This document shows, in pieces, positions 1 to 64,000 of a DNA stretch of 64,000 nucleotides (its first letter is position 1; the number at the start of each line of letters is the position of its first letter). A model generated the notes under the pieces. The model saw only the letters and a program-made list of their open reading frames with translations. It made no database searches and was not told the DNA's origin. Both the position numbers and the translations under genes were made by a program. The stretch covers positions 62,001-126,000 of the forward strand of contig UBQX01000021.1 of the NCBI GenBank assembly GCA_900467685.1. The letters run 5' to 3'. The stretch comes from Hyphomicrobiales bacterium (GTDB taxonomy: Bacteria; Pseudomonadota; Alphaproteobacteria; Rhizobiales; Rhizobiaceae).

Positions 1-1038
1 GCTTTCCATGCCCTTCTGGAAGCTTTCCGGCGTCAGGTCCTTGCCGGCGGCTTCAAGGCCGCGCACCAGCGATTCAGCCGCCGAACGGCCGAGAAGCGCG
101 CCGGTGGATGGGAATTCGCCGGCAGCCTTCTGGTAGCTGTCGACCCATGCCTTCACTTCCGGAACGTTCATGCGGGCGACGATGTCGGGCCAGCCGGCAC
201 CGGCATAGAAGCCGTCCGTCACGCCGCCCGGAACCTTGGCGATGGCGGTGTGGAACGAGGCGGAAGCGCCGATGAACTTGACGTCGTTCCAGCCCATCTT
301 CTTGGCGGTGGCGACCGCGGTGATGACCTGACGCACGCCGAGCGCAATCGCGATCGTGTCGCAGCCGGCGCCCTTGAGCTTGGTCAGCGAACCGGCAAAG
401 TCCTGCTCATCCGGCTTGTGCGTGGTCTCGGCCACGAAGGTCAGGCCGAATTCCTTCACCGCCGCATCCGTGCCGTCCTTCAGCTCCTGGCCGAAGTCGG
501 AGGGGATGTACATGGCGCAGATCTTCTTGGCACCTTCCTTCTCGGCCAGATATTTCAGGCCCAGACGCGTCTGGTCGAAATAGGACGAGAAGCCCGCATA
601 TTTGTAAGGTGAGGGCGGCTCGACCATCTGGCGTGCCGAAGTGAGCGGCGCGATATTGGCGACCTTGTTCTTCTCCAGAAGCGGGAAGGACGCGATGTTG
701 ATCGGCGTGCCGAGCTGCAGCAGCATGGCGAAGATCTTGTCGGAATTGACCAGCTTGTTCAGGTTCTGCGTGGCCTTGGGCACCTGATAGCCGTGGTCCT
801 CCACCACGAACTTGATCTTGCGACCGTTGACGCCGCCCTTGGCGTTGATTTCGTCGAAATAGAGCCCGGCGGCCTTGACGGCGGGCGCGCCGAAGGCGGC
901 GAAGATGCCCGACATGTCCTGGTTCGAGCCGATCACGACTTCCGTGTCGGTCACCCCTTGCGCGCCGGCAGCACCGGCGGCGAGCAGGCTTGCACCGGCC
1001 AGAAGACCGGTAATGGCTGCTTTCATCTGCTTTTTCAT
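1..1038 (-). CDS. Branched-chain-amino-acid-type ABC transporter periplasmic binding protein (C-terminus cut by window edge)
   Basis: The reading frame starts at 1038 after a GGAGGAGG-like ribosome site and stays open to base 1, giving 346 residues of a protein normally near 390. The first ~26 residues (KK, then an Ala/Leu/Gly-rich stretch ending AGA) form a signal peptide. The mature part begins with the family pattern TDTEVVIGSNQDMSG, followed by GVNGRKI and VEDHGYQVP, typical of type I periplasmic binding proteins (LivK/LivJ-like, PF13458). It is the last visible gene of the operon livH-M-G-F-acyl-CoA ligase, 20 bp after the ligase stop. The ligand cannot be read from sequence; the adjacent ligase suggests a carboxylic acid as much as an amino acid. 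Confidence 0.9.
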   Translation of the reverse strand, partial: MKKQMKAAITGLLAGASLLAAGAAGAQGVTDTEVVIGSNQDMSGIFAAFGAPAVKAAGLYFDEINAKGGVNGRKIKFVVEDHGYQVPKATQNLNKLVNSDKIFAMLLQLGTPINIASFPLLEKNKVANIAPLTSARQMVEPPSPYKYAGFSSYFDQTRLGLKYLAEKEGAKKICAMYIPSDFGQELKDGTDAAVKEFGLTFVAETTHKPDEQDFAGSLTKLKGAGCDTIAIALGVRQVITAVATAKKMGWNDVKFIGASASFHTAIAKVPGGVTDGFYAGAGWPDIVARMNVPEVKAWVDSYQKAAGEFPSTGALLGRSAAESLVRGLEAAGKDLTPESFQKGMES

Positions 1039-1058
1039 GTTCTTCCTCCTCCAAAAGT

Positions 1059-2963
1059 TCATGCTGCCTTCTCCTCGGCATACATGTCGTCGATCAGCGC
1101 CTTATGTTTCTTCTCCACGAAGCTGCGCTTGAGCTTCATGGTCGGGGTCAGCTCATCGTCCTCCGCGGTGAGCAGTATGTCGATCAATCGGAACTTCTTG
1201 ACCTGCTCGACGCGGGCGAAGTCCTTGTTGACCCTTTCGATGATCTCGCCGATCAGTGCCTGGACCTCCGGCCGGGCGCAGAGCGAAGCGAAATCCGAAA
1301 ACGGTATGCGGTGGTCCTGCGCGTATTTCTGCACATTCTCCTGGTCGATCATGACGAGGCAGGTGAGATATTTGCGCCGGTCGCCGATGATCACCGCATC
1401 CGAGATATAAGCTGAGAATTTCAGCCGGTTCTCGAATTCGGCGGGCGTAATGTTCTTGCCGCCGGCGGTGATGATGATGTCCTTGATGCGGCCGGAAATG
1501 CGAAGGTAGCCGGCCTCGTCGAGCTGGCCGGTGTCGCCGGTGCGCAGCCACCCATCCTCCGTCATGGTCTCGGCGGTTTTTTCCGGGTTCTTCCAGTAGC
1601 CACGGAAGACATTGCCGGCGCGGTACTGGATTTCGCCATCGGGTGCGATGCGGATTTGCGATCCCGGGATGGCCGGACCGACGGTGCCGAAGCGGTTGGA
1701 CTCCATCGCGTTGACCGACATCAGTCCGGCGCTTTCCGACATGCCGTAGCCTTCGAGAACGTAGACGCCGATCGCCTTGAACCACTTGAGGATTTCGGGC
1801 GAGATGGGAGCCGCACCTGTCGTCCCGCGCCGCAGCTTGTCGAGGCCGAGCATGCGACGGAGGTTCTTCAGGAGGACGAAATCCCAGAAGGCATAGGCGA
1901 GGCGGGTGGTGGCGGGAACGGGCTTTCCAGCCATCTCGCACTCGACCTTTCTCATGCCTGTGGCGACCGCCCGGTTGAATGCCCAGCGGCCGAGCGGGGT
2001 TGCGTCGGAGGCCATGATGACGACCTGCGAGTAGATCTTTTCCCAGACGCGCGGCACGGCAGTAAAGGCCGTCGGGCTCACCTCGCGGACGTTCTCGAAC
2101 ACCGTTTCCGTGCTTTCGGCGAAGTTCACCGTCGAGCGGGCGGCGATCGGGCCGGAGACCGAAATCATGCGCTCGAGGATATGGCAGAGCGGCAGGAAGC
2201 AGACCTGTTCGTCCTCGGGGAAGACGGGCAACAGAAGCACGTTGGCGGCAATCGTGTACATCATGTTCGAATGGTCGATCATGACGCCCTTCGGCATGCC
2301 GGTCGTGCCGGATGTGTAGATCAGGATGGCGATATCATCCGGTTTCGAAGCAGCGATCTCCTGCTCGATGCGATTTGGCTGGCGCCCTAGCTCCTGACGG
2401 CCCAACTCGTAGAGATCTTCGATGAAGATGACGTTGGGATCGCGGAAATCGTGCAGGCCTTCCGGATCGAAGACGATGACCTTCACGAGGCCCGGCATCT
2501 GGTCGCGGACTTCTAGATATTTGTCGAGCTGTTCGTCATTTTCGAGGAAAAGGAATTTCGTGCCGGAATCGTTGACGATATAGGCAAGCTGGCTCGCCGC
2601 ATCGGTCGTGTAAACGCCGGTGACGATGCCGCCGGCGCACTGGATGCCTAGGTCGGCATAGAGCCACTCCTTGTTGTCCTCCGACAGGATTGCCGCCACG
2701 TCGCCGCGCCCGAAACCCATGGAGATCAGGCCGAGGCCGATCAGCCGGGCGTGCTCGTACCAGTCGTCCCAGCTGTAGGACAGCCAGATGCCGAAGTCCT
2801 TTTCACGATGGGCGGTGCGGCTGCCGAGTTCCCGGCAACGCTTTTCGAAGAGCTTCGGCAGCGTGTCGCAACCGTCGATATAGAAGGGGCCATGGCTGAG
2901 GTCGGCATTGAGTTCGATGCCGTGCACCTTCTGCATGGGCGGAATGTTTGCGATCATGTTCAT
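1059..2963 (-). CDS. AMP-forming acyl-CoA synthetase (long-chain FadD type)
   Basis: This 634-residue ANL-superfamily enzyme would adenylate a carboxylic acid and transfer it to CoA in the cytoplasm. Visible motifs are the phosphate-binding loop ILIYTSGTTGMPKG near residue 215, the A5-type motif GYGMSESAG, the hinge segment WLRTGDTGQLDEAGYLRISGR and GGKNITPAEFEN. The C-terminal TPTMKLKR carries the usual catalytic-lysine region. The reading frame is open further upstream, but the ATG at 2963 (MNMIAN) follows GGGGAAAAGACG and leaves a 13 bp gap to livF, so I prefer it. Its place inside a liv-type ABC operon suggests that it activates the imported substrate. Its length and DxxTP-type hinge fit the bacterial long-chain or bulky-acid subfamily; the substrate is unknown. 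Confidence 0.9.
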   Translation of the reverse strand: MNMIANIPPMQKVHGIELNADLSHGPFYIDGCDTLPKLFEKRCRELGSRTAHREKDFGIWLSYSWDDWYEHARLIGLGLISMGFGRGDVAAILSEDNKEWLYADLGIQCAGGIVTGVYTTDAASQLAYIVNDSGTKFLFLENDEQLDKYLEVRDQMPGLVKVIVFDPEGLHDFRDPNVIFIEDLYELGRQELGRQPNRIEQEIAASKPDDIAILIYTSGTTGMPKGVMIDHSNMMYTIAANVLLLPVFPEDEQVCFLPLCHILERMISVSGPIAARSTVNFAESTETVFENVREVSPTAFTAVPRVWEKIYSQVVIMASDATPLGRWAFNRAVATGMRKVECEMAGKPVPATTRLAYAFWDFVLLKNLRRMLGLDKLRRGTTGAAPISPEILKWFKAIGVYVLEGYGMSESAGLMSVNAMESNRFGTVGPAIPGSQIRIAPDGEIQYRAGNVFRGYWKNPEKTAETMTEDGWLRTGDTGQLDEAGYLRISGRIKDIIITAGGKNITPAEFENRLKFSAYISDAVIIGDRRKYLTCLVMIDQENVQKYAQDHRIPFSDFASLCARPEVQALIGEIIERVNKDFARVEQVKKFRLIDILLTAEDDELTPTMKLKRSFVEKKHKALIDDMYAEEKAA

Positions 2964-2976
2964 CGTCTTTTCCCCC

Positions 2977-3750
2977 TCAACGCCAGGTCTTGCGGTTTTT
3001 CCAGCGGCGCTGTCCACGCTGGCTCTCGCCCTGCTGGCCGAGATAGAATTCCTGGATGTCCTTCGATGCGCGCAATTTCTCCGCCGGGCCGCCCATGACG
3101 ATGCGGCCGAGTTCCATCACGTAGCCATAATGGGCGGCCTCCAGCGCGATCTTGGCGTTCTGCTCGACCACCAGCATCGTCACCTTCTGCTCGGCATTGA
3201 GCCGCTTGATGATGGCGAAGATTTCCTTGGTCAGCAGAGGGCTCAAGCCGAGGCTCGGCTCGTCCAGCAGCATGACGCGCGGCCGTGCCATCAGGCCGCG
3301 CCCGATCGCCAGCATCTGCTGTTGACCGCCGGAGAGCGTGCCCGCATCCTGCGTCGAGCGCTCCTTCAGGATCGGGAAGTAGCGGTAGACCATATCGATA
3401 TCGGCGGCGATGCCGGCGCGGTCGGTGCGGGTGAAGGCGCCCATCTTCAGATTGTCCTCGACGGACATCAACGGGAAGATTTCGCGGCCCTCCGGCACCT
3501 GAACGACGCCCTTGCGAACCGAATGATCCGGGTCGCGGCCCTGGATTTCCTCGCCGGACAGCTTCACGGTTCCCTTTTCCGGGTCCATGACGCCGGAAAT
3601 GGTCTTCATCAGCGTCGTCTTGCCCGCGCCGTTTGCGCCCAGCACGGTGACGATCTGACCTTCATGGACCTCGAGGCTGACCCCGCGGATCGCCATGATC
3701 GGACCATAGTAGCTTTCGAGGTTCTCGATCTTCAGAAGCGGTTCGCCCAT
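2977..3750 (-). CDS. livF: Branched-chain-type ABC transporter ATP-binding protein LivF
   Basis: A 257-residue ABC ATPase with Walker A GANGAGKT, signature LSGGQQQ and Walker B VMLLDEPSLG. The segment GREIFPLMSVEDNL is typical of the LivF subfamily. The ATG at 3750 overlaps the livG stop as TGATG and has AGGAGG seven bases upstream; a GTG at 3753 is possible but less likely. It pairs with LivG to power the LivHM channel at the inner membrane. The tail after the ATPase core is slightly long and basic (GQRRWKNRKTWR), unlike the second livF copy in this window, which ends soon after the core. Confidence 0.95.
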   Translation of the reverse strand: MGEPLLKIENLESYYGPIMAIRGVSLEVHEGQIVTVLGANGAGKTTLMKTISGVMDPEKGTVKLSGEEIQGRDPDHSVRKGVVQVPEGREIFPLMSVEDNLKMGAFTRTDRAGIAADIDMVYRYFPILKERSTQDAGTLSGGQQQMLAIGRGLMARPRVMLLDEPSLGLSPLLTKEIFAIIKRLNAEQKVTMLVVEQNAKIALEAAHYGYVMELGRIVMGGPAEKLRASKDIQEFYLGQQGESQRGQRRWKNRKTWR

Positions 3751-4526
3751 CACGCGGCCTCCTCTTCATCGGAGCCGAGATAGGCCTCGACCACCCGTGG
3801 ATCGGTCTGCACTTCGCGCGGCGTGCCGAGCGCCAGCTTCTTCCCATCGGCCAGCGCCAGGACGCGGTCGCAGACGGAAGAGACGAGATGCATGTCGTGC
3901 TCCACCATCAGCACGGTGATGCCCATGACCTTCTTGATGTCCTCGATCCAGAAGGCGACGTCCTGTGTTTCCTCGACCGAGAGGCCGGAGGCCGGTTCGT
4001 CAAGGAGGAGCAGCTTCGGCTGGATGGCGAGCGCGCGGCCCATCTCCACCACCTTGCGCACGCCATAGGGCAGGCCGGCGATGAGCTTTTCGCGATAGGG
4101 CTGGAGGTCGAGGAAGTCGATGGCCTTCTCGACCGCCTCGCGGTGGCGATGCTCCTCGCGCCGGACAAAGGGCGTGAAGAGGAGTTCGGTCAGAAAATTC
4201 GAGCGGCGATGCGTGTAGCGGCCGACCAGCATGTTCTGCAGCACGCTCGCCTGCTCGAACAGCTCGATATTCTGGAAGGTGCGGGCAATGCCCAGCCCTG
4301 CGATCTCGTGCGGGGCCTTGTTGAGAATGCTCTTACCCTCAAAGAGGATATCGCCGGAATAGGGCGTGTAGAAGCGCGAGATCATGTTGAAGATCGTCGA
4401 CTTGCCGGCGCCGTTCGGGCCGACAAGGGCGAAGACCTCGCCTTCCTCGACTGCGAAAGAGACATCGTTGACGGCGGTCAGGCCACCGAATTTCAGGGTG
4501 ACGTTTTTCAGTTCCAGAAGGCTCAT
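3750..4526 (-). CDS. livG: Branched-chain-type ABC transporter ATP-binding protein LivG
   Basis: A 258-residue ABC ATPase: Walker A GPNGAGKS near residue 37, LivG-typical ARTFQNIELF, divergent signature LPYGVRKVVEMGRAL and Walker B LLLLDEPASG. The signature lacks the classical LSGGQ, as is usual for LivG proteins. The start at 4526 overlaps the livM stop by 4 bp (ATGA) and the stop overlaps the livF start, so the three genes are translationally coupled. An open frame upstream of 4526 is an accidental extension inside livM and should not be counted. Confidence 0.95.
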   Translation of the reverse strand: MSLLELKNVTLKFGGLTAVNDVSFAVEEGEVFALVGPNGAGKSTIFNMISRFYTPYSGDILFEGKSILNKAPHEIAGLGIARTFQNIELFEQASVLQNMLVGRYTHRRSNFLTELLFTPFVRREEHRHREAVEKAIDFLDLQPYREKLIAGLPYGVRKVVEMGRALAIQPKLLLLDEPASGLSVEETQDVAFWIEDIKKVMGITVLMVEHDMHLVSSVCDRVLALADGKKLALGTPREVQTDPRVVEAYLGSDEEEAA

Positions 4527-5620
4527 CTGATGCGCTCCGTCTTGAGGTAGCTCTTCTGGCGGCGGAACATGTCGCGCCGGGCGAAGGGGAACAGCTCGAA
4601 ATAGGTGCGGATCTTCACCCAGCGGCCATAGATGCCGAGGGGCTCGAAGAGGATGAAGAGAATGAGGATCGTGCCGAAGATCCCGGTCTCCAGGCCGGGG
4701 ATCGCGATGGAACCGAAATGGAAGATGCTGCCCAGCCCGTCGCGGGCAAAGGCAATGGCCTGCGGCAGGAAGCCGATGACGACGGCGCCGAGGAAGGCGC
4801 CGTGAATGGTTCCGAGCCCGCCGATGACGATCATCAGGATCAGGTTGATCGAGATGACGAGATTGAAGGTCTCCTGGTTGAAGACGCCGGCGAAGTGGCC
4901 CATCAGGGCGCCGCCGATGCCGGTCATGAAGGTGGAGATCGCGAAGGCTGTCGCCTTGGTGCGGGCCACGTTGATGCCCATGGCCTGCGCCGAAATTTCG
5001 GAATCGCGCACGGCTGCGAAGGCGCGACCCAGCGGCGAGCGCTGGATGTTGCGATAGGCGAGCACGATCAGGATGGCGATGGCGAGGATCAGCCAGTAGA
5101 GGCCGGATGCATTGCCGTAGCGGTTGAAGTTGACGCCGAAGATCTCGATGTCCGGCGCGATCAGGCCGTTGACGCCGCCGGTCAGCGGTTCGGCAAGAAC
5201 GATGACGTCTTCCATCATGACCGAGACGGCGAGCGTGGCAATCGCCAGATAGATGCCGTGCAGTCGCGTCACGGGCAGGGCGAAGAGGCCGCCGGCAATG
5301 CCGGTTATGATCCCGCCGAGTGGCAGGGCGAGGATGAAGGGAACGCCCGCGCTTTCCAGCAGCACGCAGGAATAGGCCCCGATCGCCATGAAGGCGGCGT
5401 GGCCGAGGCTTGCCTGTCCGCTCTGGCCGACGAGGAGCATGAGCCCCATGCCGCATATGGCCCAGATGAGCACGTTGGTGGCCTCGCCGGTGAGGAAGTC
5501 GCCGAGGAGGAAGGGCGCGGCGACCGCGACGATCAGCAGGAGCGCATACCAGAAGGCCTGCGCGCCATGCTTGAAGAGGCGGATATCGGCCTCGTAGGTG
5601 GTCTTGAAAACGATCCGCAT
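4523..5620 (-). CDS. livM: Branched-chain-type ABC transporter permease LivM
   Basis: A 365-residue inner-membrane permease with about ten hydrophobic segments. The family-typical MLLVGQSGQASLGHAAFMA sits after the second segment, GRAFAAVRDSEISAQAMGIN is the cytoplasmic coupling (EAA-like) loop, and GGLGTIHGAFLGA follows. I chose ATG 5620 (MRIVFK) because AAGAAGG lies about ten bases upstream and it starts 5 bp after the livH stop; a start seven codons earlier would lie within livH. It forms the heterodimeric channel with LivH. Confidence 0.93.
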   Translation of the reverse strand: MRIVFKTTYEADIRLFKHGAQAFWYALLLIVAVAAPFLLGDFLTGEATNVLIWAICGMGLMLLVGQSGQASLGHAAFMAIGAYSCVLLESAGVPFILALPLGGIITGIAGGLFALPVTRLHGIYLAIATLAVSVMMEDVIVLAEPLTGGVNGLIAPDIEIFGVNFNRYGNASGLYWLILAIAILIVLAYRNIQRSPLGRAFAAVRDSEISAQAMGINVARTKATAFAISTFMTGIGGALMGHFAGVFNQETFNLVISINLILMIVIGGLGTIHGAFLGAVVIGFLPQAIAFARDGLGSIFHFGSIAIPGLETGIFGTILILFILFEPLGIYGRWVKIRTYFELFPFARRDMFRRQKSYLKTERIR

Positions 5621-5624
5621 CGGC

Positions 5625-6500
5625 TCACACCTTCTTTGCACGGACCTGCGACAGCAGGCCGTGGGGGCGAACGATGAGGACGATGAGCAGGATCAGATAG
5701 GGCATGATCTGCGAGACGCCGGCAGCGACATAGCGCGAGGACAGCGGCTCGACGAGGCCGATGATCAGGCCGCCGAGCAGCGCGCCGGGCAGCGAGCCAA
5801 AACCGCCGATAATGGCGGCAGCGGACGCCTTGATGCCGAGAAGGCCGGTCGAGGGGTCGATCGTGCCCTTGGCGGCAAAGAGGATGCCGGCAATTGCAGC
5901 CACCCCGCCGGCGAGCGCCCAGACGAGCGCGTGAACGCGCTTCACCGGAATGCCCATGTAATAGGCGGCGAGCTGGTTCTGCGAGGCGGCCTGCATGGCG
6001 AGGCCGATTTTCGTCTTGGCGAAGAAGAGGTAGAGGCCGGCGGTCAGCAGGATCGTGACGATGATGATGGTCATGTCGTCGAAACCGAGGACAAGACCGC
6101 CGAGGCGAACTTCGCGGCCGGCCAGCGGGCTTTCCAACGATTGCGGTTCATGGCCCCAGATGACGCCTGCGACAAAACGCAGCACGATGCCGAGCGAGAT
6201 GGTCAGAATGACGATGGCGATCTGGCTCTCGCCGAACATGCGGCGGATGAGAAGCGCTTCCACAAGGTAGCCAACCACGCCCATCACGAGCACGGCCAGA
6301 ATGCAGGCAAGCCAGAACGGCAGGCCGAGTTCGTTGGAATTTGCGAAAGTGAGGGTCAGAAATGCCCCCAGCATCATGAAATCGCCCTGGGCAAAATTGA
6401 CGGCTTCCGTCGCCTTATAGATCAGCACGAAGCCGAGAGCGATCAGACCGTAAACGCAGCCATTTGCCAGGCCGCTGATCAGCAATTGCAATAAATCCAC
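5625..6500 (-). CDS. livH: Branched-chain-type ABC transporter permease LivH
   Basis: A 291-residue integral membrane protein, first gene of the left liv operon. The GTG start at 6500 is preceded by GGGAGGGA with good spacing. LivH features include GLANGCVYGLIALGFVLIYK at the N-terminus, AVNFAQGDFMMLGAF, and GGFGSLPGALLGGLIIGLVE near the C-terminus. It partners LivM. The gene lies 88 bp downstream of, and codirectional with, the TetR gene, so the regulator and transporter may share transcripts. Confidence 0.95.
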   Translation of the reverse strand: MDLLQLLISGLANGCVYGLIALGFVLIYKATEAVNFAQGDFMMLGAFLTLTFANSNELGLPFWLACILAVLVMGVVGYLVEALLIRRMFGESQIAIVILTISLGIVLRFVAGVIWGHEPQSLESPLAGREVRLGGLVLGFDDMTIIIVTILLTAGLYLFFAKTKIGLAMQAASQNQLAAYYMGIPVKRVHALVWALAGGVAAIAGILFAAKGTIDPSTGLLGIKASAAAIIGGFGSLPGALLGGLIIGLVEPLSSRYVAAGVSQIMPYLILLIVLIVRPHGLLSQVRAKKV

Positions 6501-6588
6501 TTAGAGGTCCCTCCCTGAACCCTGGCCCTTTGGGCCATCGTGTTTCTTGCTTTTCGGGCAGCCCTCCACTGCCGCGTCGTCATTCTCC

Positions 6589-7260
6589 CTATGCGTTCAA
6601 ACGGTTTGCCGTTGCGGAGTCTCCCAACCCCGCAAGAGCATAATCCGTACATTGCTGCGCGATCCGGCGACGGTCTTGCGCCGTTTCGCCGGGGCGCGGC
6701 TTGTACCAGAAGATCGGCGAGTTCAGCGCCATGAACATGAGCTGCCGCGCGATACTGGGATCTCCGTAATGTATATTGCCATCGCGGGCCGCTTCTTCCA
6801 TAACCGCCTTGAAAAGAGCCGAATAACGGTCGCGGCTTTCAATCAGTGCGTTCAGACGCTCGCGCTGTTCCGGCGTCGTGGAGCCGCGAAGATGGATTTC
6901 CACGCCCTGCCAGACGGAGTGCTGGTAGGCCTGCGTTTCGATCATCGACATGCAATGGGCAAAGGCCATGTCACGCAGGCGCTCGATCGCCGGCGCCTCT
7001 CTTTTCAGGCTGGCGTCGATGGCGGCATAGTTGAACTCCATGCCGACTTCGGCGACCGCGAAGAAGAGGTCGGCCTTGGATGCGAAAAAATGATAGATAC
7101 GGCCCTTGGTGGAGCCAAGCCGGCGGGCGACGTCGTCGATGCTGGTGGAGGCGAAGCCGCGGTCCATGAAGCACTGGGCGGCCATGCGCAGGATCTCGAC
7201 CTGGCCTTCCTCGACCAGACTGCGCTCAAGGTTGCTTTGCGCGGACGCATTCGCGGTCAT
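6589..7260 (-). CDS. TetR/AcrR-family transcriptional regulator
   Basis: This 223-residue protein has an N-terminal TetR helix-turn-helix at about residues 20-66 (AAQCFMDRGFASTSIDDVARR, then GSTKGRIYHFFASKADLF), which is the canonical YYHF/KADL layout. The rest is an all-helical ligand-binding domain whose ligand cannot be predicted. It lies between the liv/acyl-CoA ligase operon (same strand, downstream) and the carrier-protein operon (divergent). A perfect inverted repeat at 7322-7339 in the shared upstream region is a candidate operator. Many TetR proteins next to acyl-CoA ligases respond to acyl-CoA esters; by inference this one may control the left operon, the divergent operon, or both. 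Confidence 0.92.
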   Translation of the reverse strand: MTANASAQSNLERSLVEEGQVEILRMAAQCFMDRGFASTSIDDVARRLGSTKGRIYHFFASKADLFFAVAEVGMEFNYAAIDASLKREAPAIERLRDMAFAHCMSMIETQAYQHSVWQGVEIHLRGSTTPEQRERLNALIESRDRYSALFKAVMEEAARDGNIHYGDPSIARQLMFMALNSPIFWYKPRPGETAQDRRRIAQQCTDYALAGLGDSATANRLNA

Positions 7261-7321
7261 GCCGTCCCGTTCTCCCCGTCTGCCGCCACGTTCACAAGCG
7301 GGCGGTCGTTGCGGGAAGTAG

Positions 7322-7339
7322 ACATACTACTGAGTATGT
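7322..7339. promoter_or_regulatory. Candidate TetR operator (7-4-7 perfect inverted repeat)
   Basis: ACATACT-actg-AGTATGT is a perfect 7 bp inverted repeat with a 4 bp spacer, 62 bp upstream of the TetR start and 144 bp upstream of the carrier-protein start. Size and symmetry fit TetR-family operators. It is the only strong palindrome I found in this intergenic region. Binding is inferred. Confidence 0.55.
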
Positions 7340-7482
7340 TGTCAAGCGGTCCCGTTCTGGGACACACCCTGAGGTTAAGGATTTTTTGTCCATATTCTTT
7401 AGGTCGATCTTATCCTGCCTGTGGTTCTCTTCTCCCCATCATTAGGGATGCTTTCGCACTTTGTTCTGACAAGGAGAAGAAG

Positions 7483-7734
7483 ATGAAGGACAAGATCAGG
7501 GAACTTTTGGGCAAGCTCGGTGGCCTGCCTGTGGCGGTTGATACGCTTGCGGATGGCGCGGATCTCTACGCGGCCGGTCTTTCCTCCTTCGCGTCGGTCC
7601 AGCTCATGCTCGGCATCGAAGACGCCTTCGACATCGAATTTCCGGACCATCTCCTGAACCGCAAGTCGTTCGCCTCGATCGACGCGATTGCCGAAACGGT
7701 GTCGGCCATCGTCGAAGGCCGGGAGGCTGCGTGA
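7483..7734 (+). CDS. Acyl/aminoacyl carrier protein
   Basis: An 83-residue, mostly acidic helical protein of the PP-binding family. The phosphopantetheine site reads LYAAGLSSFASVQLML. Ser35 aligns with the Ser of the usual DSL motif, whose Asp and Leu are replaced by Ser and Phe, a divergence seen in stand-alone carriers served by aminoacyl-tRNA-synthetase-like ligases. The start at 7483 has AAGGAGAAG directly upstream; a long in-frame extension upstream crosses the regulatory region and is not credible. It is the first gene of a four-gene operon and its stop overlaps the next start (TGATG). It is probably loaded with an amino acid by the ligase at 8920-9828. A fatty-acid carrier role is unlikely because it is separate from any fab gene. 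Confidence 0.9.
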   Translation: MKDKIRELLGKLGGLPVAVDTLADGADLYAAGLSSFASVQLMLGIEDAFDIEFPDHLLNRKSFASIDAIAETVSAIVEGREAA

Positions 7735-8915
7735 TGAACATGATGTCTGAAATTCGCGGCGCCGGGCTCGTTGAGCGCGCCCGCGAAGTCGCCGCCGTTG
7801 CCGGCAAACATGCCGATGCCGTCGACAAGGAAGGCCGCTTCCCGCACGAAGCCGTGGCCGCCATGAAGTCGGCGCGCCTCTTCGGCATCCAGGTTCCGAT
7901 CCTTCTGGGGGGCGAGGGCGCCACCATCGCCGAAATCGCCGAAGTCTGCTCGATCATCGCGCAGGAATGCGCCTCGTCGGCCATGATCTTCGCCATGCAT
8001 CACATCAAGCTGTCGAGCTGCGTTTCGCACGGCATGGGCGACGAATGGCACGAGGCCTTCATGCACCGCATCGTGCGCGAACAGCTCCTGCTCGGCTCGG
8101 CCACCACTGAAGCCGGTATCGGCGGCAATCTGCGCAATTCGATCTGCGCCATCGAGGTCGACGGCGACATCTGCCGCCTGACCAAGGAAGCGACCGTCAT
8201 TTCCTACGGCAAGCAGGCCGACGCGATCCTCATCACGTCCCGTTCGCACAAGGAAGCGGCCTCGACCGACCAGGTCATGACCGTGTTCCTCAAGGACCAG
8301 TACACGCTCGAACAGACCCATGTCTGGGATACGATGGGCATGCGCGGCACTTGCTCCGACGGGTTCCTCTTCAAGGCGGAAGCGCCGGCGGTTCAAATCC
8401 TGCCGAAGCCTTTCGCGGAAATCGCGGCTGAATCCATGCTGGCGACCTGCCACCTTCTCTGGTCGGCCACCTGGTATGGCATTGCGCTCAACGCGGTCAC
8501 CCGCGCGCAGGCCTTCGTTCGCGCCGCCGCCCGCGCCAACCCCGGCACGACGCCTCCCGGCGCGCTGCGTCTGGCGGAAGCCACGGCAGAACTGCATCTG
8601 ATCAAGTCCAACGTCATTGCCGGGATCGAGCGCTTCGAAGCGGCCAAGGAAGATCCGGCGCAGCTCTCCTCCTTGGGCTTTGCCGTGGCGATGAACAACG
8701 TCAAGATCGCGACCTCGCAGATGATCCTTTCGGTCATCAACCAGGCGATGATCATCTGCGGCATTGCCGGCTACAAGAACGGCACGCCCTACAGCATTGG
8801 CCGCCACCTGCGCGACGCGCATTCGGCCCAGCTGATGATTTCCAACGAACGCATCCTGTCGAACACCGCGACGATGCTGACCGTCCACAAACTCGACACG
8901 AGCCTGATGGGATAA
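7734..8915 (+). CDS. Acyl-CoA-dehydrogenase-fold flavoprotein
   Basis: A 393-residue protein matching acyl-CoA dehydrogenases throughout. It has an N-terminal helical domain with [19 protein letters not shown], a middle beta domain with [10 protein letters not shown] and [15 protein letters not shown], and a C-terminal helical domain with [19 protein letters not shown]. After RHLRDAH the position that holds the catalytic Glu in medium-chain dehydrogenases (YEGT) reads MISN, so the usual base is not in that place. ATG 7734 overlaps the carrier-protein stop and has GGGAGG upstream. Given the neighbours, the substrate may be an aminoacyl or acyl group on the carrier protein rather than a CoA ester. 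The chemistry could be dehydrogenation with a base elsewhere, or a flavin monooxygenase-like reaction. Confidence 0.88.
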
Positions 8916-8919
8916 CGCC

Positions 8920-9828
8920 ATGGATATGCAAGTGACTTTCCTCGACCGCCTGTTTGACAGCGGTCTCCTGATCGACACCGGCGTCGAAGGGCTCTATGCG
9001 CGCTCCGGCACGTTCGAAGATGTCATCACCGGCTTCGAGCGCCTGATCGACAAGTTTTCCGGCGAAACCGGTGCCGAAGTCATCCGCTTCCCTCCCGGCA
9101 TGAACCGCAGCTATTTCGAAGGCTCCGGCTACATGAAGAACTTCCCGCAGCTGGCGGGCACGGTTCACTGCTTCTGCGGCGACGATCTGGCCCATGCCGA
9201 TCTGATCCAGTGCATGGCAGCTGGCGAAGACTGGACCGGCGGTCAGAAGGCCTCCGACATCGTTCTGACACCTGCGGCCTGCTATCCGCTCTATCCGATC
9301 GTCGCCAAGCGCGGCAATCTGCAGGCGGGCGGCGGTCTCTTCAACATCCAGTCCTACTGCTTCCGTCATGAGCCCTCGATGGACCCGGCCCGCATGCAGC
9401 TCTTCCGCATGCGCGAGTTCGTCCGCATGGGCAAGCCGGCCGACGTCATGGCCTTCCGCCAGGAATGGATGGAAAAGGGCAAGGAACTGATGGCGCAGGT
9501 GGCGCTGCCGGTCGATATCGACGTCGCCAACGACCCCTTCTTCGGCCGCGCCGGCCGTCTGATGAAGAACAACCAGCGCGACCAGAACCTGAAGTTCGAA
9601 CTGCTCATCCCGATCACCTCGGTTTCCAAGCCGACGGCCTGCATGAGCTTCAACTATCATCAGGATCATTTCGGCAAGACCTGGGACCTGAAGACCGTGG
9701 ACGGCGAAACCGCCCACACGGCCTGCGTCGGCTTCGGCCTGGAGCGCATTGCGCTCGCGCTCTTCCATCACCACGGGCTCGATCCCAAGCTGTGGCCTCA
9801 GCAGGTCCGCGACGCCCTCTTCGGGTGA
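8920..9828 (+). CDS. Amino acid:[carrier protein] ligase (class II aminoacyl-tRNA synthetase-like)
   Basis: This 302-residue protein is a catalytic core of class II synthetases related to atypical seryl-tRNA synthetases. It has no tRNA-binding N-terminal arm. Motif 2 is [20 protein letters not shown] (Arg149, Glu151) and motif 3 is GFGLERIAL (Arg276). Cys121 (TPAACYP), Glu166 (FRMREF) and Cys269 (HTACVGFG) fit the Cys/Glu/Cys zinc site of this family. Published work on Agrobacterium and Bradyrhizobium homologues showed that such enzymes activate small amino acids and attach them to the phosphopantetheine of a neighbouring carrier protein instead of tRNA. It lies 4 bp after the flavoprotein gene. 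Which amino acid is used (Gly or Ala are the precedents) cannot be decided here. Confidence 0.9.
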
Positions 9829-9832
9829 TCCG

Positions 9833-10792
9833 ATGACGGGCATTTTGAACGTCACGCCCAACGGTTATCAGCCGCATGCGCTCCATTCCCCGGAGCGCAT
9901 GTGGCCTGAAACCAATTGCTATACCGATCTCTGGATCGAGCTTCTGGCAGCCCAGGGCCTTGCGCCGCAATCCATGCTGGCCTTCACGCTGACCCAGGAT
10001 TTCGAAGGCGACCAGATGACCTTTTTCAAGGTTCCGCTGGAAGACCTTGAAACGCTTTACGGAATTGTCGTCACCGAGCTGGCGATCTACGACAAGGTCG
10101 AAGCCCATGTCGCCGAACAGGCGGCGCGTGGCCGTATCTGCCTCGTGGAGATGGACTCATTCTACATGCCCGACACGCAGGGCGTGGCTTACAAGCTCGA
10201 GCACGGAAAGACCACGGTTGCGATCAACCGGATGGATATTGAGGGACGAGAGCTCGACTATTTCCACAATGCCGGTTTCTTCCATCTTTCCGGCGAGGAT
10301 TTCGACGGGCTGTTCCAGATGAATGCGCCGGAAGGATCTCTGCCTTTCCTGCCCTATACCGAATTCGTCAAGCTGCCGGATCTCTATCCCGACGAGCAGG
10401 TACTCCGCGAGGAGGCGCTGTCGCTTGGCCAGTATCACTACGACCGTCGGCCAGCCGAAAACCCGATTGCCGCCTTTTCCGCGATCTTCCCGGAAGCGGC
10501 AGCGAAAGTCGCCGAACGTCCCTTTGGTTTCTTCCACAAATATGCGTTCAATACGCTGCGGCAGGCGGGCGCGAATTTCGAGCTCTGCGGCAGCTATTTC
10601 GAATGGCTGGGGCCGGAGTTTGCCGAGCCTGCGAGCTACGCGATGCGGATTTCGGAAGTGATGAAATCGGCACAATTCCAGCTGGCGCGGGCAGTCACAC
10701 GCAAGAAGTTCGAGCCGCTGAACGGCGCACTGGAACCGGCGGCGGAGGCCTGGGAAAAGCTGATGGAGAGTGGGGGCAGGGCGCTGGGGTGA
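9833..10792 (+). CDS. DUF1839 family protein, possible carrier-to-acceptor aminoacyltransferase
   Basis: A 319-residue soluble protein of DUF1839, a family with no assigned function that I recognise from neighbourhoods of amino acid:carrier protein ligases. The start at 9833 lies 4 bp after the ligase stop; an open frame further upstream is inside the ligase. The N-terminus carries NCYTDLWIELLAAQGLAP (Cys29), then GRICLVEMDSFYMPDT (Asp108), LEHGKTTVAIN (His124) and LDYFHNAGFFHL (Asn146). This order of Cys, D-x-x-Y-x-P, His and Asp/Asn resembles the cysteine-peptidase-like BtrH fold, whose founder moves an acyl group from a carrier protein to an aminoglycoside. That link is my inference from pattern, not a database result. 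No signal peptide or membrane segment. Confidence 0.85.
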   Translation: MTGILNVTPNGYQPHALHSPERMWPETNCYTDLWIELLAAQGLAPQSMLAFTLTQDFEGDQMTFFKVPLEDLETLYGIVVTELAIYDKVEAHVAEQAARGRICLVEMDSFYMPDTQGVAYKLEHGKTTVAINRMDIEGRELDYFHNAGFFHLSGEDFDGLFQMNAPEGSLPFLPYTEFVKLPDLYPDEQVLREEALSLGQYHYDRRPAENPIAAFSAIFPEAAAKVAERPFGFFHKYAFNTLRQAGANFELCGSYFEWLGPEFAEPASYAMRISEVMKSAQFQLARAVTRKKFEPLNGALEPAAEAWEKLMESGGRALG

Positions 10793-10797
10793 TCTTG

Positions 10798-10819
10798 TTC
10801 TCCCCTCTTGTGGGGAGAA
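10798..10819 (+). terminator. Hairpin after DUF1839 gene, terminator-like
   Basis: TTCTCCCC-tcttgt-GGGGAGAA is a perfect 8 bp stem starting 6 bp after the DUF1839 stop. It has no T-run after it, so it may be a weak terminator or an mRNA 3-prime stabiliser. Similar CTCCCC/GGGGAG stems recur in rhizobial intergenic DNA. Confidence 0.45.
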
Positions 10820-10847
10820 GGGTAGAGCGGGGTGCCACAAACTGTCC

Positions 10848-10969
10848 GTCATGCCGGACTTGATCCGGCATCCAGCCAGCCCGCGTCTGCGGGCTGAAAG
10901 GACTCTAAGGAAAGAGTCTTCTGCGCGAAGGACTTCGCGCGCTGGATCCCGGATCAAGTCCGGGATGAC
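10848..10969. repeat. Composite palindromic intergenic element (RIME/REP-like)
   Basis: A 122 bp element bounded by 29 nt inverted arms (10848-10876 and 10941-10969) that differ at only two positions. Each arm is itself a hairpin (GCCGGA/TCCGGC on the left, CCCGGA/TCCGGG on the right) and the two mismatches are compensatory. Three further perfect hairpins lie inside: CAGCCCGC/GCGGGCTG at 10877-10896, GACTCT/AGAGTC at 10901-10918 and GCGCGAA/TTCGCGC at 10923-10940. It sits between the DUF1839 and GH2 genes. Mosaic palindromic elements of this type are known from rhizobial genomes; no coding content. Confidence 0.8.
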
Positions 10970-11037
10970 GACGGTAATGGTGATCGCGATGACGTCCCCA
11001 TTCGCTGTCGCTGCGCGACTATATACCGAGAAAGACG

Positions 11038-13470
11038 ATGACCAACCACGCCACCGCATCCGCCCAGCCCACAATCCGCCGTCTAGATGACGGCTGGGTG
11101 ATGGAATTGACGCGGGCGGGGGCTTGCGCGAGCCCGGACGAAATCGTCGGGATCGAGGACTTCATCCGCGCCTTCGTGCCCGGCACGGTAGCGCAGGCAT
11201 TGGAAGCCGTCGAACGGTTTGATCGCGCCAACCCAATGCCGCTTGATGACCGCGACGCGTGGTATGTGCTGCGTCTGGACGAAGAGCCGGGCGATGCCGT
11301 CTTGCGCTTCGAAGGCCTGGCGACGGTGGCCGAGGTCTGGCTCAACGGCGATCGGATTCTTTCGAGTCAAAGCATGTATTTAAGCCACGACGTGAATGTC
11401 CACCTTCAGGGGGGCGACCGTCTGGCGATCTGCTTTCGGGCGCTGGGGCCGCTTCTCGGAAAGAAGGGGCCACGGGCGCGCTGGCGGCCGCAGATGATCA
11501 CGCCGGCAGGCGTTCGGCTTTTCCGAACGACGACGCTGGGGCGCATGCCGGGCTGGTGCCCGGAGGTTCATGCGGTCGGGCCTTGGCGGCCTGTTTCGGT
11601 CATTCGACAGGCCAAGGATCGGCCGGGCGAGGCGCGGATTTCAGCGTGTCGCGATGCGCAGGGTTGCGGGCATCTGAGGGTCCGGATTGAGAATGCCGAG
11701 GGCGCGACGGTCTCTTGTGCCGGGGCAAGCGCCAAGGTGATTGACGGTTCGGCCGTTCTTGTGCTGCCGGATGTTGAGCCCTGGTGGCCGCGCACCCATG
11801 GCAACCCGGTTCTGCATGACGTAACGCTCGAATGGGGCGGCGAGACGGTGCTGCTTGGCCGCACGGGCTTCCGCCATATCGAAGTGGATCGCGACGCGGA
11901 CGGGCAGGGCTTCGGCCTCAAGGTCAACGGCGTGCCGGTCTTCTGCCGCGGGGCGGTCTGGACGACCGCCGATATCGTCAGCCTGCCGGGCGGGCGGGAG
12001 GACTATCGTCCGTGGATCGAGAAGGCCGCGCAGGCGAACATGAACATGATCCGCATCGGCGGAACCATGGCCTATGAGAGTGCCGACTTCTTCCAGCTCT
12101 GCGACGAACTCGGCCTGATGGTCTGGCAGGAGCTGATGCTCGCCAATTTCGACTATCCTGCAGGCGATGCAGCGTGGCTGGCCGACTTGAAGCAGGAGGT
12201 CGCGCAACTGCTCGACTGGACGTCCGCCTCGCCGTCGCTCGCCGTCGTCTGCGGCGGCTCGGAGGTTTACCAGCAGGCGGCCATGCTCGGCCTGCCGGAG
12301 AGCACCTACAAGTCCGACCTGACGGAAAGCATACTTCCCGAACTTGTGTCGGCGCACCGGCCCGATTGCGTCTGGGTTCCCAATTCGCCGTCGGGCGGTG
12401 CCATGCCGTTTTCGCCCAATGCCGGCGTGACTCACTATTATGGCGTTGGAGCCTATATGCGCCCGCTCGAAGATGCCCGGCGCGCCAATGTCCGCTTTGC
12501 CGCCGAAAGCCTTGCCTTCGCCCATGTGCCCGAGCAGGCGACGCTCGATAGGCATCTGGCGGTAGCCCCCGTTCACGATCCGCGCTGGAAGGCCCGCGTG
12601 CCGCGCGACCGGGGCGCCTCCTGGGATTTCGAGGATGTGCGGGACTTCTATCTAAAGCTCCTTTACGACGTCGAGCCGGAACGGCTGCGGCGTGAAAATC
12701 CTGGGCTCTATCTCGATCTTTCCCGTGCCGTGACGGGCGAGGTGATCGAGGCGACCTTTGCCGAATGGCGTCGCGCGGGATCGTCCTGCCGGGGTGCGCT
12801 TACCTGGACCTTTCAGGATCTGCTGCCCAGTCCCGGTTGGGGCCTCATCGATTCGACGGGCACGCCCAAGCCCGTGTGGCACGCCGTTCGTCGCGCCTTC
12901 CAACCGCTTCAGGTCATGCTGACGGATGAGGGGACGAATGGTGTCGATGTCCATGTCATCAACGATCTGGGCGAGGGCAGAGATGTGACGGTGGAACTGG
13001 TCTGCCTGCGCGATGGCGCGGTGCCGGTGGTTTCGGGCCGGCGCGAACTGACGCTTGAACCGCATTCCGCTTCAAGATTTGCGGCCACCGATCTCTTCGG
13101 GGCCTTTTTCGACACGGCTTACGCCTTCCGCTTCGGTCCGCCATCGCATGACGTGACCGTGGCGCGGCTTGTCGACAAGACCAGCGGCGAGGAGATTTCG
13201 AGCGCTTGCCACTTCCCGCTCGGACGTTCGGTGGCGCGGCGCGATGTGACGTTCGCGCTGGAACTTGTCGAGTCGGATCAGGGCTTTGCTCTGGACATCG
13301 CGACCGATCGGTTTGCTCAGAATATTCAGATCGACGCTGCGGGTTTCGAGACCTCGGACAATTGGTTCCACCTCGCGCCCGGCCACACCCGCCGCATCAC
13401 CTTCACCGGAGAGGGCAAGCCGTCCGGCGAGGTTCGCCTTGCCGGCGGACGTTGCGTCTCAAGGTTTTGA
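11038..13470 (+). CDS. Glycoside hydrolase family 2 protein, beta-mannosidase-like
   Basis: An 810-residue protein with the GH2 architecture: a sugar-binding jelly-roll domain (EVWLNGDRILSSQSMYLSHD), an immunoglobulin-like domain and a TIM barrel (QANMNMIRIGGTMAYESADF, DELGLMVWQELMLANFD). The acid/base Glu appears in SPSLAVVCGGSEVYQQ, where the usual GNNE reads GGSE, and the nucleophile Glu probably in VRFAAESLAFAHVPE. The overall pattern is closest to beta-mannosidases. No signal peptide is visible, so it should act in the cytoplasm on short glycans or glycosides. It is codirectional with the carrier-protein operon but separated by 245 bp holding the palindromic element, so it may be cotranscribed or independent. 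Altered residues around the active site leave catalysis unproven. Confidence 0.85.
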   Translation: MTNHATASAQPTIRRLDDGWVMELTRAGACASPDEIVGIEDFIRAFVPGTVAQALEAVERFDRANPMPLDDRDAWYVLRLDEEPGDAVLRFEGLATVAEVWLNGDRILSSQSMYLSHDVNVHLQGGDRLAICFRALGPLLGKKGPRARWRPQMITPAGVRLFRTTTLGRMPGWCPEVHAVGPWRPVSVIRQAKDRPGEARISACRDAQGCGHLRVRIENAEGATVSCAGASAKVIDGSAVLVLPDVEPWWPRTHGNPVLHDVTLEWGGETVLLGRTGFRHIEVDRDADGQGFGLKVNGVPVFCRGAVWTTADIVSLPGGREDYRPWIEKAAQANMNMIRIGGTMAYESADFFQLCDELGLMVWQELMLANFDYPAGDAAWLADLKQEVAQLLDWTSASPSLAVVCGGSEVYQQAAMLGLPESTYKSDLTESILPELVSAHRPDCVWVPNSPSGGAMPFSPNAGVTHYYGVGAYMRPLEDARRANVRFAAESLAFAHVPEQATLDRHLAVAPVHDPRWKARVPRDRGASWDFEDVRDFYLKLLYDVEPERLRRENPGLYLDLSRAVTGEVIEATFAEWRRAGSSCRGALTWTFQDLLPSPGWGLIDSTGTPKPVWHAVRRAFQPLQVMLTDEGTNGVDVHVINDLGEGRDVTVELVCLRDGAVPVVSGRRELTLEPHSASRFAATDLFGAFFDTAYAFRFGPPSHDVTVARLVDKTSGEEISSACHFPLGRSVARRDVTFALELVESDQGFALDIATDRFAQNIQIDAAGFETSDNWFHLAPGHTRRITFTGEGKPSGEVRLAGGRCVSRF

Positions 13471-13523
13471 GAGAATGAGTCCGAACTTCGGGTCAAACCG
13501 TTCTTTTTAAATCGAAAACGAGG

Positions 13524-14336
13524 TCAGACCCGCTTCAGGAACCCGTCCGGTGAAGCAGTGATGGCGAGCTTGTTCTCGATCACCTTGTCGATCTCCAGAT
13601 GGAGCGGCTGGCCGTCGCGGGCTGTCCGGCCTTCCTCTTCCAGCGCCTTTCTGTAGGCCCAGACGGCGGTCTTGGGATTGTCGCCCTTGCCCCAGGGGCG
13701 GTCGGCGCACATGAAGTCGGGCAGGCCTTCGACGCCAGTGTCCCAGACGACGCAATAGCAGCCCTTCGTGGTCAGCGGCGCGTAGAGTTCGAGTTCGGCC
13801 AGTACATGCTCGTGCGTGTGGTTGGAGTCGAGAAAGATCATGATACGTTCATGGCCTTCCGTGTGTTTCAGAACCTCGGCGAAGACGTCCTCCGCCACCG
13901 ACGAGCCCTGAATGAGTTCGATCTTGTGGCGCATGGGGTGGGCGTCGAGGGCGGCGCGGTTATGGGCGCGGATGTCGATATCGACGCCGACGACCTTGCG
14001 GCGGCTGGCCTTCGGGTCGAGCGTCTTGCCGGCCTGCACGGCATCGCAATAGTCGAGCATGGCGAGCATGGAGGCGCTCATCACCAGCGAGCCGCCATGG
14101 GCAATGCCGGTCTCGATCACGAGATCCGGACGGCAGGACCAGATGAGTTCCTGGATCGCATAGGTGTCCTGCGGCACCTGGATGATCGGCCGGCCGAGCC
14201 AGGTGAAGTTCTGCGCATAGCGGTGGTGGATGGATTCGCGCACCCAGATATTGCTCAACCCCAGGAAGTCCGGGTCGTTGCCGATATCCTCGATGTTCTT
14301 GGCGACATATTGCGCGAAATGGGTGACGGGATCCAT
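13524..14336 (-). CDS. CmcI-type methyltransferase / cephalosporin-hydroxylase-like protein
   Basis: A 270-residue SAM-dependent methyltransferase of the CmcI/rhamnosyl O-methyltransferase family (PF04989). The SAM-binding loop is VIETGIAHGGSLVMSASML, followed by VVGVDIDIRAHN and IMIFLDSNHTHEHV. The start at 14336 (MDPVTHF) has AAGGAG five bases upstream; a much longer open frame reaching back into the neighbouring gene is not credible. In surface-glycan loci such proteins usually O-methylate sugars. It is last in a minus-strand run with two FkbM-type genes, 22 bp after the first. It converges with the GH2 gene with a 53 bp gap. Confidence 0.85.
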   Translation of the reverse strand: MDPVTHFAQYVAKNIEDIGNDPDFLGLSNIWVRESIHHRYAQNFTWLGRPIIQVPQDTYAIQELIWSCRPDLVIETGIAHGGSLVMSASMLAMLDYCDAVQAGKTLDPKASRRKVVGVDIDIRAHNRAALDAHPMRHKIELIQGSSVAEDVFAEVLKHTEGHERIMIFLDSNHTHEHVLAELELYAPLTTKGCYCVVWDTGVEGLPDFMCADRPWGKGDNPKTAVWAYRKALEEEGRTARDGQPLHLEIDKVIENKLAITASPDGFLKRV

Positions 14337-14358
14337 GCGTGCTCCTTTGCCAGACCGG

Positions 14359-15438
14359 TCAGTCGATCCAGGCGTACAAGACGGTTTCGAGTTGCCGCGG
14401 CGCGTGATGCCGCAGGGCGAATTGATAGTCGGGGCAGATAGCGCGGATCGCGCCCATGATGTCCGGAATGTCCGACGGGTAGTGATAGGCGCAAATGGCC
14501 AGACGTGGCCGGAAGGTCGCGATTGTCTGGCGCGCGCCGGCCAGCAGCGCCATCTCCATGCCCTCGACATCGGCCTTGATGAAACTTGCCGGGCCGCCCT
14601 GCAGGTAGTCGTCCAGCGAGACGACAGGGATGCCCGGCTGGTCGGCAGACGCCGCCGTCAGCGCATAGCTTTGCGCCTGGCCGCTCTGGCTTGCGCCGGC
14701 CAGTGTGGCGCGGGATGCGCCGAGCGCCATGTGGTTGATTTGTAGTTTGCCGGGCTGGATCGCCCATTCGTCCGTCAGCCGCTCGCAGCGTTTCGTCAGG
14801 GCGGCGAATTGGCGCCCGGCTGGCTCGAAGGCGTGGATGGCCTTGAAGTTTCCGGCATGCGCCCAGAGGAAGCGCTCGACGCTGTCGCCGACATAGGCGC
14901 CGGCGTCGATGTAGATTTCCTCCTCGACGCCGCAGAAGGGCGGCAGGCAGAAATACTGGTCCTTCTCGTAGATCGTCTCGCAGAGCCGGGCATCACCGGT
15001 GAGCATCGTGTTGACGACAACGCGCAGCACCTCGCGCGAGCGGTCGTCAGTCAGCGTTTCGTATTCGCGGGCGAAATCCTCGAAACGCAGTGCGACAAAG
15101 AAGGCCTCGAAGGGCATGTGCTTCATGCCGGCTTCTGCCAATCGCGCGGAAACCGGCTTCACCGCATGGCGGGCGGTGATCAGCGTCAGATCGACCGGCT
15201 CGACGCCGGCTGCGAAGGGATCGCGGATCGGGAGGCCATCGAAATCGCCTCCGATGCGGGCCGGGTTGGAATCGAAGCAGGTCGTGAGCGTGTAGCCATT
15301 TTCGGGCAGCCAATGTCGGGACCAGCGACCAAGGAAACCCGCGCCATAGATGGCGAGTTTCCGGCTGTGGAGGTCACCGAGTTCGGCGCGCAGGCGACGG
15401 GCTTCGACGCCGAGATCTTCAAAGGAAAGACCGGTCAT
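14359..15438 (-). CDS. FkbM-family methyltransferase with N-terminal nucleotide-binding domain
   Basis: A 359-residue two-part protein. The N-terminal ~110 residues look like a small Rossmann module (KLAIYGAGFLGRW, then TTCFDSNPARIGGDFDGLPI). The C-terminal part is an FkbM methyltransferase with IYIDAGAYVGDSVERF (SAM motif I), IHAFEPAGRQFAAL, ASFIKADVEGMEMALLAGA and LAICAYHYPSDI. FkbM proteins methylate hydroxyl groups on sugars or polyketides. Start 15438 has AGGAGC upstream and overlaps the stop of the preceding gene (ATGA), showing translational coupling with the 415-residue paralogue. Confidence 0.85.
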   Translation of the reverse strand: MTGLSFEDLGVEARRLRAELGDLHSRKLAIYGAGFLGRWSRHWLPENGYTLTTCFDSNPARIGGDFDGLPIRDPFAAGVEPVDLTLITARHAVKPVSARLAEAGMKHMPFEAFFVALRFEDFAREYETLTDDRSREVLRVVVNTMLTGDARLCETIYEKDQYFCLPPFCGVEEEIYIDAGAYVGDSVERFLWAHAGNFKAIHAFEPAGRQFAALTKRCERLTDEWAIQPGKLQINHMALGASRATLAGASQSGQAQSYALTAASADQPGIPVVSLDDYLQGGPASFIKADVEGMEMALLAGARQTIATFRPRLAICAYHYPSDIPDIMGAIRAICPDYQFALRHHAPRQLETVLYAWID

Positions 15439-16682
15439 GGTCGGCGCTCCTGGGGGATGGCGTAGATGACTGCGCCGGTGCCGCACCAGCTATGGAGGCG
15501 GAAGAGGAAACGGTAGTTTGCAAGCGTCTGCATCAGCCATTGCGCGGTCGCGTAGAGGCCGTCCGCGTTGTGGTAGACGGTGGCCATGACGATGGGGCGG
15601 TTTGCTGCCAGCGTTGCCGCCGCTCCCTTGAGCACGGGGAGTTCATGGCCTTCCAGGTGAAGCTTGACGATGCTGGGCTTCAGGCCGAGTGCGTCGACAG
15701 TCGTTGTCTGGTGGACCGATTGGCCGGTCGTGGCAATCTGCGAAGCATAGCCGAGACCGGCGTGGAAGTGTCGTTGCTGCGGCGCGTCGTCGAGCGCGGC
15801 GTCGATGACAGTGACTTTCTCAGCCTGGTCGGCGGGCAGCGTGGCGATCGTCTGCGTGAGCGTCGCCAGGCTTTGCGGGTCCGGCTCGATGGCGGCGACG
15901 GAGGCGAAACGGCCCTGCCGCTCCTCTATGAATCGTCGCGTCACCTGCCCAAAATAGGCCCCGGCATCGACAAAATGCTCGTCCTCGCGGAGGACGGAGA
16001 GGATTTCAGGGATGAAGAAACGGTCCCCGAGCGTCACGGGTGCGTCGTTGAAGTTCCATTCCTGCCGAAGGCGACGCCAGGCGAGAAATTGCAGATGGTG
16101 GGCGCGGGAGCAGTCGTCGGACCAGCCTTCCAGCACTTCGGAGAGGCCCGCGAGGTCTTGGCTCGAAAAGGGGTCGGCGATCCAGCCGTTCGAGAGCGGG
16201 TGGCGTTCGCGGAAGCTCTCGGCGATGTCGTAGTAGGGGACAATGTTCGCCCATCCGGCTGCGTGCAGCGAGGCTTGAAGGGGCGCAAACGGACTGGTGG
16301 CGATGCTGACGGCGAGCATGACTTCGCGCTTGAAGGCGGGATCGACCTCGTCGGGATGCAGCACCGGAATGTTGGCCCAGCCCGGATCGGCGGCCATGGC
16401 CTCCGCGTTGCGGTCGATGACTGCGGCGATCGGGATGTCGAGATATTTCAGGTGATCGCGTGCCAACCGGCCGAGGTCGCCTGCGCCGTAAAGGGCCAGC
16501 GGCTGCTTGGGGGCGAGGGGACGGGCAGTCGACCGGGCGGCGGCGATTTCGGCGAGAAGCTCACGCGCTGTGGCGGAAGAAGGCGCGGCCTCGAACGCGC
16601 GCGCGGTCACGCCCGCGGAAGCCGGATCGTCTTGCGTTTTCTGCCGTGCTGCGGTCGCAGCGTCCCCGAGGCCGTTCAACAT
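15435..16682 (-). CDS. FkbM-family methyltransferase-like protein (divergent paralogue)
   Basis: A 415-residue protein with the same two-part plan as its downstream partner. Its N-terminal Rossmann-like module reads PLALYGAGDLGRLARD and AAVIDRNAEAMAAD. The C-terminal FkbM domain has EHFVDAGAYFGQVTRR and VAAIEPDPQSLATL, but the usual K-x-D-x-EG-x-E is LHLEGHELPVLKGA. The first ~50 residues are low-complexity Ala-rich. First gene of the three-gene minus-strand methyltransferase run. The altered central motif could mean different acceptor use or loss of activity. The target is probably a surface sugar, inferred from the neighbours. Confidence 0.8.
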   Translation of the reverse strand: MLNGLGDAATAARQKTQDDPASAGVTARAFEAAPSSATARELLAEIAAARSTARPLAPKQPLALYGAGDLGRLARDHLKYLDIPIAAVIDRNAEAMAADPGWANIPVLHPDEVDPAFKREVMLAVSIATSPFAPLQASLHAAGWANIVPYYDIAESFRERHPLSNGWIADPFSSQDLAGLSEVLEGWSDDCSRAHHLQFLAWRRLRQEWNFNDAPVTLGDRFFIPEILSVLREDEHFVDAGAYFGQVTRRFIEERQGRFASVAAIEPDPQSLATLTQTIATLPADQAEKVTVIDAALDDAPQQRHFHAGLGYASQIATTGQSVHQTTTVDALGLKPSIVKLHLEGHELPVLKGAAATLAANRPIVMATVYHNADGLYATAQWLMQTLANYRFLFRLHSWCGTGAVIYAIPQERRP

Positions 16683-16878
16683 GGATTTCTCTTAGCAGCG
16701 ACAGGCTTTCCCGTGGCTTGTCATGGGCAGGTATAACTCCGGATTAGCAGAGTTAGCGATGGCTTTCTGTCCGTGATAGGCTGCAAAGGCAAGTTTGGCG
16801 CAATCGCGATCTGCTTATGCTCGGCCTATATCTGGCGCGACAGGCCTTGACCCTGTTTACTGCCGTTTGGAGAAATAC

Positions 16879-17958
16879 ATGAAAGCCCAGTTGAAGCCGC
16901 GCATCAACCTCGATGGGCGCACCGCGCTAGAGACGGTGATTCCGATCGAAACGCCCTTCATCGTCTTCATCGATCCGGCCAGCTCCTGCAATTTCAAATG
17001 CACCTTCTGTCCGACCGGCCATCGCGAACTGATCGCCGAGACCGGCCGTTTCCAGGGTGCGATGAAGTATGACGTCTTCACCAAGGCGATCGACGATCTG
17101 GCGGGCTTCGGCAAGCCGATCAAGGTGCTGCGCATGTACAAGGATGGCGAGCCCTTCCTGAACCGGCGGCTCGCCGACATGGTCGCCTATGCCAAGAAGA
17201 GCGGTTATGTCGACTATATCGACACGACGACCAACGGCACGTTCCTGACACCGGAGCGGCTGGGACCGGTCATCGAGGCCGGTCTCGACAAGATCAACAT
17301 TTCCGTCGACGGCATGACGCGCGAGACCTATCGCGAGTTCACCGGCTTCGACTTCGATTTCGACAAGTTCGTCGCGGGCGTGAAGTGGCTCTACGAGAAC
17401 AAGGGCGAGATGGAAATCTCCATCAAGATCCCCGGCGAACTCATCACTGAGCCGCAGCGGCAGGAATTCTTCGACACGTTCGGCGATCACTGCGACCGCA
17501 TCTTCATCGAAAATTTCGCGCCCTGCTGGCCGGAATTCAATGTCGAGGAGCGTTCTGGCATCAAGATCGGTGATGTGGGGATCTATCAGCAGGAGCTTCG
17601 TCCGACCGATACCTGCCCTTATATCTTCTACGCCATGAGCGTGAACGCGGACGGTCTTGTTTCGTCCTGCTTCCTCGACTGGGGCCGCAAGCTGATCATC
17701 GGTGACGTCCGCAAGGAAACGCTCGTCCAGATCTGGAACTCCGACAAGATGAATGCGCTGCGCCTCCAGCATCTGGAAGGGCGGCGCTGCGAGAACCAGG
17801 TCTGCGGCAATTGCGGCCAGCTGACACATTGCCTGCCCGACAATATCGACGATCACCGTCCGATGCTGCTCGAGCGTTTCCGCGAGAAGGTGAAGATTGC
17901 GGATGGCGTGGTCGCACCGGGCGGCGTGCGCAAGATTGTGCCGGTGGCGGCGGAGTAG
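16879..17958 (+). CDS. Radical SAM/SPASM domain protein
   Basis: A 359-residue enzyme with the radical SAM cluster motif CNFKCTFC at Cys37, Cys41 and Cys44. A Cys-rich SPASM-type C-terminus (DTCPYIFYAMSVNADGLVSSC, then CENQVCGNCGQLTHC) should bind one or two auxiliary iron-sulfur clusters. The start at 16879 has TTTGGAGAAATAC in front; an open frame further upstream is shorter on evidence. It stands alone on the plus strand between the methyltransferase run and the alpha/beta hydrolase. Relatives in polysaccharide loci are often unassigned; possible roles are sugar dehydrogenation, epimerisation or peptide modification. The substrate is unknown. Confidence 0.88.
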   Translation: MKAQLKPRINLDGRTALETVIPIETPFIVFIDPASSCNFKCTFCPTGHRELIAETGRFQGAMKYDVFTKAIDDLAGFGKPIKVLRMYKDGEPFLNRRLADMVAYAKKSGYVDYIDTTTNGTFLTPERLGPVIEAGLDKINISVDGMTRETYREFTGFDFDFDKFVAGVKWLYENKGEMEISIKIPGELITEPQRQEFFDTFGDHCDRIFIENFAPCWPEFNVEERSGIKIGDVGIYQQELRPTDTCPYIFYAMSVNADGLVSSCFLDWGRKLIIGDVRKETLVQIWNSDKMNALRLQHLEGRRCENQVCGNCGQLTHCLPDNIDDHRPMLLERFREKVKIADGVVAPGGVRKIVPVAAE

Positions 17959-17966
17959 GCGCGGGC

Positions 17967-19760
17967 TTATCTGCCGTTTGCGGCCGCTTCCAGCGCTACT
18001 TTTGCAATCTGATCCACAACGGTCTTCTGTGCTTCAGGGACGGTCACGTTGTGATCGCTGTCGCCAAGCGAAACGAAGCTTGTGTTGGCGTAGCGGCTGA
18101 GGCCTGAAAGGTCGCCGCCGAAAACCATCCGGCTCTGTTCAAGGCCCGGATCGTGCTTGCCATAGGCGAGCACGACGGGGAGCTTCCGATCGGCGAACGT
18201 GCGGAAGGCGGCGTGGATTTGCGCCTTGAGGCGGTTGCCCGCCGAGAGATTGCCGAGTGCCGGCTCGATCTTGTTGTAGAGCCTGGCGGTGATGGCCCGG
18301 ACGATGGCAAGGCCTGCGGCCTTCAGGTTCACTTCGCCGCGCAGGATGCGGCGGAAGGTCTCCGGGTTCATGGCGCGCTTGGAATAGTCGCCGAGGGGCC
18401 GGGCGACATTCTTCAGGGCGTCCTCCACCGTGTTCGATGGATCCCACACGAAGGCGTAGGAATTGACGACGACGATGCCGGCGGTCGCGTCGGCGTTCGC
18501 TAGGCCCGCCTGGAAGGCGTGGTAGCCGCCGCTGCAGCGGCCGACCAGAACCGCCGGCTTGCCGGTCAGCGTCTTCAGTTCATTCAGCGCAATCCGGACG
18601 TCTCGATCGAGGCTCGCCGAATAGAGCATCTGTGCCGGATCGTCGGAAACGGCGGGGCTGTCGGCAATGCCCGCGGCGTCGAAACGCAGGCTTGCAATGC
18701 CGCGCCGCGCCAGTTCGCGGGCCGTCGCCGCGCCGGAATTGGCCCAGGCGGAGGCGCGGTCGTAGCTGGTGCTGACGAGCAGGACGGGCGCACCTCGCGC
18801 TTCGCCCTCGGGCTGGCAGAAGGTGCCGACAAGGCGGCCAGCGTCTGCGAAGCGATGGCCGGTCTCGCGATAGCTGGCGCCCGCCAGTGGCGCATCGGAG
18901 GCGGGATCCGATGCTCGGGCGGGCATTTCGACGGGCGCAATATCACGCGCCCAGTCCGCCAGGCCGGTAACGATCTGGCCGGGAATTCTGGAGATCAGTG
19001 GGTTGACGACCAGGCCGTCGAACCCGTCATAGGGCATGCGCATGACCTTGGCGCCGGCGCCCGCAAGTGCATCCGCCAAAGCCCCGTCGCTGTCGCGGCC
19101 CTGACGGCAGACAGCGAGCACGGGAAGCGGGCGGGAGAGGGGGAGGTCGGTGTCGCGCAGCTTCCTGATCTCGGTGGCGATCGCGTCGGGCATGATCATG
19201 CCGGCAATCGTCAGCGCGCCGGTTTCGGTGTAGTCCGGGCCGAGGCCGAGGTCGGCGGCAATCATCTTCCACCAGAGCCCGGTTTCGCGCGCATAGACGC
19301 GGCCGGAGGTGACCGGCGCCAGAAGCGCCATCCCGGTCAAATTTGGAATGCGGCTTTCGGCCAGGAGCGCGAGCGTCGCGCCAAGGCCATGGCCGAGAAG
19401 GACGATCTTCGATGTGCCTGAAAGCCTTCCGGTTTCATGGGCGGCCTGGGTGATTGCGGTGAGCCAGTGGTCGAGAGTGATATCGGCGGCAGCTTCAAGG
19501 GAATCACCCGTGCCGGGGAGGTCGAAGCGAAGGCTTGCGATGCCCCGCGCCGCAAGCGCCTGCGCAATCTCGCGATAGAAGCCGCGCACCGACATGTCCT
19601 CGAAGCCCCAGGGGCTGACGAGCAGGACCGCCGTGTCCGACGGTGCCGTGAGCGGGACGGGCGCGGTGAAAATCCCGGCCATTCCCTCAAACCGAATGGG
19701 TTCGCCGGCGCGGAGTGCTGCGGTCTTCAAGATGCCGTGAGGCATGGCGTGTGCGTTCAT
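17967..19760 (-). CDS. Tandem alpha/beta-hydrolase protein with Cys in the second nucleophile elbow
   Basis: A 597-residue protein made of two alpha/beta-hydrolase domains (about 20-275 and 300-595). Each has the strand-turn patterns VLLVSPWGFEDMSVRGF / SLRFDLPGTGDSLE and VLLVSTSYDRASAWANSG / SLRFDAAGIADSP. The first nucleophile elbow is GHGLG (residues 123-127), with Gly125 where Ser is expected, so this domain is probably inactive. The second is GRCSG with Cys409 at the nucleophile position, and downstream Asp (YGKHDPGL) and His (SDHNVTV) complete a possible Cys-Asp-His triad. It is ATGA-coupled to the flippase gene. It may act as an esterase or acyltransferase on a glycan intermediate; the function is not known. 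Confidence 0.82.
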   Translation of the reverse strand: MNAHAMPHGILKTAALRAGEPIRFEGMAGIFTAPVPLTAPSDTAVLLVSPWGFEDMSVRGFYREIAQALAARGIASLRFDLPGTGDSLEAAADITLDHWLTAITQAAHETGRLSGTSKIVLLGHGLGATLALLAESRIPNLTGMALLAPVTSGRVYARETGLWWKMIAADLGLGPDYTETGALTIAGMIMPDAIATEIRKLRDTDLPLSRPLPVLAVCRQGRDSDGALADALAGAGAKVMRMPYDGFDGLVVNPLISRIPGQIVTGLADWARDIAPVEMPARASDPASDAPLAGASYRETGHRFADAGRLVGTFCQPEGEARGAPVLLVSTSYDRASAWANSGAATARELARRGIASLRFDAAGIADSPAVSDDPAQMLYSASLDRDVRIALNELKTLTGKPAVLVGRCSGGYHAFQAGLANADATAGIVVVNSYAFVWDPSNTVEDALKNVARPLGDYSKRAMNPETFRRILRGEVNLKAAGLAIVRAITARLYNKIEPALGNLSAGNRLKAQIHAAFRTFADRKLPVVLAYGKHDPGLEQSRMVFGGDLSGLSRYANTSFVSLGDSDHNVTVPEAQKTVVDQIAKVALEAAANGR

Positions 19761-21289
19761 GAGGGGTCAGCCTCGCTCTTCATGGGTGCTGCAATATCGA
19801 TCAGTCGAATATAAAGGCTGCGCAGGCGGGCAGGGACGCGCACGGAAAGGCCGGCAAGGGTGGTCCGGTCGGCCGGGTCGACCGCCCGCATGAGGCGAAG
19901 CGCCGGGACATAGGCCAGCATGCCGGCGACAATGCCAGCCACCACGCCCACGATGCCCGGCAGGACCAGGGTCGCGGCAAAGGCCAGCGCCGCGGTGACC
20001 ATGGCTGCGGCGGCGATACGCAGGATACGGAACACGATGCCGTGGTTGTGGCCGGATCTGGGGATGTAGCGCATGATGAAGGCACCCATGACGACGAGTG
20101 TCAGATTGCGCATGACGGCAGCGCCTTCGCCGCCGAAGAGTGGAACGGCGGCGAAAAGGCCGATCGACATCACGACCGCGCCGACGACCGTGGTGCGAAG
20201 CCGCAGGTCCTGGCGGTCCATCGAGAAGACATATTGGGTGCAAAGCTGCAGGAAAACGGCAGCCGGCACGCCGGCGGCAATGATGCTGACGATGATGCCG
20301 GCCTCGCGATAGGCGGGCCCGTAGATCCCGGTGACCAGCGGTTCGGCGACGGCGGAAAGGCCGAAGCTCATCGGCAGGGTCAGATAGGCGAAATTGCGGA
20401 TGACGGTGACGAGAAGATCTGACGAGAGGCTGCCGTTCTTCTCCGAATGGGCCGCATAGTAGGGGACGAGGCTGCCGGTGAGCTGCATGGGCAGTTGCAG
20501 CGCCAGATTGGCAAGCGATGTGGCAACCGCGTAGTAGCCGACCGCTTCCGAGGTGCGGAATTCCTGCAGGAAGACGATCTCGGGGCGGGTGAGGAAAACC
20601 GCTGCGACGATGAATTCGATGATGATCAGGAAGGAGGTGCTGGCGATCTGCTTCGGCTGCATGCCGCAACTGTCGGGCTTGGTGCCAAGAACCCTGAGCG
20701 TCGTCAGTAGCAGCGGGATCTGGCCGAGCGCGTAGCCGGCGAGCGCGCCTTCCACGCCCCAATACCATCCCCCCACTGCAACACCCGCCACCTGCAGGAT
20801 CGCACTCACCGTCGATACCCGGAGGAAGTAGCCAAGTTGCTGTTCGCCGATCAGGTAGTTCTTGGCGAAAGAGCCGAGCGACTGGACGATGAAAAGGCCG
20901 CCGGTCAGGAGGGCGATCGCAGGCGTGGACGCCAGTCCGTGATCCGGACCCTCATAGTAAAGCCACAAGGTGGCGGCGACGGCCAGCCAAAGCGTGGCCG
21001 CAGTGACGGGCCATGCAAGAAAAGCGCCGAAGCCGCGCCGGGCCTCGCCGTCATGGCCACGGGCGGCAAGCTGTGGCAGGATGCGGAGCATGGAGATGCC
21101 AGTCCCGAGTTCGGCAATCAGCGAGCCGGTGACGACCATCCACAGCGAGAACGCGATCATGCCGTTTGCCTCGGGTCCCAGGAAGCGGGCGACCAGGACG
21201 GATGAGACGAATCCGGTGAGCAGCAGCGCCAGTCCGGCCGCTGCATTGAGAACCGAGTTCTTCACGATGCCGCTATTTGCAGGTTTCAT
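19757..21289 (-). CDS. Polysaccharide flippase (Wzx/MATE-like, oligosaccharide transporter family)
   Basis: A ~510-residue inner-membrane protein with 12-14 predicted hydrophobic segments. The N-terminus has the flippase pattern NSVLNAAAGLALLLTGFVSS followed by LVARFLGPEANGMIAFSLW. Such proteins move undecaprenyl-linked repeat units across the inner membrane. Start ATG 21289 is preceded by an in-frame GTG at 21292; neither has a strong ribosome site. The end overlaps the alpha/beta hydrolase start by 4 bp, linking the two functions. Together with the polymerase-like and Wzz-type genes nearby, it points to a Wzx/Wzy-type pathway. Confidence 0.88.
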   Translation of the reverse strand: MKPANSGIVKNSVLNAAAGLALLLTGFVSSVLVARFLGPEANGMIAFSLWMVVTGSLIAELGTGISMLRILPQLAARGHDGEARRGFGAFLAWPVTAATLWLAVAATLWLYYEGPDHGLASTPAIALLTGGLFIVQSLGSFAKNYLIGEQQLGYFLRVSTVSAILQVAGVAVGGWYWGVEGALAGYALGQIPLLLTTLRVLGTKPDSCGMQPKQIASTSFLIIIEFIVAAVFLTRPEIVFLQEFRTSEAVGYYAVATSLANLALQLPMQLTGSLVPYYAAHSEKNGSLSSDLLVTVIRNFAYLTLPMSFGLSAVAEPLVTGIYGPAYREAGIIVSIIAAGVPAAVFLQLCTQYVFSMDRQDLRLRTTVVGAVVMSIGLFAAVPLFGGEGAAVMRNLTLVVMGAFIMRYIPRSGHNHGIVFRILRIAAAAMVTAALAFAATLVLPGIVGVVAGIVAGMLAYVPALRLMRAVDPADRTTLAGLSVRVPARLRSLYIRLIDIAAPMKSEADPS

Positions 21290-21401
21290 CACATGTCCAT
21301 CAGGGGCACGAACTGTGCCATTTCGAGACCGGAGCCTAGCGGCGAAAGCTTAAGACATCCGAATTGGTACCCGCTGTGCAGCGGTGACTTCGGGCCATGG
21401 T

Positions 21402-22286
21402 TTATCGCGGCTTAAAATTGCGCCAGCCATAGAGCCTGCCCTTGAGGATGGCACGGGACCGGCGGGCGAGCGTGGGTTTCATGGTCAGGGTGTAGATTAT
21501 GAAACCGGCTGCGGGGCGCAGAAGCTCGGGCAGGAATTCCAGGATCGAATATCCGTGCCGGCGCATCACGAAGCCCTTGCCGCGGCTATAGCCGTGCATC
21601 TTGGCGATATGCGCATCAGGGTTGGCATTCGGCTGTTCTTCGGGATGAAAACCATAGAGCGCGCGGCGGAAGAGACCCTTTGCGCCCTGTGACAGGCAGC
21701 GAAGCACGAGGTCCTGGCCTTCGCCGGAGTTCCAGGGCGTGCCGGAGCCTGCGCCAAGGTCCTCGTCGAAGCCGCCAGCCTTTCGATAGGTCTCGGCGCG
21801 GAAGACGATCACCCACTCGATCAGCACATGCCAGATGTTGGCGCGAGAAATCTCCGCATCTTGGGGCAGGAAGGAGACCATGATCTCCTTGCCGTCCTTG
21901 TTGAGCGAGCGGCCGGAATAGATGTCGGCCGGCTCGGTCGCGATCAGGCGGCGCAGTGTCTTGAGGAAATCTGCAGGATACCAGCTGTCATCGTCGGGGA
22001 AGAGCAGCCAGTCGCCCGTCGCATGGCGTGCGCCAAGGTTGCGGCCGCGGTCGAGGCCCTTTTCGGCCGACTTGATGTGCTGGATCGGAAAGCGCCCCCG
22101 ATATTCGGAGAGGATCGGCACGAGCCGGTCGTCGGCATTCTGGTCGACCACGATCAGCTCGAAACGGTCGTCATCCTGCGCGCTCAACGTGTCCAGCAGC
22201 AGCCGCATTTCAACATCGCGCCCCAGCGTGGATGCGACCATGGAGATGAGGGCAGGGGAGGAATTCTGGGCAGGCTCTTGCGGCAT
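21402..22286 (-). CDS. Family 2 glycosyltransferase
   Basis: A 294-residue GT-A enzyme. The N-terminus reads PALISMVASTLGRDVEMRLL, then LIVVDQNADDR and EKGLDRGRNLGARHATGDWL. The metal-binding triad is FPDDDSWY at residues 98-100. The middle has GAGSGTPWNSGEGQDLVLR, the usual acceptor-side ED/GE-x-D region. A hydrophobic C-terminal stretch (AAGFIIYTLTM) may touch the membrane. It would add one sugar to a lipid-linked intermediate. It is transcribed divergently from the Wzz-type gene. Donor and linkage cannot be read from sequence. Confidence 0.9.
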   Translation of the reverse strand: MPQEPAQNSSPALISMVASTLGRDVEMRLLLDTLSAQDDDRFELIVVDQNADDRLVPILSEYRGRFPIQHIKSAEKGLDRGRNLGARHATGDWLLFPDDDSWYPADFLKTLRRLIATEPADIYSGRSLNKDGKEIMVSFLPQDAEISRANIWHVLIEWVIVFRAETYRKAGGFDEDLGAGSGTPWNSGEGQDLVLRCLSQGAKGLFRRALYGFHPEEQPNANPDAHIAKMHGYSRGKGFVMRRHGYSILEFLPELLRPAAGFIIYTLTMKPTLARRSRAILKGRLYGWRNFKPR

Positions 22287-22384
22287 TGTCGGGTCCGGTT
22301 CGACGTCATGGGCGTTAACCTAGCGGATGGGCGTTAAAGATTGGCTGCGACCCACCTGCAAACGAAATGCAACCGGAAAACATG

Positions 22385-22400
22385 GTGAATCGCGTTTCAC
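22385..22400. promoter_or_regulatory. Small inverted repeat in divergent GT2/Wzz intergenic region
   Basis: GTGAA-tcgcgt-TTCAC lies in the 202 bp region between the divergent GT2 and Wzz-type genes, 89 bp before the Wzz start. The short arms could suit a dimeric regulator, but a chance occurrence is possible. No convincing -35/-10 pair was found here. Confidence 0.25.
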
Positions 22401-22488
22401 ACCGATTGACCGATTGTTAATCATACTCTGGCAGTTTCGACGTCCGAAGCCTTTTATTGTTTGGCCAGTTATCGGGATCGTATTGCGT

Positions 22489-24501
22489 ATGGATATCGAC
22501 ATTTTTCAACTGCCGGGCATCTTGCGTCGCCGTTGGATTTATCCGGCCGCTTCGACTGCATTGTGCGGCGTTCTGGCTTTGGGCGTTGCCTTTGTGCAGA
22601 CGCCGACCTATCGCGCCACTACGTCGCTGATCGTCGATCCCGCCGCCCTGCAAGCACCGGCGAGCGATCCGGCTGCCGCGGGTGCGGCCAGTTCCGTCGC
22701 GCAGGCCACCACCGACAGCCAGCTTTACGTGATGCAGTCGGCGGAAGTTCTTGGTGCCGTTGTCGACAAGCTCAATCTGCAGAACGACCCATGGCTTGCA
22801 CCCCAGCGATCAGGCCTGCTTGCTCATCTCTTCGGCGCCAAGGCTTTGACAGATGCGGAGCGCCGGCGCGAAGCCATGGATGCGCTGGCTGAAGATCTTC
22901 TGGTGCAGCGCGCCGATCAGTCGCTGGTCTTCAACATCACCGCGAAGCATCCGAATGCGAAGGCTGCCGCAGATATCGCCAATGCGACGGCCGATGCCTA
23001 TCTGATGCAGACCGACAAGAGCCGCACCGGAAGCACGAAACGCATCGGCAGCACCCTCAAGGAGCAGGCGGAAGCGCTCTCGGCCAAGCTTCAGAAGGCC
23101 CAGGCCGAGGTCGAGGCCTACAAGGCCGCCCATGGTCTCTATTCCACGCCGACCGGGGGTCTCGTCGCAGATCAGCAACTGGAAGCGCTGAACCAGCAGC
23201 TTGCCGCCGCCAAGACGCGTGTCGAGCAGCAGAAGACCATCTACGATCAGGCGCAGAAGATCACCATGGCCGATATCGAGGTCGGAGCGATCCCGGAGGC
23301 GCTGCAGTCGAACGCACTGGTCAGCCTGCGCACGCGCTATGCCCAGCTTCTCGATTCGCAGGCGCAGCTTTCGGCCAATCTCGGCGAGCAGCATCCGCAG
23401 CTGAAGGCAGCCCGCGCCCAGGCCGCCAGCATGCGCGCCTCGATTACGGCGGAACTCGATCGCATTCGAGCCTCGCTGAAGAACAACTACCAGCGCGCGG
23501 TCAGCGACCGCGACGCGCTGCAGGCCCGCTATGCCGACATGCAGAAGTCGATGGCGCAGACCAGCGACGCCCGCACGACGCTCGCCCAGTTGCAGAATGA
23601 GGCGCAGGCGCTGAAGGATACCTATCAGACGACGCTCGCACGTGCCGAAGCGCTGGGCGGCAGGGCTGCGGCCGATCCGACCACCGCGCGCGTCATCTCT
23701 GACGCTGTCGCGCCGGTCAAGCCGTCCGGCGCGCCGAAGATCCTGATCCTGATCGCCGGTTTGCTGTTCGGCGCGGCTGCGGGTTCGGCGCTTGCCGTGC
23801 TGCGCGAACTGATGAGCCAGGCCGGCACGCCGGGTGGCCCCGGCCGCCGGCGCATGCAGACCGAAGAGGTGGCCAACACGTCTGAGCCGCCGGCCACGCC
23901 GAGCGAGATTGTTCCGCCGAGCCCCGTCACCAAGGCCCGTGCCAACGGTCCGGTCATCCGCACTTCTCCCGCCGCGCAGGCTGCGCAGACGGAAGTTCAG
24001 CGCGCTGCCGAGATGATCCGCCAGAGCTTCGGCTCCAGCGGCGCTGCAAAGGCCGAAATCCTCTTCTATCCCGCAAGCGGCATCGACAATGTAGAAGAGG
24101 TCATCCGCGAGGTTGCCGCGATCCTGGTCGACATGGGCTCCATCGTTCTCCTGTCCGACGGGATGGAGGCGGTTGCCGAAGCGCGCTCCCGGCTCGTCCG
24201 CCGCGGTCCGCGTGTTGCGCTCGCAGCACCGGCCGATCCGCAAGATGGTTCCCTGCGTTACCGCGCCGCGCCCGGCACGTCGCTGATCCGCCAGCAGGAT
24301 GGTGGGCCGATCCTGCACCTCGCCAACGGTGCAGGCGATGCGGCCATTGCCATGCTGCCCGGCATCATTGACCGCGCGGACGCGACCTTCATGGTCATTG
24401 GTGCCGACACCCCGACGGACGAAATCGAAAGCCTGATGGACAGCCTTACCCAATGGGACGGCAAGTTCCTTGACGCGATCGTTACGGAAGGTCGGGGCTG
24501 A
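22489..24501 (+). CDS. Wzz-type chain-length/co-polymerase protein with degenerate BY-kinase domain
   Basis: A 670-residue polysaccharide co-polymerase. It has an N-terminal Wzz domain (LPGILRRRWIYPAASTALCG as TM1, then TYRATTSLIVDP), a long Ala/Gln/Lys-rich periplasmic coiled coil (about 170-410) with EQHPQLKAARAQ, and TM2 near 417-443 (KILILIAGLLFGAAAG). A cytoplasmic region ends in a kinase-like fold. Where BY-kinases have a Walker A loop, this protein reads FYPASGIDNVEEVIRE (about 526-541), with no GKT/GKS. The Walker A-prime strand is IVLLSDG. It should control chain length or export, with the end domain scaffolding rather than phosphorylating. The start at 22489 is chosen over an open frame running back through the promoter region. 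Confidence 0.85.
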   Translation: MDIDIFQLPGILRRRWIYPAASTALCGVLALGVAFVQTPTYRATTSLIVDPAALQAPASDPAAAGAASSVAQATTDSQLYVMQSAEVLGAVVDKLNLQNDPWLAPQRSGLLAHLFGAKALTDAERRREAMDALAEDLLVQRADQSLVFNITAKHPNAKAAADIANATADAYLMQTDKSRTGSTKRIGSTLKEQAEALSAKLQKAQAEVEAYKAAHGLYSTPTGGLVADQQLEALNQQLAAAKTRVEQQKTIYDQAQKITMADIEVGAIPEALQSNALVSLRTRYAQLLDSQAQLSANLGEQHPQLKAARAQAASMRASITAELDRIRASLKNNYQRAVSDRDALQARYADMQKSMAQTSDARTTLAQLQNEAQALKDTYQTTLARAEALGGRAAADPTTARVISDAVAPVKPSGAPKILILIAGLLFGAAAGSALAVLRELMSQAGTPGGPGRRRMQTEEVANTSEPPATPSEIVPPSPVTKARANGPVIRTSPAAQAAQTEVQRAAEMIRQSFGSSGAAKAEILFYPASGIDNVEEVIREVAAILVDMGSIVLLSDGMEAVAEARSRLVRRGPRVALAAPADPQDGSLRYRAAPGTSLIRQQDGGPILHLANGAGDAAIAMLPGIIDRADATFMVIGADTPTDEIESLMDSLTQWDGKFLDAIVTEGRG

Positions 24502-24503
24502 GG

Positions 24504-25811
24504 ATGGCGAGCCTGACGGGGACAGTTCCGCCGCTGCCGGTTGGCGGGCGTGCGCCCGTCACGGCGGAAGAGCGGGGAACGAACCTTGCACGCTCGCTCT
24601 ACATGCTGGCCATCATTGCCGTCGTCGGCAGCCTGCTCAACAACACGTTCCTGTGCTTCGTGAATACGCGACTGTTCGCCGTGCGCGACAGCCACGTCAT
24701 GCTGGGCGAACTGATCTGCATCGCCTGCGCGCTCATCGTGGCGCTGGACCGCAAGGTCGGGCTCTATCTCAGCTTCGGCGTGTTTTTCGGCTATATGCTG
24801 ATCCTGTTCGTGTTTCGCCAGGTCTTCGACCCCAAGCCGGTGCGCGACATTCTGGTGCCGTTCGCCTTCTACTTTGCCGGACTGCGCATCGCGAGCCCGC
24901 GTCTGGCGGACTTTCTCGTCGCGGCTGCCGCGATCTTCGTCGTTGTCTTCGGAATGTTCGAGTATTTCGCCGTCGATACGTATCTGAATTATTTCAACGT
25001 GCTCGGCTATTATCTGGCCCGTGGCTCGCTGACGCTGACCGACACATTCGGGCATACCAAGGGTCTGTTCATCAGCGGCGTGCGCGCCGAGCCCAGGACG
25101 ATCCTGCCGTTCCTCGGTCTGCACCGGGTGTCGTCGATCTTCCTCGAGCCGGTTTCCACGGGCAATTTCGGCGTGATCGTCTATGCCTGGGCGCTGTTTC
25201 GCAAGGAGATGCGGCTTCGCTGGGTGACCTTTGCCTGCGCGCTGACGACGATCGTGTTCGCGGACGCCCGTTTCGGGCTTTATTCCTGCATCGTGATGAC
25301 GATGCTGCGGCCCTTCTTCCAGATCATCCCCCGCACCGTCTGGCTCGTCCTGCCCTTCCTGTTCCTGACGCTCCTGACGATCTACGGTCTCGTCAGCGGC
25401 ACCCATGGCGGCCCGAATGACATCAGCGGCCGCATCAATGTGACGGCGCATCTGATCACGCAACTCGGGCTTCCGGTCGTCCTGGGCATGCAGGTCACTG
25501 ACCAGTTCACGGCCGATTCGGGTCTTGCCTACTCTCTGACGCAGTTCGGGATCGTGGGGTTTGTCGGACTGTGGGCGCTCTTCGTGTTTGCGCCGGGCAA
25601 GACGGCGAGGGCCTGGAACTTCCATTCCATGGCGATCATCTACTTTCTGCTACTGATGCTGATCTCGAACTCCGGCTTCTCGCTGAAAACCGCAGGCCTC
25701 CTCTGGTTTATCCTCGGTGTGGCCAATGGCGTCACATCCTGGGACGAGGCCGATCAGAAGCCGGCGCAGGACTTGTCTTCAAGTCCCGGGCCGAGAAGGC
25801 TGGCGAGCTGA
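24504..25811 (+). CDS. O-antigen ligase/Wzy-like polysaccharide polymerase membrane protein
   Basis: A 435-residue membrane protein with about ten hydrophobic segments. Its periplasmic loop around residues 170-215 (GVRAEPRTILPFLGLHRVSS, then EPVSTGNFG) carries the conserved Arg and Glu residues seen in O-antigen polymerases and ligases. It starts 3 bp after the Wzz-type gene, so the two form an operon, the expected pairing of polymerase and chain-length regulator. The last 58 bp overlap the 3-prime end of the convergent GH5 gene. Assignment as polymerase rests on topology and context, since these proteins share little sequence. Confidence 0.75.
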   Translation: MASLTGTVPPLPVGGRAPVTAEERGTNLARSLYMLAIIAVVGSLLNNTFLCFVNTRLFAVRDSHVMLGELICIACALIVALDRKVGLYLSFGVFFGYMLILFVFRQVFDPKPVRDILVPFAFYFAGLRIASPRLADFLVAAAAIFVVVFGMFEYFAVDTYLNYFNVLGYYLARGSLTLTDTFGHTKGLFISGVRAEPRTILPFLGLHRVSSIFLEPVSTGNFGVIVYAWALFRKEMRLRWVTFACALTTIVFADARFGLYSCIVMTMLRPFFQIIPRTVWLVLPFLFLTLLTIYGLVSGTHGGPNDISGRINVTAHLITQLGLPVVLGMQVTDQFTADSGLAYSLTQFGIVGFVGLWALFVFAPGKTARAWNFHSMAIIYFLLLMLISNSGFSLKTAGLLWFILGVANGVTSWDEADQKPAQDLSSSPGPRRLAS

Positions 25812-26752
25812 GGCCGGTCACCGTCCTTCGTGGGGGTGATGTTGTTGATCTCGGTCGCCGGCCACCAGTCGCCTGCCACCCAATAGGTCCAGCCGATCCA
25901 GACATCCTTGGCCGTATTCATCTTGCCGACCATATCGGCAATGCCCTTCAGGCATTCCGGCGCGCGGCTGCCTCCGAATTCGCCAAGGAAGCCGCGACGC
26001 TTGTTCGTGCGCATCCAGTCGGTCACATCGTCTAGCGCCTTCAGCGCATCGCCGGCGCGAGGGCAGGTGGCATGCGTGCCGGAAAAGTCGCTGTCGAGAT
26101 ACTGGTGGAATTCGTAGGCATAATTGTCGCCCGGATCGGTGATCTTGATCATCTCCGCAGCACTCGCCCGCGCCCATTCGCGTGCTGAGGTCCATTCAAC
26201 GCCCGGCACGAGGATGAGGTTCTTCGCACCCGTCTCGCGAATGGCATCGATGGCGGCCTGGGCGCCCGGCAGCCATTGCGTGGCCGGCATGTGGAACGGT
26301 TCGTTCATGAGGCCGAAATAGATGCCTTCGCGATTGCCGAACTCGATTGCCACGCGTCGCCAGAAATCGGCGAAATCGGCAGTCGAGACGACCCGCGTGC
26401 CGATCTGGATGTCATTGTAAGTCGCGAAGTTGTGCGGGTCGATGATGACACCAAGGCCGGCCTTGCGCATCTGGTCCACGGAAGTTTTCAGAAGCGCAAG
26501 CTCGCTCGGATCGAGCGGCTGGTTGAGCACGGGTTGCAGGCGCTCCCACAGGATTGGGAGGCGCACGGTGTTCAGCTTCTTGGAGGCGAAATAGTCGATG
26601 ATCTTTTGCGAGGGGTAAGTGTAATCGGTGTTCACCTTGGCGCCGCGTCCGTTGAATTCCGCGCCGGAGAGATTGATCCCGCGGAAGCAGGTCGCGCCCG
26701 CCGGCGTTGCGATGGCGGCGGAGACCAGAAGGGCCAGGAGATGTTTCATCAT
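25754..26752 (-). CDS. Secreted glycoside hydrolase family 5 endoglucanase-like protein
   Basis: A 332-residue protein with a signal peptide (MMKHLLALLVSAAIATPAGA) and a GH5 barrel. It contains FRGINLSGAEFN, TVRLPILWERLQP, the acid/base Glu151 in FGLMNEPFHM and the nucleophile Glu258 in GFLGEFGGSR. Cellulase-like GH5 enzymes in exopolysaccharide loci trim or release the growing polymer in the periplasm. It precedes a GT4 on the same strand (the GT4 is upstream, 15 bp gap). Its 3-prime end overlaps the polymerase gene on the other strand by 58 bp. Both catalytic residues are present, so activity is likely. The substrate may be the glycan made by this locus. Confidence 0.9.
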   Translation of the reverse strand: MMKHLLALLVSAAIATPAGATCFRGINLSGAEFNGRGAKVNTDYTYPSQKIIDYFASKKLNTVRLPILWERLQPVLNQPLDPSELALLKTSVDQMRKAGLGVIIDPHNFATYNDIQIGTRVVSTADFADFWRRVAIEFGNREGIYFGLMNEPFHMPATQWLPGAQAAIDAIRETGAKNLILVPGVEWTSAREWARASAAEMIKITDPGDNYAYEFHQYLDSDFSGTHATCPRAGDALKALDDVTDWMRTNKRRGFLGEFGGSRAPECLKGIADMVGKMNTAKDVWIGWTYWVAGDWWPATEINNITPTKDGDRPQLASLLGPGLEDKSCAGF

Positions 26753-26767
26753 GATCGGGATCCCCCG

Positions 26768-27889
26768 TCAGCGTTTCAGGATGCTATCGTAGAGATCGGC
26801 ATAGCGGCGGGCGACAGCCGGCCAAGCGTAGTCGGCTGCCGAAGCGATGGCCGTGCTGCGCGCCGCCGGGTTGGCAATCAGCGCGTCGAAGCTTGTCCGG
26901 ATTTTCGCTGCCGCTGCCTCCGGTCTGGCGAAATCGGCAAGGGCGATCGTCTCATGACGCGCGGCGAGCGCCTTGTAGGCGTCGTTGGGCTGTAGAACCG
27001 GGACAAGGCCCGAACTCATCGCCTCGATGGCGACGAGGCCGAAGCCTTCGTAGTCGGACGCCGAAACGAAAAGGCTCGTCTGTTCCATCAGTCGGGCTAT
27101 GTACTCGTTGGATGCGCCCACGACGAGATTGACGGTGTTCTCAAGCCCATGCCCGGAAATGACCTGCCGGAGATCGCCTTCCATCAGATCTGAAGGCACA
27201 CCTGCAATGGTGAGCCGCCAGGCCGGATCCTGATCGACCAGTGCGCGCATCGTGGCGAGGAGCTGCGGCAACTGCTTGTTGGTCGAGAAACGGCCAATGG
27301 TGATCAGGCCCTTGATGGGCGTGCGGCTCGCGCGGTCGGCGAATTTGTCGGTGTCGGCGCCGTTTTCAATGAGCGTTGCATGGCGTGCAATCGGCTTGAA
27401 GGTTTCCAGATCCGAAAGACTGCAGCAGACGAGATCGCGATAGGCAGACGCGGAGACGCGGGTCAGCGTGTTGAACCAGATCTTCTTGATGGCGGCGAAT
27501 TTCTGCGTGTGGAAGAAGCCGCCATGGGTGGTCGCGATCATCGGCTTGCCGTGCAGAGGCCTGCCCCAGGCGAGTGCATCGAAGAAGAAATCGACCGCAT
27601 GGACGTGGACGATATCGGCATCCGCCAGATGCCGGAAAACCTGCGGCGCGATCGGGTAGCGGTTCGAGCCTCTCCAGGGGATGCGGACGACATCAATGCC
27701 GGCAATCGTCTCATGCTCGGGAAGCAGCTTGTCGGGCTCCACGAAGAGCCGGTCCAGCGTGATGACGCGGGCGCGGTATCCAAACGAGGGCAATTGCTTG
27801 CTGAGATTGGCCACGACGTCCTCCAGCCCGCCCCGATTGGGCAGGAACTGCCTGACGACATGTGTGACGAGGGGCAGCGAATTGGGCAT
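26768..27889 (-). CDS. Family 4 glycosyltransferase
   Basis: A 373-residue GT-B enzyme. The N-terminal acceptor domain begins THVVRQFLPNRGGLEDVVAN, a GGLE/GGAE motif typical of GT4. The C-terminal donor domain has LITIGRFSTNKQLPQLLATM and the E-x7-E region EGFGLVAIEAMSSGLVPVL. It would use a nucleotide sugar at the cytoplasmic face of the inner membrane. It is the first gene of a two-gene minus-strand unit with the secreted GH5 enzyme. Confidence 0.9.
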   Translation of the reverse strand: MPNSLPLVTHVVRQFLPNRGGLEDVVANLSKQLPSFGYRARVITLDRLFVEPDKLLPEHETIAGIDVVRIPWRGSNRYPIAPQVFRHLADADIVHVHAVDFFFDALAWGRPLHGKPMIATTHGGFFHTQKFAAIKKIWFNTLTRVSASAYRDLVCCSLSDLETFKPIARHATLIENGADTDKFADRASRTPIKGLITIGRFSTNKQLPQLLATMRALVDQDPAWRLTIAGVPSDLMEGDLRQVISGHGLENTVNLVVGASNEYIARLMEQTSLFVSASDYEGFGLVAIEAMSSGLVPVLQPNDAYKALAARHETIALADFARPEAAAAKIRTSFDALIANPAARSTAIASAADYAWPAVARRYADLYDSILKR

Positions 27890-28070
27890 GCGGGGCAGGG
27901 TCTCCGGACTTTGCGCCGGATCATGGCCGCCAAGCGTGTCTATTCCTTTAAACGCAGGCGGCCGGTGCGGACAAACGTACCGGAATGGTGAATATCGGCT
28001 TTACCCAAGCCCTCAATCGATTAAAAGCAATAGTAAGGCTGCCTTGGGAGGTATCCGGAGGAGATTTGGG

Positions 28071-28844
28071 GTGGAACTGCTGCATAATCCGGCCTTTCTG
28101 GTCGCTGCCTTTTTTGCCGTCGGCATCGCCGGCCTGTCCAAGGGCGGGTTTGCCGGGGCCGGGATCATCGCGACGCCGATCCTGGCGCTGGTCATGCCTC
28201 CGGTCGAAGCCGCCGCCCTCATGCTGCCGATCCTGCTCATTCAGGACGCCTACAGCCTGTGGACCTATCGCGGCACGATCGACCGGCGCAATATCGTGAT
28301 CCTGCTGCCGGCAGCGGTGGTCGGCATTGCCGCCGGTTATTTCCTGGCGGCCTATATGTCGGAATTCGTCATCAGTGCCATCATCGGCGTCAGTTCGACC
28401 GTGTTTGCGCTCCGCAGCCTGTTCTTCGCCAAAGCCGAACTGGCGCCGGCGAAGAAGGCCGATGTGCCGGCAGGGATTTTCTGGGGTGCGATTGCAGGCT
28501 TCACCAGCATGATCCTGCATGCCGGTGGCCCGCCGTTCCAGATTTACGTCCAGCCGCAGAAGCTGGAGCGCGATCTCTTCATCGGCACGAGCACCCTGTT
28601 TTTCGCTGCGGTCAACTGGATCAAGGTGCCGCCCTATCTGATGCTGGGCGAGTTGAACGTCGATATCCTGAAAGTATCGCTGGTGCTGGCGCCGCTCGCG
28701 CTCATCACCACCTATTTTGGCGTGAAGCTCGTCCGTCGCTTCTCGACGGAGAGCTTCTACAAGATCATCAACGTCCTGCTTCTGCTGGTCGGCCTGAAGA
28801 TGATGTGGACGGCGGGCGCTGAGATCGTCCGCTTCTACGCCTGA
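28071..28844 (+). CDS. TauE/SafE family membrane permease
   Basis: A 257-residue protein with about eight hydrophobic segments in two repeats, the TauE/SafE pattern (GIAGLSKGGFAGAGIIATP, then SMILHAGGPPFQIYVQPQK). I start it at GTG 28071, which has a perfect GGAGGAG eight bases upstream; a longer open frame runs back into the divergent GT4 gene. Family members export sulfite, sulfoacetate or other organic anions, but most are unassigned. It stands alone at the edge of the glycan locus and may be unrelated to it. Confidence 0.85.
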   Translation: MELLHNPAFLVAAFFAVGIAGLSKGGFAGAGIIATPILALVMPPVEAAALMLPILLIQDAYSLWTYRGTIDRRNIVILLPAAVVGIAAGYFLAAYMSEFVISAIIGVSSTVFALRSLFFAKAELAPAKKADVPAGIFWGAIAGFTSMILHAGGPPFQIYVQPQKLERDLFIGTSTLFFAAVNWIKVPPYLMLGELNVDILKVSLVLAPLALITTYFGVKLVRRFSTESFYKIINVLLLLVGLKMMWTAGAEIVRFYA

Positions 28845-28853
28845 GGTCTTCGG

Positions 28854-29888
28854 TCAAAGCAGGCGCAGGCTGAGTTCGTAGGTCGAGGGGCCCGTTTGCA
28901 GAGAGAGCGGACCACCGGCGATCAGCGCGATTGCGTCGCCTGCCGCAAGTGGCAGGATGCCGGTTACGGCCACGGTGGCAATGGGCGATGTGGCGCCACT
29001 TGCACTCCAGCGGAGATTGGAGGCTGCGCCGTTGATGGCCACGGCAAGAGAGGCTGCGGCTGTCGCCTGCAGATTGGCGCGCATCCCGAGCATGTAGAGC
29101 CCGGCGGCGGGCACGATGAGCGGCTTGCCGCGCCCGCCCGAAAGTGTCGAGCCCAGCGCAAAACCGCCTTGCATCACGCTCATCGCATCGAAGCCCACAA
29201 GGTTGCCGGCGGCGAGCGTATAGCTTGCGCTTGCGAGTGTCGCTGAAACAACCGGTTGGGCCGGCATGCGGGCGATGCCGTCGCCGCCGATTTCCAGGCC
29301 GACGGTCCAAGAGCTGCCGTCGGCACTTGCCTTGAGCTGCAAAGCATCGTTGCCGAGAAGGCCGATTTCGGCGCGGCCGGACCAGTTGGACTGGAAGAGC
29401 AAAGAGGCTGTCTCGGCGGTCGCCTGCTTGTTGAGTTTCATGCGGTGGCTGTGGCCGGCGTGGTTGAACAGGGTCGCTTCCGAGGAGACGGAAAGCCGGT
29501 TGGTGGCGTCGGGCGTTGCGGAAATGCCGAGACGGTCAACGACGGGTGTGGCCAGCGGATCGTTCCAGGCTGATCCGTCAAAGACGCGCGTGCGACCGTC
29601 GGCCGCAAACCAGGCCCGCCAGCCGGCGCGGGGCACGAGGAAAATCCAGACACCATCAATGAAGAAGGCAAGCCGCCCGTCCTTGCCGGCGAAGGCCCCT
29701 GTGGCGGACGGGCCGACCAGATAGAGCGCACCTTCCGCGGGCGTTGCGGGCGGCGCGGTCAGCGTGGCGGCGATCACGGCATTGGTTGCGGCATCGAGGA
29801 TCTGCAGGGCCTCGTTATGCGTGATGTGCTTCATGGCCTGCGAGGGCAGGATATAGGGCAGGTCCAGGTTCGGTGTCTTCTCGGTCAT
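28854..29888 (-). CDS. DUF2793 phage/gene-transfer-agent-type protein
   Basis: A 344-residue protein whose N-terminal half matches DUF2793: LPYILPSQAMKHITHNEALQ, then EGALYLVGPSATGAFAGKDG and LAFFIDGVWIFLVPRAGWRA. DUF2793 occurs in tail or fibre-related proteins of alphaproteobacterial phages and gene transfer agents. The C-terminal half is a beta-rich C1q/collagen-like domain (GFALGSTLSGGRGKPLIVPA, SYTLAAGNLVGFDAM). No other phage gene is nearby, so this is an isolated copy. It converges with the TauE/SafE gene at a 9 bp gap. The function here is unknown. Confidence 0.8.
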   Translation of the reverse strand: MTEKTPNLDLPYILPSQAMKHITHNEALQILDAATNAVIAATLTAPPATPAEGALYLVGPSATGAFAGKDGRLAFFIDGVWIFLVPRAGWRAWFAADGRTRVFDGSAWNDPLATPVVDRLGISATPDATNRLSVSSEATLFNHAGHSHRMKLNKQATAETASLLFQSNWSGRAEIGLLGNDALQLKASADGSSWTVGLEIGGDGIARMPAQPVVSATLASASYTLAAGNLVGFDAMSVMQGGFALGSTLSGGRGKPLIVPAAGLYMLGMRANLQATAAASLAVAINGAASNLRWSASGATSPIATVAVTGILPLAAGDAIALIAGGPLSLQTGPSTYELSLRLL

Positions 29889-30002
29889 GGGGAGCCTCGT
29901 CAGCGAGTTGAGCGCACAAGGCTAGAACCGATGGGCGGAGAGGGGATTGTTGCGGGCAGACGGATTGAAAAGACCAGAGTTTCTGGAGCCGTCATCCACC
30001 GC

Positions 30003-30020
30003 TTACGTCGTTTAACGTAA
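30003..30020. promoter_or_regulatory. Candidate operator for the LuxR-type response regulator
   Basis: TTACGT-cgttta-ACGTAA is a perfect 6 bp inverted repeat with a 6 bp spacer, 76 bp upstream of the kinase start. LuxR-type response regulators commonly bind TACGTA-like half sites, so autoregulation of the kinase/regulator pair is plausible. It is also close to the end of the divergent DUF2793 promoter region. Confidence 0.4.
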
Positions 30021-30095
30021 CCGCTCCTTGGGCCCTGCGCTTGAACGGCCTTGCTGGGCGTGCTTTTGATATCGCATGCCAGTGAAGCGACCCAC

Positions 30096-33000
30096 ATGAC
30101 AGCCAGACAGCGCATCATACCCGTTCGGCGGGATTATAACCGCTGGGCGGCGAACCAGACGCTGGAAGATTATGCGCTGCGCTTCACGGCCAAGAGCGCG
30201 CGGCAATATTCCTCGGCGCGCATTTCGCAAACGGCCATCGGGGCGATTTCGTTTCTGGCGCTGGAGGCGGTCGGCGGGGCCATCACGCTCTCCTACGGCA
30301 CCACGAATGCGATCTTCGCCACGGTTACAGCCTGCCTGCTTCTGCTTCTGATCGGCATTCCGATCAGCCGCTATGCTATCCGTCACGGCGTCGATATCGA
30401 TCTGCTGACGCGCGGTGCGGGCTTTGGCTATATCGGCTCGACGCTGACCTCGCTCATCTATGCGAGCTTCACCTTCATGCTCTTCGCCATCGAGGCGTCG
30501 ATCATGACCGGCGCGCTGGAGCTTGCCTTTGGAATTCCTCTCTGGCTCGGCTATGTGATTTCGGCGCTGGTGGTCATTCCGCTGGTGACGCATGGCGTGC
30601 GGCTCATTTCCCGCTTCCAGTTGCTCACGCAGCCGGTCTGGATCGTGCTCAACATCCTGCCCTTCATCTTCATCGCCTTTGCCGACTGGCAGAAGGTGAT
30701 CCTGTGGATCGGCTTTTCCGGGCTGGGCCATCAGCAGGCAGCCCTGGGACAGACGGCGTCCTTCAATCTCGCCGAGTTCGGTGCGGCTTCTGCCGTGATC
30801 CTGGGTCTGATGTCGCAGATCGGCGAGCAGGTGGACTTCCTGCGCTTCCTGCCGGCCGACCACAAGCCGGCGACGCTCTGGCAGCGTTTCATGCGGTTTC
30901 TCGCCGGACCCGGCTGGGTGATTGTCGGCGCGCCGAAGCTGCTTGCGGGGTCGTTTCTTGCGGTGCTGGCGCTCTCGTCGGGCGTACCTGCCGGTTCGGC
31001 CGCCGATCCGGCCCATATGTATGTCACGGCCTTTGGCTGCATGGTGCCGAACCACACGGCGGCGCTCGGGCTCACGGCGGCCTTCGTCGTCGTTTCGCAG
31101 CTCAAGATCAATGTCATGAACGCCTATGCCGGGTCGCTCGCCTGGTCGAACTTCTTCTCGCGGCTGACGCACAGCCATCCGGGGCGCGTCGTGTGGCTGT
31201 TCTTCAATGTTGCCATTGCGCTCCTGCTGATGGAACTGGGCATCTACCGCCTGCTGGAGGAGACGCTCGGCGTCTTCTCGATCATCGCTGCTGCCTGGCT
31301 CTGCACGATCTCGGCCGATCTCTTCATCAACAAGCCGCTGGGTCTGGCGCCTCCCGGCATCGAATTCAAGCGGGCGCATCTCTACGACATCAACCCGGTC
31401 GGCACGGGTTCCATGTTGATCACGGCGGCGATTGCGCTGGCCGCCCATTTCGGCGCCTTTGGCGATCTTGCTGCATCGCTGGCGATCTATATCGCACCCG
31501 TCGTCGCCTTCATTGCCACGCCTGCCATCGCCTGGGCGACGAAGGGCAAATATTATCTGGCGCGCAAGCCGAGGGCGCAGTGGAAGAACCTTTCCACCAT
31601 CACCTGTTCCATCTGCGAACATCCGTTCGAGCCGGAGGACATGGCATGGTGCCCGGCCTATTCCGCACCAATCTGTTCGCTCTGCTGCTCGCTTGACAGC
31701 CGTTGTCACGATCTCTGCAAGCCGAGGGCGCGGCTGAAATATCAGGTGGCGGAAGCGGCAGCCGTTGTCTTGCCCGAACCAGTGGTGGCGAAGCTTTCGA
31801 CCCGTCTCGGCCGCTATCTGATGACGGCGACGGTGGCCATTGCGGCCATCGGCGGTATCCTCTGGATGATTGCGGCACGGGCCAGCCGCGGAGCGCCGGA
31901 TACAGCGCATGTGGTCAACGACATTGCCATGGCCGTCTTCTTCGTGTTTTCGATCCTTGCCGGCATTGCGGCCTGGTTCTTCGTGCTGGCGCATGACAGC
32001 CGGGTGGTGGCCGAAGAGGAATCCTCGCGGCAGACGACGCTTCTCCTGCGGGAAATCTCCGCCCACCGGAAGACCGACGCCGCGCTCCAGGAGGCCAAGG
32101 AGGCGGCCGAAGCGGCCAACCGGGCGAAGAGCCGGTACGTCGTGGGGCTCAGCCACGAATTGCGCACCCCGCTCAATGCCGTGCTGGGCTACGCGCAGAT
32201 CCTTGAGCGCGACGCCACGATCCCGCAGCCGCGGCAATCCGCAATCAAGGTGATCAAGCGGTCGGCGGAACATCTCTCGGGACTGATCGATGGGCTGCTG
32301 GACATTTCCAAGATCGAGGCGGGGCGGTTGCAGGTCTATCAGGGGGAGGTCAACATGCATGACTTTCTCGACCAGATCGTCGACATGTTCCGGCCGCAGG
32401 CGCAGGCCAAGGGGTTGGAGTTCCTGTTCGAACTTCAGCCATCGCTGCCGCGCCATGTGCGCACCGACGAAAAGCGCCTCAGGCAGATCCTTGTCAATGT
32501 CATTTCAAATGCCATCAAGTTCACAGACGAGGGCCGCGTCAGCGTGCGGGCGGAGTATCGCAGCCAGGTCGCGACCTTCACGATTTCCGATACGGGGCGC
32601 GGCATATCGGAAGCGAACCTGCCGCATATCTTCGAGCCCTTCCAGCGGGGTGACGCCGACAGTATCCGGCCGATGCCGGGCCTGGGGCTGGGACTGACGA
32701 TCACGCGGCTGCTGACCCACATGCTCGGCGGCGAGATCGCCGTGACAAGCCGGCCGGAGGAGGGCACGACCTTCTCGATCCGCCTCGGCCTGCCGCCGGT
32801 CAGCCGGGCAGGGGTAGGCGAAATCGCGGAGCGCTCGATCCAGGGCTATGCTGGCGAGCGCCGCACCATAGTCGTGGTAGATGACAATGCCGATCATCGC
32901 GATCTCATGCTGGAAATCCTGCAGCCGCTGGGCTTCACCGTGTTGACGGCTGAGGGTGGGGGAGAGTGTCTGGCGCTGGTCTCGGCTTGTGCGCCAGACC

Positions 33001-33488
33001 TGTTCTTTGTCGATATCTCCATGCCCGGCATGAATGGCTGGGAGCTGGTGCGGCGGCTTCGCGAAGGCGGAACGCGCGCGCCGATCCTGATGCTGTCGGC
33101 CAATATTGGCGACGGCGCAAGTGCTGCGGGCGAGACGGGCCATGACGACACGATTGCCAAGCCCTTCGACATCAAGCAGCTCTACGCCAAGCTGCAATTG
33201 CATCTGAAACTGACCTGGGTCTACGACGACGAGTTGGACGATGCGCCACAGGAGGCCGTGGCAGAGGCGTCGCCGATGCGCTCGCCATCGGCATCCCAGT
33301 TGCGCGAACTGGTGCAGCTCGGCGAAATCGGCTACATCCGCGGCATCGAGAGCAAGCTTGCGGAGATGGGGGAGGATCCAGCCCTCCGGCCGTTCGCCGA
33401 TGCGCTGGGGCAATATGTGAAGGCATTCGACATGGCAGGCTATGCGCGTTTTCTCGAAGGCATGAAGACGGAGACGCTGGATGGCTGA
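30096..33488 (+). CDS. NCS1-type permease/histidine kinase/receiver hybrid sensor
   Basis: A ~1130-residue fusion. Residues ~25-490 form a 12-segment NCS1 (purine, cytosine, allantoin permease-type) module, beginning NRWAANQTLEDYALRFT with TRGAGFGYIGSTLTS inside. Residues 504-543 form a Cys-rich knuckle with at least eight cysteines (CSICEH, CSLCCSLDSRCHDLC). Two more membrane segments follow (~575-645), then a histidine kinase with H-box SHELRTPLNAV (His687), N-box ILVNVISNAIKFTD and GLGLGLTITR, and a receiver with Asp973 (FVDISMPGMNG). ATG 30096 is chosen although its ribosome site is weak. Permease-linked kinases such as CbrA sense a transported solute; here a nitrogen compound is likely because urea genes are near. 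The partner regulator overlaps its end by 8 bp. Confidence 0.88.
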   Translation: MTARQRIIPVRRDYNRWAANQTLEDYALRFTAKSARQYSSARISQTAIGAISFLALEAVGGAITLSYGTTNAIFATVTACLLLLLIGIPISRYAIRHGVDIDLLTRGAGFGYIGSTLTSLIYASFTFMLFAIEASIMTGALELAFGIPLWLGYVISALVVIPLVTHGVRLISRFQLLTQPVWIVLNILPFIFIAFADWQKVILWIGFSGLGHQQAALGQTASFNLAEFGAASAVILGLMSQIGEQVDFLRFLPADHKPATLWQRFMRFLAGPGWVIVGAPKLLAGSFLAVLALSSGVPAGSAADPAHMYVTAFGCMVPNHTAALGLTAAFVVVSQLKINVMNAYAGSLAWSNFFSRLTHSHPGRVVWLFFNVAIALLLMELGIYRLLEETLGVFSIIAAAWLCTISADLFINKPLGLAPPGIEFKRAHLYDINPVGTGSMLITAAIALAAHFGAFGDLAASLAIYIAPVVAFIATPAIAWATKGKYYLARKPRAQWKNLSTITCSICEHPFEPEDMAWCPAYSAPICSLCCSLDSRCHDLCKPRARLKYQVAEAAAVVLPEPVVAKLSTRLGRYLMTATVAIAAIGGILWMIAARASRGAPDTAHVVNDIAMAVFFVFSILAGIAAWFFVLAHDSRVVAEEESSRQTTLLLREISAHRKTDAALQEAKEAAEAANRAKSRYVVGLSHELRTPLNAVLGYAQILERDATIPQPRQSAIKVIKRSAEHLSGLIDGLLDISKIEAGRLQVYQGEVNMHDFLDQIVDMFRPQAQAKGLEFLFELQPSLPRHVRTDEKRLRQILVNVISNAIKFTDEGRVSVRAEYRSQVATFTISDTGRGISEANLPHIFEPFQRGDADSIRPMPGLGLGLTITRLLTHMLGGEIAVTSRPEEGTTFSIRLGLPPVSRAGVGEIAERSIQGYAGERRTIVVVDDNADHRDLMLEILQPLGFTVLTAEGGGECLALVSACAPDLFFVDISMPGMNGWELVRRLREGGTRAPILMLSANIGDGASAAGETGHDDTIAKPFDIKQLYAKLQLHLKLTWVYDDELDDAPQEAVAEASPMRSPSASQLRELVQLGEIGYIRGIESKLAEMGEDPALRPFADALGQYVKAFDMAGYARFLEGMKTETLDG

Positions 33489-34395
33489 GCCGCGCGATAT
33501 CGTGCTGATCGTGGATGACAGCCCCGAGGCGCTGGGTTTTCTCACCGACGCACTGGAGCAGACGGGCTTTTCCGTCCTGATCGCAACATCAGGGCAGGCC
33601 AGCATCAATATTGCCGAGAAGATCACGCCGGATATCATTCTCATGGATGCGGTCATGCCGGGTCTGGATGGTTTCGAGACCTGCCGGCGGTTGAAGGCCA
33701 ACGCTGCGATCGCGCCGGTGCCCGTCATCTTCATGACAGGGCTGACCGAGACCGAGCACGTCGTCCATGCGCTGGAATCCGGTGGCGTCGATTACCTGAC
33801 GAAACCGATCAATATCGATGAACTGAGGGCCCGCATCCGGGTGCATCTCGCGAATGCGCGCTCGGCGCAGCACGCGCGGGTGGCGCTGGATGCGGCGGGG
33901 CGGCATCTGATGGCGGTCACGGCGAATGGCGAGCTGAAATGGACCACCCCGCAGGCCTCGCGTCTTTTGAATCTCGCCTCCGGCAGTGAGGCGGGGCATG
34001 CCGCAATCACACATGAAATCGCCCGCTGGCTGGGCGCGCGGGGCCATCCCGGATTTTCCACGGAAACGCCGCTCGCCATCGGGCTCGGCGACCGGGCAAG
34101 CCTGCATCTCAACTATCTGGGCGAAGTCGGCGCCAACGAAATCCTCTTCCGCATCACGTCGGCCAACAAGGAGGCGGACGACGACATCCTGAAACGCCAG
34201 TTCGGGCTGACGGCGCGCGAGGCGGAGGTGCTGTTGTGGATTTCCAAGGGCAAGGCGAACCGGGACATAGGCGAGATCCTGGGGCTCTCCTCTCGCACGG
34301 TGAACAAGCATCTGGAGCAGATCTATGTGAAGCTGGGGGTCGAGAACCGGGCTTCGGCTGCGGTGAAGGCGGCGGCGGTCTTGCATGAGGGGTGA
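33481..34395 (+). CDS. Two-component response regulator, receiver plus LuxR-type HTH
   Basis: A 304-residue protein. The receiver (1-120) has VDDSPEALG, phospho-acceptor Asp56 (ILMDAVMPGLDG) and the conserved Lys in YLTKPIN. A middle region of ~110 residues looks PAS-like (HLMAVTANGELKWTTPQASR). The C-terminal LuxR domain reads FGLTAREAEVLLWISKGKAN, then SSRTVNKHLEQIYVKLGVEN. It overlaps the hybrid kinase gene by 8 bp, a coupling that strongly suggests a cognate pair. The target genes are unknown; nearby candidates are the liv and urt operons and its own promoter (inverted repeat 30003-30020). Confidence 0.92.
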   Translation: MAEPRDIVLIVDDSPEALGFLTDALEQTGFSVLIATSGQASINIAEKITPDIILMDAVMPGLDGFETCRRLKANAAIAPVPVIFMTGLTETEHVVHALESGGVDYLTKPINIDELRARIRVHLANARSAQHARVALDAAGRHLMAVTANGELKWTTPQASRLLNLASGSEAGHAAITHEIARWLGARGHPGFSTETPLAIGLGDRASLHLNYLGEVGANEILFRITSANKEADDDILKRQFGLTAREAEVLLWISKGKANRDIGEILGLSSRTVNKHLEQIYVKLGVENRASAAVKAAAVLHEG

Positions 34396-34429
34396 GTGCG
34401 CATGCTTCCCCATTGTGCAAGTCGCATAG

Positions 34430-34458
34430 AATACGTATTTTAGGTGAAATACGTATTT
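34430..34458. promoter_or_regulatory. Two palindromic operator candidates upstream of antitoxin
   Basis: AATACGTATT (34430-34439) and AAATACGTATTT (34447-34458) are two self-complementary sites with the same TACGTA core, 17-18 bp apart centre to centre. The second ends 10 bp before the antitoxin start. Paired palindromes directly in front of a Phd/YefM-type gene are the usual autorepression sites of toxin-antitoxin operons. Confidence 0.6.
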
Positions 34459-34468
34459 GAGGTTTGCG

Positions 34469-34720
34469 ATGAAAAAGTTCACCTTCTCCGACATGAACCG
34501 GGCTTCAGGAGAAATTCTGGAAGCAGCATTGATAGAGCCGGTCGCGCTGACCAAGCGCGGCAAGGAGAAACTCGTGATCCTGAATGCGGCGACCTACGAG
34601 CGGCTGAAAGGGCAGGGCCACACGAAGGCCTACTGTCTCGACGATGCGCCTGACGCCGTGCATGCGGAATTGATGGCCGGGCTGGAGGCCATCCTTGATG
34701 AAGATAGTCCTGATGCTTGA
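34469..34720 (+). CDS. Phd/YefM-type antitoxin
   Basis: An 83-residue protein with the Phd/YefM N-terminal DNA-binding fold: FTFSDMNRASGEILEAALIE, then VALTKRGKEKLVILNAATYE. The acidic C-terminal tail (LDDAPDAVHAELMAGLEAIL) would wrap the toxin. The start at 34469 (MKKFTF) is preferred to a start 12 bp upstream, which lies in the operator. It probably represses its own promoter through the twin palindromes. The expected toxin gene behind it is only a fragment (34698-34913), so this may now be an orphan antitoxin. Confidence 0.8.
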   Translation: MKKFTFSDMNRASGEILEAALIEPVALTKRGKEKLVILNAATYERLKGQGHTKAYCLDDAPDAVHAELMAGLEAILDEDSPDA

Positions 34721-34913
34721 ACGGGGGCAGATCGTTCGCTTCTTCTATCTTTGGAAGAGGCAAGCCGATGCCGGTGAGGAAACTGGCCGTAAAGCGCGCC
34801 CTGCCTGCACGCAGCCCATAGGAAGTGTCAGCCCCGCATTTCTGGCTAGCATCGCCGCGACCGTGAAAGAGGCAGCGCGGATGCGCCGCCTCTCTGGCGT
34901 TGCGCGTTCGTAG
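34698..34913 (+). pseudogene. Remnant of a PemK/MazF-like toxin gene
   Basis: Overlapping the antitoxin end in another frame, a 71-codon frame opens with GQIVRFFYLWKRQADAGEET and GRKARPAC. This resembles the first ~35 residues of alphaproteobacterial PemK-like proteins (pattern G-x-V-I-R-x-x-Y-L-W ... K-x-R-P-C). After RPAC the sequence loses similarity (TQPIGSVSPAFLAS) and stops at 34913, far short of a ~120-150 residue toxin. I read it as a 3-prime truncated toxin gene. The match is from memory of the family, so a chance short ORF cannot be excluded. Confidence 0.5.
34868..34893 (-). terminator. Hairpin downstream of acyl-CoA ligase gene
   Basis: AGAGGC-a-GCGC-ggat-GCGC-c-GCCTCT forms a long GC-rich stem with one mismatch, 27 bp after the stop of the minus-strand ligase gene. 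The run following on the minus strand is short (TTTC), so this is a moderate intrinsic terminator. It overlaps the toxin remnant on the other strand. Confidence 0.5.
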
Positions 34914-34919
34914 CGCCGC

Positions 34920-36557
34920 TCACAACCCCTTCGCCTGCTCCCGCAAAATGAACTTCTGGATTTTCCCCGTAGATGTCTTCGGCAGCGAGCCGAAGACGAT
35001 GGTTTTGGGGGCCTTGAAGTGGGCCATGTTGGCGCGGCAAAACGCGATGAGGTCGGCTTCGGTGACGCTGGCGCCGTCTTTCAGGCCGACGAAGGCGCAG
35101 GGGGTTTCGCCCCATTTGTCGTCGGGCTTCGCCACGACGGCGGCTTCCATGACGGCGGGATGGCGATAGAGGACACCTTCGACTTCGATGGAGGAGATGT
35201 TCTCGCCACCGGAGATGATAATGTCCTTGGAGCGATCCTTGATCTGGATATAGCCGTCCGGATGCATGACCGCGAGGTCGCCGGAATGGAACCAGCCGCC
35301 TTGGAAGGCCTTGTCGGAAGAGGAGGGGTTCTTGAGATAGCCGCGCATGACATTGTTGCCGCGGAAGAAGATCTCGCCCATTGTCTCGCCGTCGGCCGGA
35401 ACTGGCTCCAGCGTTTCGGGATCGGCGACCATGAGGCCATCGAGCACCGTGTAGCGCACGCCCTGTCTGGCCTTCAGTCGCGCCTTTTCGGAAATATCGA
35501 GGTCGTTCCATTCGTCATGCCAGGCGCAGACGACGGCGGGGCCGTAGGTCTCCGTCAGGCCATAGGCGTGGGTCACGTCGAAGCCGAGCTTTTCCATCGC
35601 TTCAATGACGGCGGCAGGTGGCGCGGCGCCGGCGGTCATGATGGAGACCTTGTGGTCGATGCCCTGCTTGAGGGCATCCGGCGCGTGGGCCAGCAGGTTC
35701 AGGACGATCGGCGCGCCGCAGAAATGGGTGACCTTTTCCCGCTTGATGAGGTCGTAGATCGGCTCGACGCGGACGGCGCGCAGGCAGACGGAGGTGCCGG
35801 CGGCGGCGGCCATCGTCCAGGGGAAGCACCAGCCGTTGCAGTGGAACATCGGCAGGGTCCAGAGATAGACCGGATGCTTGCCCATGCCCCAATCGAGCAT
35901 GTTGCCGAGCGCGTTTATATAGGCGCCGCGGTGGTGATAGACGACGCCCTTCGGGTCGCCCGTGGTCCCGGACGTGTAGTTGAGGCTGATGGCGTTCCAC
36001 TCGTCGGAGGGCCAGACCCAGGCGTCGTTCTCGTCGCCTTCGGCCAGCAGCTTGTCATAGGTGTCTGAGCCGATCATGTGGCTGTCCGGCCAGGTCGCAT
36101 CCTCGATATTGATGACCGGGATGTCGCGACCCGCGATGTGGATCGCCTGCTCTGCCACGCCGGCAAATTCCGGGTCGACCATCACCATCTTGGCTTCGGC
36201 ATGGTTTAGGATGAAGGCTATTGCCGCCGCATCAAGGCGCGTGTTGATCGTGTTGAGCACGCCGCCGGTCATGGGCACGGCGAAATGCGCCTCGAACATT
36301 TCGGGGATGTTGCCAGCGATCACCGAAACCGTGTCGCCAAGCCCGATACCGCGGCGCTTCAGGGCGCTCGCGGCCTTGCGCACGCGGACCCATGTTTCCG
36401 CCCAGGAGCGGCGGATGTCGCCGTAAACGACGGCAGTCTTTGTCGGGTAGATCGCGGCGGTGCGCTGTATGAACCCCAGCGGCGTCATGGCGCTGTAATT
36501 GGCGTCGTTCTTGTCGAGGTCGTGGTCGTAAATGCTGTGTGCAGCGTGAATATTCAT
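34920..36557 (-). CDS. Acyl-CoA synthetase (AMP-forming; medium-chain / methylthiopropionate-CoA ligase-like)
   Basis: A 545-residue ANL enzyme. It shows TPLGFIQRTAAIYPTKTAVV, the P-loop NYTSGTTGDPKG (193-204), LPMFHCNGWCFPWTMAA, HAYGLTETYGP, WFHSGDLAVMHPDGYIQIKD and the C-terminal catalytic-Lys segment LPKTSTGKIQK. The HCNGW signature and length place it with the DmdB/medium-chain acyl-CoA ligase group rather than long-chain FadD. ATG 36557 has GGGAGGACGAA before it; an open frame 29 codons longer lacks a ribosome site. It lies downstream of the liv operon on the same strand but beyond a strong terminator (36695-36731), so it probably has its own promoter. Confidence 0.9.
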   Translation of the reverse strand: MNIHAAHSIYDHDLDKNDANYSAMTPLGFIQRTAAIYPTKTAVVYGDIRRSWAETWVRVRKAASALKRRGIGLGDTVSVIAGNIPEMFEAHFAVPMTGGVLNTINTRLDAAAIAFILNHAEAKMVMVDPEFAGVAEQAIHIAGRDIPVINIEDATWPDSHMIGSDTYDKLLAEGDENDAWVWPSDEWNAISLNYTSGTTGDPKGVVYHHRGAYINALGNMLDWGMGKHPVYLWTLPMFHCNGWCFPWTMAAAAGTSVCLRAVRVEPIYDLIKREKVTHFCGAPIVLNLLAHAPDALKQGIDHKVSIMTAGAAPPAAVIEAMEKLGFDVTHAYGLTETYGPAVVCAWHDEWNDLDISEKARLKARQGVRYTVLDGLMVADPETLEPVPADGETMGEIFFRGNNVMRGYLKNPSSSDKAFQGGWFHSGDLAVMHPDGYIQIKDRSKDIIISGGENISSIEVEGVLYRHPAVMEAAVVAKPDDKWGETPCAFVGLKDGASVTEADLIAFCRANMAHFKAPKTIVFGSLPKTSTGKIQKFILREQAKGL

Positions 36558-36694
36558 TTCGTCCTCCCAAACAGTCTTCGCATCGCAGTGTCGCCAGAAC
36601 GCGTTCCTGCCTCCGCGCCGATGCACCTCATCCATGGCTCGCATCTTCTATCGTGTGCGCGCTCAGGTGCAATTCAGACTTTGGGATGGATTTT

Positions 36695-36731
36695 GACAAA
36701 AGAAAAGGCCCGATGCGATCCGCATCGGGCC
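36695..36731 (-). terminator. Rho-independent terminator of the second liv binding-protein gene
   Basis: On the minus strand a perfect 11 bp stem (GGCCCGATGCG with CGCATCGGGCC, 3 nt loop, 36707-36731) is followed by TTTTCTTTTG. It begins 34 bp after the binding-protein stop. This is the clearest intrinsic terminator in the window. Confidence 0.9.
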
Positions 36732-36765
36732 CCTTGTTCAGTCCGTCAGGACTTAAAGGATCGGC

Positions 36766-37887
36766 TTAGAGGCCGGTTTCCTTGTAGGTGTACTTGCCGT
36801 CGGAGCCCTTGCCCCAGGTGTACATCGTGTAGTCCGGACGGGTGATGTCGCCCTTGGCGTCGAAGCCGATGTCGCCGATCACGGTCTTGAACGGACCCTT
36901 GGCCTTGGCAGCTTCTGCTACAGCGGTCGGATCGTTCGTGCCGGCAGCCTTGGCAGCAGCAGCGAAGATCTGAACGGCAGCATACGAGTAGAGCGTGTAG
37001 GCTTCCGGCTCGAAGCCAGCCTTACGGAACTTCTCGACGGCGTCCTTGGCGTTCGGGTTGTTACGCGGATCCGGCGGGAAGGTCATCAGCGTGCCGTTGA
37101 CGGCGTCGCCGGCGATCGAGGCCAGTTCGTTCGAGGTGATGCCGTCGCCCGACATCATGGTTGCCTTGACGCCCTGGTCAGCCATCTGACGCAGGATGAG
37201 GCCGGCTTCGGTGTGCAGACCGCCGAAGTAAACCATGGTGACGCCTGCGCCCTTCATCTTGGCGATGAGTGCGGAGTAGTCCTTTTCACCCGGCTGAATG
37301 CCTTCGTACATCACTTCGCTGATGCCGGCAGCGTTGAGAGCCTTCTTGGTTTCGTCAGCGAGGCCCTGGCCGTAAGGCGTCTTGTCGTGAACGACAGCAA
37401 CCTTGGCGTCCTTGGCATGCTTTGCGATGTAAGCGCCGGCAACGGCGCCCTGCTGGTCGTCACGGCCGCAGGTACGGAACGTGTTCCACAGGCCGCGTTC
37501 GGTGAACTTCGGGTTGGTCGAAGCAGGCGTGATCTGCATGATGCCGTTTTCGGCATAAACTTCAGATGCCGGGATCGAAACGCCCGAGTTGAAGTGACCG
37601 ACAACGAACTTGACGCCGTCAGCAACGAACTTGTTGGCAACCGAGATGCCCTGCTTCGGGTCGGAAACGTCGTCGCCGAGTTCGATGACGACCTTCTCGC
37701 CGTTGATGCCGCCAGCAGCGTTGATGTCTGCGACAGCCTGTTCGGCACCCTTCTGAAGCTGCGCGCCGAATGCGGCGTTCGGGCCAGTCAGGGGGCCAGC
37801 AACGCCGATGAGCAGGTCAGCCCGTGCAGCGCCGCTGTAGGCAACCATTGCGATCAGCGCAACGGCGGACAGAAGTGACTTTTTCAT
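36766..37887 (-). CDS. livK: Branched-chain amino acid ABC transporter periplasmic binding protein
   Basis: A 373-residue type I periplasmic binding protein with a signal peptide ([23 protein letters not shown]). The mature protein starts [18 protein letters not shown], with [31 protein letters not shown] and [20 protein letters not shown]. These are close to LivK/LivJ/Braz-type proteins that bind Leu, Ile, Val and related amino acids. It ends at the strong terminator and lies 117 bp after the small DUF6867 gene of the liv operon, so it may also have its own promoter, which would allow the high expression expected of a binding protein. Confidence 0.93.
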
Positions 37888-38004
37888 TCTGTAACTCCCA
37901 AATTCAAGCGGGTCAGTTTATTGATTCGCCGATGCAATACCCACCAAAGATCGCACCGGCTATTTAAGAGGCGAGGGCGCAACACCCTGCCTCCGTCCCT
38001 CTGG

Positions 38005-38367
38005 TCAGGCCTTGTCCTTCCAAGAGAAAGGCGAGGCCTTTTCATAAAGCCAGTAGTAGGCGTTCACCATCTGATTGGTCCGCGTGTAGCGGTAGCCAGC
38101 GGTAGAGAACACCAAAAGTACAACGAAGTCCATGACATAAAACAAGAGCGCGTTGCCATAGAACATCGGCCCGTTGAACAATGCGTGATGGATGAAACGC
38201 ACTGCGCAGGCGAGCAGCGCCGTGTAGATCACGACGGCCGAATAATTCTTCCAGCTCTGCGATGCACCCTTGCCGGTCATCCATGCCGTCCAGAAGCAGA
38301 GCAGCATGACGATGAAGCGGATGACCATGTGGACGGTATCGTCGGTTTCGAAAAACAACCCTTGCAT
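38005..38367 (-). CDS. DUF6867 small membrane protein of the liv operon
   Basis: A 120-residue protein with about three hydrophobic helices (FIVMLLCFWTAWMTG; YSAVVIYTALLACAVRFI; LLFYVMDFVVLLVFSTAGY) and a short soluble tail. It matches a conserved rhizobial membrane protein (DUF6867) found between livF and livK. It lies 22 bp after livF. It could assist assembly or regulation of the transporter; no function is established. Confidence 0.8.
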   Translation of the reverse strand: MQGLFFETDDTVHMVIRFIVMLLCFWTAWMTGKGASQSWKNYSAVVIYTALLACAVRFIHHALFNGPMFYGNALLFYVMDFVVLLVFSTAGYRYTRTNQMVNAYYWLYEKASPFSWKDKA

Positions 38368-38389
38368 GATTACTCTCCCTTGCCCGACA

Positions 38390-39118
38390 TCAATGCGCCC
38401 CGCCTTCCAGATAGGCCGCGCGGACCTCCGGATTGGCGAGAAGTTCAGCGCCCGAACCGCTCATCGTGATCGAGCCGTTCACCAGAACGTAGGCACGGTG
38501 TGACAGCTTCAGCGCCGCAAAGGCATTCTGCTCGACGAGGAAGACGGTGAGGCCCTGCTGCTCGTTGAGCAGCTTGATCGCCGCGAAGATCTGCTTCGAC
38601 ACCAGCGGGGCCAGGCCGAGCGACGGTTCGTCCAGCATGAGGAGCTTCGGACGGGCCATCAGCGCGCGGGCAATTGCCAGCATCTGCTGTTCGCCGCCCG
38701 AGAGCGTGCCGCCGCGCTGGAACTGGCGTTCCTTCAGGCGCGGGAAGAGGGTGAACATCTTCTCCACGTCTTCCTGGAAGTATTTCTGGTTATCCAGGCT
38801 CGCGCCCATCTGCAGGTTTTCATAAACCGTCATGCGCGGGAAGATGCGGCGACCTTCCGGCGACTGGGCGATTCTGAGCCGTGCAATGTGATGCGTCGGC
38901 ATGCGGGTGATGTCCTGGCCGTCGAAGGTGACGGTGCCGGTGCGCGCCTGCGGGCTGCCGCAGATGGTCATCATCAGCGTGGACTTGCCGGCGCCGTTTG
39001 CGCCGATGAGGCTGACGATTTCGCCCTTCTTCACCTCGACATCGACGCCTGCGAGCGCGCGGATGTTTCCGTAGAAGGTCTCGACGCCTTCGACCTTGAG
39101 CAATGTTTCAGCGGTCAT
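38390..39118 (-). CDS. livF: Branched-chain amino acid ABC transporter ATP-binding protein LivF
   Basis: A 242-residue ABC ATPase: Walker A GANGAGKST, signature LSGGEQQMLAIARAL, Walker B LLMLDEPSLGLAPL, H-loop region FLVEQNAFAAL. The segment GRRIFPRMTVYENLQMG marks the LivF subfamily. Its start shares a base with the livG stop (TGATG). Compared with the livF at 2977-3750 it lacks the basic tail, so the two operons are not recent duplicates of each other. Confidence 0.95.
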   Translation of the reverse strand: MTAETLLKVEGVETFYGNIRALAGVDVEVKKGEIVSLIGANGAGKSTLMMTICGSPQARTGTVTFDGQDITRMPTHHIARLRIAQSPEGRRIFPRMTVYENLQMGASLDNQKYFQEDVEKMFTLFPRLKERQFQRGGTLSGGEQQMLAIARALMARPKLLMLDEPSLGLAPLVSKQIFAAIKLLNEQQGLTVFLVEQNAFAALKLSHRAYVLVNGSITMSGSGAELLANPEVRAAYLEGGAH

Positions 39119-39984
39119 CAGTTCGCGCCCTCTTCGACTTCATGACGGACCGTCTCTACTTCATCGTCGTCGACGCCGAGATAGGCTGCGATGACGCGAG
39201 GGTCGTTCTTCACATGGGCGGGGTCGCCGTCGGAGATCTTCTGGCCGTATTCCAGAACGACGACGTGGTCGGAGATTTCCATGACGACGGACATGTCGTG
39301 CTCGATGAGGAGCAGCGACGTGCCGTTATCCGCGCGGATCGATCGCAGAAGCTTGTTGAGTTCCTGCGACTCGCGCGGGTTGAGGCCGGCAGCGGGTTCG
39401 TCGAGGCACAGCAGTTCCGGGCCGGTGCACATGGCGCGGGCAATTTCCAGACGGCGCTGTGCGCCGTAGGGGAGGTCGCCGGCCGGGTCGTCGGCGCGGT
39501 CGATCAGGCTCGCCTTCTCCAGCCAGTAACGCGCCTTCTCAGTCGCTTCCTTGCTGGCGTCCTTGTAGGACTTGAAGCCGAGGAGGCCGAGGACCGTGTA
39601 GCCGGATGCCTTCATCAGGGCGTTGTGCTGGGCGACGAGCAGGTTTTCCAGAAGCGTCAGGCCCGAGAAGAGGCGGATGTTCTGGAATGTGCGGGCTACC
39701 TTGGCGTCGCGCGTCACTTCAAAATCGGCCATGCGCTCAAGATAGAAGGACTTTCCGCCCTCCTGGTGCATGGAGATCATGCCCATCGTCGGCTTGTAGA
39801 AGCCGGTGATGCAGTTGAACACGGTCGTTTTGCCGGCGCCGTTCGGGCCGATAAGGGCCGTGATCTCGCCGCGGCGGACTTCGAAGGACAGGTCGTTGAT
39901 GGCCATAAGGCCACCAAAGCGCATCGAAAGATGCTCGACCTTCAGGATTGCGTCATTGTTCATGGGTTTTGCCACTGCGCTCAT
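39118..39984 (-). CDS. livG: Branched-chain amino acid ABC transporter ATP-binding protein LivG
   Basis: A 288-residue ABC ATPase with Walker A GPNGAGKT, LivG-type [20 protein letters not shown], divergent signature [15 protein letters not shown] and Walker [17 protein letters not shown] short acidic tail ([17 protein letters not shown]) is an addition relative to the left-hand LivG. Start and stop each overlap the neighbouring genes by one base, so livM-G-F are translationally coupled. Confidence 0.95.
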
Positions 39985-41369
39985 CAGCCGTGTCCTTCCT
40001 TGGTGAAGGCGCCGGATACGGCCTTGCGCTCGAAGAGGAAGGCTGTGGGTTCGCGTGTGCCGACAAAGCCGCGCGGACGGACCAGCATCATGAAGACCAT
40101 GGCAAGGCCGAAGATCAGCATGCGGTAGAGTTCCGGCGTGAAGTCGGGCCCGAAGACGTGCTTCAGGAAGTCCATCTCACGCAACAGCTCGGTGCCGCCC
40201 ACCATGGCGATCGCGGCGATGGCGATGCCGGTGAGCGAACCCATGCCGCCCAGAACCACCATGGACAGGATGACGGCCGACTCGAGGAAGACGAAGGATT
40301 CCGGCGAGACGAAGCCCTGGCGTGCGGCGAAGAACGAGCCGGCGAAGCCGCCGAACATCGCGCCGATGGCAAAGGCCGTCAGCTTGGTCGTCACCGTGTT
40401 GATGCCGAGCGAGCGGCAGGCGATTTCGTCTTCACGCAGCGCTTCCCAGGCACGGCCGATCGGCAGGCGACGCAGACGAATGGTCACGAATGCCGTCAGC
40501 AGGCAGAGCAGCAGAATGAGATAGAAAAGGAAGACCTTGTAGTAGGCCGAGGAGGGCGCGAGATGGAACATCTTCGCGAAGCCGTTCGGCGAGGCGTCGA
40601 AGGGGATGCCGAAGAGGGTGATCTTCGGAATGCCTGAGATGCCGAACGTGCCCTTGGTCACATCCTGCCAGTTGATGAGGACGAGGCGGATGATTTCCCC
40701 GAAGGCAAGGGTCACGATGGCGAGGTAGTCGCCCTTGAGACGCAGCACGGGGAAGCCGAGAATGATGCCCCAGAAGGCCGAGAGGATGCCGGCAAGCGGC
40801 AGCAGGATCCAGAACGAGAAGCCGAAATTGATCGACAGCAGCGCGTAGGAATAGGCGCCCACTGCATAGAAGGCGACATAGCCGAGGTCGAGCAGACCGG
40901 CGAGGCCGACGACGATGTTCAGACCCCAGGCGAGCATCACGTAGATGAGGATCTGGATGCCGAAGTTGTCGATATATTTCAACGAGCCCTGGACACCGAA
41001 GATCCACAGGATGATCGGCGGGTAGAGGACGAGGGCGAGGATGGCGAGCTTCGAGAAGTTGCGCTTCACGAAACCGGCGTCTTCATCCACCGTCGGCGCG
41101 GCTGACTTTGCGGCCTTGCTGGCGGTGCGCCACGGCTGCAGCCAGGCGACCATGGCGAAGCGGCCGACGAAGGCGATCACGACGAGGATGGCCAGCATGC
41201 CCCAGCGTGGCACCAGGATCAGCTCGTTGCGCATGTTCTGGTCGGTCTTGAGGCCGATGAACAGGGCGAACATGAGGAAGGTCATGACGGCGGTGAAGGT
41301 TGCTTCACGCAAAGCCTTCGCCGTCAGCGAGCCGGTCGAAGCGGCGGACGGATTGGTCACAGTTGCCAT
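39984..41369 (-). CDS. livM: Branched-chain amino acid ABC transporter permease LivM (long form)
   Basis: A 461-residue permease. The first ~110 residues are an N-terminal extension with two extra membrane segments ([33 protein letters not shown]), as in E. coli LivM-type long forms (DUF3382). The core follows, with [40 protein letters not shown] (coupling loop) and [15 protein letters not shown]. The left-hand livM lacks the extension, so the two systems belong to different subfamilies and this one is more likely a true branched-chain amino acid transporter. Confidence 0.95.
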
Positions 41370-41373
41370 CGGA

Positions 41374-42276
41374 TCAAACCTTTTCCACTTCCGGTCGGCC
41401 CAGAAGACCGGACGGCTTGAAGATCAGCACGAAGGCCAGGATCGCGAAGGTTGCGACGTCCTTGTAGGCGATCGTGAAATAGGCCGACCAGAGCGATTCG
41501 ATGAGGCCGATCAGGAGCCCGCCGATCACTGCGCCCGGCAGCGAGCCGATGCCGCCGAGAACGGCTGCGGTGAAGGCCTTGACGCCCGGCACGAAGCCGT
41601 CGGTGAAGACGATCACGCCGTAATACATCAGGAACATCGTGCCGGCGACGGCGGCCAGCGCTGCGCCCATGACGAAGGTGATGGAGATCGTGCGGTCGAC
41701 GTCGATGCCCAGGAGGGCGGCCATCTTGCGGTCCTGCTCGGTGGCGCGCTGGGCGCGGCCAAGCGGCGTCTTTTCAACGATGTACCAGAAGGAGGCGAGC
41801 AGAACGACCGTGATGATCACGATGAGGATCTGCTTCAGCGAAACCGAGATGCCTTCGATCGTGTAGACGGAGTTGACCATCTGCGGGATCGGCTTGTTGC
41901 GCGGGCCCTGTGACACCTGGATGAAGTTGGACAGTGCGATCGAGACGCCGATGGCGGTGATCAGCGGCGCGAGGCGGAAGGAACCGCGCAAGGGGCGGTA
42001 GGCCACGCGCTCGATCGACCAGTTCCAAAGGCTGGTAACGACCATGGCAACGACAAGCATGCAAAGCAGCGCGACCGCGATGGGAGCACCGCCGAAAACT
42101 GTCATGATGAGGAGGTAAACGATCAGGCCGGCGAAGCCGCCGAGCATGAAGATGTCGCCATGGGCGAAATTGATCATGCCGATGATGCCATAAACCATCG
42201 TATAGCCGATTGCGATCAGGCCATAGATGGAGCCAAGAGTCAGCCCGTTGATGAGCTGCTGGATAAAATACTCCAT
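41374..42276 (-). CDS. livH: Branched-chain amino acid ABC transporter permease LivH
   Basis: A 300-residue inner-membrane permease, first gene of the second liv operon. The N-terminus [20 protein letters not shown] and [19 protein letters not shown] are the LivH hallmarks; [20 protein letters not shown] is the coupling loop and [20 protein letters not shown] is near the end. It starts 4 bp upstream of livM. Its promoter must lie in the 469 bp region shared with urtA. Confidence 0.95.
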
Positions 42277-42745
42277 ATTTTTCCCCTAGATGCCTGTTGT
42301 TCCATGCATCTTTTTCTTGCGTGCCTTATTTTTGGGCTTTGGCACATACCCCATTCCATACCGCTTTCGATCCAAAAGGGAAGCAAAAACTTCCGGTTTT
42401 TCCCCTTGCCGACGATACCCTCCGGTACGGTTCGCCTTTTTGCTCTGCAGCATGAAGGTGCAGGGCTCGAGTCGACGCGCTACGGAAGCATCTTTCATTT
42501 CGTCAAGGTCGACAAAAAGCGCTTTGGACTTCTGGTGCAGCAATTTCATACGTGTGAAACCGGTTCCGCCGTCGCATGCGACAAAATCTGTCTGAATTGC
42601 GACGGTCCCCAAGCATATGCCCATTTCCTCAATTGCCCCTTGTCCTACGTCAATTGACGTATGTCGCGCTGCACAATCCCGTCCGATAGTGCCCAGGCCT
42701 TGCGGCAACCCGCCGCCAACACAAATTCCAGAGGGGTTTCGGATC
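42277..42745. other. 469 bp divergent intergenic region between livH and urtA
   Basis: The region separates the minus-strand liv operon from the plus-strand urt operon and is more AT-rich than the flanks. The only strong structure is the 16 bp palindrome at 42646-42661. No credible ORF, riboswitch or complete promoter pair was identified. TGGCAC at 42340-42345 lacks a matching -12 GC for sigma-54. Confidence 0.7.
42646..42661. promoter_or_regulatory. 16 bp perfect palindrome upstream of urtA
   Basis: TACGTCAATTGACGTA is fully self-complementary, 85 bp upstream of the urtA start. Its centre creates TTGACG on both strands, a good -35 hexamer in either direction, so a bound dimer would cover a promoter. 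No -10 hexamer was found at standard spacing on either side. It is a candidate operator for nitrogen or urea control, or for both divergent operons. Confidence 0.55.
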
Positions 42746-44032
42746 ATGAATTTCAAGACCAAACTGATGGGTCTGGCGCTTGCCGCCGCCATGTCTTCCA
42801 CCGCGATTTCCGGCGCCTTCGCCGAAGACACGATCAAGGTCGGCGTTCTGCATTCGCTCTCGGGCACGATGGCCATTTCCGAGACTACGTTGAAGGACGT
42901 CATGCTCATGCTCATCGACGAGCAGAACAAGAAGGGCGGGGTTCTTGGCAAGAAGCTCGAGGCGGTTGTCGTTGATCCGGCCTCCAACTGGCCGCTGTTT
43001 GCCGAAAAGGCGCGTGAGCTGATCTCGAAGGACAAGGTTGCCGCCGTGTTCGGCTGCTGGACCTCGTCTTCGCGCAAGTCGGTCCTGCCTGTCTTCGAAG
43101 AGCTGAACTCGATCCTCTTCTATCCGGTCCAGTACGAAGGCGAAGAATCGTCGCGCAACATCTTCTACACGGGTGCAGCTCCGAACCAGCAGGCCATCCC
43201 GGCCGTCGATTACCTGATGGAGAAGGAAGGCGTGAAGCGCTTCGTTCTCGAAGGCACGGACTATGTTTATCCACAGACGACCAACAAGATCCTGAAGGCC
43301 TACCTGATCTCCAAGGGCGTCAAGGAAGAAGACATCAAGATCAACTACACGCCATTCGGCTTCTCCGACTGGCAGTCCGAAGTCGCTGCGATCAAGAAGT
43401 TCGGCTCGGAAGGCAAGAAGACGGCCGTCGTATCGACCGTCAACGGCGACGCCAACGTTCCGTTCTACAAGGAACTCGGCAACCAGGGCATCAAGGCTGA
43501 AGACATTCCGGTCGTCGCCTTCTCGGTCGGCGAAGAAGAACTCTCCGGCATGGACACGAAGCCGCTCGTCGGCCATCTCGCCGCCTGGAACTACTTCCAG
43601 TCGGTCGACACCCCGATCAATGCCGAATTCATCAAGGAATGGCATGCCTTTACCAAGAACGACAAGCGCACGACCAACGACCCGATGGAAGCCGCCTATA
43701 TCGGCTTCAATGCCTGGGTGAAGGCCGTCGAGGCTGCCGGCACGACAGACACCGACAAGGTGCTCGATTCGATCATCGGCGTCAGCGTCCCGAACCTGTC
43801 GGGCGGCTACTCGACCGTCATGCCGAACCACCACATCACCAAGCCGGTCCTTATCGGCGAAATCCAGGACAACGGCCAGTTCGACATCGTGCAGCAGACG
43901 CCTGCCGTGGTCGGCGACGAATGGTCCGACTATCTCCCGGACTCCAAGGACCTGATCTCGGATTGGCGCAAGCCGCTGTCTTGCGGCAACTTCAACGTCA
44001 AGACCGGCAAGTGCGGCGGCAAGGGCGCCTGA
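42746..44032 (+). CDS. urtA: Urea ABC transporter periplasmic binding protein UrtA
   Basis: A 428-residue binding protein with a signal peptide (MNFKTKLMGLALAAAMSSTA, cut near AFA). The mature sequence has the UrtA pattern: IKVGVLHSLSGTMAISETTL, then DPASNWPLFAEKARELI, FGCWTSSSRKSVLPVFEELN, LFYPVQYEGEESSRNIFYTG and PNQQAIPAVDYLM. UrtA captures urea (and short amides in some species) at low concentration. Start 42746 has AGAGGGG upstream. First gene of urtABCDE, followed by a hairpin that may lower expression of the downstream genes. Confidence 0.97.
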   Translation: MNFKTKLMGLALAAAMSSTAISGAFAEDTIKVGVLHSLSGTMAISETTLKDVMLMLIDEQNKKGGVLGKKLEAVVVDPASNWPLFAEKARELISKDKVAAVFGCWTSSSRKSVLPVFEELNSILFYPVQYEGEESSRNIFYTGAAPNQQAIPAVDYLMEKEGVKRFVLEGTDYVYPQTTNKILKAYLISKGVKEEDIKINYTPFGFSDWQSEVAAIKKFGSEGKKTAVVSTVNGDANVPFYKELGNQGIKAEDIPVVAFSVGEEELSGMDTKPLVGHLAAWNYFQSVDTPINAEFIKEWHAFTKNDKRTTNDPMEAAYIGFNAWVKAVEAAGTTDTDKVLDSIIGVSVPNLSGGYSTVMPNHHITKPVLIGEIQDNGQFDIVQQTPAVVGDEWSDYLPDSKDLISDWRKPLSCGNFNVKTGKCGGKGA

Positions 44033-44047
44033 TCAGCTACCAAACGG

Positions 44048-44080
44048 GAGGCGGGCGCTTCATGCGCCCGTCTCTTTCCT
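44048..44080 (+). terminator. Attenuating hairpin between urtA and urtB
   Basis: GAG-G-CGGGCGC-ttcat-GCGCCCG-T-CTC forms an 11 bp stem with one G-T pair, followed by TTTCCT. It lies 16 bp after urtA. A partial terminator here would make UrtA more abundant than the membrane parts, as is common for ABC importers. Confidence 0.6.
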
Positions 44081-44110
44081 CGTGACACGACCTGAAATCG
44101 ATTGAGGCCC

Positions 44111-45739
44111 ATGTTCAAAGCGATCCAGACATTCCTCGGCGCTCTCATCCTGGCCTTGTTCGTCGCCATGCCGGGCGCCATGACCGCGGCCCGCGCCGCC
44201 GAAGCGACCAGCGCGATGGTCAACGCGCTCGCCTCCGACAATTTCAAGACCATTGAAGATGCCGTCAACGCACTCGCCGCAACCGGCGATGCCGCAGTCG
44301 TTCCCGCGCTTCAGGCGCTGGGAGACGGCGAACTCTATTTCCGCAAGGCCGACAAACAGGTCTTCATCGTCGAGAAATCCGGCTCCAAGTTCAAGCTCAT
44401 CGATCCGCTGACGCAGAAGCCCGTCGGCGAAGAGCAGAAGGCCGCCATCGACAAGATCAAGGTCAACAACAGCCTGCGCCGCGCTATCCGCGATGCGCTG
44501 GGCGGGTTGACGCTGCAGTCGAATGACCGCGCCGTGCGGCTCACCGCTGCGCAGACCATTCTCAAATCCCCCAATGGCGAAGCTGTTCCCGCGCTCGACG
44601 CCGCACTTGCCAAGGAAACCGATGGCGAAGTGAAGAAGGCAATGACGCAGGCGCGCGCTGCCTCCGTGCTGCTTTCCAATCTCGGTCCCGATGAAAAGTC
44701 GAAGGCGATTGCCGAGATCCGTGCGATCGGCGGGCAGGATTCGCTGTCGCTTCTCTCCTCGATTGCCGGCACCGTGGATGACAGCCTGAAGCCACAGGTC
44801 ACATCGGCCATTGCCTCCATCAACAGTTCGCTCGAACTCTGGAACGCTACGCAATATGTCTGGTACGGCATTTCGTTGAGCTCGGTCCTGCTTCTCGCGG
44901 CCATCGGGCTTGCCATCACTTTCGGCGTCATGGGCATCATCAACATGGCGCATGGCGAAATGGTCATGCTGGGCGCCTATTCGACCTATGTCGTGCAGGA
45001 GGTCATTCGCCAGAATGCGCCGGGGCTGTTCGACTGGTCGCTGGCGATTGCGCTGCCGATCGCCTTCCTCGTTGCGGCCCTCGTCGGGCTTGCCATCGAG
45101 CGCCTCGTGATCCGCCATCTCTATGGTCGTCCGCTCGAAACGCTGCTGGCCACATGGGGCATTTCGCTGATCCTGCAACAGGCTGTCCGCTCCATCTTCG
45201 GTGCGAACAACCGTGAAGTCGGCAATCCGTCCTGGATGTCCGGCGCCTTCGAACTCGGCGGACTGACGATCACCTGGAACCGCATGTGGATCGTCATCTT
45301 CACGCTCGGCGTCTTCTTCGCCCTGCTCACGCTGCTCAAGCGGTCGCCGATCGGCCTGCAGATGCGCGCCGTCACGCAGAACCGCCGCATGGCCTCCTCC
45401 ATGGGCATTCGCACCCCTTGGGTCGACGCCATGACCTTTGCGCTCGGCTCCGGCATTGCGGGCATCGCCGGTGTGGCGCTTTCGCAGATCGACAACGTCT
45501 CACCGAACCTCGGCCAGGGCTACATCATCGACAGCTTCATGGTCGTGGTGTTCGGCGGCGTCGGCAATCTGTGGGGGACGCTGGTGGGCGCGCTGTCCCT
45601 CGGCATCGTCAACAAGTTCCTTGAACCTTACGCGGGCGCAGTGCTCGGAAAGATCATCGTTCTCGTGCTCATCATTCTCTTCATCCAGAAAAGACCGCGC
45701 GGCCTCTTCGCGCTCAAGGGAAGGGCGGTGGAAGCATGA
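44111..45739 (+). CDS. urtB: Urea ABC transporter permease UrtB
   Basis: A 542-residue UrtB. A signal-peptide-like segment (ALILALFVAMPGAMTAARA) is followed by a ~200-residue soluble helical repeat region (DNFKTIEDAVNALAATGDAA, AAQTILKSPNGEAVPALDAA) that would lie in the periplasm. The LivH-like membrane domain then has FGVMGIINMAHGEMVMLGAY, GLQMRAVTQNRRMASSMGIR and FGGVGNLWGTLVGAL. The long periplasmic domain distinguishes UrtB from LivH. ATG 44111 follows TTGAGGCCC. The end overlaps urtC by 4 bp. Confidence 0.96.
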   Translation: MFKAIQTFLGALILALFVAMPGAMTAARAAEATSAMVNALASDNFKTIEDAVNALAATGDAAVVPALQALGDGELYFRKADKQVFIVEKSGSKFKLIDPLTQKPVGEEQKAAIDKIKVNNSLRRAIRDALGGLTLQSNDRAVRLTAAQTILKSPNGEAVPALDAALAKETDGEVKKAMTQARAASVLLSNLGPDEKSKAIAEIRAIGGQDSLSLLSSIAGTVDDSLKPQVTSAIASINSSLELWNATQYVWYGISLSSVLLLAAIGLAITFGVMGIINMAHGEMVMLGAYSTYVVQEVIRQNAPGLFDWSLAIALPIAFLVAALVGLAIERLVIRHLYGRPLETLLATWGISLILQQAVRSIFGANNREVGNPSWMSGAFELGGLTITWNRMWIVIFTLGVFFALLTLLKRSPIGLQMRAVTQNRRMASSMGIRTPWVDAMTFALGSGIAGIAGVALSQIDNVSPNLGQGYIIDSFMVVVFGGVGNLWGTLVGALSLGIVNKFLEPYAGAVLGKIIVLVLIILFIQKRPRGLFALKGRAVEA

Positions 45740-46896
45740 TCACCTCCTTCCTCCTCAAGTCGCTCGACCGTCGCGTCTCTTTCGCGATCCTCGCGCTGCT
45801 GGCCATAGCCGTCATCGTTCCGGTGCTGAACCTGTCGCTCTCGGCGTCGAACCCGCTGCAGATCCCGACCTATGTCATGCAGCTCTTCGGCAAGTATCTG
45901 AACTATGCCCTGCTGGCGCTGGCGCTCGATCTCGTCTGGGGCTTCTGCGGCATCCTTTCGCTCGGCCACGGCGCCTTTTTCGCGCTGGGGGGCTATGCGA
46001 TGGGCATGTATCTCATGCGCCAGATCGGCTCGCGCGGGTCCTATGGCGACCCGGTCCTGCCCGACTTCATGGTGTTCCTGAACTGGAAGTCTCTGCCCTG
46101 GTTCTGGCATGGCTTCGACATGTTCTGGTTTGCCTGCATCATGGTGCTCTTCGTGCCCGGTCTGCTCGCCTTCATCTTCGGCTGGTTTGCCTTCCGCTCG
46201 CGCGTGAACGGCGTGTACCTCTCCATCATCACCCAGGCCATGACCTATGCGCTGATGCTCGCCTTCTTCCGCAACGACATGGGCTTCGGCGGCAATAACG
46301 GTCTGACCGACTTCAAGGACATCATCGGCTTCGAAGTGCAGGCCGACTCGACCCGCGCCGTTCTCTTCGCGGCCTCGGCCATTGCGCTGGCGCTGGCGCT
46401 GCTGATTGCCTCGGGCATCGTGCGCTCCAAGGCCGGCAAGGTGTTGGTTGGTATTCGCGATGCGGAAAGCCGGACGCGCTTCCTCGGCTATCGCGTCGAA
46501 AACTACAAGCTGTTCACCTTCGTCGTTTCGGCGATGATGGCGGGCGTGGCCGGCGCGCTTTACGTGCCGCAGGTCGGCATCATCAATCCGGGCGAATTCG
46601 CGCCGGGCAACTCCATCGAAGTCGTCATCTGGACGGCGGTCGGCGGGCGCGGCACGCTGATCGGGCCGATCCTGGGCGCCATCCTCGTCAATGGCGGCAA
46701 GACGATCTTCACGGGCATATGGCCGGAGTTCTGGCTCTTCGCGCTCGGCGCACTCTTCGTCGCCGTTACGCTCTTCCTGCCCAAGGGGATCGTCGGCACG
46801 GTTGCGGAGTTTATGGCCAAGCGCAAAGCGAAGGCTGCAGGCGCAGACAAGCCCGCTGAAGCCACGGGCGCGGAACAGGCGGAGGCCGCCCAATGA
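45736..46896 (+). CDS. urtC: Urea ABC transporter permease UrtC
   Basis: A 386-residue LivM-like permease with about ten membrane segments. It has ALDLVWGFCGILSLGHGAFF, the UrtC-specific RQIGSRGSYGDPVLPDFMVF loop, GIRDAESRTRFLGYRVENYK (coupling loop) and the FAPGNSIEVVIWTAVGGRGT region. The Ala/Glu/Lys-rich tail (AKAAGADKPAEATGAEQAEA) is a variable cytoplasmic end. Both ends overlap neighbours by 4 bp (ATGA). Confidence 0.96.
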   Translation: MITSFLLKSLDRRVSFAILALLAIAVIVPVLNLSLSASNPLQIPTYVMQLFGKYLNYALLALALDLVWGFCGILSLGHGAFFALGGYAMGMYLMRQIGSRGSYGDPVLPDFMVFLNWKSLPWFWHGFDMFWFACIMVLFVPGLLAFIFGWFAFRSRVNGVYLSIITQAMTYALMLAFFRNDMGFGGNNGLTDFKDIIGFEVQADSTRAVLFAASAIALALALLIASGIVRSKAGKVLVGIRDAESRTRFLGYRVENYKLFTFVVSAMMAGVAGALYVPQVGIINPGEFAPGNSIEVVIWTAVGGRGTLIGPILGAILVNGGKTIFTGIWPEFWLFALGALFVAVTLFLPKGIVGTVAEFMAKRKAKAAGADKPAEATGAEQAEAAQ

Positions 46897-47654
46897 GCGA
46901 CATGAAGACCTACAAGCCGAACAGCCTTCTCTATCTCGACGGCGTCTCGGTGTCCTTCGACGGGTTCAAGGCTTTGAACTCGCTGTCCTTCGTGGTCGAA
47001 CCCGGCGAGCTTCGCGCCATCATCGGCCCGAACGGGGCGGGCAAGACGACGATGATGGACATCATCACCGGCAAGACCCGGCCCGACAGTGGCGAAGTCT
47101 TCTTCAACGGTACGGTGGACCTGACGACGAAGGACGAGGCGGATATCGCGCAGCTAGGCATTGGCCGCAAATTCCAGAAGCCGACCGTATTCGAGAGCCA
47201 CACGGTCTGGGACAATCTGGAACTGGCGCTGAACCGCAAGCGCGGCGTTTTCGGCACGCTGTTCTACAACCTTTCGGGCGAAGACAAGGACCGCATCGAG
47301 GAAATTCTTGCGACCGTCCGGCTCACGCATCGCAAGGACGATTTCGGTGCCAACCTCTCGCATGGACAGAAGCAGTGGCTCGAGATCGGCATGTTGCTGG
47401 CGCAGGAGCCGCAGCTGCTTCTCGTCGACGAGCCGGTGGCCGGCATGACGGATGCAGAGACGGCGGAAACCGCCATCCTGCTGCGCGAAATCGCCAAGAC
47501 CCGCTCGGTCGTCGTGGTCGAACACGACATGGGCTTCATCCGTGACCTCGGCGTCAAGGTGACGTGTCTGGCCGAAGGGTCGGTGCTGGCCGAAGGGTCG
47601 ATCGATTTCGTGTCGAACGATCCGAAGGTGATCGAGAATTATCTGGGGCGATGA
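46893..47654 (+). CDS. urtD: Urea ABC transporter ATP-binding protein UrtD
   Basis: A 253-residue ABC ATPase: Walker [29 protein letters not shown] (UrtD-typical), signature LSHGQKQWLEIGMLL with His in place of Gly, and Walker B LLLVDEPVAGM. LivG-like half of the UrtDE motor. It ends 1 bp before urtE. Confidence 0.96.
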   Translation: MSDMKTYKPNSLLYLDGVSVSFDGFKALNSLSFVVEPGELRAIIGPNGAGKTTMMDIITGKTRPDSGEVFFNGTVDLTTKDEADIAQLGIGRKFQKPTVFESHTVWDNLELALNRKRGVFGTLFYNLSGEDKDRIEEILATVRLTHRKDDFGANLSHGQKQWLEIGMLLAQEPQLLLVDEPVAGMTDAETAETAILLREIAKTRSVVVVEHDMGFIRDLGVKVTCLAEGSVLAEGSIDFVSNDPKVIENYLGR

Positions 47655-47655
47655 C

Positions 47656-48351
47656 ATGCTGACCGTTGAAAACGCAAACCTTCATTATGGCGCAGCTCAA
47701 GCGCTTCGCGGCGTGTCGCTCAAGGCCGAGATGGGGAAGATCACCTGCGTGCTCGGGCGCAACGGGGTGGGCAAGTCGTCTCTGCTTCGCGCCGTGACCG
47801 GGCAACATCCGCTGTCGGGCGGCGAGATCGCCTTTCAGGGCAAGGTGCTGAACGGGTTGCCACCTTATCAGCGCGCCAAGACCGGCATCGGCTATGTGCC
47901 GCAGGGGCGCGAGATCTTTCCGCTGCTCACCGTGAAGGAAAACCTCGAGACCGGCTATGCGCCGCTCAAGCGGGCCGATCGGAATATTCCGGACGACATT
48001 TTCAGCCTGTTTCCGGTGCTGCAATCCATGCTGTCGCGGCGCGGCGGCGACCTTTCGGGCGGGCAGCAGCAGCAGCTCGCCATCGGGCGGGCGCTGGTGA
48101 CACGGCCGAAGATCATCGTGCTGGACGAGCCGACCGAGGGCATCCAGCCTTCGATCATCAAGGATATCGGCCGGGCGCTGAAATACCTGCGCGATTCCAC
48201 CGGCATGGCCATTCTGCTTGTGGAACAGTATCTCGATTTCTGCCGCGAACTGGCGGACTATGTGTATATCATGGATCGCGGCGAGATCGTTCACGAGGGG
48301 CTGGCCGAAACGCTCGACACGCAGGAGGCGCGGCGGCACCTGACGGTGTGA
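47656..48351 (+). CDS. urtE: Urea ABC transporter ATP-binding protein UrtE
   Basis: A 231-residue ABC ATPase: Walker A GRNGVGKS, GREIFPLLTVKENLETG, signature LSGGQQQQLAIGRAL, Walker B IIVLDEPTEGIQPS and LLVEQYLDFCRELADYVYIM. GRNGVGKS and PTEGIQPS are the UrtE hallmarks. Last gene of the urt operon; ureD follows 125 bp later on the same strand, so urea import and hydrolysis genes may share a transcript. Confidence 0.96.
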   Translation: MLTVENANLHYGAAQALRGVSLKAEMGKITCVLGRNGVGKSSLLRAVTGQHPLSGGEIAFQGKVLNGLPPYQRAKTGIGYVPQGREIFPLLTVKENLETGYAPLKRADRNIPDDIFSLFPVLQSMLSRRGGDLSGGQQQQLAIGRALVTRPKIIVLDEPTEGIQPSIIKDIGRALKYLRDSTGMAILLVEQYLDFCRELADYVYIMDRGEIVHEGLAETLDTQEARRHLTV

Positions 48352-48476
48352 TCACTCGCGAAATATAGTGAGTTGCGCATGCCTTTCTGCTGTCTGGTCC
48401 GGTTCTTGCTTTTTCGTGGGCGAGGCCCGGAGAGATGCTCCGGCCGATCGGAAATGAGCAGCAGGAAGTATCGGAA

Positions 48477-49301
48477 ATGAGCGTGCAGGAAGCGGTGATT
48501 GGCCGGCCGCAAAGAGCCAAGGGAAGCGGTAGGCTTTCCGTCAAGCGCTCGGGCGGCAAGAGCCGGATCGAGACGCTGTTTCAGGAAGGCTGCGCAAAAA
48601 TCAGGCTTCCCGATACGTTCGACGACACGCTGGAAGCGGTGCTGATCAACACGTCCGGTGGCTTGACCGGCGGCGATCGTATTTCCTGGGCCGTCGAGGC
48701 GGAAGCCAATACCGACGTGACCGTCACCACGCAGGCCTGCGAGAAGGTCTACAAGGCAAGCGAAGGGGCGGCCGAAGTGGAGGCCGTACTCAGGGCAGGC
48801 GAGGGGGCGCGGCTCTCCTGGTTGCCGCAGGAAACGATCCTGTTCGACTATGGCCATCTGAACCGCCGGCTCGACGTGGATCTGGCAGGTGACGCCGAAT
48901 TTGTAGGCGTGGAAGCGGTGATCCTTGGCCGCACGGCCATGGGCGAACTGGTCAATACCGGCCTCTTTCGCGACCGCTGGCGCATTCGCCGTGCGGGGCG
49001 TCTGATTCATGCGGAAGACGCGCGGCTTGATGGCGCGGTGAATGACATTGCTGGTCTCGCGCCGGTGCTCGCGGGCAATCTCGCTTTCGCGACGCTGCTT
49101 TATTGCGGCCCTGCGGGTGAGGCGCTCCTGCCTAAAATTAGGGCAGTTCTTGGCGAGGCCGATGCTGGTGCGAGTCAATGGGATGGCAAGTTGATCGTGC
49201 GGGTTGCTGCCGCCGACGGACAGCATCTTAGAAAAATTCTGACCCCGGTCATTTCGCTCTTGCGCAATGGCGCGGCCTTGCCGAAAGTCTGGAATACTTG
49301 A
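48477..49301 (+). CDS. ureD: Urease accessory protein UreD (UreH)
   Basis: A 274-residue UreD. It carries [40 protein letters not shown] (the UreD signature), [35 protein letters not shown] and [11 protein letters not shown]. UreD holds apo-urease with UreF and UreG and carries nickel to the active site. I prefer ATG 48477, with AGGAAG eight bases upstream; ATG 48435, 14 codons earlier, has GGAGAG abutting it. First gene of the urease cluster. Confidence 0.95.
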
Positions 49302-49326
49302 GTTTCTTCAATACAGCGGATTCCCC

Positions 49327-49629
49327 ATGAACCTGACCCCACGAGAAAAAGACAAGCTGCTGATTTCCATGGCCGCCATGGTCGCGCGCCGCCGGCTGGA
49401 ACGGGGCGTGAAGCTCAACCATCCAGAGGCGATCGCGCTCATCACCGACTTTGTCGTCGAAGGAGCGCGCGATGGTCGTCCCGTGTCCGAGCTGATGGAA
49501 GCCGGCGCGCATGTGATCAGCCGCGAGCAGGTCATGGAAGGCGTGGCCGAGATGATCCACGACGTGCAGATCGAGGCGACGTTCCCCGATGGGACGAAGC
49601 TTGTGACCGTGCATGAACCGATCCGTTAA
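49327..49629 (+). CDS. ureA: Urease gamma subunit
   Basis: A 100-residue protein, full family length, from [20 protein letters not shown] through [20 protein letters not shown] to the end [18 protein letters not shown]. Separate gamma and beta subunits (not fused) fit alphaproteobacterial ureases. ATG 49327 is the conserved start; the open frame upstream is not coding. Confidence 0.98.
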
Positions 49630-49704
49630 GAGATTTTTTGTTTACGCAATTCCGGACGCATAACCGCGCTGCACTTTTGCTGGAACTGCTTTGGAGAGAG
49701 ATTC

Positions 49705-50010
49705 ATGATTCCGGGCGAAATCATTGCCGCCAAAGGCGAAATCGAACTCAATGCCGGTCTTCCGGTGATCACCATTGACGTGTCCAACGCCGGTGACCGG
49801 CCCGTGCAGGTTGGTTCGCATTATCATTTTTACGAGACCAATCCGGGCCTGAAATTCGACCGCGAGAAGGCACGCGGCCTGCGTCTCGATATTCCGGCAG
49901 GCACCGCCGTTCGCTTCGAGCCGGGGCAGACGCGCAGCGTCAATCTGATCCCGATGGAAGGCAACCGCGAGATTTATGGCTTCCGGCAGGACGTCATGGG
50001 CAAGCTGTGA
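49705..50010 (+). CDS. ureB: Urease beta subunit
   Basis: A 101-residue protein with the usual MIPGEI start, [20 protein letters not shown], the [20 protein letters not shown] segment and the [10 protein letters not shown]-type end. GGAGAGA lies upstream. It packs on UreC and supplies part of the flap environment. The stop lies 8 bp before the next start. Confidence 0.98.
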
Positions 50011-50018
50011 TCATGTGC

Positions 50019-50462
50019 ATGAGAAAGTTGCTTCCGGTTCTCGCGCCGCTGATGCTTCTGTGGGCCACGTCGGCGCTGGCCGATGACGAGATCGAATGCA
50101 ATCCCGACGGCACGCAGATGGAGATAAACGCGTGCTCGTCAGATGATCTGCAGAAGGCCGATGACGAGTTGAATGCCGTCTACCGCGAGGCCATGGCCTT
50201 TGCGAGGTCCGAGGATTCCAAGACCGATCCACAGTCGGATGATGAAAGCGCCGTTGCCATCCTGAAGAAGGCGCAGCGGGAGTGGATCAGGAAGCGTGAC
50301 CGTAAGTGCGGTGAACCGACAGCTGACGGCGGTTCCATGCAATCAGCCGAGATTGCCAGCTGCCGGGCCGAGCTCACCCAGCAACGGACCGAGGAGCTGC
50401 GTTCTCTGCTCGAAGACGGACGTGCAGCAGCTGCAGATGCGGAATCGGAAGGATCGAATTGA
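50019..50462 (+). CDS. Secreted LprI-like (DUF1311) protein, copy 1
   Basis: A 147-residue periplasmic protein with a signal peptide (MRKLLPVLAPLMLLWATSAL). The mature part carries the lysozyme-inhibitor LprI/DUF1311 pattern: ECNPDGTQMEINACSSDDLQ, KADDELNAVYREAM, LKKAQREWIRKRDRKC and IASCRAEL. Conserved cysteines suggest disulfides. An ATG six bases earlier is also possible. It lies between ureB and ureC and is followed by a paralogue. Its link to urease is unknown; LprI proteins of other bacteria bind lysozyme. Confidence 0.85.
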   Translation: MRKLLPVLAPLMLLWATSALADDEIECNPDGTQMEINACSSDDLQKADDELNAVYREAMAFARSEDSKTDPQSDDESAVAILKKAQREWIRKRDRKCGEPTADGGSMQSAEIASCRAELTQQRTEELRSLLEDGRAAAADAESEGSN

Positions 50463-50464
50463 TC

Positions 50465-50881
50465 ATGAAACCGCTTGCACTGTGCCTTGCTCCTTTCGCC
50501 CTTCTTCTGGCGTCGTCCGCCTTTGCCGACGACGAGATGAAGTGCAATCCGGAAGGGACGCAGGCCGAAATGAATATCTGCGCCTGGGACGATTTCCAGA
50601 AGGCGGATGACGAGTTGAACGCCATCTACAAGAAGGCCGTTGCCTATACGAAGAAGCAGGACGACAGTTACGCCGACCAGCCCAATCTGAAGGGCGCGGT
50701 GGCGGCGCTCAAGAAGGCTCAGCGCGCGTGGATCGATTACCGCGACGGCCATTGCGAAGGCATCGGCTTCGGCGCCCGGGGCGGGTCCATGGAACCGATG
50801 CTGGTCGCCGGTTGCCAGGAAGAGCTGACGAAGAAGCGGATCGCTGATCTGAAGTCGCTGATGGAAGAGGGCGATCAGTAA
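50465..50881 (+). CDS. Secreted LprI-like (DUF1311) protein, copy 2
   Basis: A 138-residue paralogue of the preceding gene with its own signal peptide (MKPLALCLAPFALLLASSAF) and the same motifs: KCNPEGTQAEMNICAWDDFQ, KADDELNAIYKKAV, LKKAQRAWIDYRDGHCEG and VAGCQEELTKKRI. The gap between copies is only 2 bp, so they are cotranscribed and probably arose by tandem duplication followed by divergence. Function beside urease unknown. Confidence 0.87.
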   Translation: MKPLALCLAPFALLLASSAFADDEMKCNPEGTQAEMNICAWDDFQKADDELNAIYKKAVAYTKKQDDSYADQPNLKGAVAALKKAQRAWIDYRDGHCEGIGFGARGGSMEPMLVAGCQEELTKKRIADLKSLMEEGDQ

Positions 50882-50882
50882 G

Positions 50883-51509
50883 ATGGGGCGCCTCTTCATG
50901 GTGGTCGGCAATGGCGATATCGGACCGCAGGCGCGGGCGGCGATTTCCGACGCGCATGCGGTGATGCGCTTCAACGACTGCCGCTCTGCAGGCGAGGACG
51001 CCGCGCGCACGGATATCGTCGTGGTCTGCAACACCGGCCGGCCGGGGAAGAAGATGCTGGAAGAGCCGCAATGGCGCGAGCACCCTTCGGTGAGAGCGGC
51101 ACAGGCGATCTGGTGCGTGCGCGATCCGGCGAAATTTACCGAGATGCGCGTGCCTCTCTCCATCGGCCATCCGGAGCTTGACGATTTCTGCGACGATTAT
51201 ACCGGCGGTTTCCGGGTCTTTGCAGAGAATGAAGACAAGGCTTTTCGGGTCATTCCGCGCGAGGTTCATGATCGGCTGGATAGGGCGCTTTCCGCTTTTT
51301 CTCCGGCCCCTTACGTCGTGCCCTCGACCGGGCTGGTGGCAATTGCCGATCTGATAGAGGACCACCTCGGCCCCGGCGACCAGATCGGCCTTGCCGGCTT
51401 CTCGCATCAGGGTTGGGACGGGCATCCCTGGGATGCCGAACGACAATATCTCGAACCGCTGGAGGCGAGCGGCCTCGTCAAGCGGATCACAGAAACGAAA
51501 CTCGCATAA
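50883..51509 (+). CDS. Urease-operon accessory protein with sialyltransferase-like (GT29) motifs
   Basis: A 208-residue soluble protein that sits between the LprI-like pair and ureC; rhizobial relatives are often called urease operon accessory protein. It begins [20 protein letters not shown], then HAVMRFNDC (residues 5-33), which mirrors the large sialylmotif of GT29 enzymes (VVGN-x-G ... D-x-H-x-V-x-R-x-N). Later it has [18 protein letters not shown] (PSTG 147-150), [11 protein letters not shown], and H181-x4-E186, like the small and very-small sialylmotifs. No signal peptide or membrane anchor is seen. It may be a glycosyltransferase-fold protein of unknown role; no sialic acid gene is nearby. 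The likeness is my own motif reading. Confidence 0.75.
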
Positions 51510-51531
51510 CCGGATCAGGAGTTTACGGCTC

Positions 51532-53244
51532 ATGTCTTACAAAATGTCCCGCGCGGCCTATGCCGGCATGTTTGGCCCGACCACCGGCGACAAGGTACGC
51601 CTTGCCGACACGGAACTCTTCATCGAGGTGGAGAAGGATTTCACCACTTATGGCTCCGAAGTGAAGTTCGGCGGCGGCAAGGTCATCCGCGACGGCATGG
51701 GGCAAAGCCAGGTCACGCGCGCGGCGGGTGCGGTCGATACCGTCATCACCAATGCGCTGATTGTCGACCATTCCGGCATCTACAAGGCCGATATCGGCCT
51801 GAAGGATGGCCGCATTGCTGCCATCGGCAAGGCCGGCAACCCGGATACGCAGCCGGGTGTCAACATCATCGTTGGTCCCGGCACGGAAGCGATTGCCGGC
51901 GAGGGCAAGATCATCACCGCCGGCGGCATGGATAGCCACATTCACTTCATCTGCCCGCAGCAGATCGAAGAGGCGCTGATGAGCGGCCTCACCTGCATGC
52001 TCGGCGGCGGCACGGGGCCGGCGCATGGCACGCTTGCCACCACCTGCACGCCCGGCCCGTGGCACATCGCCCGCATGATCGAGGCGGCCGATGCCTTCCC
52101 GATGAACCTTGCCTTTGCCGGCAAGGGCAATGCTTCGCTGCCCGGCGCACTTGAGGAAATGGTGCTCGCCGGCGCCTCGTCGCTCAAGCTGCATGAGGAC
52201 TGGGGCACGACGCCGGGCGCTATCGATTGCTGCCTGTCGGTGGCCGACGAATATGACGTGCAGGTGATGATCCACACGGATACGCTCAACGAGTCCGGCT
52301 TCGTGGAAGACACGATTTCGGCGATCAAGGGCCGCACCATCCATGCCTTCCACACGGAAGGCGCGGGCGGCGGCCATGCGCCCGACATCATCAAGATATG
52401 CGGCCAACCGAACGTCATCCCGTCCTCGACCAACCCGACGCGGCCCTACACGGTCAACACGATTGCCGAGCATCTCGACATGCTAATGGTCTGCCATCAC
52501 CTGTCGGCCTCGATCCCGGAAGACATTGCCTTCGCCGAAAGCCGCATCCGCAAGGAAACAATCGCGGCGGAAGATATCCTGCACGATATCGGCGCGTTTT
52601 CGATCATTTCCTCCGACAGCCAGGCCATGGGCCGCGTCGGCGAAGTCGCCATCCGCACCTGGCAGACGGCCGACAAGATGAAGCGTCAGCGCGGAGCCCT
52701 GCCGGAAGAGACCGGCGACAACGACAATTTCCGCGTCAAGCGCTACATCGCCAAATACACGATCAACCCGGCACTCGCCCATGGTCTGGCGCATGAGATC
52801 GGCTCCATCGAGATCGGCAAGCGCGCCGACCTCGTGATCTGGAACCCGGCCTTCTTCGGCGTGAAGCCGGACATGGTCCTCATCGGCGGCATGATTGCTG
52901 CAGCCCCGATGGGCGATCCGAACGCCTCGATCCCGACGCCGCAACCGGTGCATTACCGCCCGATGTTCGGCGCCTATGGCAAGGCGCTGACGAACTCCTC
53001 CGTTACCTTTGTTTCGCAGGCAGCGCTGGATGGTGGCCTGAAGAACAAGCTCGGCACGGCCAAGAACATGATCGCGGTGAAGAACACCCGCGGCGGGCTC
53101 ACCAAGGCCTCGATGATCCACAATGCAGCCATGCCGCATATCGAGGTGGATCCGGAGACCTATGAAGTGCGGGCCGACGGCGTTCTGCTGACATGTGAGC
53201 CGGCGACGGTTCTGCCGATGGCGCAGCGGTACTTCCTGTTTTGA
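51532..53244 (+). CDS. ureC: Urease alpha (catalytic) subunit
   Basis: A 570-residue urease alpha subunit. Nickel ligands His136 and His138 are in [14 protein letters not shown], the lysine to be carbamylated is Lys219 in [11 protein letters not shown], and further ligands are in [25 protein letters not shown] and [13 protein letters not shown]. The mobile flap has [16 protein letters not shown]. All catalytic residues are present. ATG 51532 ([12 protein letters not shown]) has TCAGGAG nine bases upstream. UreA, UreB and UreC form the (ABC)3 enzyme that splits urea. It is separated from ureB by three small genes, which is characteristic of rhizobia. Confidence 0.98.
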
Positions 53245-53258
53245 GCTTCACGAAGATT

Positions 53259-53288
53259 CCCGCCGAGACTTTTCAAGGTGTCGGCGGG
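53259..53288 (+). terminator. Hairpin downstream of ureC
   Basis: CCCGCCGA and TCGGCGGG form a perfect 8 bp stem with a 14 nt loop, 15 bp after the ureC stop; followed by CATTTCGG, so the T-run is poor. It probably marks the end of the ureDAB...C transcript, separating it from the peroxiredoxin gene. Confidence 0.55.
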
Positions 53289-53385
53289 CATTTCGGTTCC
53301 GTGCTATGCGTTCAACGAATAGCTCCCATGCGTGGCTGTGAAAATCCGTCTTCCATGCTGCACTGCACCCTAAAAGATGATTATC

Positions 53386-53391
53386 TATAAT
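53386..53391 (+). promoter_or_regulatory. Candidate -10 box for the peroxiredoxin gene
   Basis: A consensus TATAAT sits in an AT-rich patch 58 bp before the peroxiredoxin start. The hexamer ATTATC occurs on both sides of it (53380-53385 and 53393-53398), as a direct repeat. No good -35 hexamer is seen at 17 bp, which suggests activator dependence. Confidence 0.35.
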
Positions 53392-53448
53392 AATTATCGC
53401 TCTGCCGGGACTTTGGCGGGGCGCGATCATTTTTGAAGGAGACGATCC

Positions 53449-53988
53449 ATGCTCACTAGCCGCAAGGTGCCTGACGTTACTTTCCGCACGCGCGTTCGCG
53501 ATGAATCGATCGGCGGTCCCAATCCCTTCCGTTGGCAGGATGTCACCTCCGCAGACTATTTCGGCGGCAAGCGCGTCGTCCTCTTCTCGCTGCCGGGCGC
53601 TTTCACCCCGACCTGCTCGACCTACCAGCTGCCGGATTTCGAAAAGCTCTATTCCGAATTCCAGGCAGAGGGCATCGACGAGATCTACTGCATCTCCGTC
53701 AACGACGCCTTTGTGATGAATGCCTGGGGCAAGTCGCAGGGCCTCACAAATGTCAAGCTCATTCCGGATGGTTCGGGCGAGTTCACCCGCAAGATGGGCA
53801 TGCTGGTGCGCAAGGACAATCTCGGCTTCGGCCTGCGCTCCTGGCGCTATGCTGCCGTGATCAACAATGGCGTGGTGGAACAGTGGTTCGAAGAAGAAGG
53901 CTTCTCGGACAATTGCGAAACCGATCCCTATGGCGTTTCCTCGCCGCAGAACATCCTGGAAGCGCTGCGTCGCAAGCAGGCTGCCTGA
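53449..53988 (+). CDS. Peroxiredoxin, Prx5 (AhpE/type II) family
   Basis: A 179-residue thiol peroxidase. The peroxidatic Cys56 is in SLPGAFTPTCSTYQLPDFEK, with FVMNAWGKSQGLTNVKLIPD typical of Prx5 proteins. It reduces hydrogen peroxide and organic peroxides, usually with glutathione/glutaredoxin or thioredoxin. GAAGGAG lies before the ATG. A monocistronic unit lying between ureC and the toxin-antitoxin pair, functionally unrelated to urease. Confidence 0.93.
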   Translation: MLTSRKVPDVTFRTRVRDESIGGPNPFRWQDVTSADYFGGKRVVLFSLPGAFTPTCSTYQLPDFEKLYSEFQAEGIDEIYCISVNDAFVMNAWGKSQGLTNVKLIPDGSGEFTRKMGMLVRKDNLGFGLRSWRYAAVINNGVVEQWFEEEGFSDNCETDPYGVSSPQNILEALRRKQAA

Positions 53989-54181
53989 TTACCTGCGGGC
54001 GGGTGCGAGGCCGCCGAGCCTTCTCGAGGGAGGTTTGTGGGGACCTGCTATCTGACGAACGTTATGCAAGGGCCGGTACATCAAGGGGTGTGTCGGCCTT
54101 TGCCGTTTCCGGGCCGATCTGCCGATAAGGCTGCGGGGTTCCGTGTTTTCATGGGGCTTTTGGGGCGGGCAAGCCGTGTGC

Positions 54182-54187
54182 TATGAT
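54182..54187 (+). promoter_or_regulatory. -10 box implying a leaderless antitoxin mRNA
   Basis: TATGAT ends 6 bp before the antitoxin ATG at 54194, so transcription from it would begin at or very near the start codon. No ribosome site precedes the ATG. The -35 region is weak. Confidence 0.4.
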
Positions 54188-54193
54188 CTGTTC

Positions 54194-54466
54194 ATGAGCG
54201 CAAAGGAACACCTAGCCATCGACCGCGAATTGACCGAGCGTCTTTCCGTCATTGCGGAACGCGATGGCTCAACCGTGTCCGAATTGGCGGAGACCGTTCT
54301 TCGGCAACATGCCGAGGAGGCCGAGCGCTTGGCCGAGGAATTTGCCGAGGATGACCGGCGGTGGGCCAGGTATCTTGAGACGGGTGAATCGATCTCGCTT
54401 GAGGATATGAGCGCCAAGCTGCAAGCGCTTGCTGACGAGGCAGGGCGAAAGGCCGGTTCTTCGTGA
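54194..54466 (+). CDS. Ribbon-helix-helix type antitoxin of a ParE-type system
   Basis: A 90-residue acidic protein. The N-terminal ~45 residues (LAIDRELTERLSVIAERDGS, TVSELAETVLRQHAEEAE) fit a CopG/RHH DNA-binding domain, and the acidic C-terminal part (FAEDDRRWARYLETGESISL) would bind the toxin. The start at 54194 is chosen because the upstream extension carries a -10 box. Its stop overlaps the toxin GTG by 4 bp. It should repress its own promoter together with the toxin. Confidence 0.8.
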   Translation: MSAKEHLAIDRELTERLSVIAERDGSTVSELAETVLRQHAEEAERLAEEFAEDDRRWARYLETGESISLEDMSAKLQALADEAGRKAGSS

Positions 54467-54753
54467 GGGTACGGTTCCTGCCAGAGGCCGATCACGATGT
54501 TGATCGACTTTACAGTTTTTTGGTGGGAAGCAACAAGTTGGCCGCGCAGAAGGCGATTTTAGCGATCGATCAGGCGCTGGTTCGACTTCAGGAAAATCCT
54601 TACATCGGCGTTGTAGTGCGTGAACGCGCCGGAGACCGTCAATTGTCGATTCCTTTCGGAAGCGGTTCGTATGTCTTGCGTTACCGGCTGGACGAGGCAA
54701 AGGATTTGTTGATCGTCGTCAGGATTTGGCATGGTCGCGAACAGCGGCAGTAA
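54463..54753 (+). CDS. ParE/RelE superfamily toxin
   Basis: A 96-residue protein with the ParE/RelE pattern: VRFLPEADHDVDRLYSFLVG, then AIDQALVRLQENPYIGVVVR and the C-terminal YVLRYRLDEAKDLLIVVRIW HGREQ. The ending RIWHGRE is typical of ParE toxins, which poison DNA gyrase. GTG start overlapping the antitoxin stop shows translational coupling. The module appears intact and lies in the block that separates ureC from ureEFG. Confidence 0.88.
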   Translation: MRVRFLPEADHDVDRLYSFLVGSNKLAAQKAILAIDQALVRLQENPYIGVVVRERAGDRQLSIPFGSGSYVLRYRLDEAKDLLIVVRIWHGREQRQ

Positions 54754-54775
54754 TGGATCATTCGAGGGGAATTTC

Positions 54776-55384
54776 ATGATCGCCTGGGCACTTTTCATTC
54801 CCGCCTGTTTTGCGTTGAACTGCGCGCCGGGGCCGAACAACATGCTCGCCTTTTCCAATGCCGCGCGGCTGGGTTTCGGCACCGCCTGTCTTGGCGGACT
54901 CGGGCGTATCCCGGCTTTCGCGGCATTGATTGGTGTCACAGTGTTGGGGCTGGGCGCTGTGCTGGCAGCCTCGGCCGAGGCGTTTCTGATCATCAAGATC
55001 GCCGGCGCCATCTATCTCGTCTATACCGGATTTCAGTTGCTGCTGAAGGCAAGACAGTTTGCCGAGATGCAGTCCGCTGATCTCGCGCTCAAGGCGCTGA
55101 TGCGACGGGACTTCACGATGGCGATTGCCAATCCGAAGGCGATTGCGATCTTCACAGCATTCTTCCCGCAATTTCTCGATCCCGCGATGCCAGCCTGGTC
55201 GCAGCTTCTGCAGATGGGCGGTGCCTTCCTCGTGCTGGAAGTTCTGGCGGTTGCGCTTTATGCGGCGGCGGGTGCTGTGCTGGGCCGGTTCATCAAGTCC
55301 ACCCGCGTCTTCGTGAACCTCAACCGCCTCGTCGGTGGTGCGCTGATCGCGGCCGGCGGCTCCATGGCGTTGACGCGCCACTGA
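54776..55384 (+). CDS. LysE/RhtB family amino acid exporter
   Basis: A 202-residue inner-membrane protein with about six hydrophobic segments. The N-terminus FIPACFALNCAPGPNNMLAF is the LysE signature with the conserved PGP, followed by GFGTACLGGLGRIPAFAAL and MAIANPKAIAIFTAFFPQFL. Such proteins export amino acids or homoserine lactones. ATG 54776 has GAGGGGAA upstream and lies 22 bp after the toxin stop. Confidence 0.9.
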   Translation: MIAWALFIPACFALNCAPGPNNMLAFSNAARLGFGTACLGGLGRIPAFAALIGVTVLGLGAVLAASAEAFLIIKIAGAIYLVYTGFQLLLKARQFAEMQSADLALKALMRRDFTMAIANPKAIAIFTAFFPQFLDPAMPAWSQLLQMGGAFLVLEVLAVALYAAAGAVLGRFIKSTRVFVNLNRLVGGALIAAGGSMALTRH

Positions 55385-55428
55385 TCTCCTACCACTGAAG
55401 CTTTCGAGGATGAAACCGAGGAGCTGCC

Positions 55429-55725
55429 ATGATTTACGTAATTGCGACCGTCACCCTGAAGCCCGGCACTGTAGAGGCATTTGTCGCTGCGGCTGCGCCC
55501 TGCCTGATCGGTACGCGCGCCGAACAGGGCAACATTTCCTACGATCTTCACCGGCGGGAAGGGGAGCCTGATACGCTGGTTTTTGTCGAGCGTTGGGAAA
55601 GCCGCGACCATTTGAAAGTGCACTTTTCTGCCCCGCACATGCTCGTCTACCGCGAGGCGACCAAGGATATGGTGGCGGATCGGAAGATCGAAATCATAGA
55701 ACCGGCCAAGGTGGACATTTTGTAA
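55429..55725 (+). CDS. Antibiotic biosynthesis monooxygenase (ABM) domain protein
   Basis: A 98-residue ferredoxin-like-fold protein: IYVIATVTLKPGTVEAFVAA, GNISYDLHRREGEPDTLVFV, ERWESRDHLKVHFSAPHM. This is the small-dimer ABM/YgiN pattern; YgiN-type proteins are cofactor-free quinol monooxygenases. GAGGAG lies upstream. Follows lysE by 44 bp and may be cotranscribed with it. Confidence 0.85.
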   Translation: MIYVIATVTLKPGTVEAFVAAAAPCLIGTRAEQGNISYDLHRREGEPDTLVFVERWESRDHLKVHFSAPHMLVYREATKDMVADRKIEIIEPAKVDIL

Positions 55726-55745
55726 TCCGCCGATATGCGTGCAGT

Positions 55746-55766
55746 GCAACATTTTTGTCATGTTGC
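55746..55766. promoter_or_regulatory. Inverted repeat between ABM gene and ureE
   Basis: GCAACAT-ttttgtc-ATGTTGC is a perfect 7 bp inverted repeat 20 bp after the ABM stop and 67 bp before ureE. A second small hairpin (CTTGCC-tttc-GGCAAG) follows at once. It could end the ABM transcript or be an operator for ureEFG. Confidence 0.4.
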
Positions 55767-55833
55767 GGCTTGAGACGGCTTGCCTTTCGGCAAGGAAACG
55801 GATTTGATTTCACGCGTTTGCGGAAGGGTTTCC

Positions 55834-56301
55834 ATGTTACGCGCGATCTCGGTTCTGGCTCCTGGCGAGCCGCATTCTGAGCCATTTGATACGGTGGTGC
55901 TGCCCCATGACGGGCGGCATTTGCGGCGCAAGCTGCTGCATCCGCAAGCCGGCGGCATGGTCATGCTGGATCTGAAGGAAACGGTCATGCTGGCCGATGG
56001 CGACCTGCTGTCGCTGGATGACGGGACCTGTCTCAGAATCGTTGCTGCGCAAGAGGATCTCATCGAAATCGTCGCGCGCGACCGGCTCCATCTGATCGAA
56101 CTTGCCTGGCATCTGGGCAATCGACATCTCGCCGCGCAAGTGGAGGAGGGACGCATCCTCATCCTGCGCGATCACGTTATCGAGGACATGCTGAACGGGT
56201 TGGGTGCGACGGTCCGCCATGTCCGCGAGCCTTTCCAGCCGGTGCGCGGCGCCTATCATTCCGGAGGGCATGGACATGCACATGGCCATCACCACCACTG
56301 A
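55834..56301 (+). CDS. ureE: Urease accessory protein UreE (nickel metallochaperone)
   Basis: A 155-residue protein with the UreE N-terminal peptide-binding-like domain, the metal-binding region [20 protein letters not shown] (conserved His), and [20 protein letters not shown] with [10 protein letters not shown]. It ends in a His-rich tail ([12 protein letters not shown]) that would bind several nickel ions. It delivers nickel to UreG. ATG 55834 is the conserved start; an in-frame extension upstream overlaps the hairpins. The His-rich end overlaps the ureF start. Confidence 0.95.
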
Positions 56302-56974
56302 ACGCCGTCACACGACGGCGCTGATCCGCCTGATGACGTGGCTGTCGCCGGCTTTCCCGATCGGGGCCTTTGCCTATTCCGGCGGGCTCGAGCGGGCGAT
56401 TGCCGACGGCCGTATCCGGGACCGGGCGAGCCTGCATGCCTGGCTCGACGGACTGATGACCCATGGCGCGATGAAGACGGATGCGATCTTCTTTTCGCTG
56501 AGCTATCGCGCCTGTGGCGAGGCCGGGCTTGCCGAGATCAACGATCTGGCGCTGGCGCTTGCCGGCTCCGCCGAACGGCTTTCCGAGACCGTGTCGCTGG
56601 GCACCGCTTTTGTCGATGCCGCGCGCGACTGGCCGCATCCGGTGCTCACGGAAGTGCGCGCGCGCGCCGATGGACGAGTTGCCTATCCCGTGGCGGCCGG
56701 TGCGATTGCGGGCGCGCATGAGACAGGGCTGGAAGCTGGTCTTGCCGCCTATCTTCACGCCAATCTCAGCCAGCTTGTCTCGGTTGCCATTCGCTGCGGC
56801 GTGATCGGGCAGCGGGAGGGTGTCGGGCTGCTCGCCTCGTTCGAGGATCAGGTCGCTTCGCTCGCCGCCGAGCTCATCGATTGCACGGAAGACGACCTTG
56901 GCTCGGCCGCCTTCATGGCCGAAATTTCCTCGTTGAAACATGAGACGCAGACGACGCGGCTTTTCCGCTCCTGA
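56276..56974 (+). CDS. ureF: Urease accessory protein UreF
   Basis: A ~232-residue all-helical protein with the UreF signature [24 protein letters not shown] near the start, [15 protein letters not shown] and [20 protein letters not shown] in the C-terminal half. It links UreD and UreG in the activation complex. ATG 56276 is seven bases after GGAGGG; ATGs at 56270 and 56282 are alternatives. It overlaps ureE by 26 bp, so the two are translationally coupled. Confidence 0.94.
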
Positions 56975-57002
56975 TCGCGTTGGATAACTGGAGATACATC
57001 CC

Positions 57003-57614
57003 ATGAAATCGCAGAACGGCCCCTTGAGAGTGGGCATTGGCGGCCCTGTCGGGTCCGGCAAGACGGCGCTGACGGCGGAGCTTTGCAAGGCGATGCGCGG
57101 GGACTATTCCGTCGCCGTGGTCACCAACGACATCTACACGCGCGAAGATGCCGATGCGCTGGTGCGGATGCAGGCTCTGACATCTGACCGTATCGTCGGG
57201 GTCGAGACGGGCGGCTGTCCGCATACGGCGATCCGCGAGGACGCGTCCATCAATCTGCAGGCGATTTCGGGGCTGAACCAGCGCTTCCCCGATCTTGATG
57301 TCGTGTTCATCGAATCGGGCGGCGATAATCTCGCGGCGACCTTTTCCCCGGATCTGGCCGATATCACGATCTATGTCATTTCCGTCTGCCAGGGCGAAGA
57401 GATCCCGCGCAAGGGCGGGCCGGGAATCACGCGTTCGGATCTGCTGGTCATCAACAAGGCTGATCTTGCGCCGCATGTCGATGTCGATCTCGGCGTGATG
57501 GAGCGCGATGCGACGAAGCAGCGGGCAGGACGCCCCTTCGTGTTCTCCAACATGAAGCGGGGCGAGGGGGTCGGTGCCATCGTTGATTTTCTGAAGGTTC
57601 AGGGCGGGCTCTGA
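57003..57614 (+). CDS. ureG: Urease accessory GTPase UreG
   Basis: A 203-residue SIMIBI GTPase. P-loop GPVGSGKT (14-21), nickel-binding CPH in [37 protein letters not shown] and the guanine-specificity motif [11 protein letters not shown] are all present. It couples GTP hydrolysis to nickel transfer into urease. No His-rich N-terminus, as expected when UreE carries one. Last gene of ureEFG. Confidence 0.97.
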
Positions 57615-57639
57615 ACTGCGCACGCAGGCCAGGGACTCT

Positions 57640-57691
57640 CGAAAAGAATTGGGGCGGCTCGCTCTTTCTTTCGAAAGAATCGAACCGCCCC
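57640..57691 (-). terminator. Terminator hairpin between convergent ureG and Crp/Fnr genes
   Basis: GGGGCGG (57651-57657) pairs with CCGCCCC (57685-57691); inside lies the perfect palindrome TTCTTTCGAAAGAA. On the minus strand the stem is followed by AATTCTTTTC, a modest T-run, so it would end the regulator transcript and may also slow ureG transcription. Confidence 0.6.
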
Positions 57692-57717
57692 GTCCACCCC
57701 CGTGGAAACTTTGAGAC

Positions 57718-58401
57718 TTAGAAATTCCTCAGAGCGTTGACGTCGCCGATCTCGATGATGCGGCCGTGGACGCTGACGCCTGCCGACTTTAGCGCCGAGA
57801 AGGCGCGTGACAGGGCTTCGGGCGCAAGGCCCAGCTTGCCAGCGAGCAGGCTCTTCTGGAATGGCAGCCGGAAGCGGGCGGAGCTCGCATTCTCCGGGCA
57901 GTTCTGCAGGATGAAGTTGGCGACGCGCTGCGGTGCGGTGTGCAGCCGGTCATCGGCGACGCATTCCAGAGCCTGGTCGAGATTGCGTGACAGCGAAGCC
58001 ATCAGCGCGATCCCGATCGCCGGGTCCTGGGAGGCAAACTGCTTGAGCTTGTCGACCTCGTAGCGCGCCAGCGTCACTGCCTCGGCCGTCTGTGCGCAAA
58101 AGCGATGCGTGCCGCCATTAAACATCACACCCTCGGCGAAGGTTTCGCCCGGCCCGTAGATGCCGATATCAGCCTCGCGGCCGTCCTTGCTCAACCTGAA
58201 GACGCGGACGAAGCCGGTCAGAACGGTATAGAAGTAATCCGCCTTTTCGCCCTGCTTGAAGATCGGATCACGCGCCTCGTGGCTTGCCACGGTCACATGG
58301 TCGACAATCTTCAGGGCCGTAGCGGACGGAAGTTCGCTCAGGAAATAGGATCGCAGAAGAATCTCTTTTTCGCGAACGTTCAATTTCAAGACCTTGATCA
58401 C
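57718..58401 (-). CDS. Crp/Fnr family transcriptional regulator (no FNR cysteine cluster)
   Basis: A 227-residue protein with an N-terminal cyclic-nucleotide-like beta barrel (DPIFKQGEKADYFYTVLTGF, then VRVFRLSKDGREADIGIYGP GE) and a C-terminal winged helix. The recognition segment LAPEALSRAFSALKSAGV contains E-x-x-SR, the FNR-type reading head that contacts TTGAT half sites. The N-terminus lacks the cysteine cluster of oxygen-sensing FNR/FixK-type FnrN, so it resembles DNR/NnrR or other cofactor-binding members. GTG start at 58401 follows GGGGGATT. A perfect FNR-type box lies ~150 bp upstream, suggesting autoregulation or control by another FNR protein. Confidence 0.9.
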   Translation of the reverse strand: MIKVLKLNVREKEILLRSYFLSELPSATALKIVDHVTVASHEARDPIFKQGEKADYFYTVLTGFVRVFRLSKDGREADIGIYGPGETFAEGVMFNGGTHRFCAQTAEAVTLARYEVDKLKQFASQDPAIGIALMASLSRNLDQALECVADDRLHTAPQRVANFILQNCPENASSARFRLPFQKSLLAGKLGLAPEALSRAFSALKSAGVSVHGRIIEIGDVNALRNF

Positions 58402-58546
58402 AGTTCAATCCCCCGGCCTGATGGGACGTCACATTCATCGTCCCTCAGGACAGCCATCGGGGGTTGATGCAACAACTCGTGTCTCTTCAACCCGGCCACC
58501 GAAAGCTGCCTTGGAGGTTTCATACAGCTTTCTGCATCTGCCCTGT

Positions 58547-58560
58547 TTGATTTCGATCAA
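58547..58560. promoter_or_regulatory. Perfect FNR/FixK-type box
   Basis: TTGAT-ttcg-ATCAA matches the FNR/FixK consensus exactly. It lies between the 3-prime end of the RND gene and the Crp/Fnr gene, centred ~152 bp before the GTG, which suggests a long leader or an upstream promoter. Confidence 0.75.
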
Positions 58561-58572
58561 CTCCAAAACGAC

Positions 58573-58598
58573 AATGGCCGGATTTTCATCCGGCCATT
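58573..58598. terminator. Terminator hairpin downstream of the RND pump gene
   Basis: AATGGCCGGAT-tttc-ATCCGGCCATT is an 11 bp perfect stem 25 bp after the RND stop. The minus-strand tail is GTCGTTTTGG and the plus-strand tail TT only, so it should mainly end the RND transcript. Confidence 0.75.
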
Positions 58599-58623
58599 TT
58601 GCAATCTTCTCATAAAGCGGCGG

Positions 58624-61600
58624 CTACTCAGCCGCCAGGTTCGGCAGCGCCCGTATGTTGCTCGCCGCACGGCTGGAGGCTTCCTTGTCGGCCTTGTTTT
58701 CCAGTGCCGCAAGCCGCTCATCGAGCGTCTGCACGGCGCGACCGTTCTCCGCAACGGCGGCGCCGAGCTCCTCGGCGCTCATCGGCTCCGGCTCGTCTTC
58801 CTTCTTGCCGATGACGCGGCTGAAGATGCGGCCGAGAAGGCGCGACAGGTCGTCCATGATGAGGAAGAAGGACGGCACGACGACCAGCGACAGCACGGTC
58901 GACACGATGATGCCGCCGATCACCGCAATCGCCATCGGCGAACGGAACGAGCCGCCTTCGCCGACGCCAAGTGCCGAGGGCAGCATGCCGGCCGACATGG
59001 CAATCGAGGTCATGACAATGGGCCTTGCACGCTTGCGGCCGGCCTCGATCATGGCCTCGATGCGGTTCTTGCCCTGATGCATCATCTCGATCGCGAAATC
59101 GACGAGCAGGATCGCGTTCTTCGTCACAATGCCCATCAGCATGAGAATGCCGATGAGAACGGGCATGGAAAGCGAATTGCCGGTGATGATCAGGCCAGCT
59201 GCCACGCCGCCGATGGCGAGCGGCAGCGAGAACAGGATCGTGAAGGGCTGGATGACATCCTTGAAGAGCAGGATCAGGACCATCAGGACGAGGAGAAGGC
59301 CGAGCAGCATCGCGTTGCCGAAGCCCTTGACCATCTCCGCCTGCACCTTGGCGTCACCGCTTTCGAGGAACTGGACGCTTGCCGGCAGCTTGACCTCGGC
59401 AGCCGCCGCCTTGAAGCGGGCCGTTGCGGTGTCGAGCGCGACGCCCTTCGGCAGGTCAGCGCCGATGGTGACGACGCGGCTGCGGTCTTGCCGCTTGATC
59501 GAGCTCGGGCCTTCCGAGAAGATCACGTCGGCAACGCTGGCCAGCGGCACCGTCGCGCCGGACGCCGTGCGCAGCCGCACCGCCTTGATCGCCGCGAGAT
59601 CATGCCGCATGTCGAGATTGAACATGACGCGGATCGGTATCTGGCGGTTATCGAGCGATATCTTCGGCAGCGCTGCATCCGCATCGCCGATCGTTGCAAC
59701 ACGGACGGCTTCAGCGATCTGCTGCACGGTGATACCGAGACGGGCGATCTGGTCGGAATGCGGCATGATGCGCAACTCGGTGCGCGGCAGGGCGCCTTCC
59801 GAGCTGACGTTGGCCAGAACCGATTCCTGGCGCAGGCGCGATTCCAGCATTGCGACCGCCTTGTTCAGATCGGCCTCGTTGGAGGAGAGGATGTTGAAAG
59901 AAAGGTCGCGATCGCCGCGGTCGTTGAGGCGAAGCAGGCGCACGTCCGGAATGTCCGCCAGCTTGGCGAAGACTTCCTTTTCGATGTCCCATTGCGGGCG
60001 AACGCGACCCTTCGGCGTCACCTTCGGCAGGTAGGGGCCGATGATCGGCAGCTTGCCGCCAAGGTCGTTGACCAGAGCCGTTACCAGTGAGGCTTCCTTG
60101 TGCTTCAGAAGCAGCGTCACGGTTGCTTTGGTGATCGAAAGATCGCCCTTGGGGGAGGACCCGCCCAGGATGAAAACGTCCTGAACACCTTCGATGTCCT
60201 TGACCCTATCATAGATCGCCTTGGTCGACCGGTTCGTCTCGTTCAGCGAGGTGCTGGGCGGCAGCTCGACAGAGAGCGTTACGCGGCCGGAATCTTCCGG
60301 CGGCAGGAAGCTGCCCGGAACCTGCATCAGCAGGTAGACCGAACCGACGAGGAAGCCGATCGCCGCCAGAAGCGTCGTGTAACGCCAGCGGGTCGTCACG
60401 CGGATGAGGCCGGTGTAGCCGTTCATGATCGTGCCATCGTGGTCGTGATCATGATCCGGCACGCTGTCCTTGGAGCGCATCAGATAGGCGGCCATCATCG
60501 GGGTGATGAGGCGTGCCACCATCAGCGAGAAGAACACCGAGAAGGCGACCGTCAGGCCGAACTGGATGAAGTACTGGCCCGGGATACCCGGCATGAAGGA
60601 AACCGGGACGAAGACGGCGATGATCGTGAAGGTCGTCGCGATCACGGCGAGGCCGATTTCGTCCGCTGCCTCGATGGCCGCGCGATAGGGAGTCTTGCCC
60701 ATACGGATGTGCCGGGCAATGTTCTCGATTTCCACGATGGCGTCGTCAACGAGAATGCCGGTCGCGAGCGTCAGCGCGAGGAAGCTGACGAGGTTCAGCG
60801 AGAAGCCCATCAGGTCCATGATCCAGAAGGTCGGGATCGCGGAAAGCGGAAGCGCCACGGCCGAAATCAGGGTCGCGCGCCAGTTCCGCAGGAAGAGGAA
60901 CACGACGATAATGGCAAGGGCTGCGCCCTCGATCAGCGTGTCGATGGCTGCTTCGTAATTGCCATAGGTGAAGTAGACGCTGTCATTGACCAGCTCGATC
61001 TTCACATTGGGGTTCTTTGCCTTGACCTTGTCGAGTGCCTTTTGCACCTCGTCGGCGACCGTCACTTCGCTGGCGCCTTTGGCGCGGAACACGGCGAAGG
61101 TGACAACCGGGTTTCCGTCGAAATTCGAGAAGGAGACCGGCTCCTTGTAGGTGTCCGTGATCGTGCCGAGATCGGAGAGCTTGACGAAGCGGCCATTCGG
61201 AAGCGCAATCGTCTTCTGTTCGAGTGCCGCAACCGAACGTGCGTCGCCGAGCGTCCGGATCGTCTGCTCGCCCCCGGCGATCTGACCGCGGCCCGCGCCG
61301 AGATCGGCGTTAGTCAGGCGAAGCTGGGTGTTCACGTCGGACGCCGAAACGCCGAAGGACTTCATCTTCAGCGGGTCGAGCTGGATACGCACCTCGCGGT
61401 CCGCGCCGCCGAAGCGGTCGATACGGCCAACGCCCTTGGAGCCCTGAAGCGCGCGCTTGACGGTATCGTCAACGAACCACGAGAGCTCTTCCAGCGTCAT
61501 GTTGGGCGAGGAGACCGCATAGGTCTGGATCGCCTGGCCCTCCACGTCGATCTTCGAGACCTTGGGGTCGTCGATGGAGGCGGGCAAGGTGCTGCGGATA

Positions 61601-61941
61601 CGGTCTACCGCATCCTTGACGTCCTGGAGCGCCTGGTTGGTCTTCACATCGATGTTGAAGATGACGGCTGTGCTGGAGAGGCCATCGGTGATGTTCGACT
61701 GGATGTAGTCGATACCGGCAATGCCGGCGACGGCATCTTCGATGATCTTGGTGACCTGGCTTTCAAGCTCCGAGGGCGCAGCGCCGCTCTGGCTCACCGC
61801 CACCGAGATCACCGGCACGTCGATATTCGGGAAACGCGTGATGGGCAGCTTGTTGAAAGCCTGAATGCCCATGAACATGAGCAGGAAGAAGGCCAGAAGC
61901 GGCGCGACAGGATTGCGGATCGACCAGGCTGAAAAGTTCAT
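58624..61941 (-). CDS. RND-family efflux pump inner-membrane transporter (AcrB/MdtB-like)
   Basis: A 1105-residue HAE1-type RND transporter with 12 membrane segments and two large periplasmic loops. It begins MNFSAWSIRNPVAPLLAFFL; the porter domain has AAPSELESQVTKIIEDAVAG, the TM4 proton relay is GILVDDAIVEIENIARH (Asp-Asp), and the second half has LMGIVTKNAILLVDFAIEMM. After the last segment there is an extra ~65-residue cytoplasmic tail with a heptad-like stretch (AVQTLDERLAALENKADKEA), longer than usual. It starts 16 bp after the membrane fusion protein gene. No outer-membrane factor gene is nearby, so it must use one from elsewhere. Drug specificity is unknown. Confidence 0.94.
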   Translation of the reverse strand: MNFSAWSIRNPVAPLLAFFLLMFMGIQAFNKLPITRFPNIDVPVISVAVSQSGAAPSELESQVTKIIEDAVAGIAGIDYIQSNITDGLSSTAVIFNIDVKTNQALQDVKDAVDRIRSTLPASIDDPKVSKIDVEGQAIQTYAVSSPNMTLEELSWFVDDTVKRALQGSKGVGRIDRFGGADREVRIQLDPLKMKSFGVSASDVNTQLRLTNADLGAGRGQIAGGEQTIRTLGDARSVAALEQKTIALPNGRFVKLSDLGTITDTYKEPVSFSNFDGNPVVTFAVFRAKGASEVTVADEVQKALDKVKAKNPNVKIELVNDSVYFTYGNYEAAIDTLIEGAALAIIVVFLFLRNWRATLISAVALPLSAIPTFWIMDLMGFSLNLVSFLALTLATGILVDDAIVEIENIARHIRMGKTPYRAAIEAADEIGLAVIATTFTIIAVFVPVSFMPGIPGQYFIQFGLTVAFSVFFSLMVARLITPMMAAYLMRSKDSVPDHDHDHDGTIMNGYTGLIRVTTRWRYTTLLAAIGFLVGSVYLLMQVPGSFLPPEDSGRVTLSVELPPSTSLNETNRSTKAIYDRVKDIEGVQDVFILGGSSPKGDLSITKATVTLLLKHKEASLVTALVNDLGGKLPIIGPYLPKVTPKGRVRPQWDIEKEVFAKLADIPDVRLLRLNDRGDRDLSFNILSSNEADLNKAVAMLESRLRQESVLANVSSEGALPRTELRIMPHSDQIARLGITVQQIAEAVRVATIGDADAALPKISLDNRQIPIRVMFNLDMRHDLAAIKAVRLRTASGATVPLASVADVIFSEGPSSIKRQDRSRVVTIGADLPKGVALDTATARFKAAAAEVKLPASVQFLESGDAKVQAEMVKGFGNAMLLGLLLVLMVLILLFKDVIQPFTILFSLPLAIGGVAAGLIITGNSLSMPVLIGILMLMGIVTKNAILLVDFAIEMMHQGKNRIEAMIEAGRKRARPIVMTSIAMSAGMLPSALGVGEGGSFRSPMAIAVIGGIIVSTVLSLVVVPSFFLIMDDLSRLLGRIFSRVIGKKEDEPEPMSAEELGAAVAENGRAVQTLDERLAALENKADKEASSRAASNIRALPNLAAE

Positions 61942-61957
61942 CTTTGCCTCAAGCCCC

Positions 61958-63154
61958 TCAATTCGTCGCGGAAGGAAGCGTGTCGACCGGCTTCACGCGG
62001 TCGCCATCGCGCACATAGGCGCCAGCCTTGGCAACGACCTTGTCGCCCGGCTGCAGCCCCTTGCGGATTTCGATATATTGTCCGTCCTGAATGCCGGTTT
62101 CGACCTGCACGATGCTGACGATTTCGTCCTTCACCATGCGGGCGGTCGTTGCCTCGCTGTTCGTGGTCACGGCCGTGATCGGAAGCGACGGCGCGGTACG
62201 CTCGGCGACAATGATGTCGGCCTGGGCATACATGCCGGAACGCACGGCATCCGGATTGTCGATCTTCACCTCGACCGAGCCGAGGCGCGTCGTGGCATTG
62301 ACGGTCGGATCGACCTTCAACACGGTGCCTGCAATCTTGGTGCCCGAGCCGGCGAGCGAAATCGTTACCTTCTGGTCCTTTGCGACCTTGAGCACGTCTT
62401 CTTCGGCAAGATCGGCCTTCAGTTCCAGCGCGTTGTCGCGAATGAGCGTGAAGAGCGGCTGGCCGGCGCCGCTGGCAATGGCACCCACCTTGGCGGTGCG
62501 GGCGGAGATCACGCCATCGACCGGAGCCTTCACCTCGGTGCGGGAGAGCTTCAGGTCGATATCGGCGATCTGTGCCTCGATGACCTTCATGTCGGCGGCA
62601 TTCGCCTTGATGGACTGGTCGGCGGAGTTCAGCGAGGCTGCGGCGGAGGTCGCTGCTGCCTGCAACTGGTCGAGCTTGGAAGCTGCTATCGTGCCCGTCT
62701 TGGCGAGCGCCTGTCCGCGGTCGAGCTGGCGGTTGGCCTCGTCCAGATTGGTCTTGACCGAAAGGCGCTGGGCTTCTGCCTGTGCGCCTGCCGCGATCAC
62801 CTTCGCCCTGTTGGCTTCCAGCTGGCTCTTCTGGAGGATCAGCGTGTCATCCATCAGCGTGGCGAGCACGTCGCCCGCCTTCACCTTGTCGCCGACATTG
62901 GCCTTCAGCGTCTTGATGGACAAGCCCTCGACCAGCGGCTGGACATAGACTTCCTCGACCGGCTGGATGGTGCCGGAGGTCAGGACGCGATCAGTCAGCT
63001 TGCGCTCGGTGACGGCGGTGACAACGATGGAGGGCGCGTTGATGACCGGCTTTGCATCCGTGTTCGCAGGCGCATCTTCCGCAAGGGCGGGTGCAGCCAT
63101 CAGGATTGCCACTGTTGCAAGCAGCCAGTTTGCTTTCGAAATCTTCGTCGTCAT
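61958..63154 (-). CDS. RND efflux periplasmic adaptor (membrane fusion protein)
   Basis: A 398-residue adaptor with a signal peptide (TKISKANWLLATVAILMAAP). It has the lipoyl half-motifs EEVYVQPLVEGLSIKTLKAN VGDKVKAGDVLATLMDD and VKAPVDGVISARTAKVGAIA, a coiled-coil hairpin between them (about 110-200, rich in Ala/Gln/Lys) and a beta-barrel domain. It bridges the RND pump and an outer-membrane channel. ATG 63154 is preferred over a start 17 codons upstream. First gene of the two-gene operon; no local regulator gene is adjacent. Confidence 0.93.
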   Translation of the reverse strand: MTTKISKANWLLATVAILMAAPALAEDAPANTDAKPVINAPSIVVTAVTERKLTDRVLTSGTIQPVEEVYVQPLVEGLSIKTLKANVGDKVKAGDVLATLMDDTLILQKSQLEANRAKVIAAGAQAEAQRLSVKTNLDEANRQLDRGQALAKTGTIAASKLDQLQAAATSAAASLNSADQSIKANAADMKVIEAQIADIDLKLSRTEVKAPVDGVISARTAKVGAIASGAGQPLFTLIRDNALELKADLAEEDVLKVAKDQKVTISLAGSGTKIAGTVLKVDPTVNATTRLGSVEVKIDNPDAVRSGMYAQADIIVAERTAPSLPITAVTTNSEATTARMVKDEIVSIVQVETGIQDGQYIEIRKGLQPGDKVVAKAGAYVRDGDRVKPVDTLPSATN

Positions 63155-63787
63155 GTCTTTTTCGAACCCTCTGCCGGTGCGCATTCGAGCGCACGCCTGC
63201 GACATCGTTTTGTGTTGTCCGCTGCAACGCTTACAGACAACAAGCCCCTCATTTGCAAGTTGAATAACGTATAGTGGTTAAGTTTGTAAGCATTGAAAAA
63301 ACGAGATAACCAATCAAATTATGCTATGTTTCCATCACGGTCGGACAGCGTCCGGAAAAGGCTGGAAATCCATCTCGCGGCATGTGGGTATCAACTGCTC
63401 TCATAACAAGAGAGTCGGCCCGTTGGATATTAATCCTAATACAACATAACCCGTCGCGATATTCCAGTCTTTTGCGGCAGTGCAATAACCACACTACGTC
63501 TGGCCTCTTGTCCGTTACGCGTTCGCGAAGCAAACGGTTTTGAACGAAATGCAGCTTGTCATTCGTCAGGTGCGGCCTGCCTGCATTTCACGAAGCGCCA
63601 GATGCGTTCGCTTGATCCTTCATCCCGCAACGGGTTGACGAGGAGATTGGTATCGCGAGGCGGGTTTGACCTCAATCGTCCGCAATGTTGAATACTGCCA
63701 GAAGGTGGCAGCAGCGCACGTTGCGACCCGGAAACGTCAATGCGCGGGCCTTTCAGCCCGCGCACCAATTTTCGAGCTTCGCGCCGC
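63155..63787. other. 633 bp intergenic region upstream of the RND operon
   Basis: The part nearest the adaptor gene (63240-63330) is AT-rich and must hold the RND promoter, but I could not assign hexamers or an operator with confidence. A small hairpin CTGCCA-gaagg-TGGCAG lies at 63695-63711 and a strong hairpin at 63741-63764. The short open frames here have no ribosome sites or recognisable products. Confidence 0.6.
63741..63764 (-). terminator. Hairpin downstream of the right-edge binding-protein gene
   Basis: TGCGCGGGC-ctttca-GCCCGCGCA is a perfect 9 bp GC-rich stem 24 bp after the minus-strand stop. The following minus-strand sequence (TTGACGTTTCC) is a poor T-run, yet the position and strength fit a terminator. 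Confidence 0.65.
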
Positions 63788-64000
63788 TTACTTCTTCAGG
63801 GCTGCGTCGGTGATCTCATGCGTCCAGGCGCCTTCCGGCTTCTTGGTGATGATCTTCTGGGCCAGAACGGCGGCTTCCGTGCGCTCATAGGCGGCCTTGT
63901 CCAGAACGCCGGTGGAATCGCCGAGGAGCTTGGCCACTTCGCCCATCATGTAGACCTGGTGTTCCTTGGTCTGCGCGCCGGTGGAATCGTTGTCGAGAAC
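63788..64000 (-). CDS. C-terminal part of an ABC transporter periplasmic binding protein (cut by window edge)
   Basis: The last 70 residues of a minus-strand gene are visible, from VLDNDSTGAQTKEHQVYMMG to the end TDAALKK. The stretch AKLLGDSTGVLDKAAYERTE fits the C-terminus of NitT/TauT-type (SsuA/TauA-like) solute-binding proteins, in which helices with this pattern close the second lobe. The N-terminal part lies beyond the window, so ligand and exact family stay uncertain. A hairpin follows the stop. Confidence 0.6.
   Translation of the reverse strand, partial: VLDNDSTGAQTKEHQVYMMGEVAKLLGDSTGVLDKAAYERTEAAVLAQKIITKKPEGAWTHEITDAALKK

Follow-up and report, generated by a model that had tools for sequence, protein, structure and literature searches.

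A conserved carrier-protein gene set as a candidate pathway for the N-aminoacylation of an amino sugar

What happens to an amino acid once a synthetase-derived ligase has loaded it onto a free-standing carrier protein? The biological role of such ligases is called unknown in the passages that a 2022 review devotes to them (PMC9437257). The question is raised anew by a locus in a 64,000-nucleotide stretch of Hyphomicrobiales DNA (the window), in which a sequence-only reading had recognized four genes that would charge an amino acid on a carrier, oxidize it and hand it on to an acceptor, in a logic like that of butirosin. We find that the gene set is real and coherent, and that it was partly anticipated in print.

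The gene set and its conservation

The four genes of that reading (carrier, flavoprotein, ligase and DUF1839) were all found in place and intact. They head the following list, in which they are joined by two further genes:
7483–7734, + strand: carrier protein, relative of Atu2571, with phosphopantetheine site Ser35 (PF00550, NF005480, PDB matches)
7734–8915, + strand: ACAD-fold flavoprotein with Ile369 in place of the usual catalytic Glu (PF02771/PF00441, alignments, conservation, model)
8920–9828, + strand: amino acid:[carrier protein] ligase, a class II synthetase core without tRNA arm (NF005479, PDB 4h2w/3mey)
9833–10792, + strand: DUF1839 protein of papain fold, probable carrier-dependent amide synthase (Cys29) (PF08893, model, fold search, 142-sequence conservation)
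11038–13470, + strand: GH2 glycosidase bearing the GH2_14-type Ser-Glu motif (PF22666, PF17753, motif, gene position)
17967–19760, − strand: HYD, a fused double alpha/beta hydrolase distantly related to exosortase A-associated hydrolases 1 and 2 (profile scores, phyletic coupling)

The first four genes are tightly packed, as had been noted: those of the carrier and the flavoprotein overlap by 1 base, and the next two gaps measure 4 bases each. They also stay together elsewhere, since the order carrier–ACAD–ligase–DUF1839 on one strand recurs in 54/54 stretches from 53 other genomes, which shows that the grouping is not due to chance. Likewise, 26 of 199 genomes have DUF1839, and these are also the ones that have the close form of the ligase. 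The gene set is conserved among plant-associated bacteria.

The unit does not end at position 10792, however, as the sequence-only reading had it. The GH2 gene belongs to it as well, being the next gene after the four-gene set in 53/54 stretches, and HYD is a partner, present in 53/53 other cluster-bearing genomes and in 0/30 genomes without DUF1839. HYD lies within 40/54 stretches and inside the operon in Azospirillum and Mycetohabitans; in 13 genomes it is unlinked, and it was found in 13/13 of those. HYD was rejected as a member of either exosortase A-associated family, its scores against the hydrolase 1 and 2 models (63.8 and 62.6 bits) falling below the respective cut-offs (168.45 and 202.75). 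Two other candidates were also discarded: the TetR gene at 6589–7260 as a conserved regulator (divergent to the cluster in only 2/80 named loci and 2/54 unnamed stretches) and the methyltransferase plus radical SAM block at 13524–17958 as part of the unit (only 2/80 loci).

The interpretation given in the earlier reading is largely a prediction that has been in print since 2010. Indeed, a note in proof (PMC2922099), as far as its statement on this neighbourhood goes, proposed that a carrier-bound, oxidized amino acid is amide-ligated to a cell-surface amino sugar, and listed as components an ACP, a redox enzyme, an Atu2574-type protein, a glycosidase and liposaccharide genes. Relative to that proposal, the new elements are the sixth component HYD, the fold match of DUF1839, the missing base of the flavoprotein and the GH2 marks. 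The literature found on these systems tests carrier loading and no later step, and a search by cluster gene names retrieved no paper on the cluster.

Predicted loading and oxidation of the amino acid

By sequence comparison, the carrier is related to Atu2571 of Agrobacterium, whose structure is solved, and the ligase to amino acid:[carrier protein] ligases. The carrier matches PF00550 (E 1.3e-6), NF005480 (120.9 bits, above the cut-off of 72) and PDB entries 2jq4 and 4h2w chain C (E about 5e-34), and its Ser35 site, already pointed out in the earlier reading, is invariant (35/35 aligned). The ligase scores 499.4 bits against NF005479, ‘amino acid--[acyl-carrier-protein] ligase’ (cut-off 357), and 315.6 and 301.5 bits against PDB 4h2w/3mey; the alignment to the solved ligases spans residues 8–300 of its 302 and leaves no tRNA-binding arm. 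The motifs that had been read in it are both there (FRHE at 148–151, GFGLER at 271–276), and the three positions of the metal site, Cys121/Glu166/Cys269, are each invariant in 39/39 sequences.

An amino acid:[carrier protein] ligase system was reportedly described by Mocibob (2010/2013), with the Agrobacterium Atu2571–Atu2574 neighbourhood and Bradyrhizobium Bll0957. The cluster studied here has a ligase and a carrier of the same families but is another member, and Bll0957-type loci comprise carrier, flavoprotein and ligase without DUF1839. Related trios without DUF1839 are set in clusters resembling small-molecule pathways, a point against the sugar pathway proposed below. Some distant ligase homologues have a carrier and an MBOAT protein as neighbours.

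Homologous ligases reportedly use glycine or alanine as the amino acid. Loading of either onto a carrier is listed for homologues in a table of the 2022 review (PMC9437257), and by analogy the ligase would adenylate one of these small amino acids and put it on the carrier. The loaded carrier could then feed a peptide synthetase, as part of a non-ribosomal peptide or amide assembly: the ligase–carrier pair resembles a free-standing adenylation/carrier pair, and the title of the 2010 ligase report states such a link. We nevertheless consider this very improbable, as no peptide synthetase was recognized among the recurring neighbour families, which were judged by eye and in part run against Pfam.

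The flavoprotein has the acyl-CoA dehydrogenase fold and the corresponding Pfam domains (PF02771, E 3.9e-9; PF00441, E 4.6e-7), the C-terminal one being of the dehydrogenase type. These features are what an ordinary acyl-CoA dehydrogenase acting on free acyl-CoA, unrelated to the carrier, would display. Yet the catalytic Glu of the YEG motif is replaced by Ile or Val in 143/143 sequences (Ile/Val in 133/133 cluster flavoproteins, Ile in 10/10 from Bll0957-type loci), and these 133 + 10 sequences have no acidic residue at any of the three known base positions, those other than the YEG one being tentatively located by residue numbering. In addition, the gene always lies between those of the carrier and the ligase (54/54 stretches) and adjoins the ligase gene in 10/10 of the distant, Bll0957-type loci without DUF1839. 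An ordinary dehydrogenase is hence hardly to be expected here. The fold search matched both dehydrogenases and oxygenases and did not separate the two; flavin monooxygenases of the nitrososynthase/DszC kind (KijD3, DnmZ, DszC/TdsC) appear among the fold and sequence hits, intermixed with dehydrogenases. Because the catalytic base is missing, oxygenation or C–N oxidation is likelier than alpha,beta-dehydrogenation. In the flavin oxidation step of the sequence-only reading, this ACAD-fold flavoprotein would oxidize the aminoacyl thioester.

DUF1839 and the probable formation of an amide

The DUF1839 protein matches PF08893 (E 9e-124), and a sequence search against solved structures gave nothing usable, so that its structural matches come from a fold search alone. 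Its predicted model (pLDDT 86.5) retrieved from the PDB 19 matches with E <= 0.001, all 19 of them AziU2-U3, CtaG or CcbD chains, which align over the whole length as a two-part papain fold (identity 11–14%, TM 0.52–0.64, rmsd 5.6–7.2). Cys29 is kept in 141/142 DUF1839 sequences, along with a conserved basic C-terminal helix; His124 and His145 are both present in 142/142, and the catalytic His of a Cys-His-acid triad is ambiguous between them. The model thus suggests that DUF1839 is probably a carrier-dependent amide synthase of the CcbD/CtaG type, the amide step being deduced from the fold, the conserved Cys and the gene linkage.

A different function has been put forward in the part of a 2023 survey that deals with this family (PMC10318531), which reads the site as an unusual Cys-(Thr/Ser)-His in a papain-like fold and suggests processing of cell-wall glycans in an acyl-CoA-dependent manner. 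On those grounds DUF1839 could be a hydrolase or a transglutaminase-like enzyme acting on the cell wall or glycans. We regard this as improbable: the best whole-length fold matches are carrier-dependent amide-forming enzymes, the nearest peptidase appearing only at E 0.025; a crude test revealed no hydrophobic N-terminus; and DUF1839 is strictly paired with the ligase and the carrier.

The closest known systems include the lincosamide condensing enzyme CcbD/LmbD with its carrier. According to the passages available on the lincosamide route (PMC12945683), CcbD is a Cys enzyme that attaches proline from its carrier to an amino sugar, and DUF1839 shares its fold over the full length. However, identity is only 12–14%, the second and third site residues differ, and in those passages loading is ensured by an adenylation domain, with no such flavoprotein or GH2 enzyme. 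In the butirosin pathway, the papain-fold enzyme BtrH likewise transfers a carrier-bound acyl group to an aminoglycoside amine, as outlined in the same part of the 2023 survey (PMC10318531), but the loading and oxidation enzymes differ, and DUF1839 showed no direct match to BtrH in either fold or sequence. The Dlt system, which D-alanylates teichoic acids, also leads an amino acid from ligase to carrier to surface polymer; it does so with a membrane acyltransferase that forms an ester, whereas the cluster encodes a soluble papain-fold enzyme and probably forms an amide. By analogy with CcbD, Cys29 of DUF1839 would take up the acyl group and pass it to a sugar amine.

The carrier–oxidation–transfer logic therefore gains support, because the DUF1839 model shares the CcbD/CtaG/AziU2-U3 fold and the four genes stay together; what has to be amended in the butirosin-like scheme is the number of genes, which exceeds four, and its oxidation step, the dehydrogenase base being absent.

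The putative acceptor and the nature of the product

The GH2 enzyme bears marks of subfamily GH2_14: S408-E409 (SE replacing NE), G341 in loop 2 and E490, both catalytic Glu residues being present. The SE motif and the loop-2 Gly are given as marks of GH2_14 in the relevant part of PMC12243196, where the Ser-Glu change is associated with C2-aminated sugars in a sister subfamily; the two GH2_14 enzymes assayed there cleaved pNP-beta-galactoside slowly, with no pointer to an amino sugar in that part. The SE motif occurs in 134/135 cluster GH2 sequences, no signal-like N-terminus was detected and the nearest relatives are beta-mannosidases, in keeping with the subfamily; the loop-2 residue, by contrast, is Gly in 103/136 but Ser, Pro or Ala in 33/136, the assignment resting on motifs. 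With a pocket altered on the C2 side, this enzyme may prepare or trim the sugar.

At higher positions than HYD, the window contains polysaccharide genes (context):
19757–21292, − strand: flippase-type polysaccharide exporter (PF13440, PF01943)
21402–22286, − strand: glycosyltransferase family 2 (PF00535)
22327–24501, + strand: chain-length determinant Wzz (PF02706, PF13807)
24504–25811, + strand: possible polymerase Wzy (no Pfam hit; a guess from place and look)
26768–27889, − strand: glycosyltransferase group 1 (PF00534, PF13439)

Polysaccharide-assembly genes were found near the cluster in 28/54 stretches, as compared with 1/40 controls, a contrast inflated by the use of queries from the window and the case loci. 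From its phyletic coupling and its neighbours, we infer that HYD may connect the product with polysaccharide assembly, perhaps as a transferase or a thioesterase.

Taken together, we give about even chances to N-aminoacylation of an amino sugar by the six conserved proteins, with a modified exopolysaccharide sugar as the most likely product. More tentatively, and with the odds against so detailed a structure, the product may be an exopolysaccharide or precursor carrying an N-(oxidized glycyl or alanyl) 2-amino sugar, perhaps galactosamine, made by the ligase, the carrier, a base-less ACAD-fold oxygenase and a CcbD-like amide synthase, with the GH2_14 enzyme and the double hydrolase as partners. 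If true, a translation-derived enzyme has been recruited as a surface-sugar aminoacylation system and is linked to the chemistry of the cell surface in rhizobia, agrobacteria, Azospirillum and relatives of Burkholderia; DUF1839 would have a role for the first time, and GH2_14 would be placed in a biological context. The role of synthetase-derived ligases becomes testable through a predicted amide synthase, a class of amino-sugar acceptors and an often unlinked partner, HYD.

The same chemistry could instead yield a diffusible small molecule, i.e. an amino-sugar conjugate serving as signal, antibiotic or metal binder, with no polymer involved. CcbD, CtaG and AziU2-U3, the nearest folds to DUF1839, are enzymes of antibiotic pathways. 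The distribution of the cluster is patchy, with 59 plasmid records; 26/54 stretches contain none of the sugar-assembly markers; and on a Priestia plasmid, acpS, carrier, flavoprotein and ligase genes lie by those of an ATP-grasp enzyme, exporters, an alanine permease and an alanine racemase. We nonetheless judge a small molecule rather unlikely, as no recurrent exporter or resistance gene stood out, by eye, among the most widespread neighbour families of the 54 stretches, and as HYD and the polysaccharide genes repeatedly adjoin the cluster.

Conservation of the cluster

The sequence-only reading had proposed a four-gene pathway in which an amino acid is charged on a carrier protein, oxidised by a flavoprotein and transferred to an acceptor. 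The four genes, which lie in a 5.05-Mb genome, are indeed intact and tightly spaced (from carrier to DUF1839, a 1-base overlap, then 4 bases and 4 bases), with all the motifs that had been named:

7483-7734, carrier protein, intact gene
7734-8915, flavoprotein of the acyl-CoA dehydrogenase fold, intact gene
8920-9828, amino acid:[carrier protein] ligase, intact gene
9833-10792, DUF1839 protein, intact gene

The closest solved relatives are the Agrobacterium carrier Atu2571 for the window carrier and the Bradyrhizobium ligase Bll0957 for the window ligase; both window proteins score above the NCBI curated cut-offs for this carrier/ligase system, and the ligase metal site is invariant across 39 aligned sequences. 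Loading by ligases of this type and their complex with the Atu2571 carrier are reportedly already in the literature (PDB entries). The DUF1839 proteins of Rhizobium sp. C1 and the window share 93% identity.

The genes are also conserved together elsewhere: in a comparison set of 54 stretches from 53 other genomes, carrier, flavoprotein, ligase and DUF1839 follow one another in this order on one strand in 54/54 stretches, and a GH2 glycosidase gene comes next in 53 (the exception is locus L108). With automatic start calls, the median gaps from carrier to GH2 are -1, 4.5, 4 and 15 bases. Among the 80 named loci, which are the best 80 of at least 520 confirmed relatives, carrier, flavoprotein, ligase, DUF1839 and GH2 are present in 78, 79, 80, 80 and 80, respectively, the three missing genes all falling on L139 and L143, whose contigs start inside the cluster. 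All five genes were detected by tblastn in four genomes beyond the class (L253-L256).

The distribution of DUF1839 is patchy: 29/151 genomes of a family sample, 26/199 of an order sample and 4/289 of a class sample, each count including the window's own genome. In the order sample, DUF1839 and the close ligase form (E <= 1e-160) occur in exactly the same 26 genomes; a further 14 have a distant or partial ligase only. Plasmid-borne DUF1839 genes account for 59 records (Rhizobium 18, Azospirillum 11, Mycetohabitans 9, Caballeronia 7, Burkholderia 4, Cupriavidus 4, Shinella 3, Methylobacterium 2 and Phyllobacterium 1). On the Rhizobium leguminosarum plasmid pRL3 (L316:13815-17403), the flavoprotein match is split over two frames and GH2 is reduced to a stretch coding for its first 151 residues, followed by an IS5 gene; this copy seems disrupted.

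The gap between DUF1839 and GH2, whose median length elsewhere is 15 bases, measures 245 bases in the window and contains a 30-base inverted repeat (10847-10970; arms 93% complementary and 64 bases apart), by its appearance a dispersed palindrome of the intergenic kind that inserted into the operon. Two gene sets, each combining an AMP-binding acyl-CoA ligase with an ABC transporter of the branched-chain amino acid type, flank the region, one on either side (1062-6500 and 34923-42276).

A hydrolase as candidate sixth component

Past GH2, the operons of Azospirillum sp. B510 and Mycetohabitans endofungorum (carrier, flavoprotein, ligase, DUF1839, GH2) continue with a gene that overlaps GH2 and encodes an alpha/beta hydrolase of 592 or 616 aa. 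These hydrolases match a fused double alpha/beta hydrolase of the window, hereafter HYD (30% identity in 572 aligned columns and 28% in 599). Its surroundings are as follows:

13524-17958, CmcI/FkbM-type methyltransferase and radical SAM/SPASM block, between GH2 and HYD
17967-19760, minus strand, HYD

HYD lies inside 40/54 cluster stretches versus 0/40 control stretches. The 14 stretches lacking it come from 13 genomes plus one genome that carries HYD at its second cluster, and all 13 genomes have HYD elsewhere (as two adjacent pieces in genome G382). Since it is linked in 40 of the 54 stretches and present elsewhere in all the remaining genomes, HYD occurs in 53/53 other cluster genomes. It was absent at E <= 1e-10 from 30/30 genomes devoid of DUF1839, four of which have a distant ligase; the 13 unlinked cases, found with the identical query, served as positive control. 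Around the clusters of L253-L256, L271 and L272, the only regions searched in these genomes, tblastn with the window query did not detect HYD.

The nucleophile Ser of the first half of HYD is kept in 4/96 members, and has thus been lost in most, while the second half retains a GxCSG motif (Ser in 91/96, Cys in 95/96). Two of the four unlinked HYD genes whose flanks were examined by tblastn adjoin a glycosyltransferase. Literature searches found no publication naming the coupling of HYD to the cluster; as far as they show, the strict cross-genome pairing and the partnership of HYD even when unlinked are new.

Predicted activities of DUF1839, GH2 and the flavoprotein

An AlphaFold2 model of DUF1839 built from 48 sequences (pLDDT 86.5, pTM 0.88) was compared with the PDB: each of the 19 matches at E <= 0.001 belongs to AziU2-U3, CtaG or the lincosamide condensing enzyme CcbD. 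They span the full length, helical C-terminal part included (TM 0.52-0.64, identity 11-14%, rmsd 5.6-7.2), and the next match, a C39-like peptidase, is local (E 0.025). According to a review (PMC12945683), the Cys of CcbD accepts carrier-borne proline, which is then joined to a thiooctose at its amino group, and arginines in the C-terminal part of CcbD hold the carrier. In 142 DUF1839 sequences, Cys29 is conserved in 141 and His124 and His145 in 142, as is a basic helix (Lys278 in 139, Arg286 in 142, Arg290 in 140); a 2023 survey interprets the site as Cys-(Thr/Ser)-His (PMC10318531). We infer that DUF1839 is probably a carrier-dependent amide synthase. The DUF1839 protein of L254 (10434-11420) has Arg where the catalytic Cys is expected, and L256 (10448-11332 and 15285-16184) has a second DUF1839-like gene close to the cluster.

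The GH2 protein is closest to beta-mannosidases (146 bits to 5n6u). The catalytic Glu pair is kept in 135/135 sequences with a letter there, the Asn preceding the acid/base is replaced by Ser in 134/135, and the mannosidase Trp position of loop 2 is Gly in 103/136, the rest being Ser, Pro or Ala. In a 2025 study (PMC12243196), SE and Gly mark subfamily GH2_14, the subfamily with the fewest signal peptides; the Ser of a sister glucosaminidase subfamily is explained as suiting a C2 amino group, and two GH2_14 enzymes cleaved pNP-beta-galactoside at a slow rate, whereas neither mannobiose nor mannotriose was a substrate. The marks of this same-operon GH2 hint at a C2-substituted sugar, possibly an amino sugar, which they do not prove.

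In HMMER alignments of the flavoprotein, Ile369 aligns with the YEG-motif Glu of dehydrogenases and residue 92 with an Asp of the 7p98 enzyme; the isovaleryl-type position was set by hand on residue 239. At these three positions, which we take to be the catalytic-base positions of known enzymes, 133 group and 10 Bll0957-type (DUF1839-free) sequences have no acidic residue: they show Ile/Val, Lys/Gln and Ser/Ala/Cys at 369, 92 and 239, respectively. His89, Trp198, His240, Trp243 and Trp247 are invariant in the same sequences. Among the sequence matches are nitrososynthases (KijD3, DnmZ) and the oxygenase DszC; the C-terminal domain is of the dehydrogenase type in Pfam, and a fold search, with a model weak at the C-terminus, ranked dehydrogenases and oxygenases alike. 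We lean towards oxygenation or C-N oxidation, by our judgement about twice as probable as alpha,beta-dehydrogenation. Gene content supports the view that the flavoprotein would act on an amino acid bound to the carrier, since it accompanies the ligase even in loci devoid of DUF1839: Bll0957-type stretches have the flavoprotein in 10/10 and a recognised carrier in 8/10, and a Priestia plasmid has a carrier-flavoprotein-ligase trio beside genes for alanine permease and alanine racemase. As far as literature searches show, the CcbD-type fold match, the lack of the base in the flavoprotein and the GH2_14 signature residues are also new.

Polysaccharide setting and related loci

The idea of transfer to an acceptor is close to an older printed prediction, because a note in proof of 2010 (PMC2922099) predicted amide ligation of an amino acid to a cell-surface sugar. 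The note in proof concerns the very neighbourhood seen here, with an ACP, a redox enzyme predicted to act by monooxygenation, an Atu2574-like conserved protein, a glycosidase and liposaccharide genes. In the window, the genes past the radical SAM block are HYD, flippase, GT2, Wzz, GH5 and GT4; the methyltransferase/radical SAM block itself is present in 2/80 named loci. At least one gene for a flippase, Wzz, Wzy, a glycosyltransferase or a priming transferase lies within 28/54 cluster stretches versus 1/40 control stretches from other parts of these genomes (Fisher p 6e-8), a contrast inflated to some degree because window and case loci supplied the queries; 26/54 stretches are without any polysaccharide marker of the kinds searched. 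In the best-supported reading, the ligase would load an amino acid on the carrier, oxidation would follow, and the product would be transferred to an amino sugar and end up in a polysaccharide; we give this whole chain an even chance.

Distant ligases adjoin a carrier, and in at least 3 of 15 such stretches an MBOAT acyltransferase as well:

L230:7914-10999, distant ligase, carrier and MBOAT
L231:5692-8728, distant ligase, carrier and MBOAT
L258:8810-11730, distant ligase, carrier and MBOAT

These sets resemble the Dlt system, but a class II synthetase core replaces DltA. The Priestia plasmid (p-LAD4 of P. aryabhattai, L315:8130-16689) carries acpS, carrier, flavoprotein and ligase genes without DUF1839, and then a transporter and an ATP-grasp enzyme ahead of the alanine permease and racemase; the trio looks to sit in a small-molecule cluster. 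A remote ligase homologue (23% identity) on an Apilactobacillus kunkeei plasmid (L319:5148-10111) has a small hypothetical gene on one side and two ddl-like genes on the other. In the Bll0957-type locus L226 (6703-8070), a polysaccharide-flippase gene (PF01943) adjoins the carrier, and L223 and L225 have flippase look-alikes, judged by eye. Finally, L224 and L226 encode a protein of about 290 aa without a Pfam hit, which might be the missing transferase.
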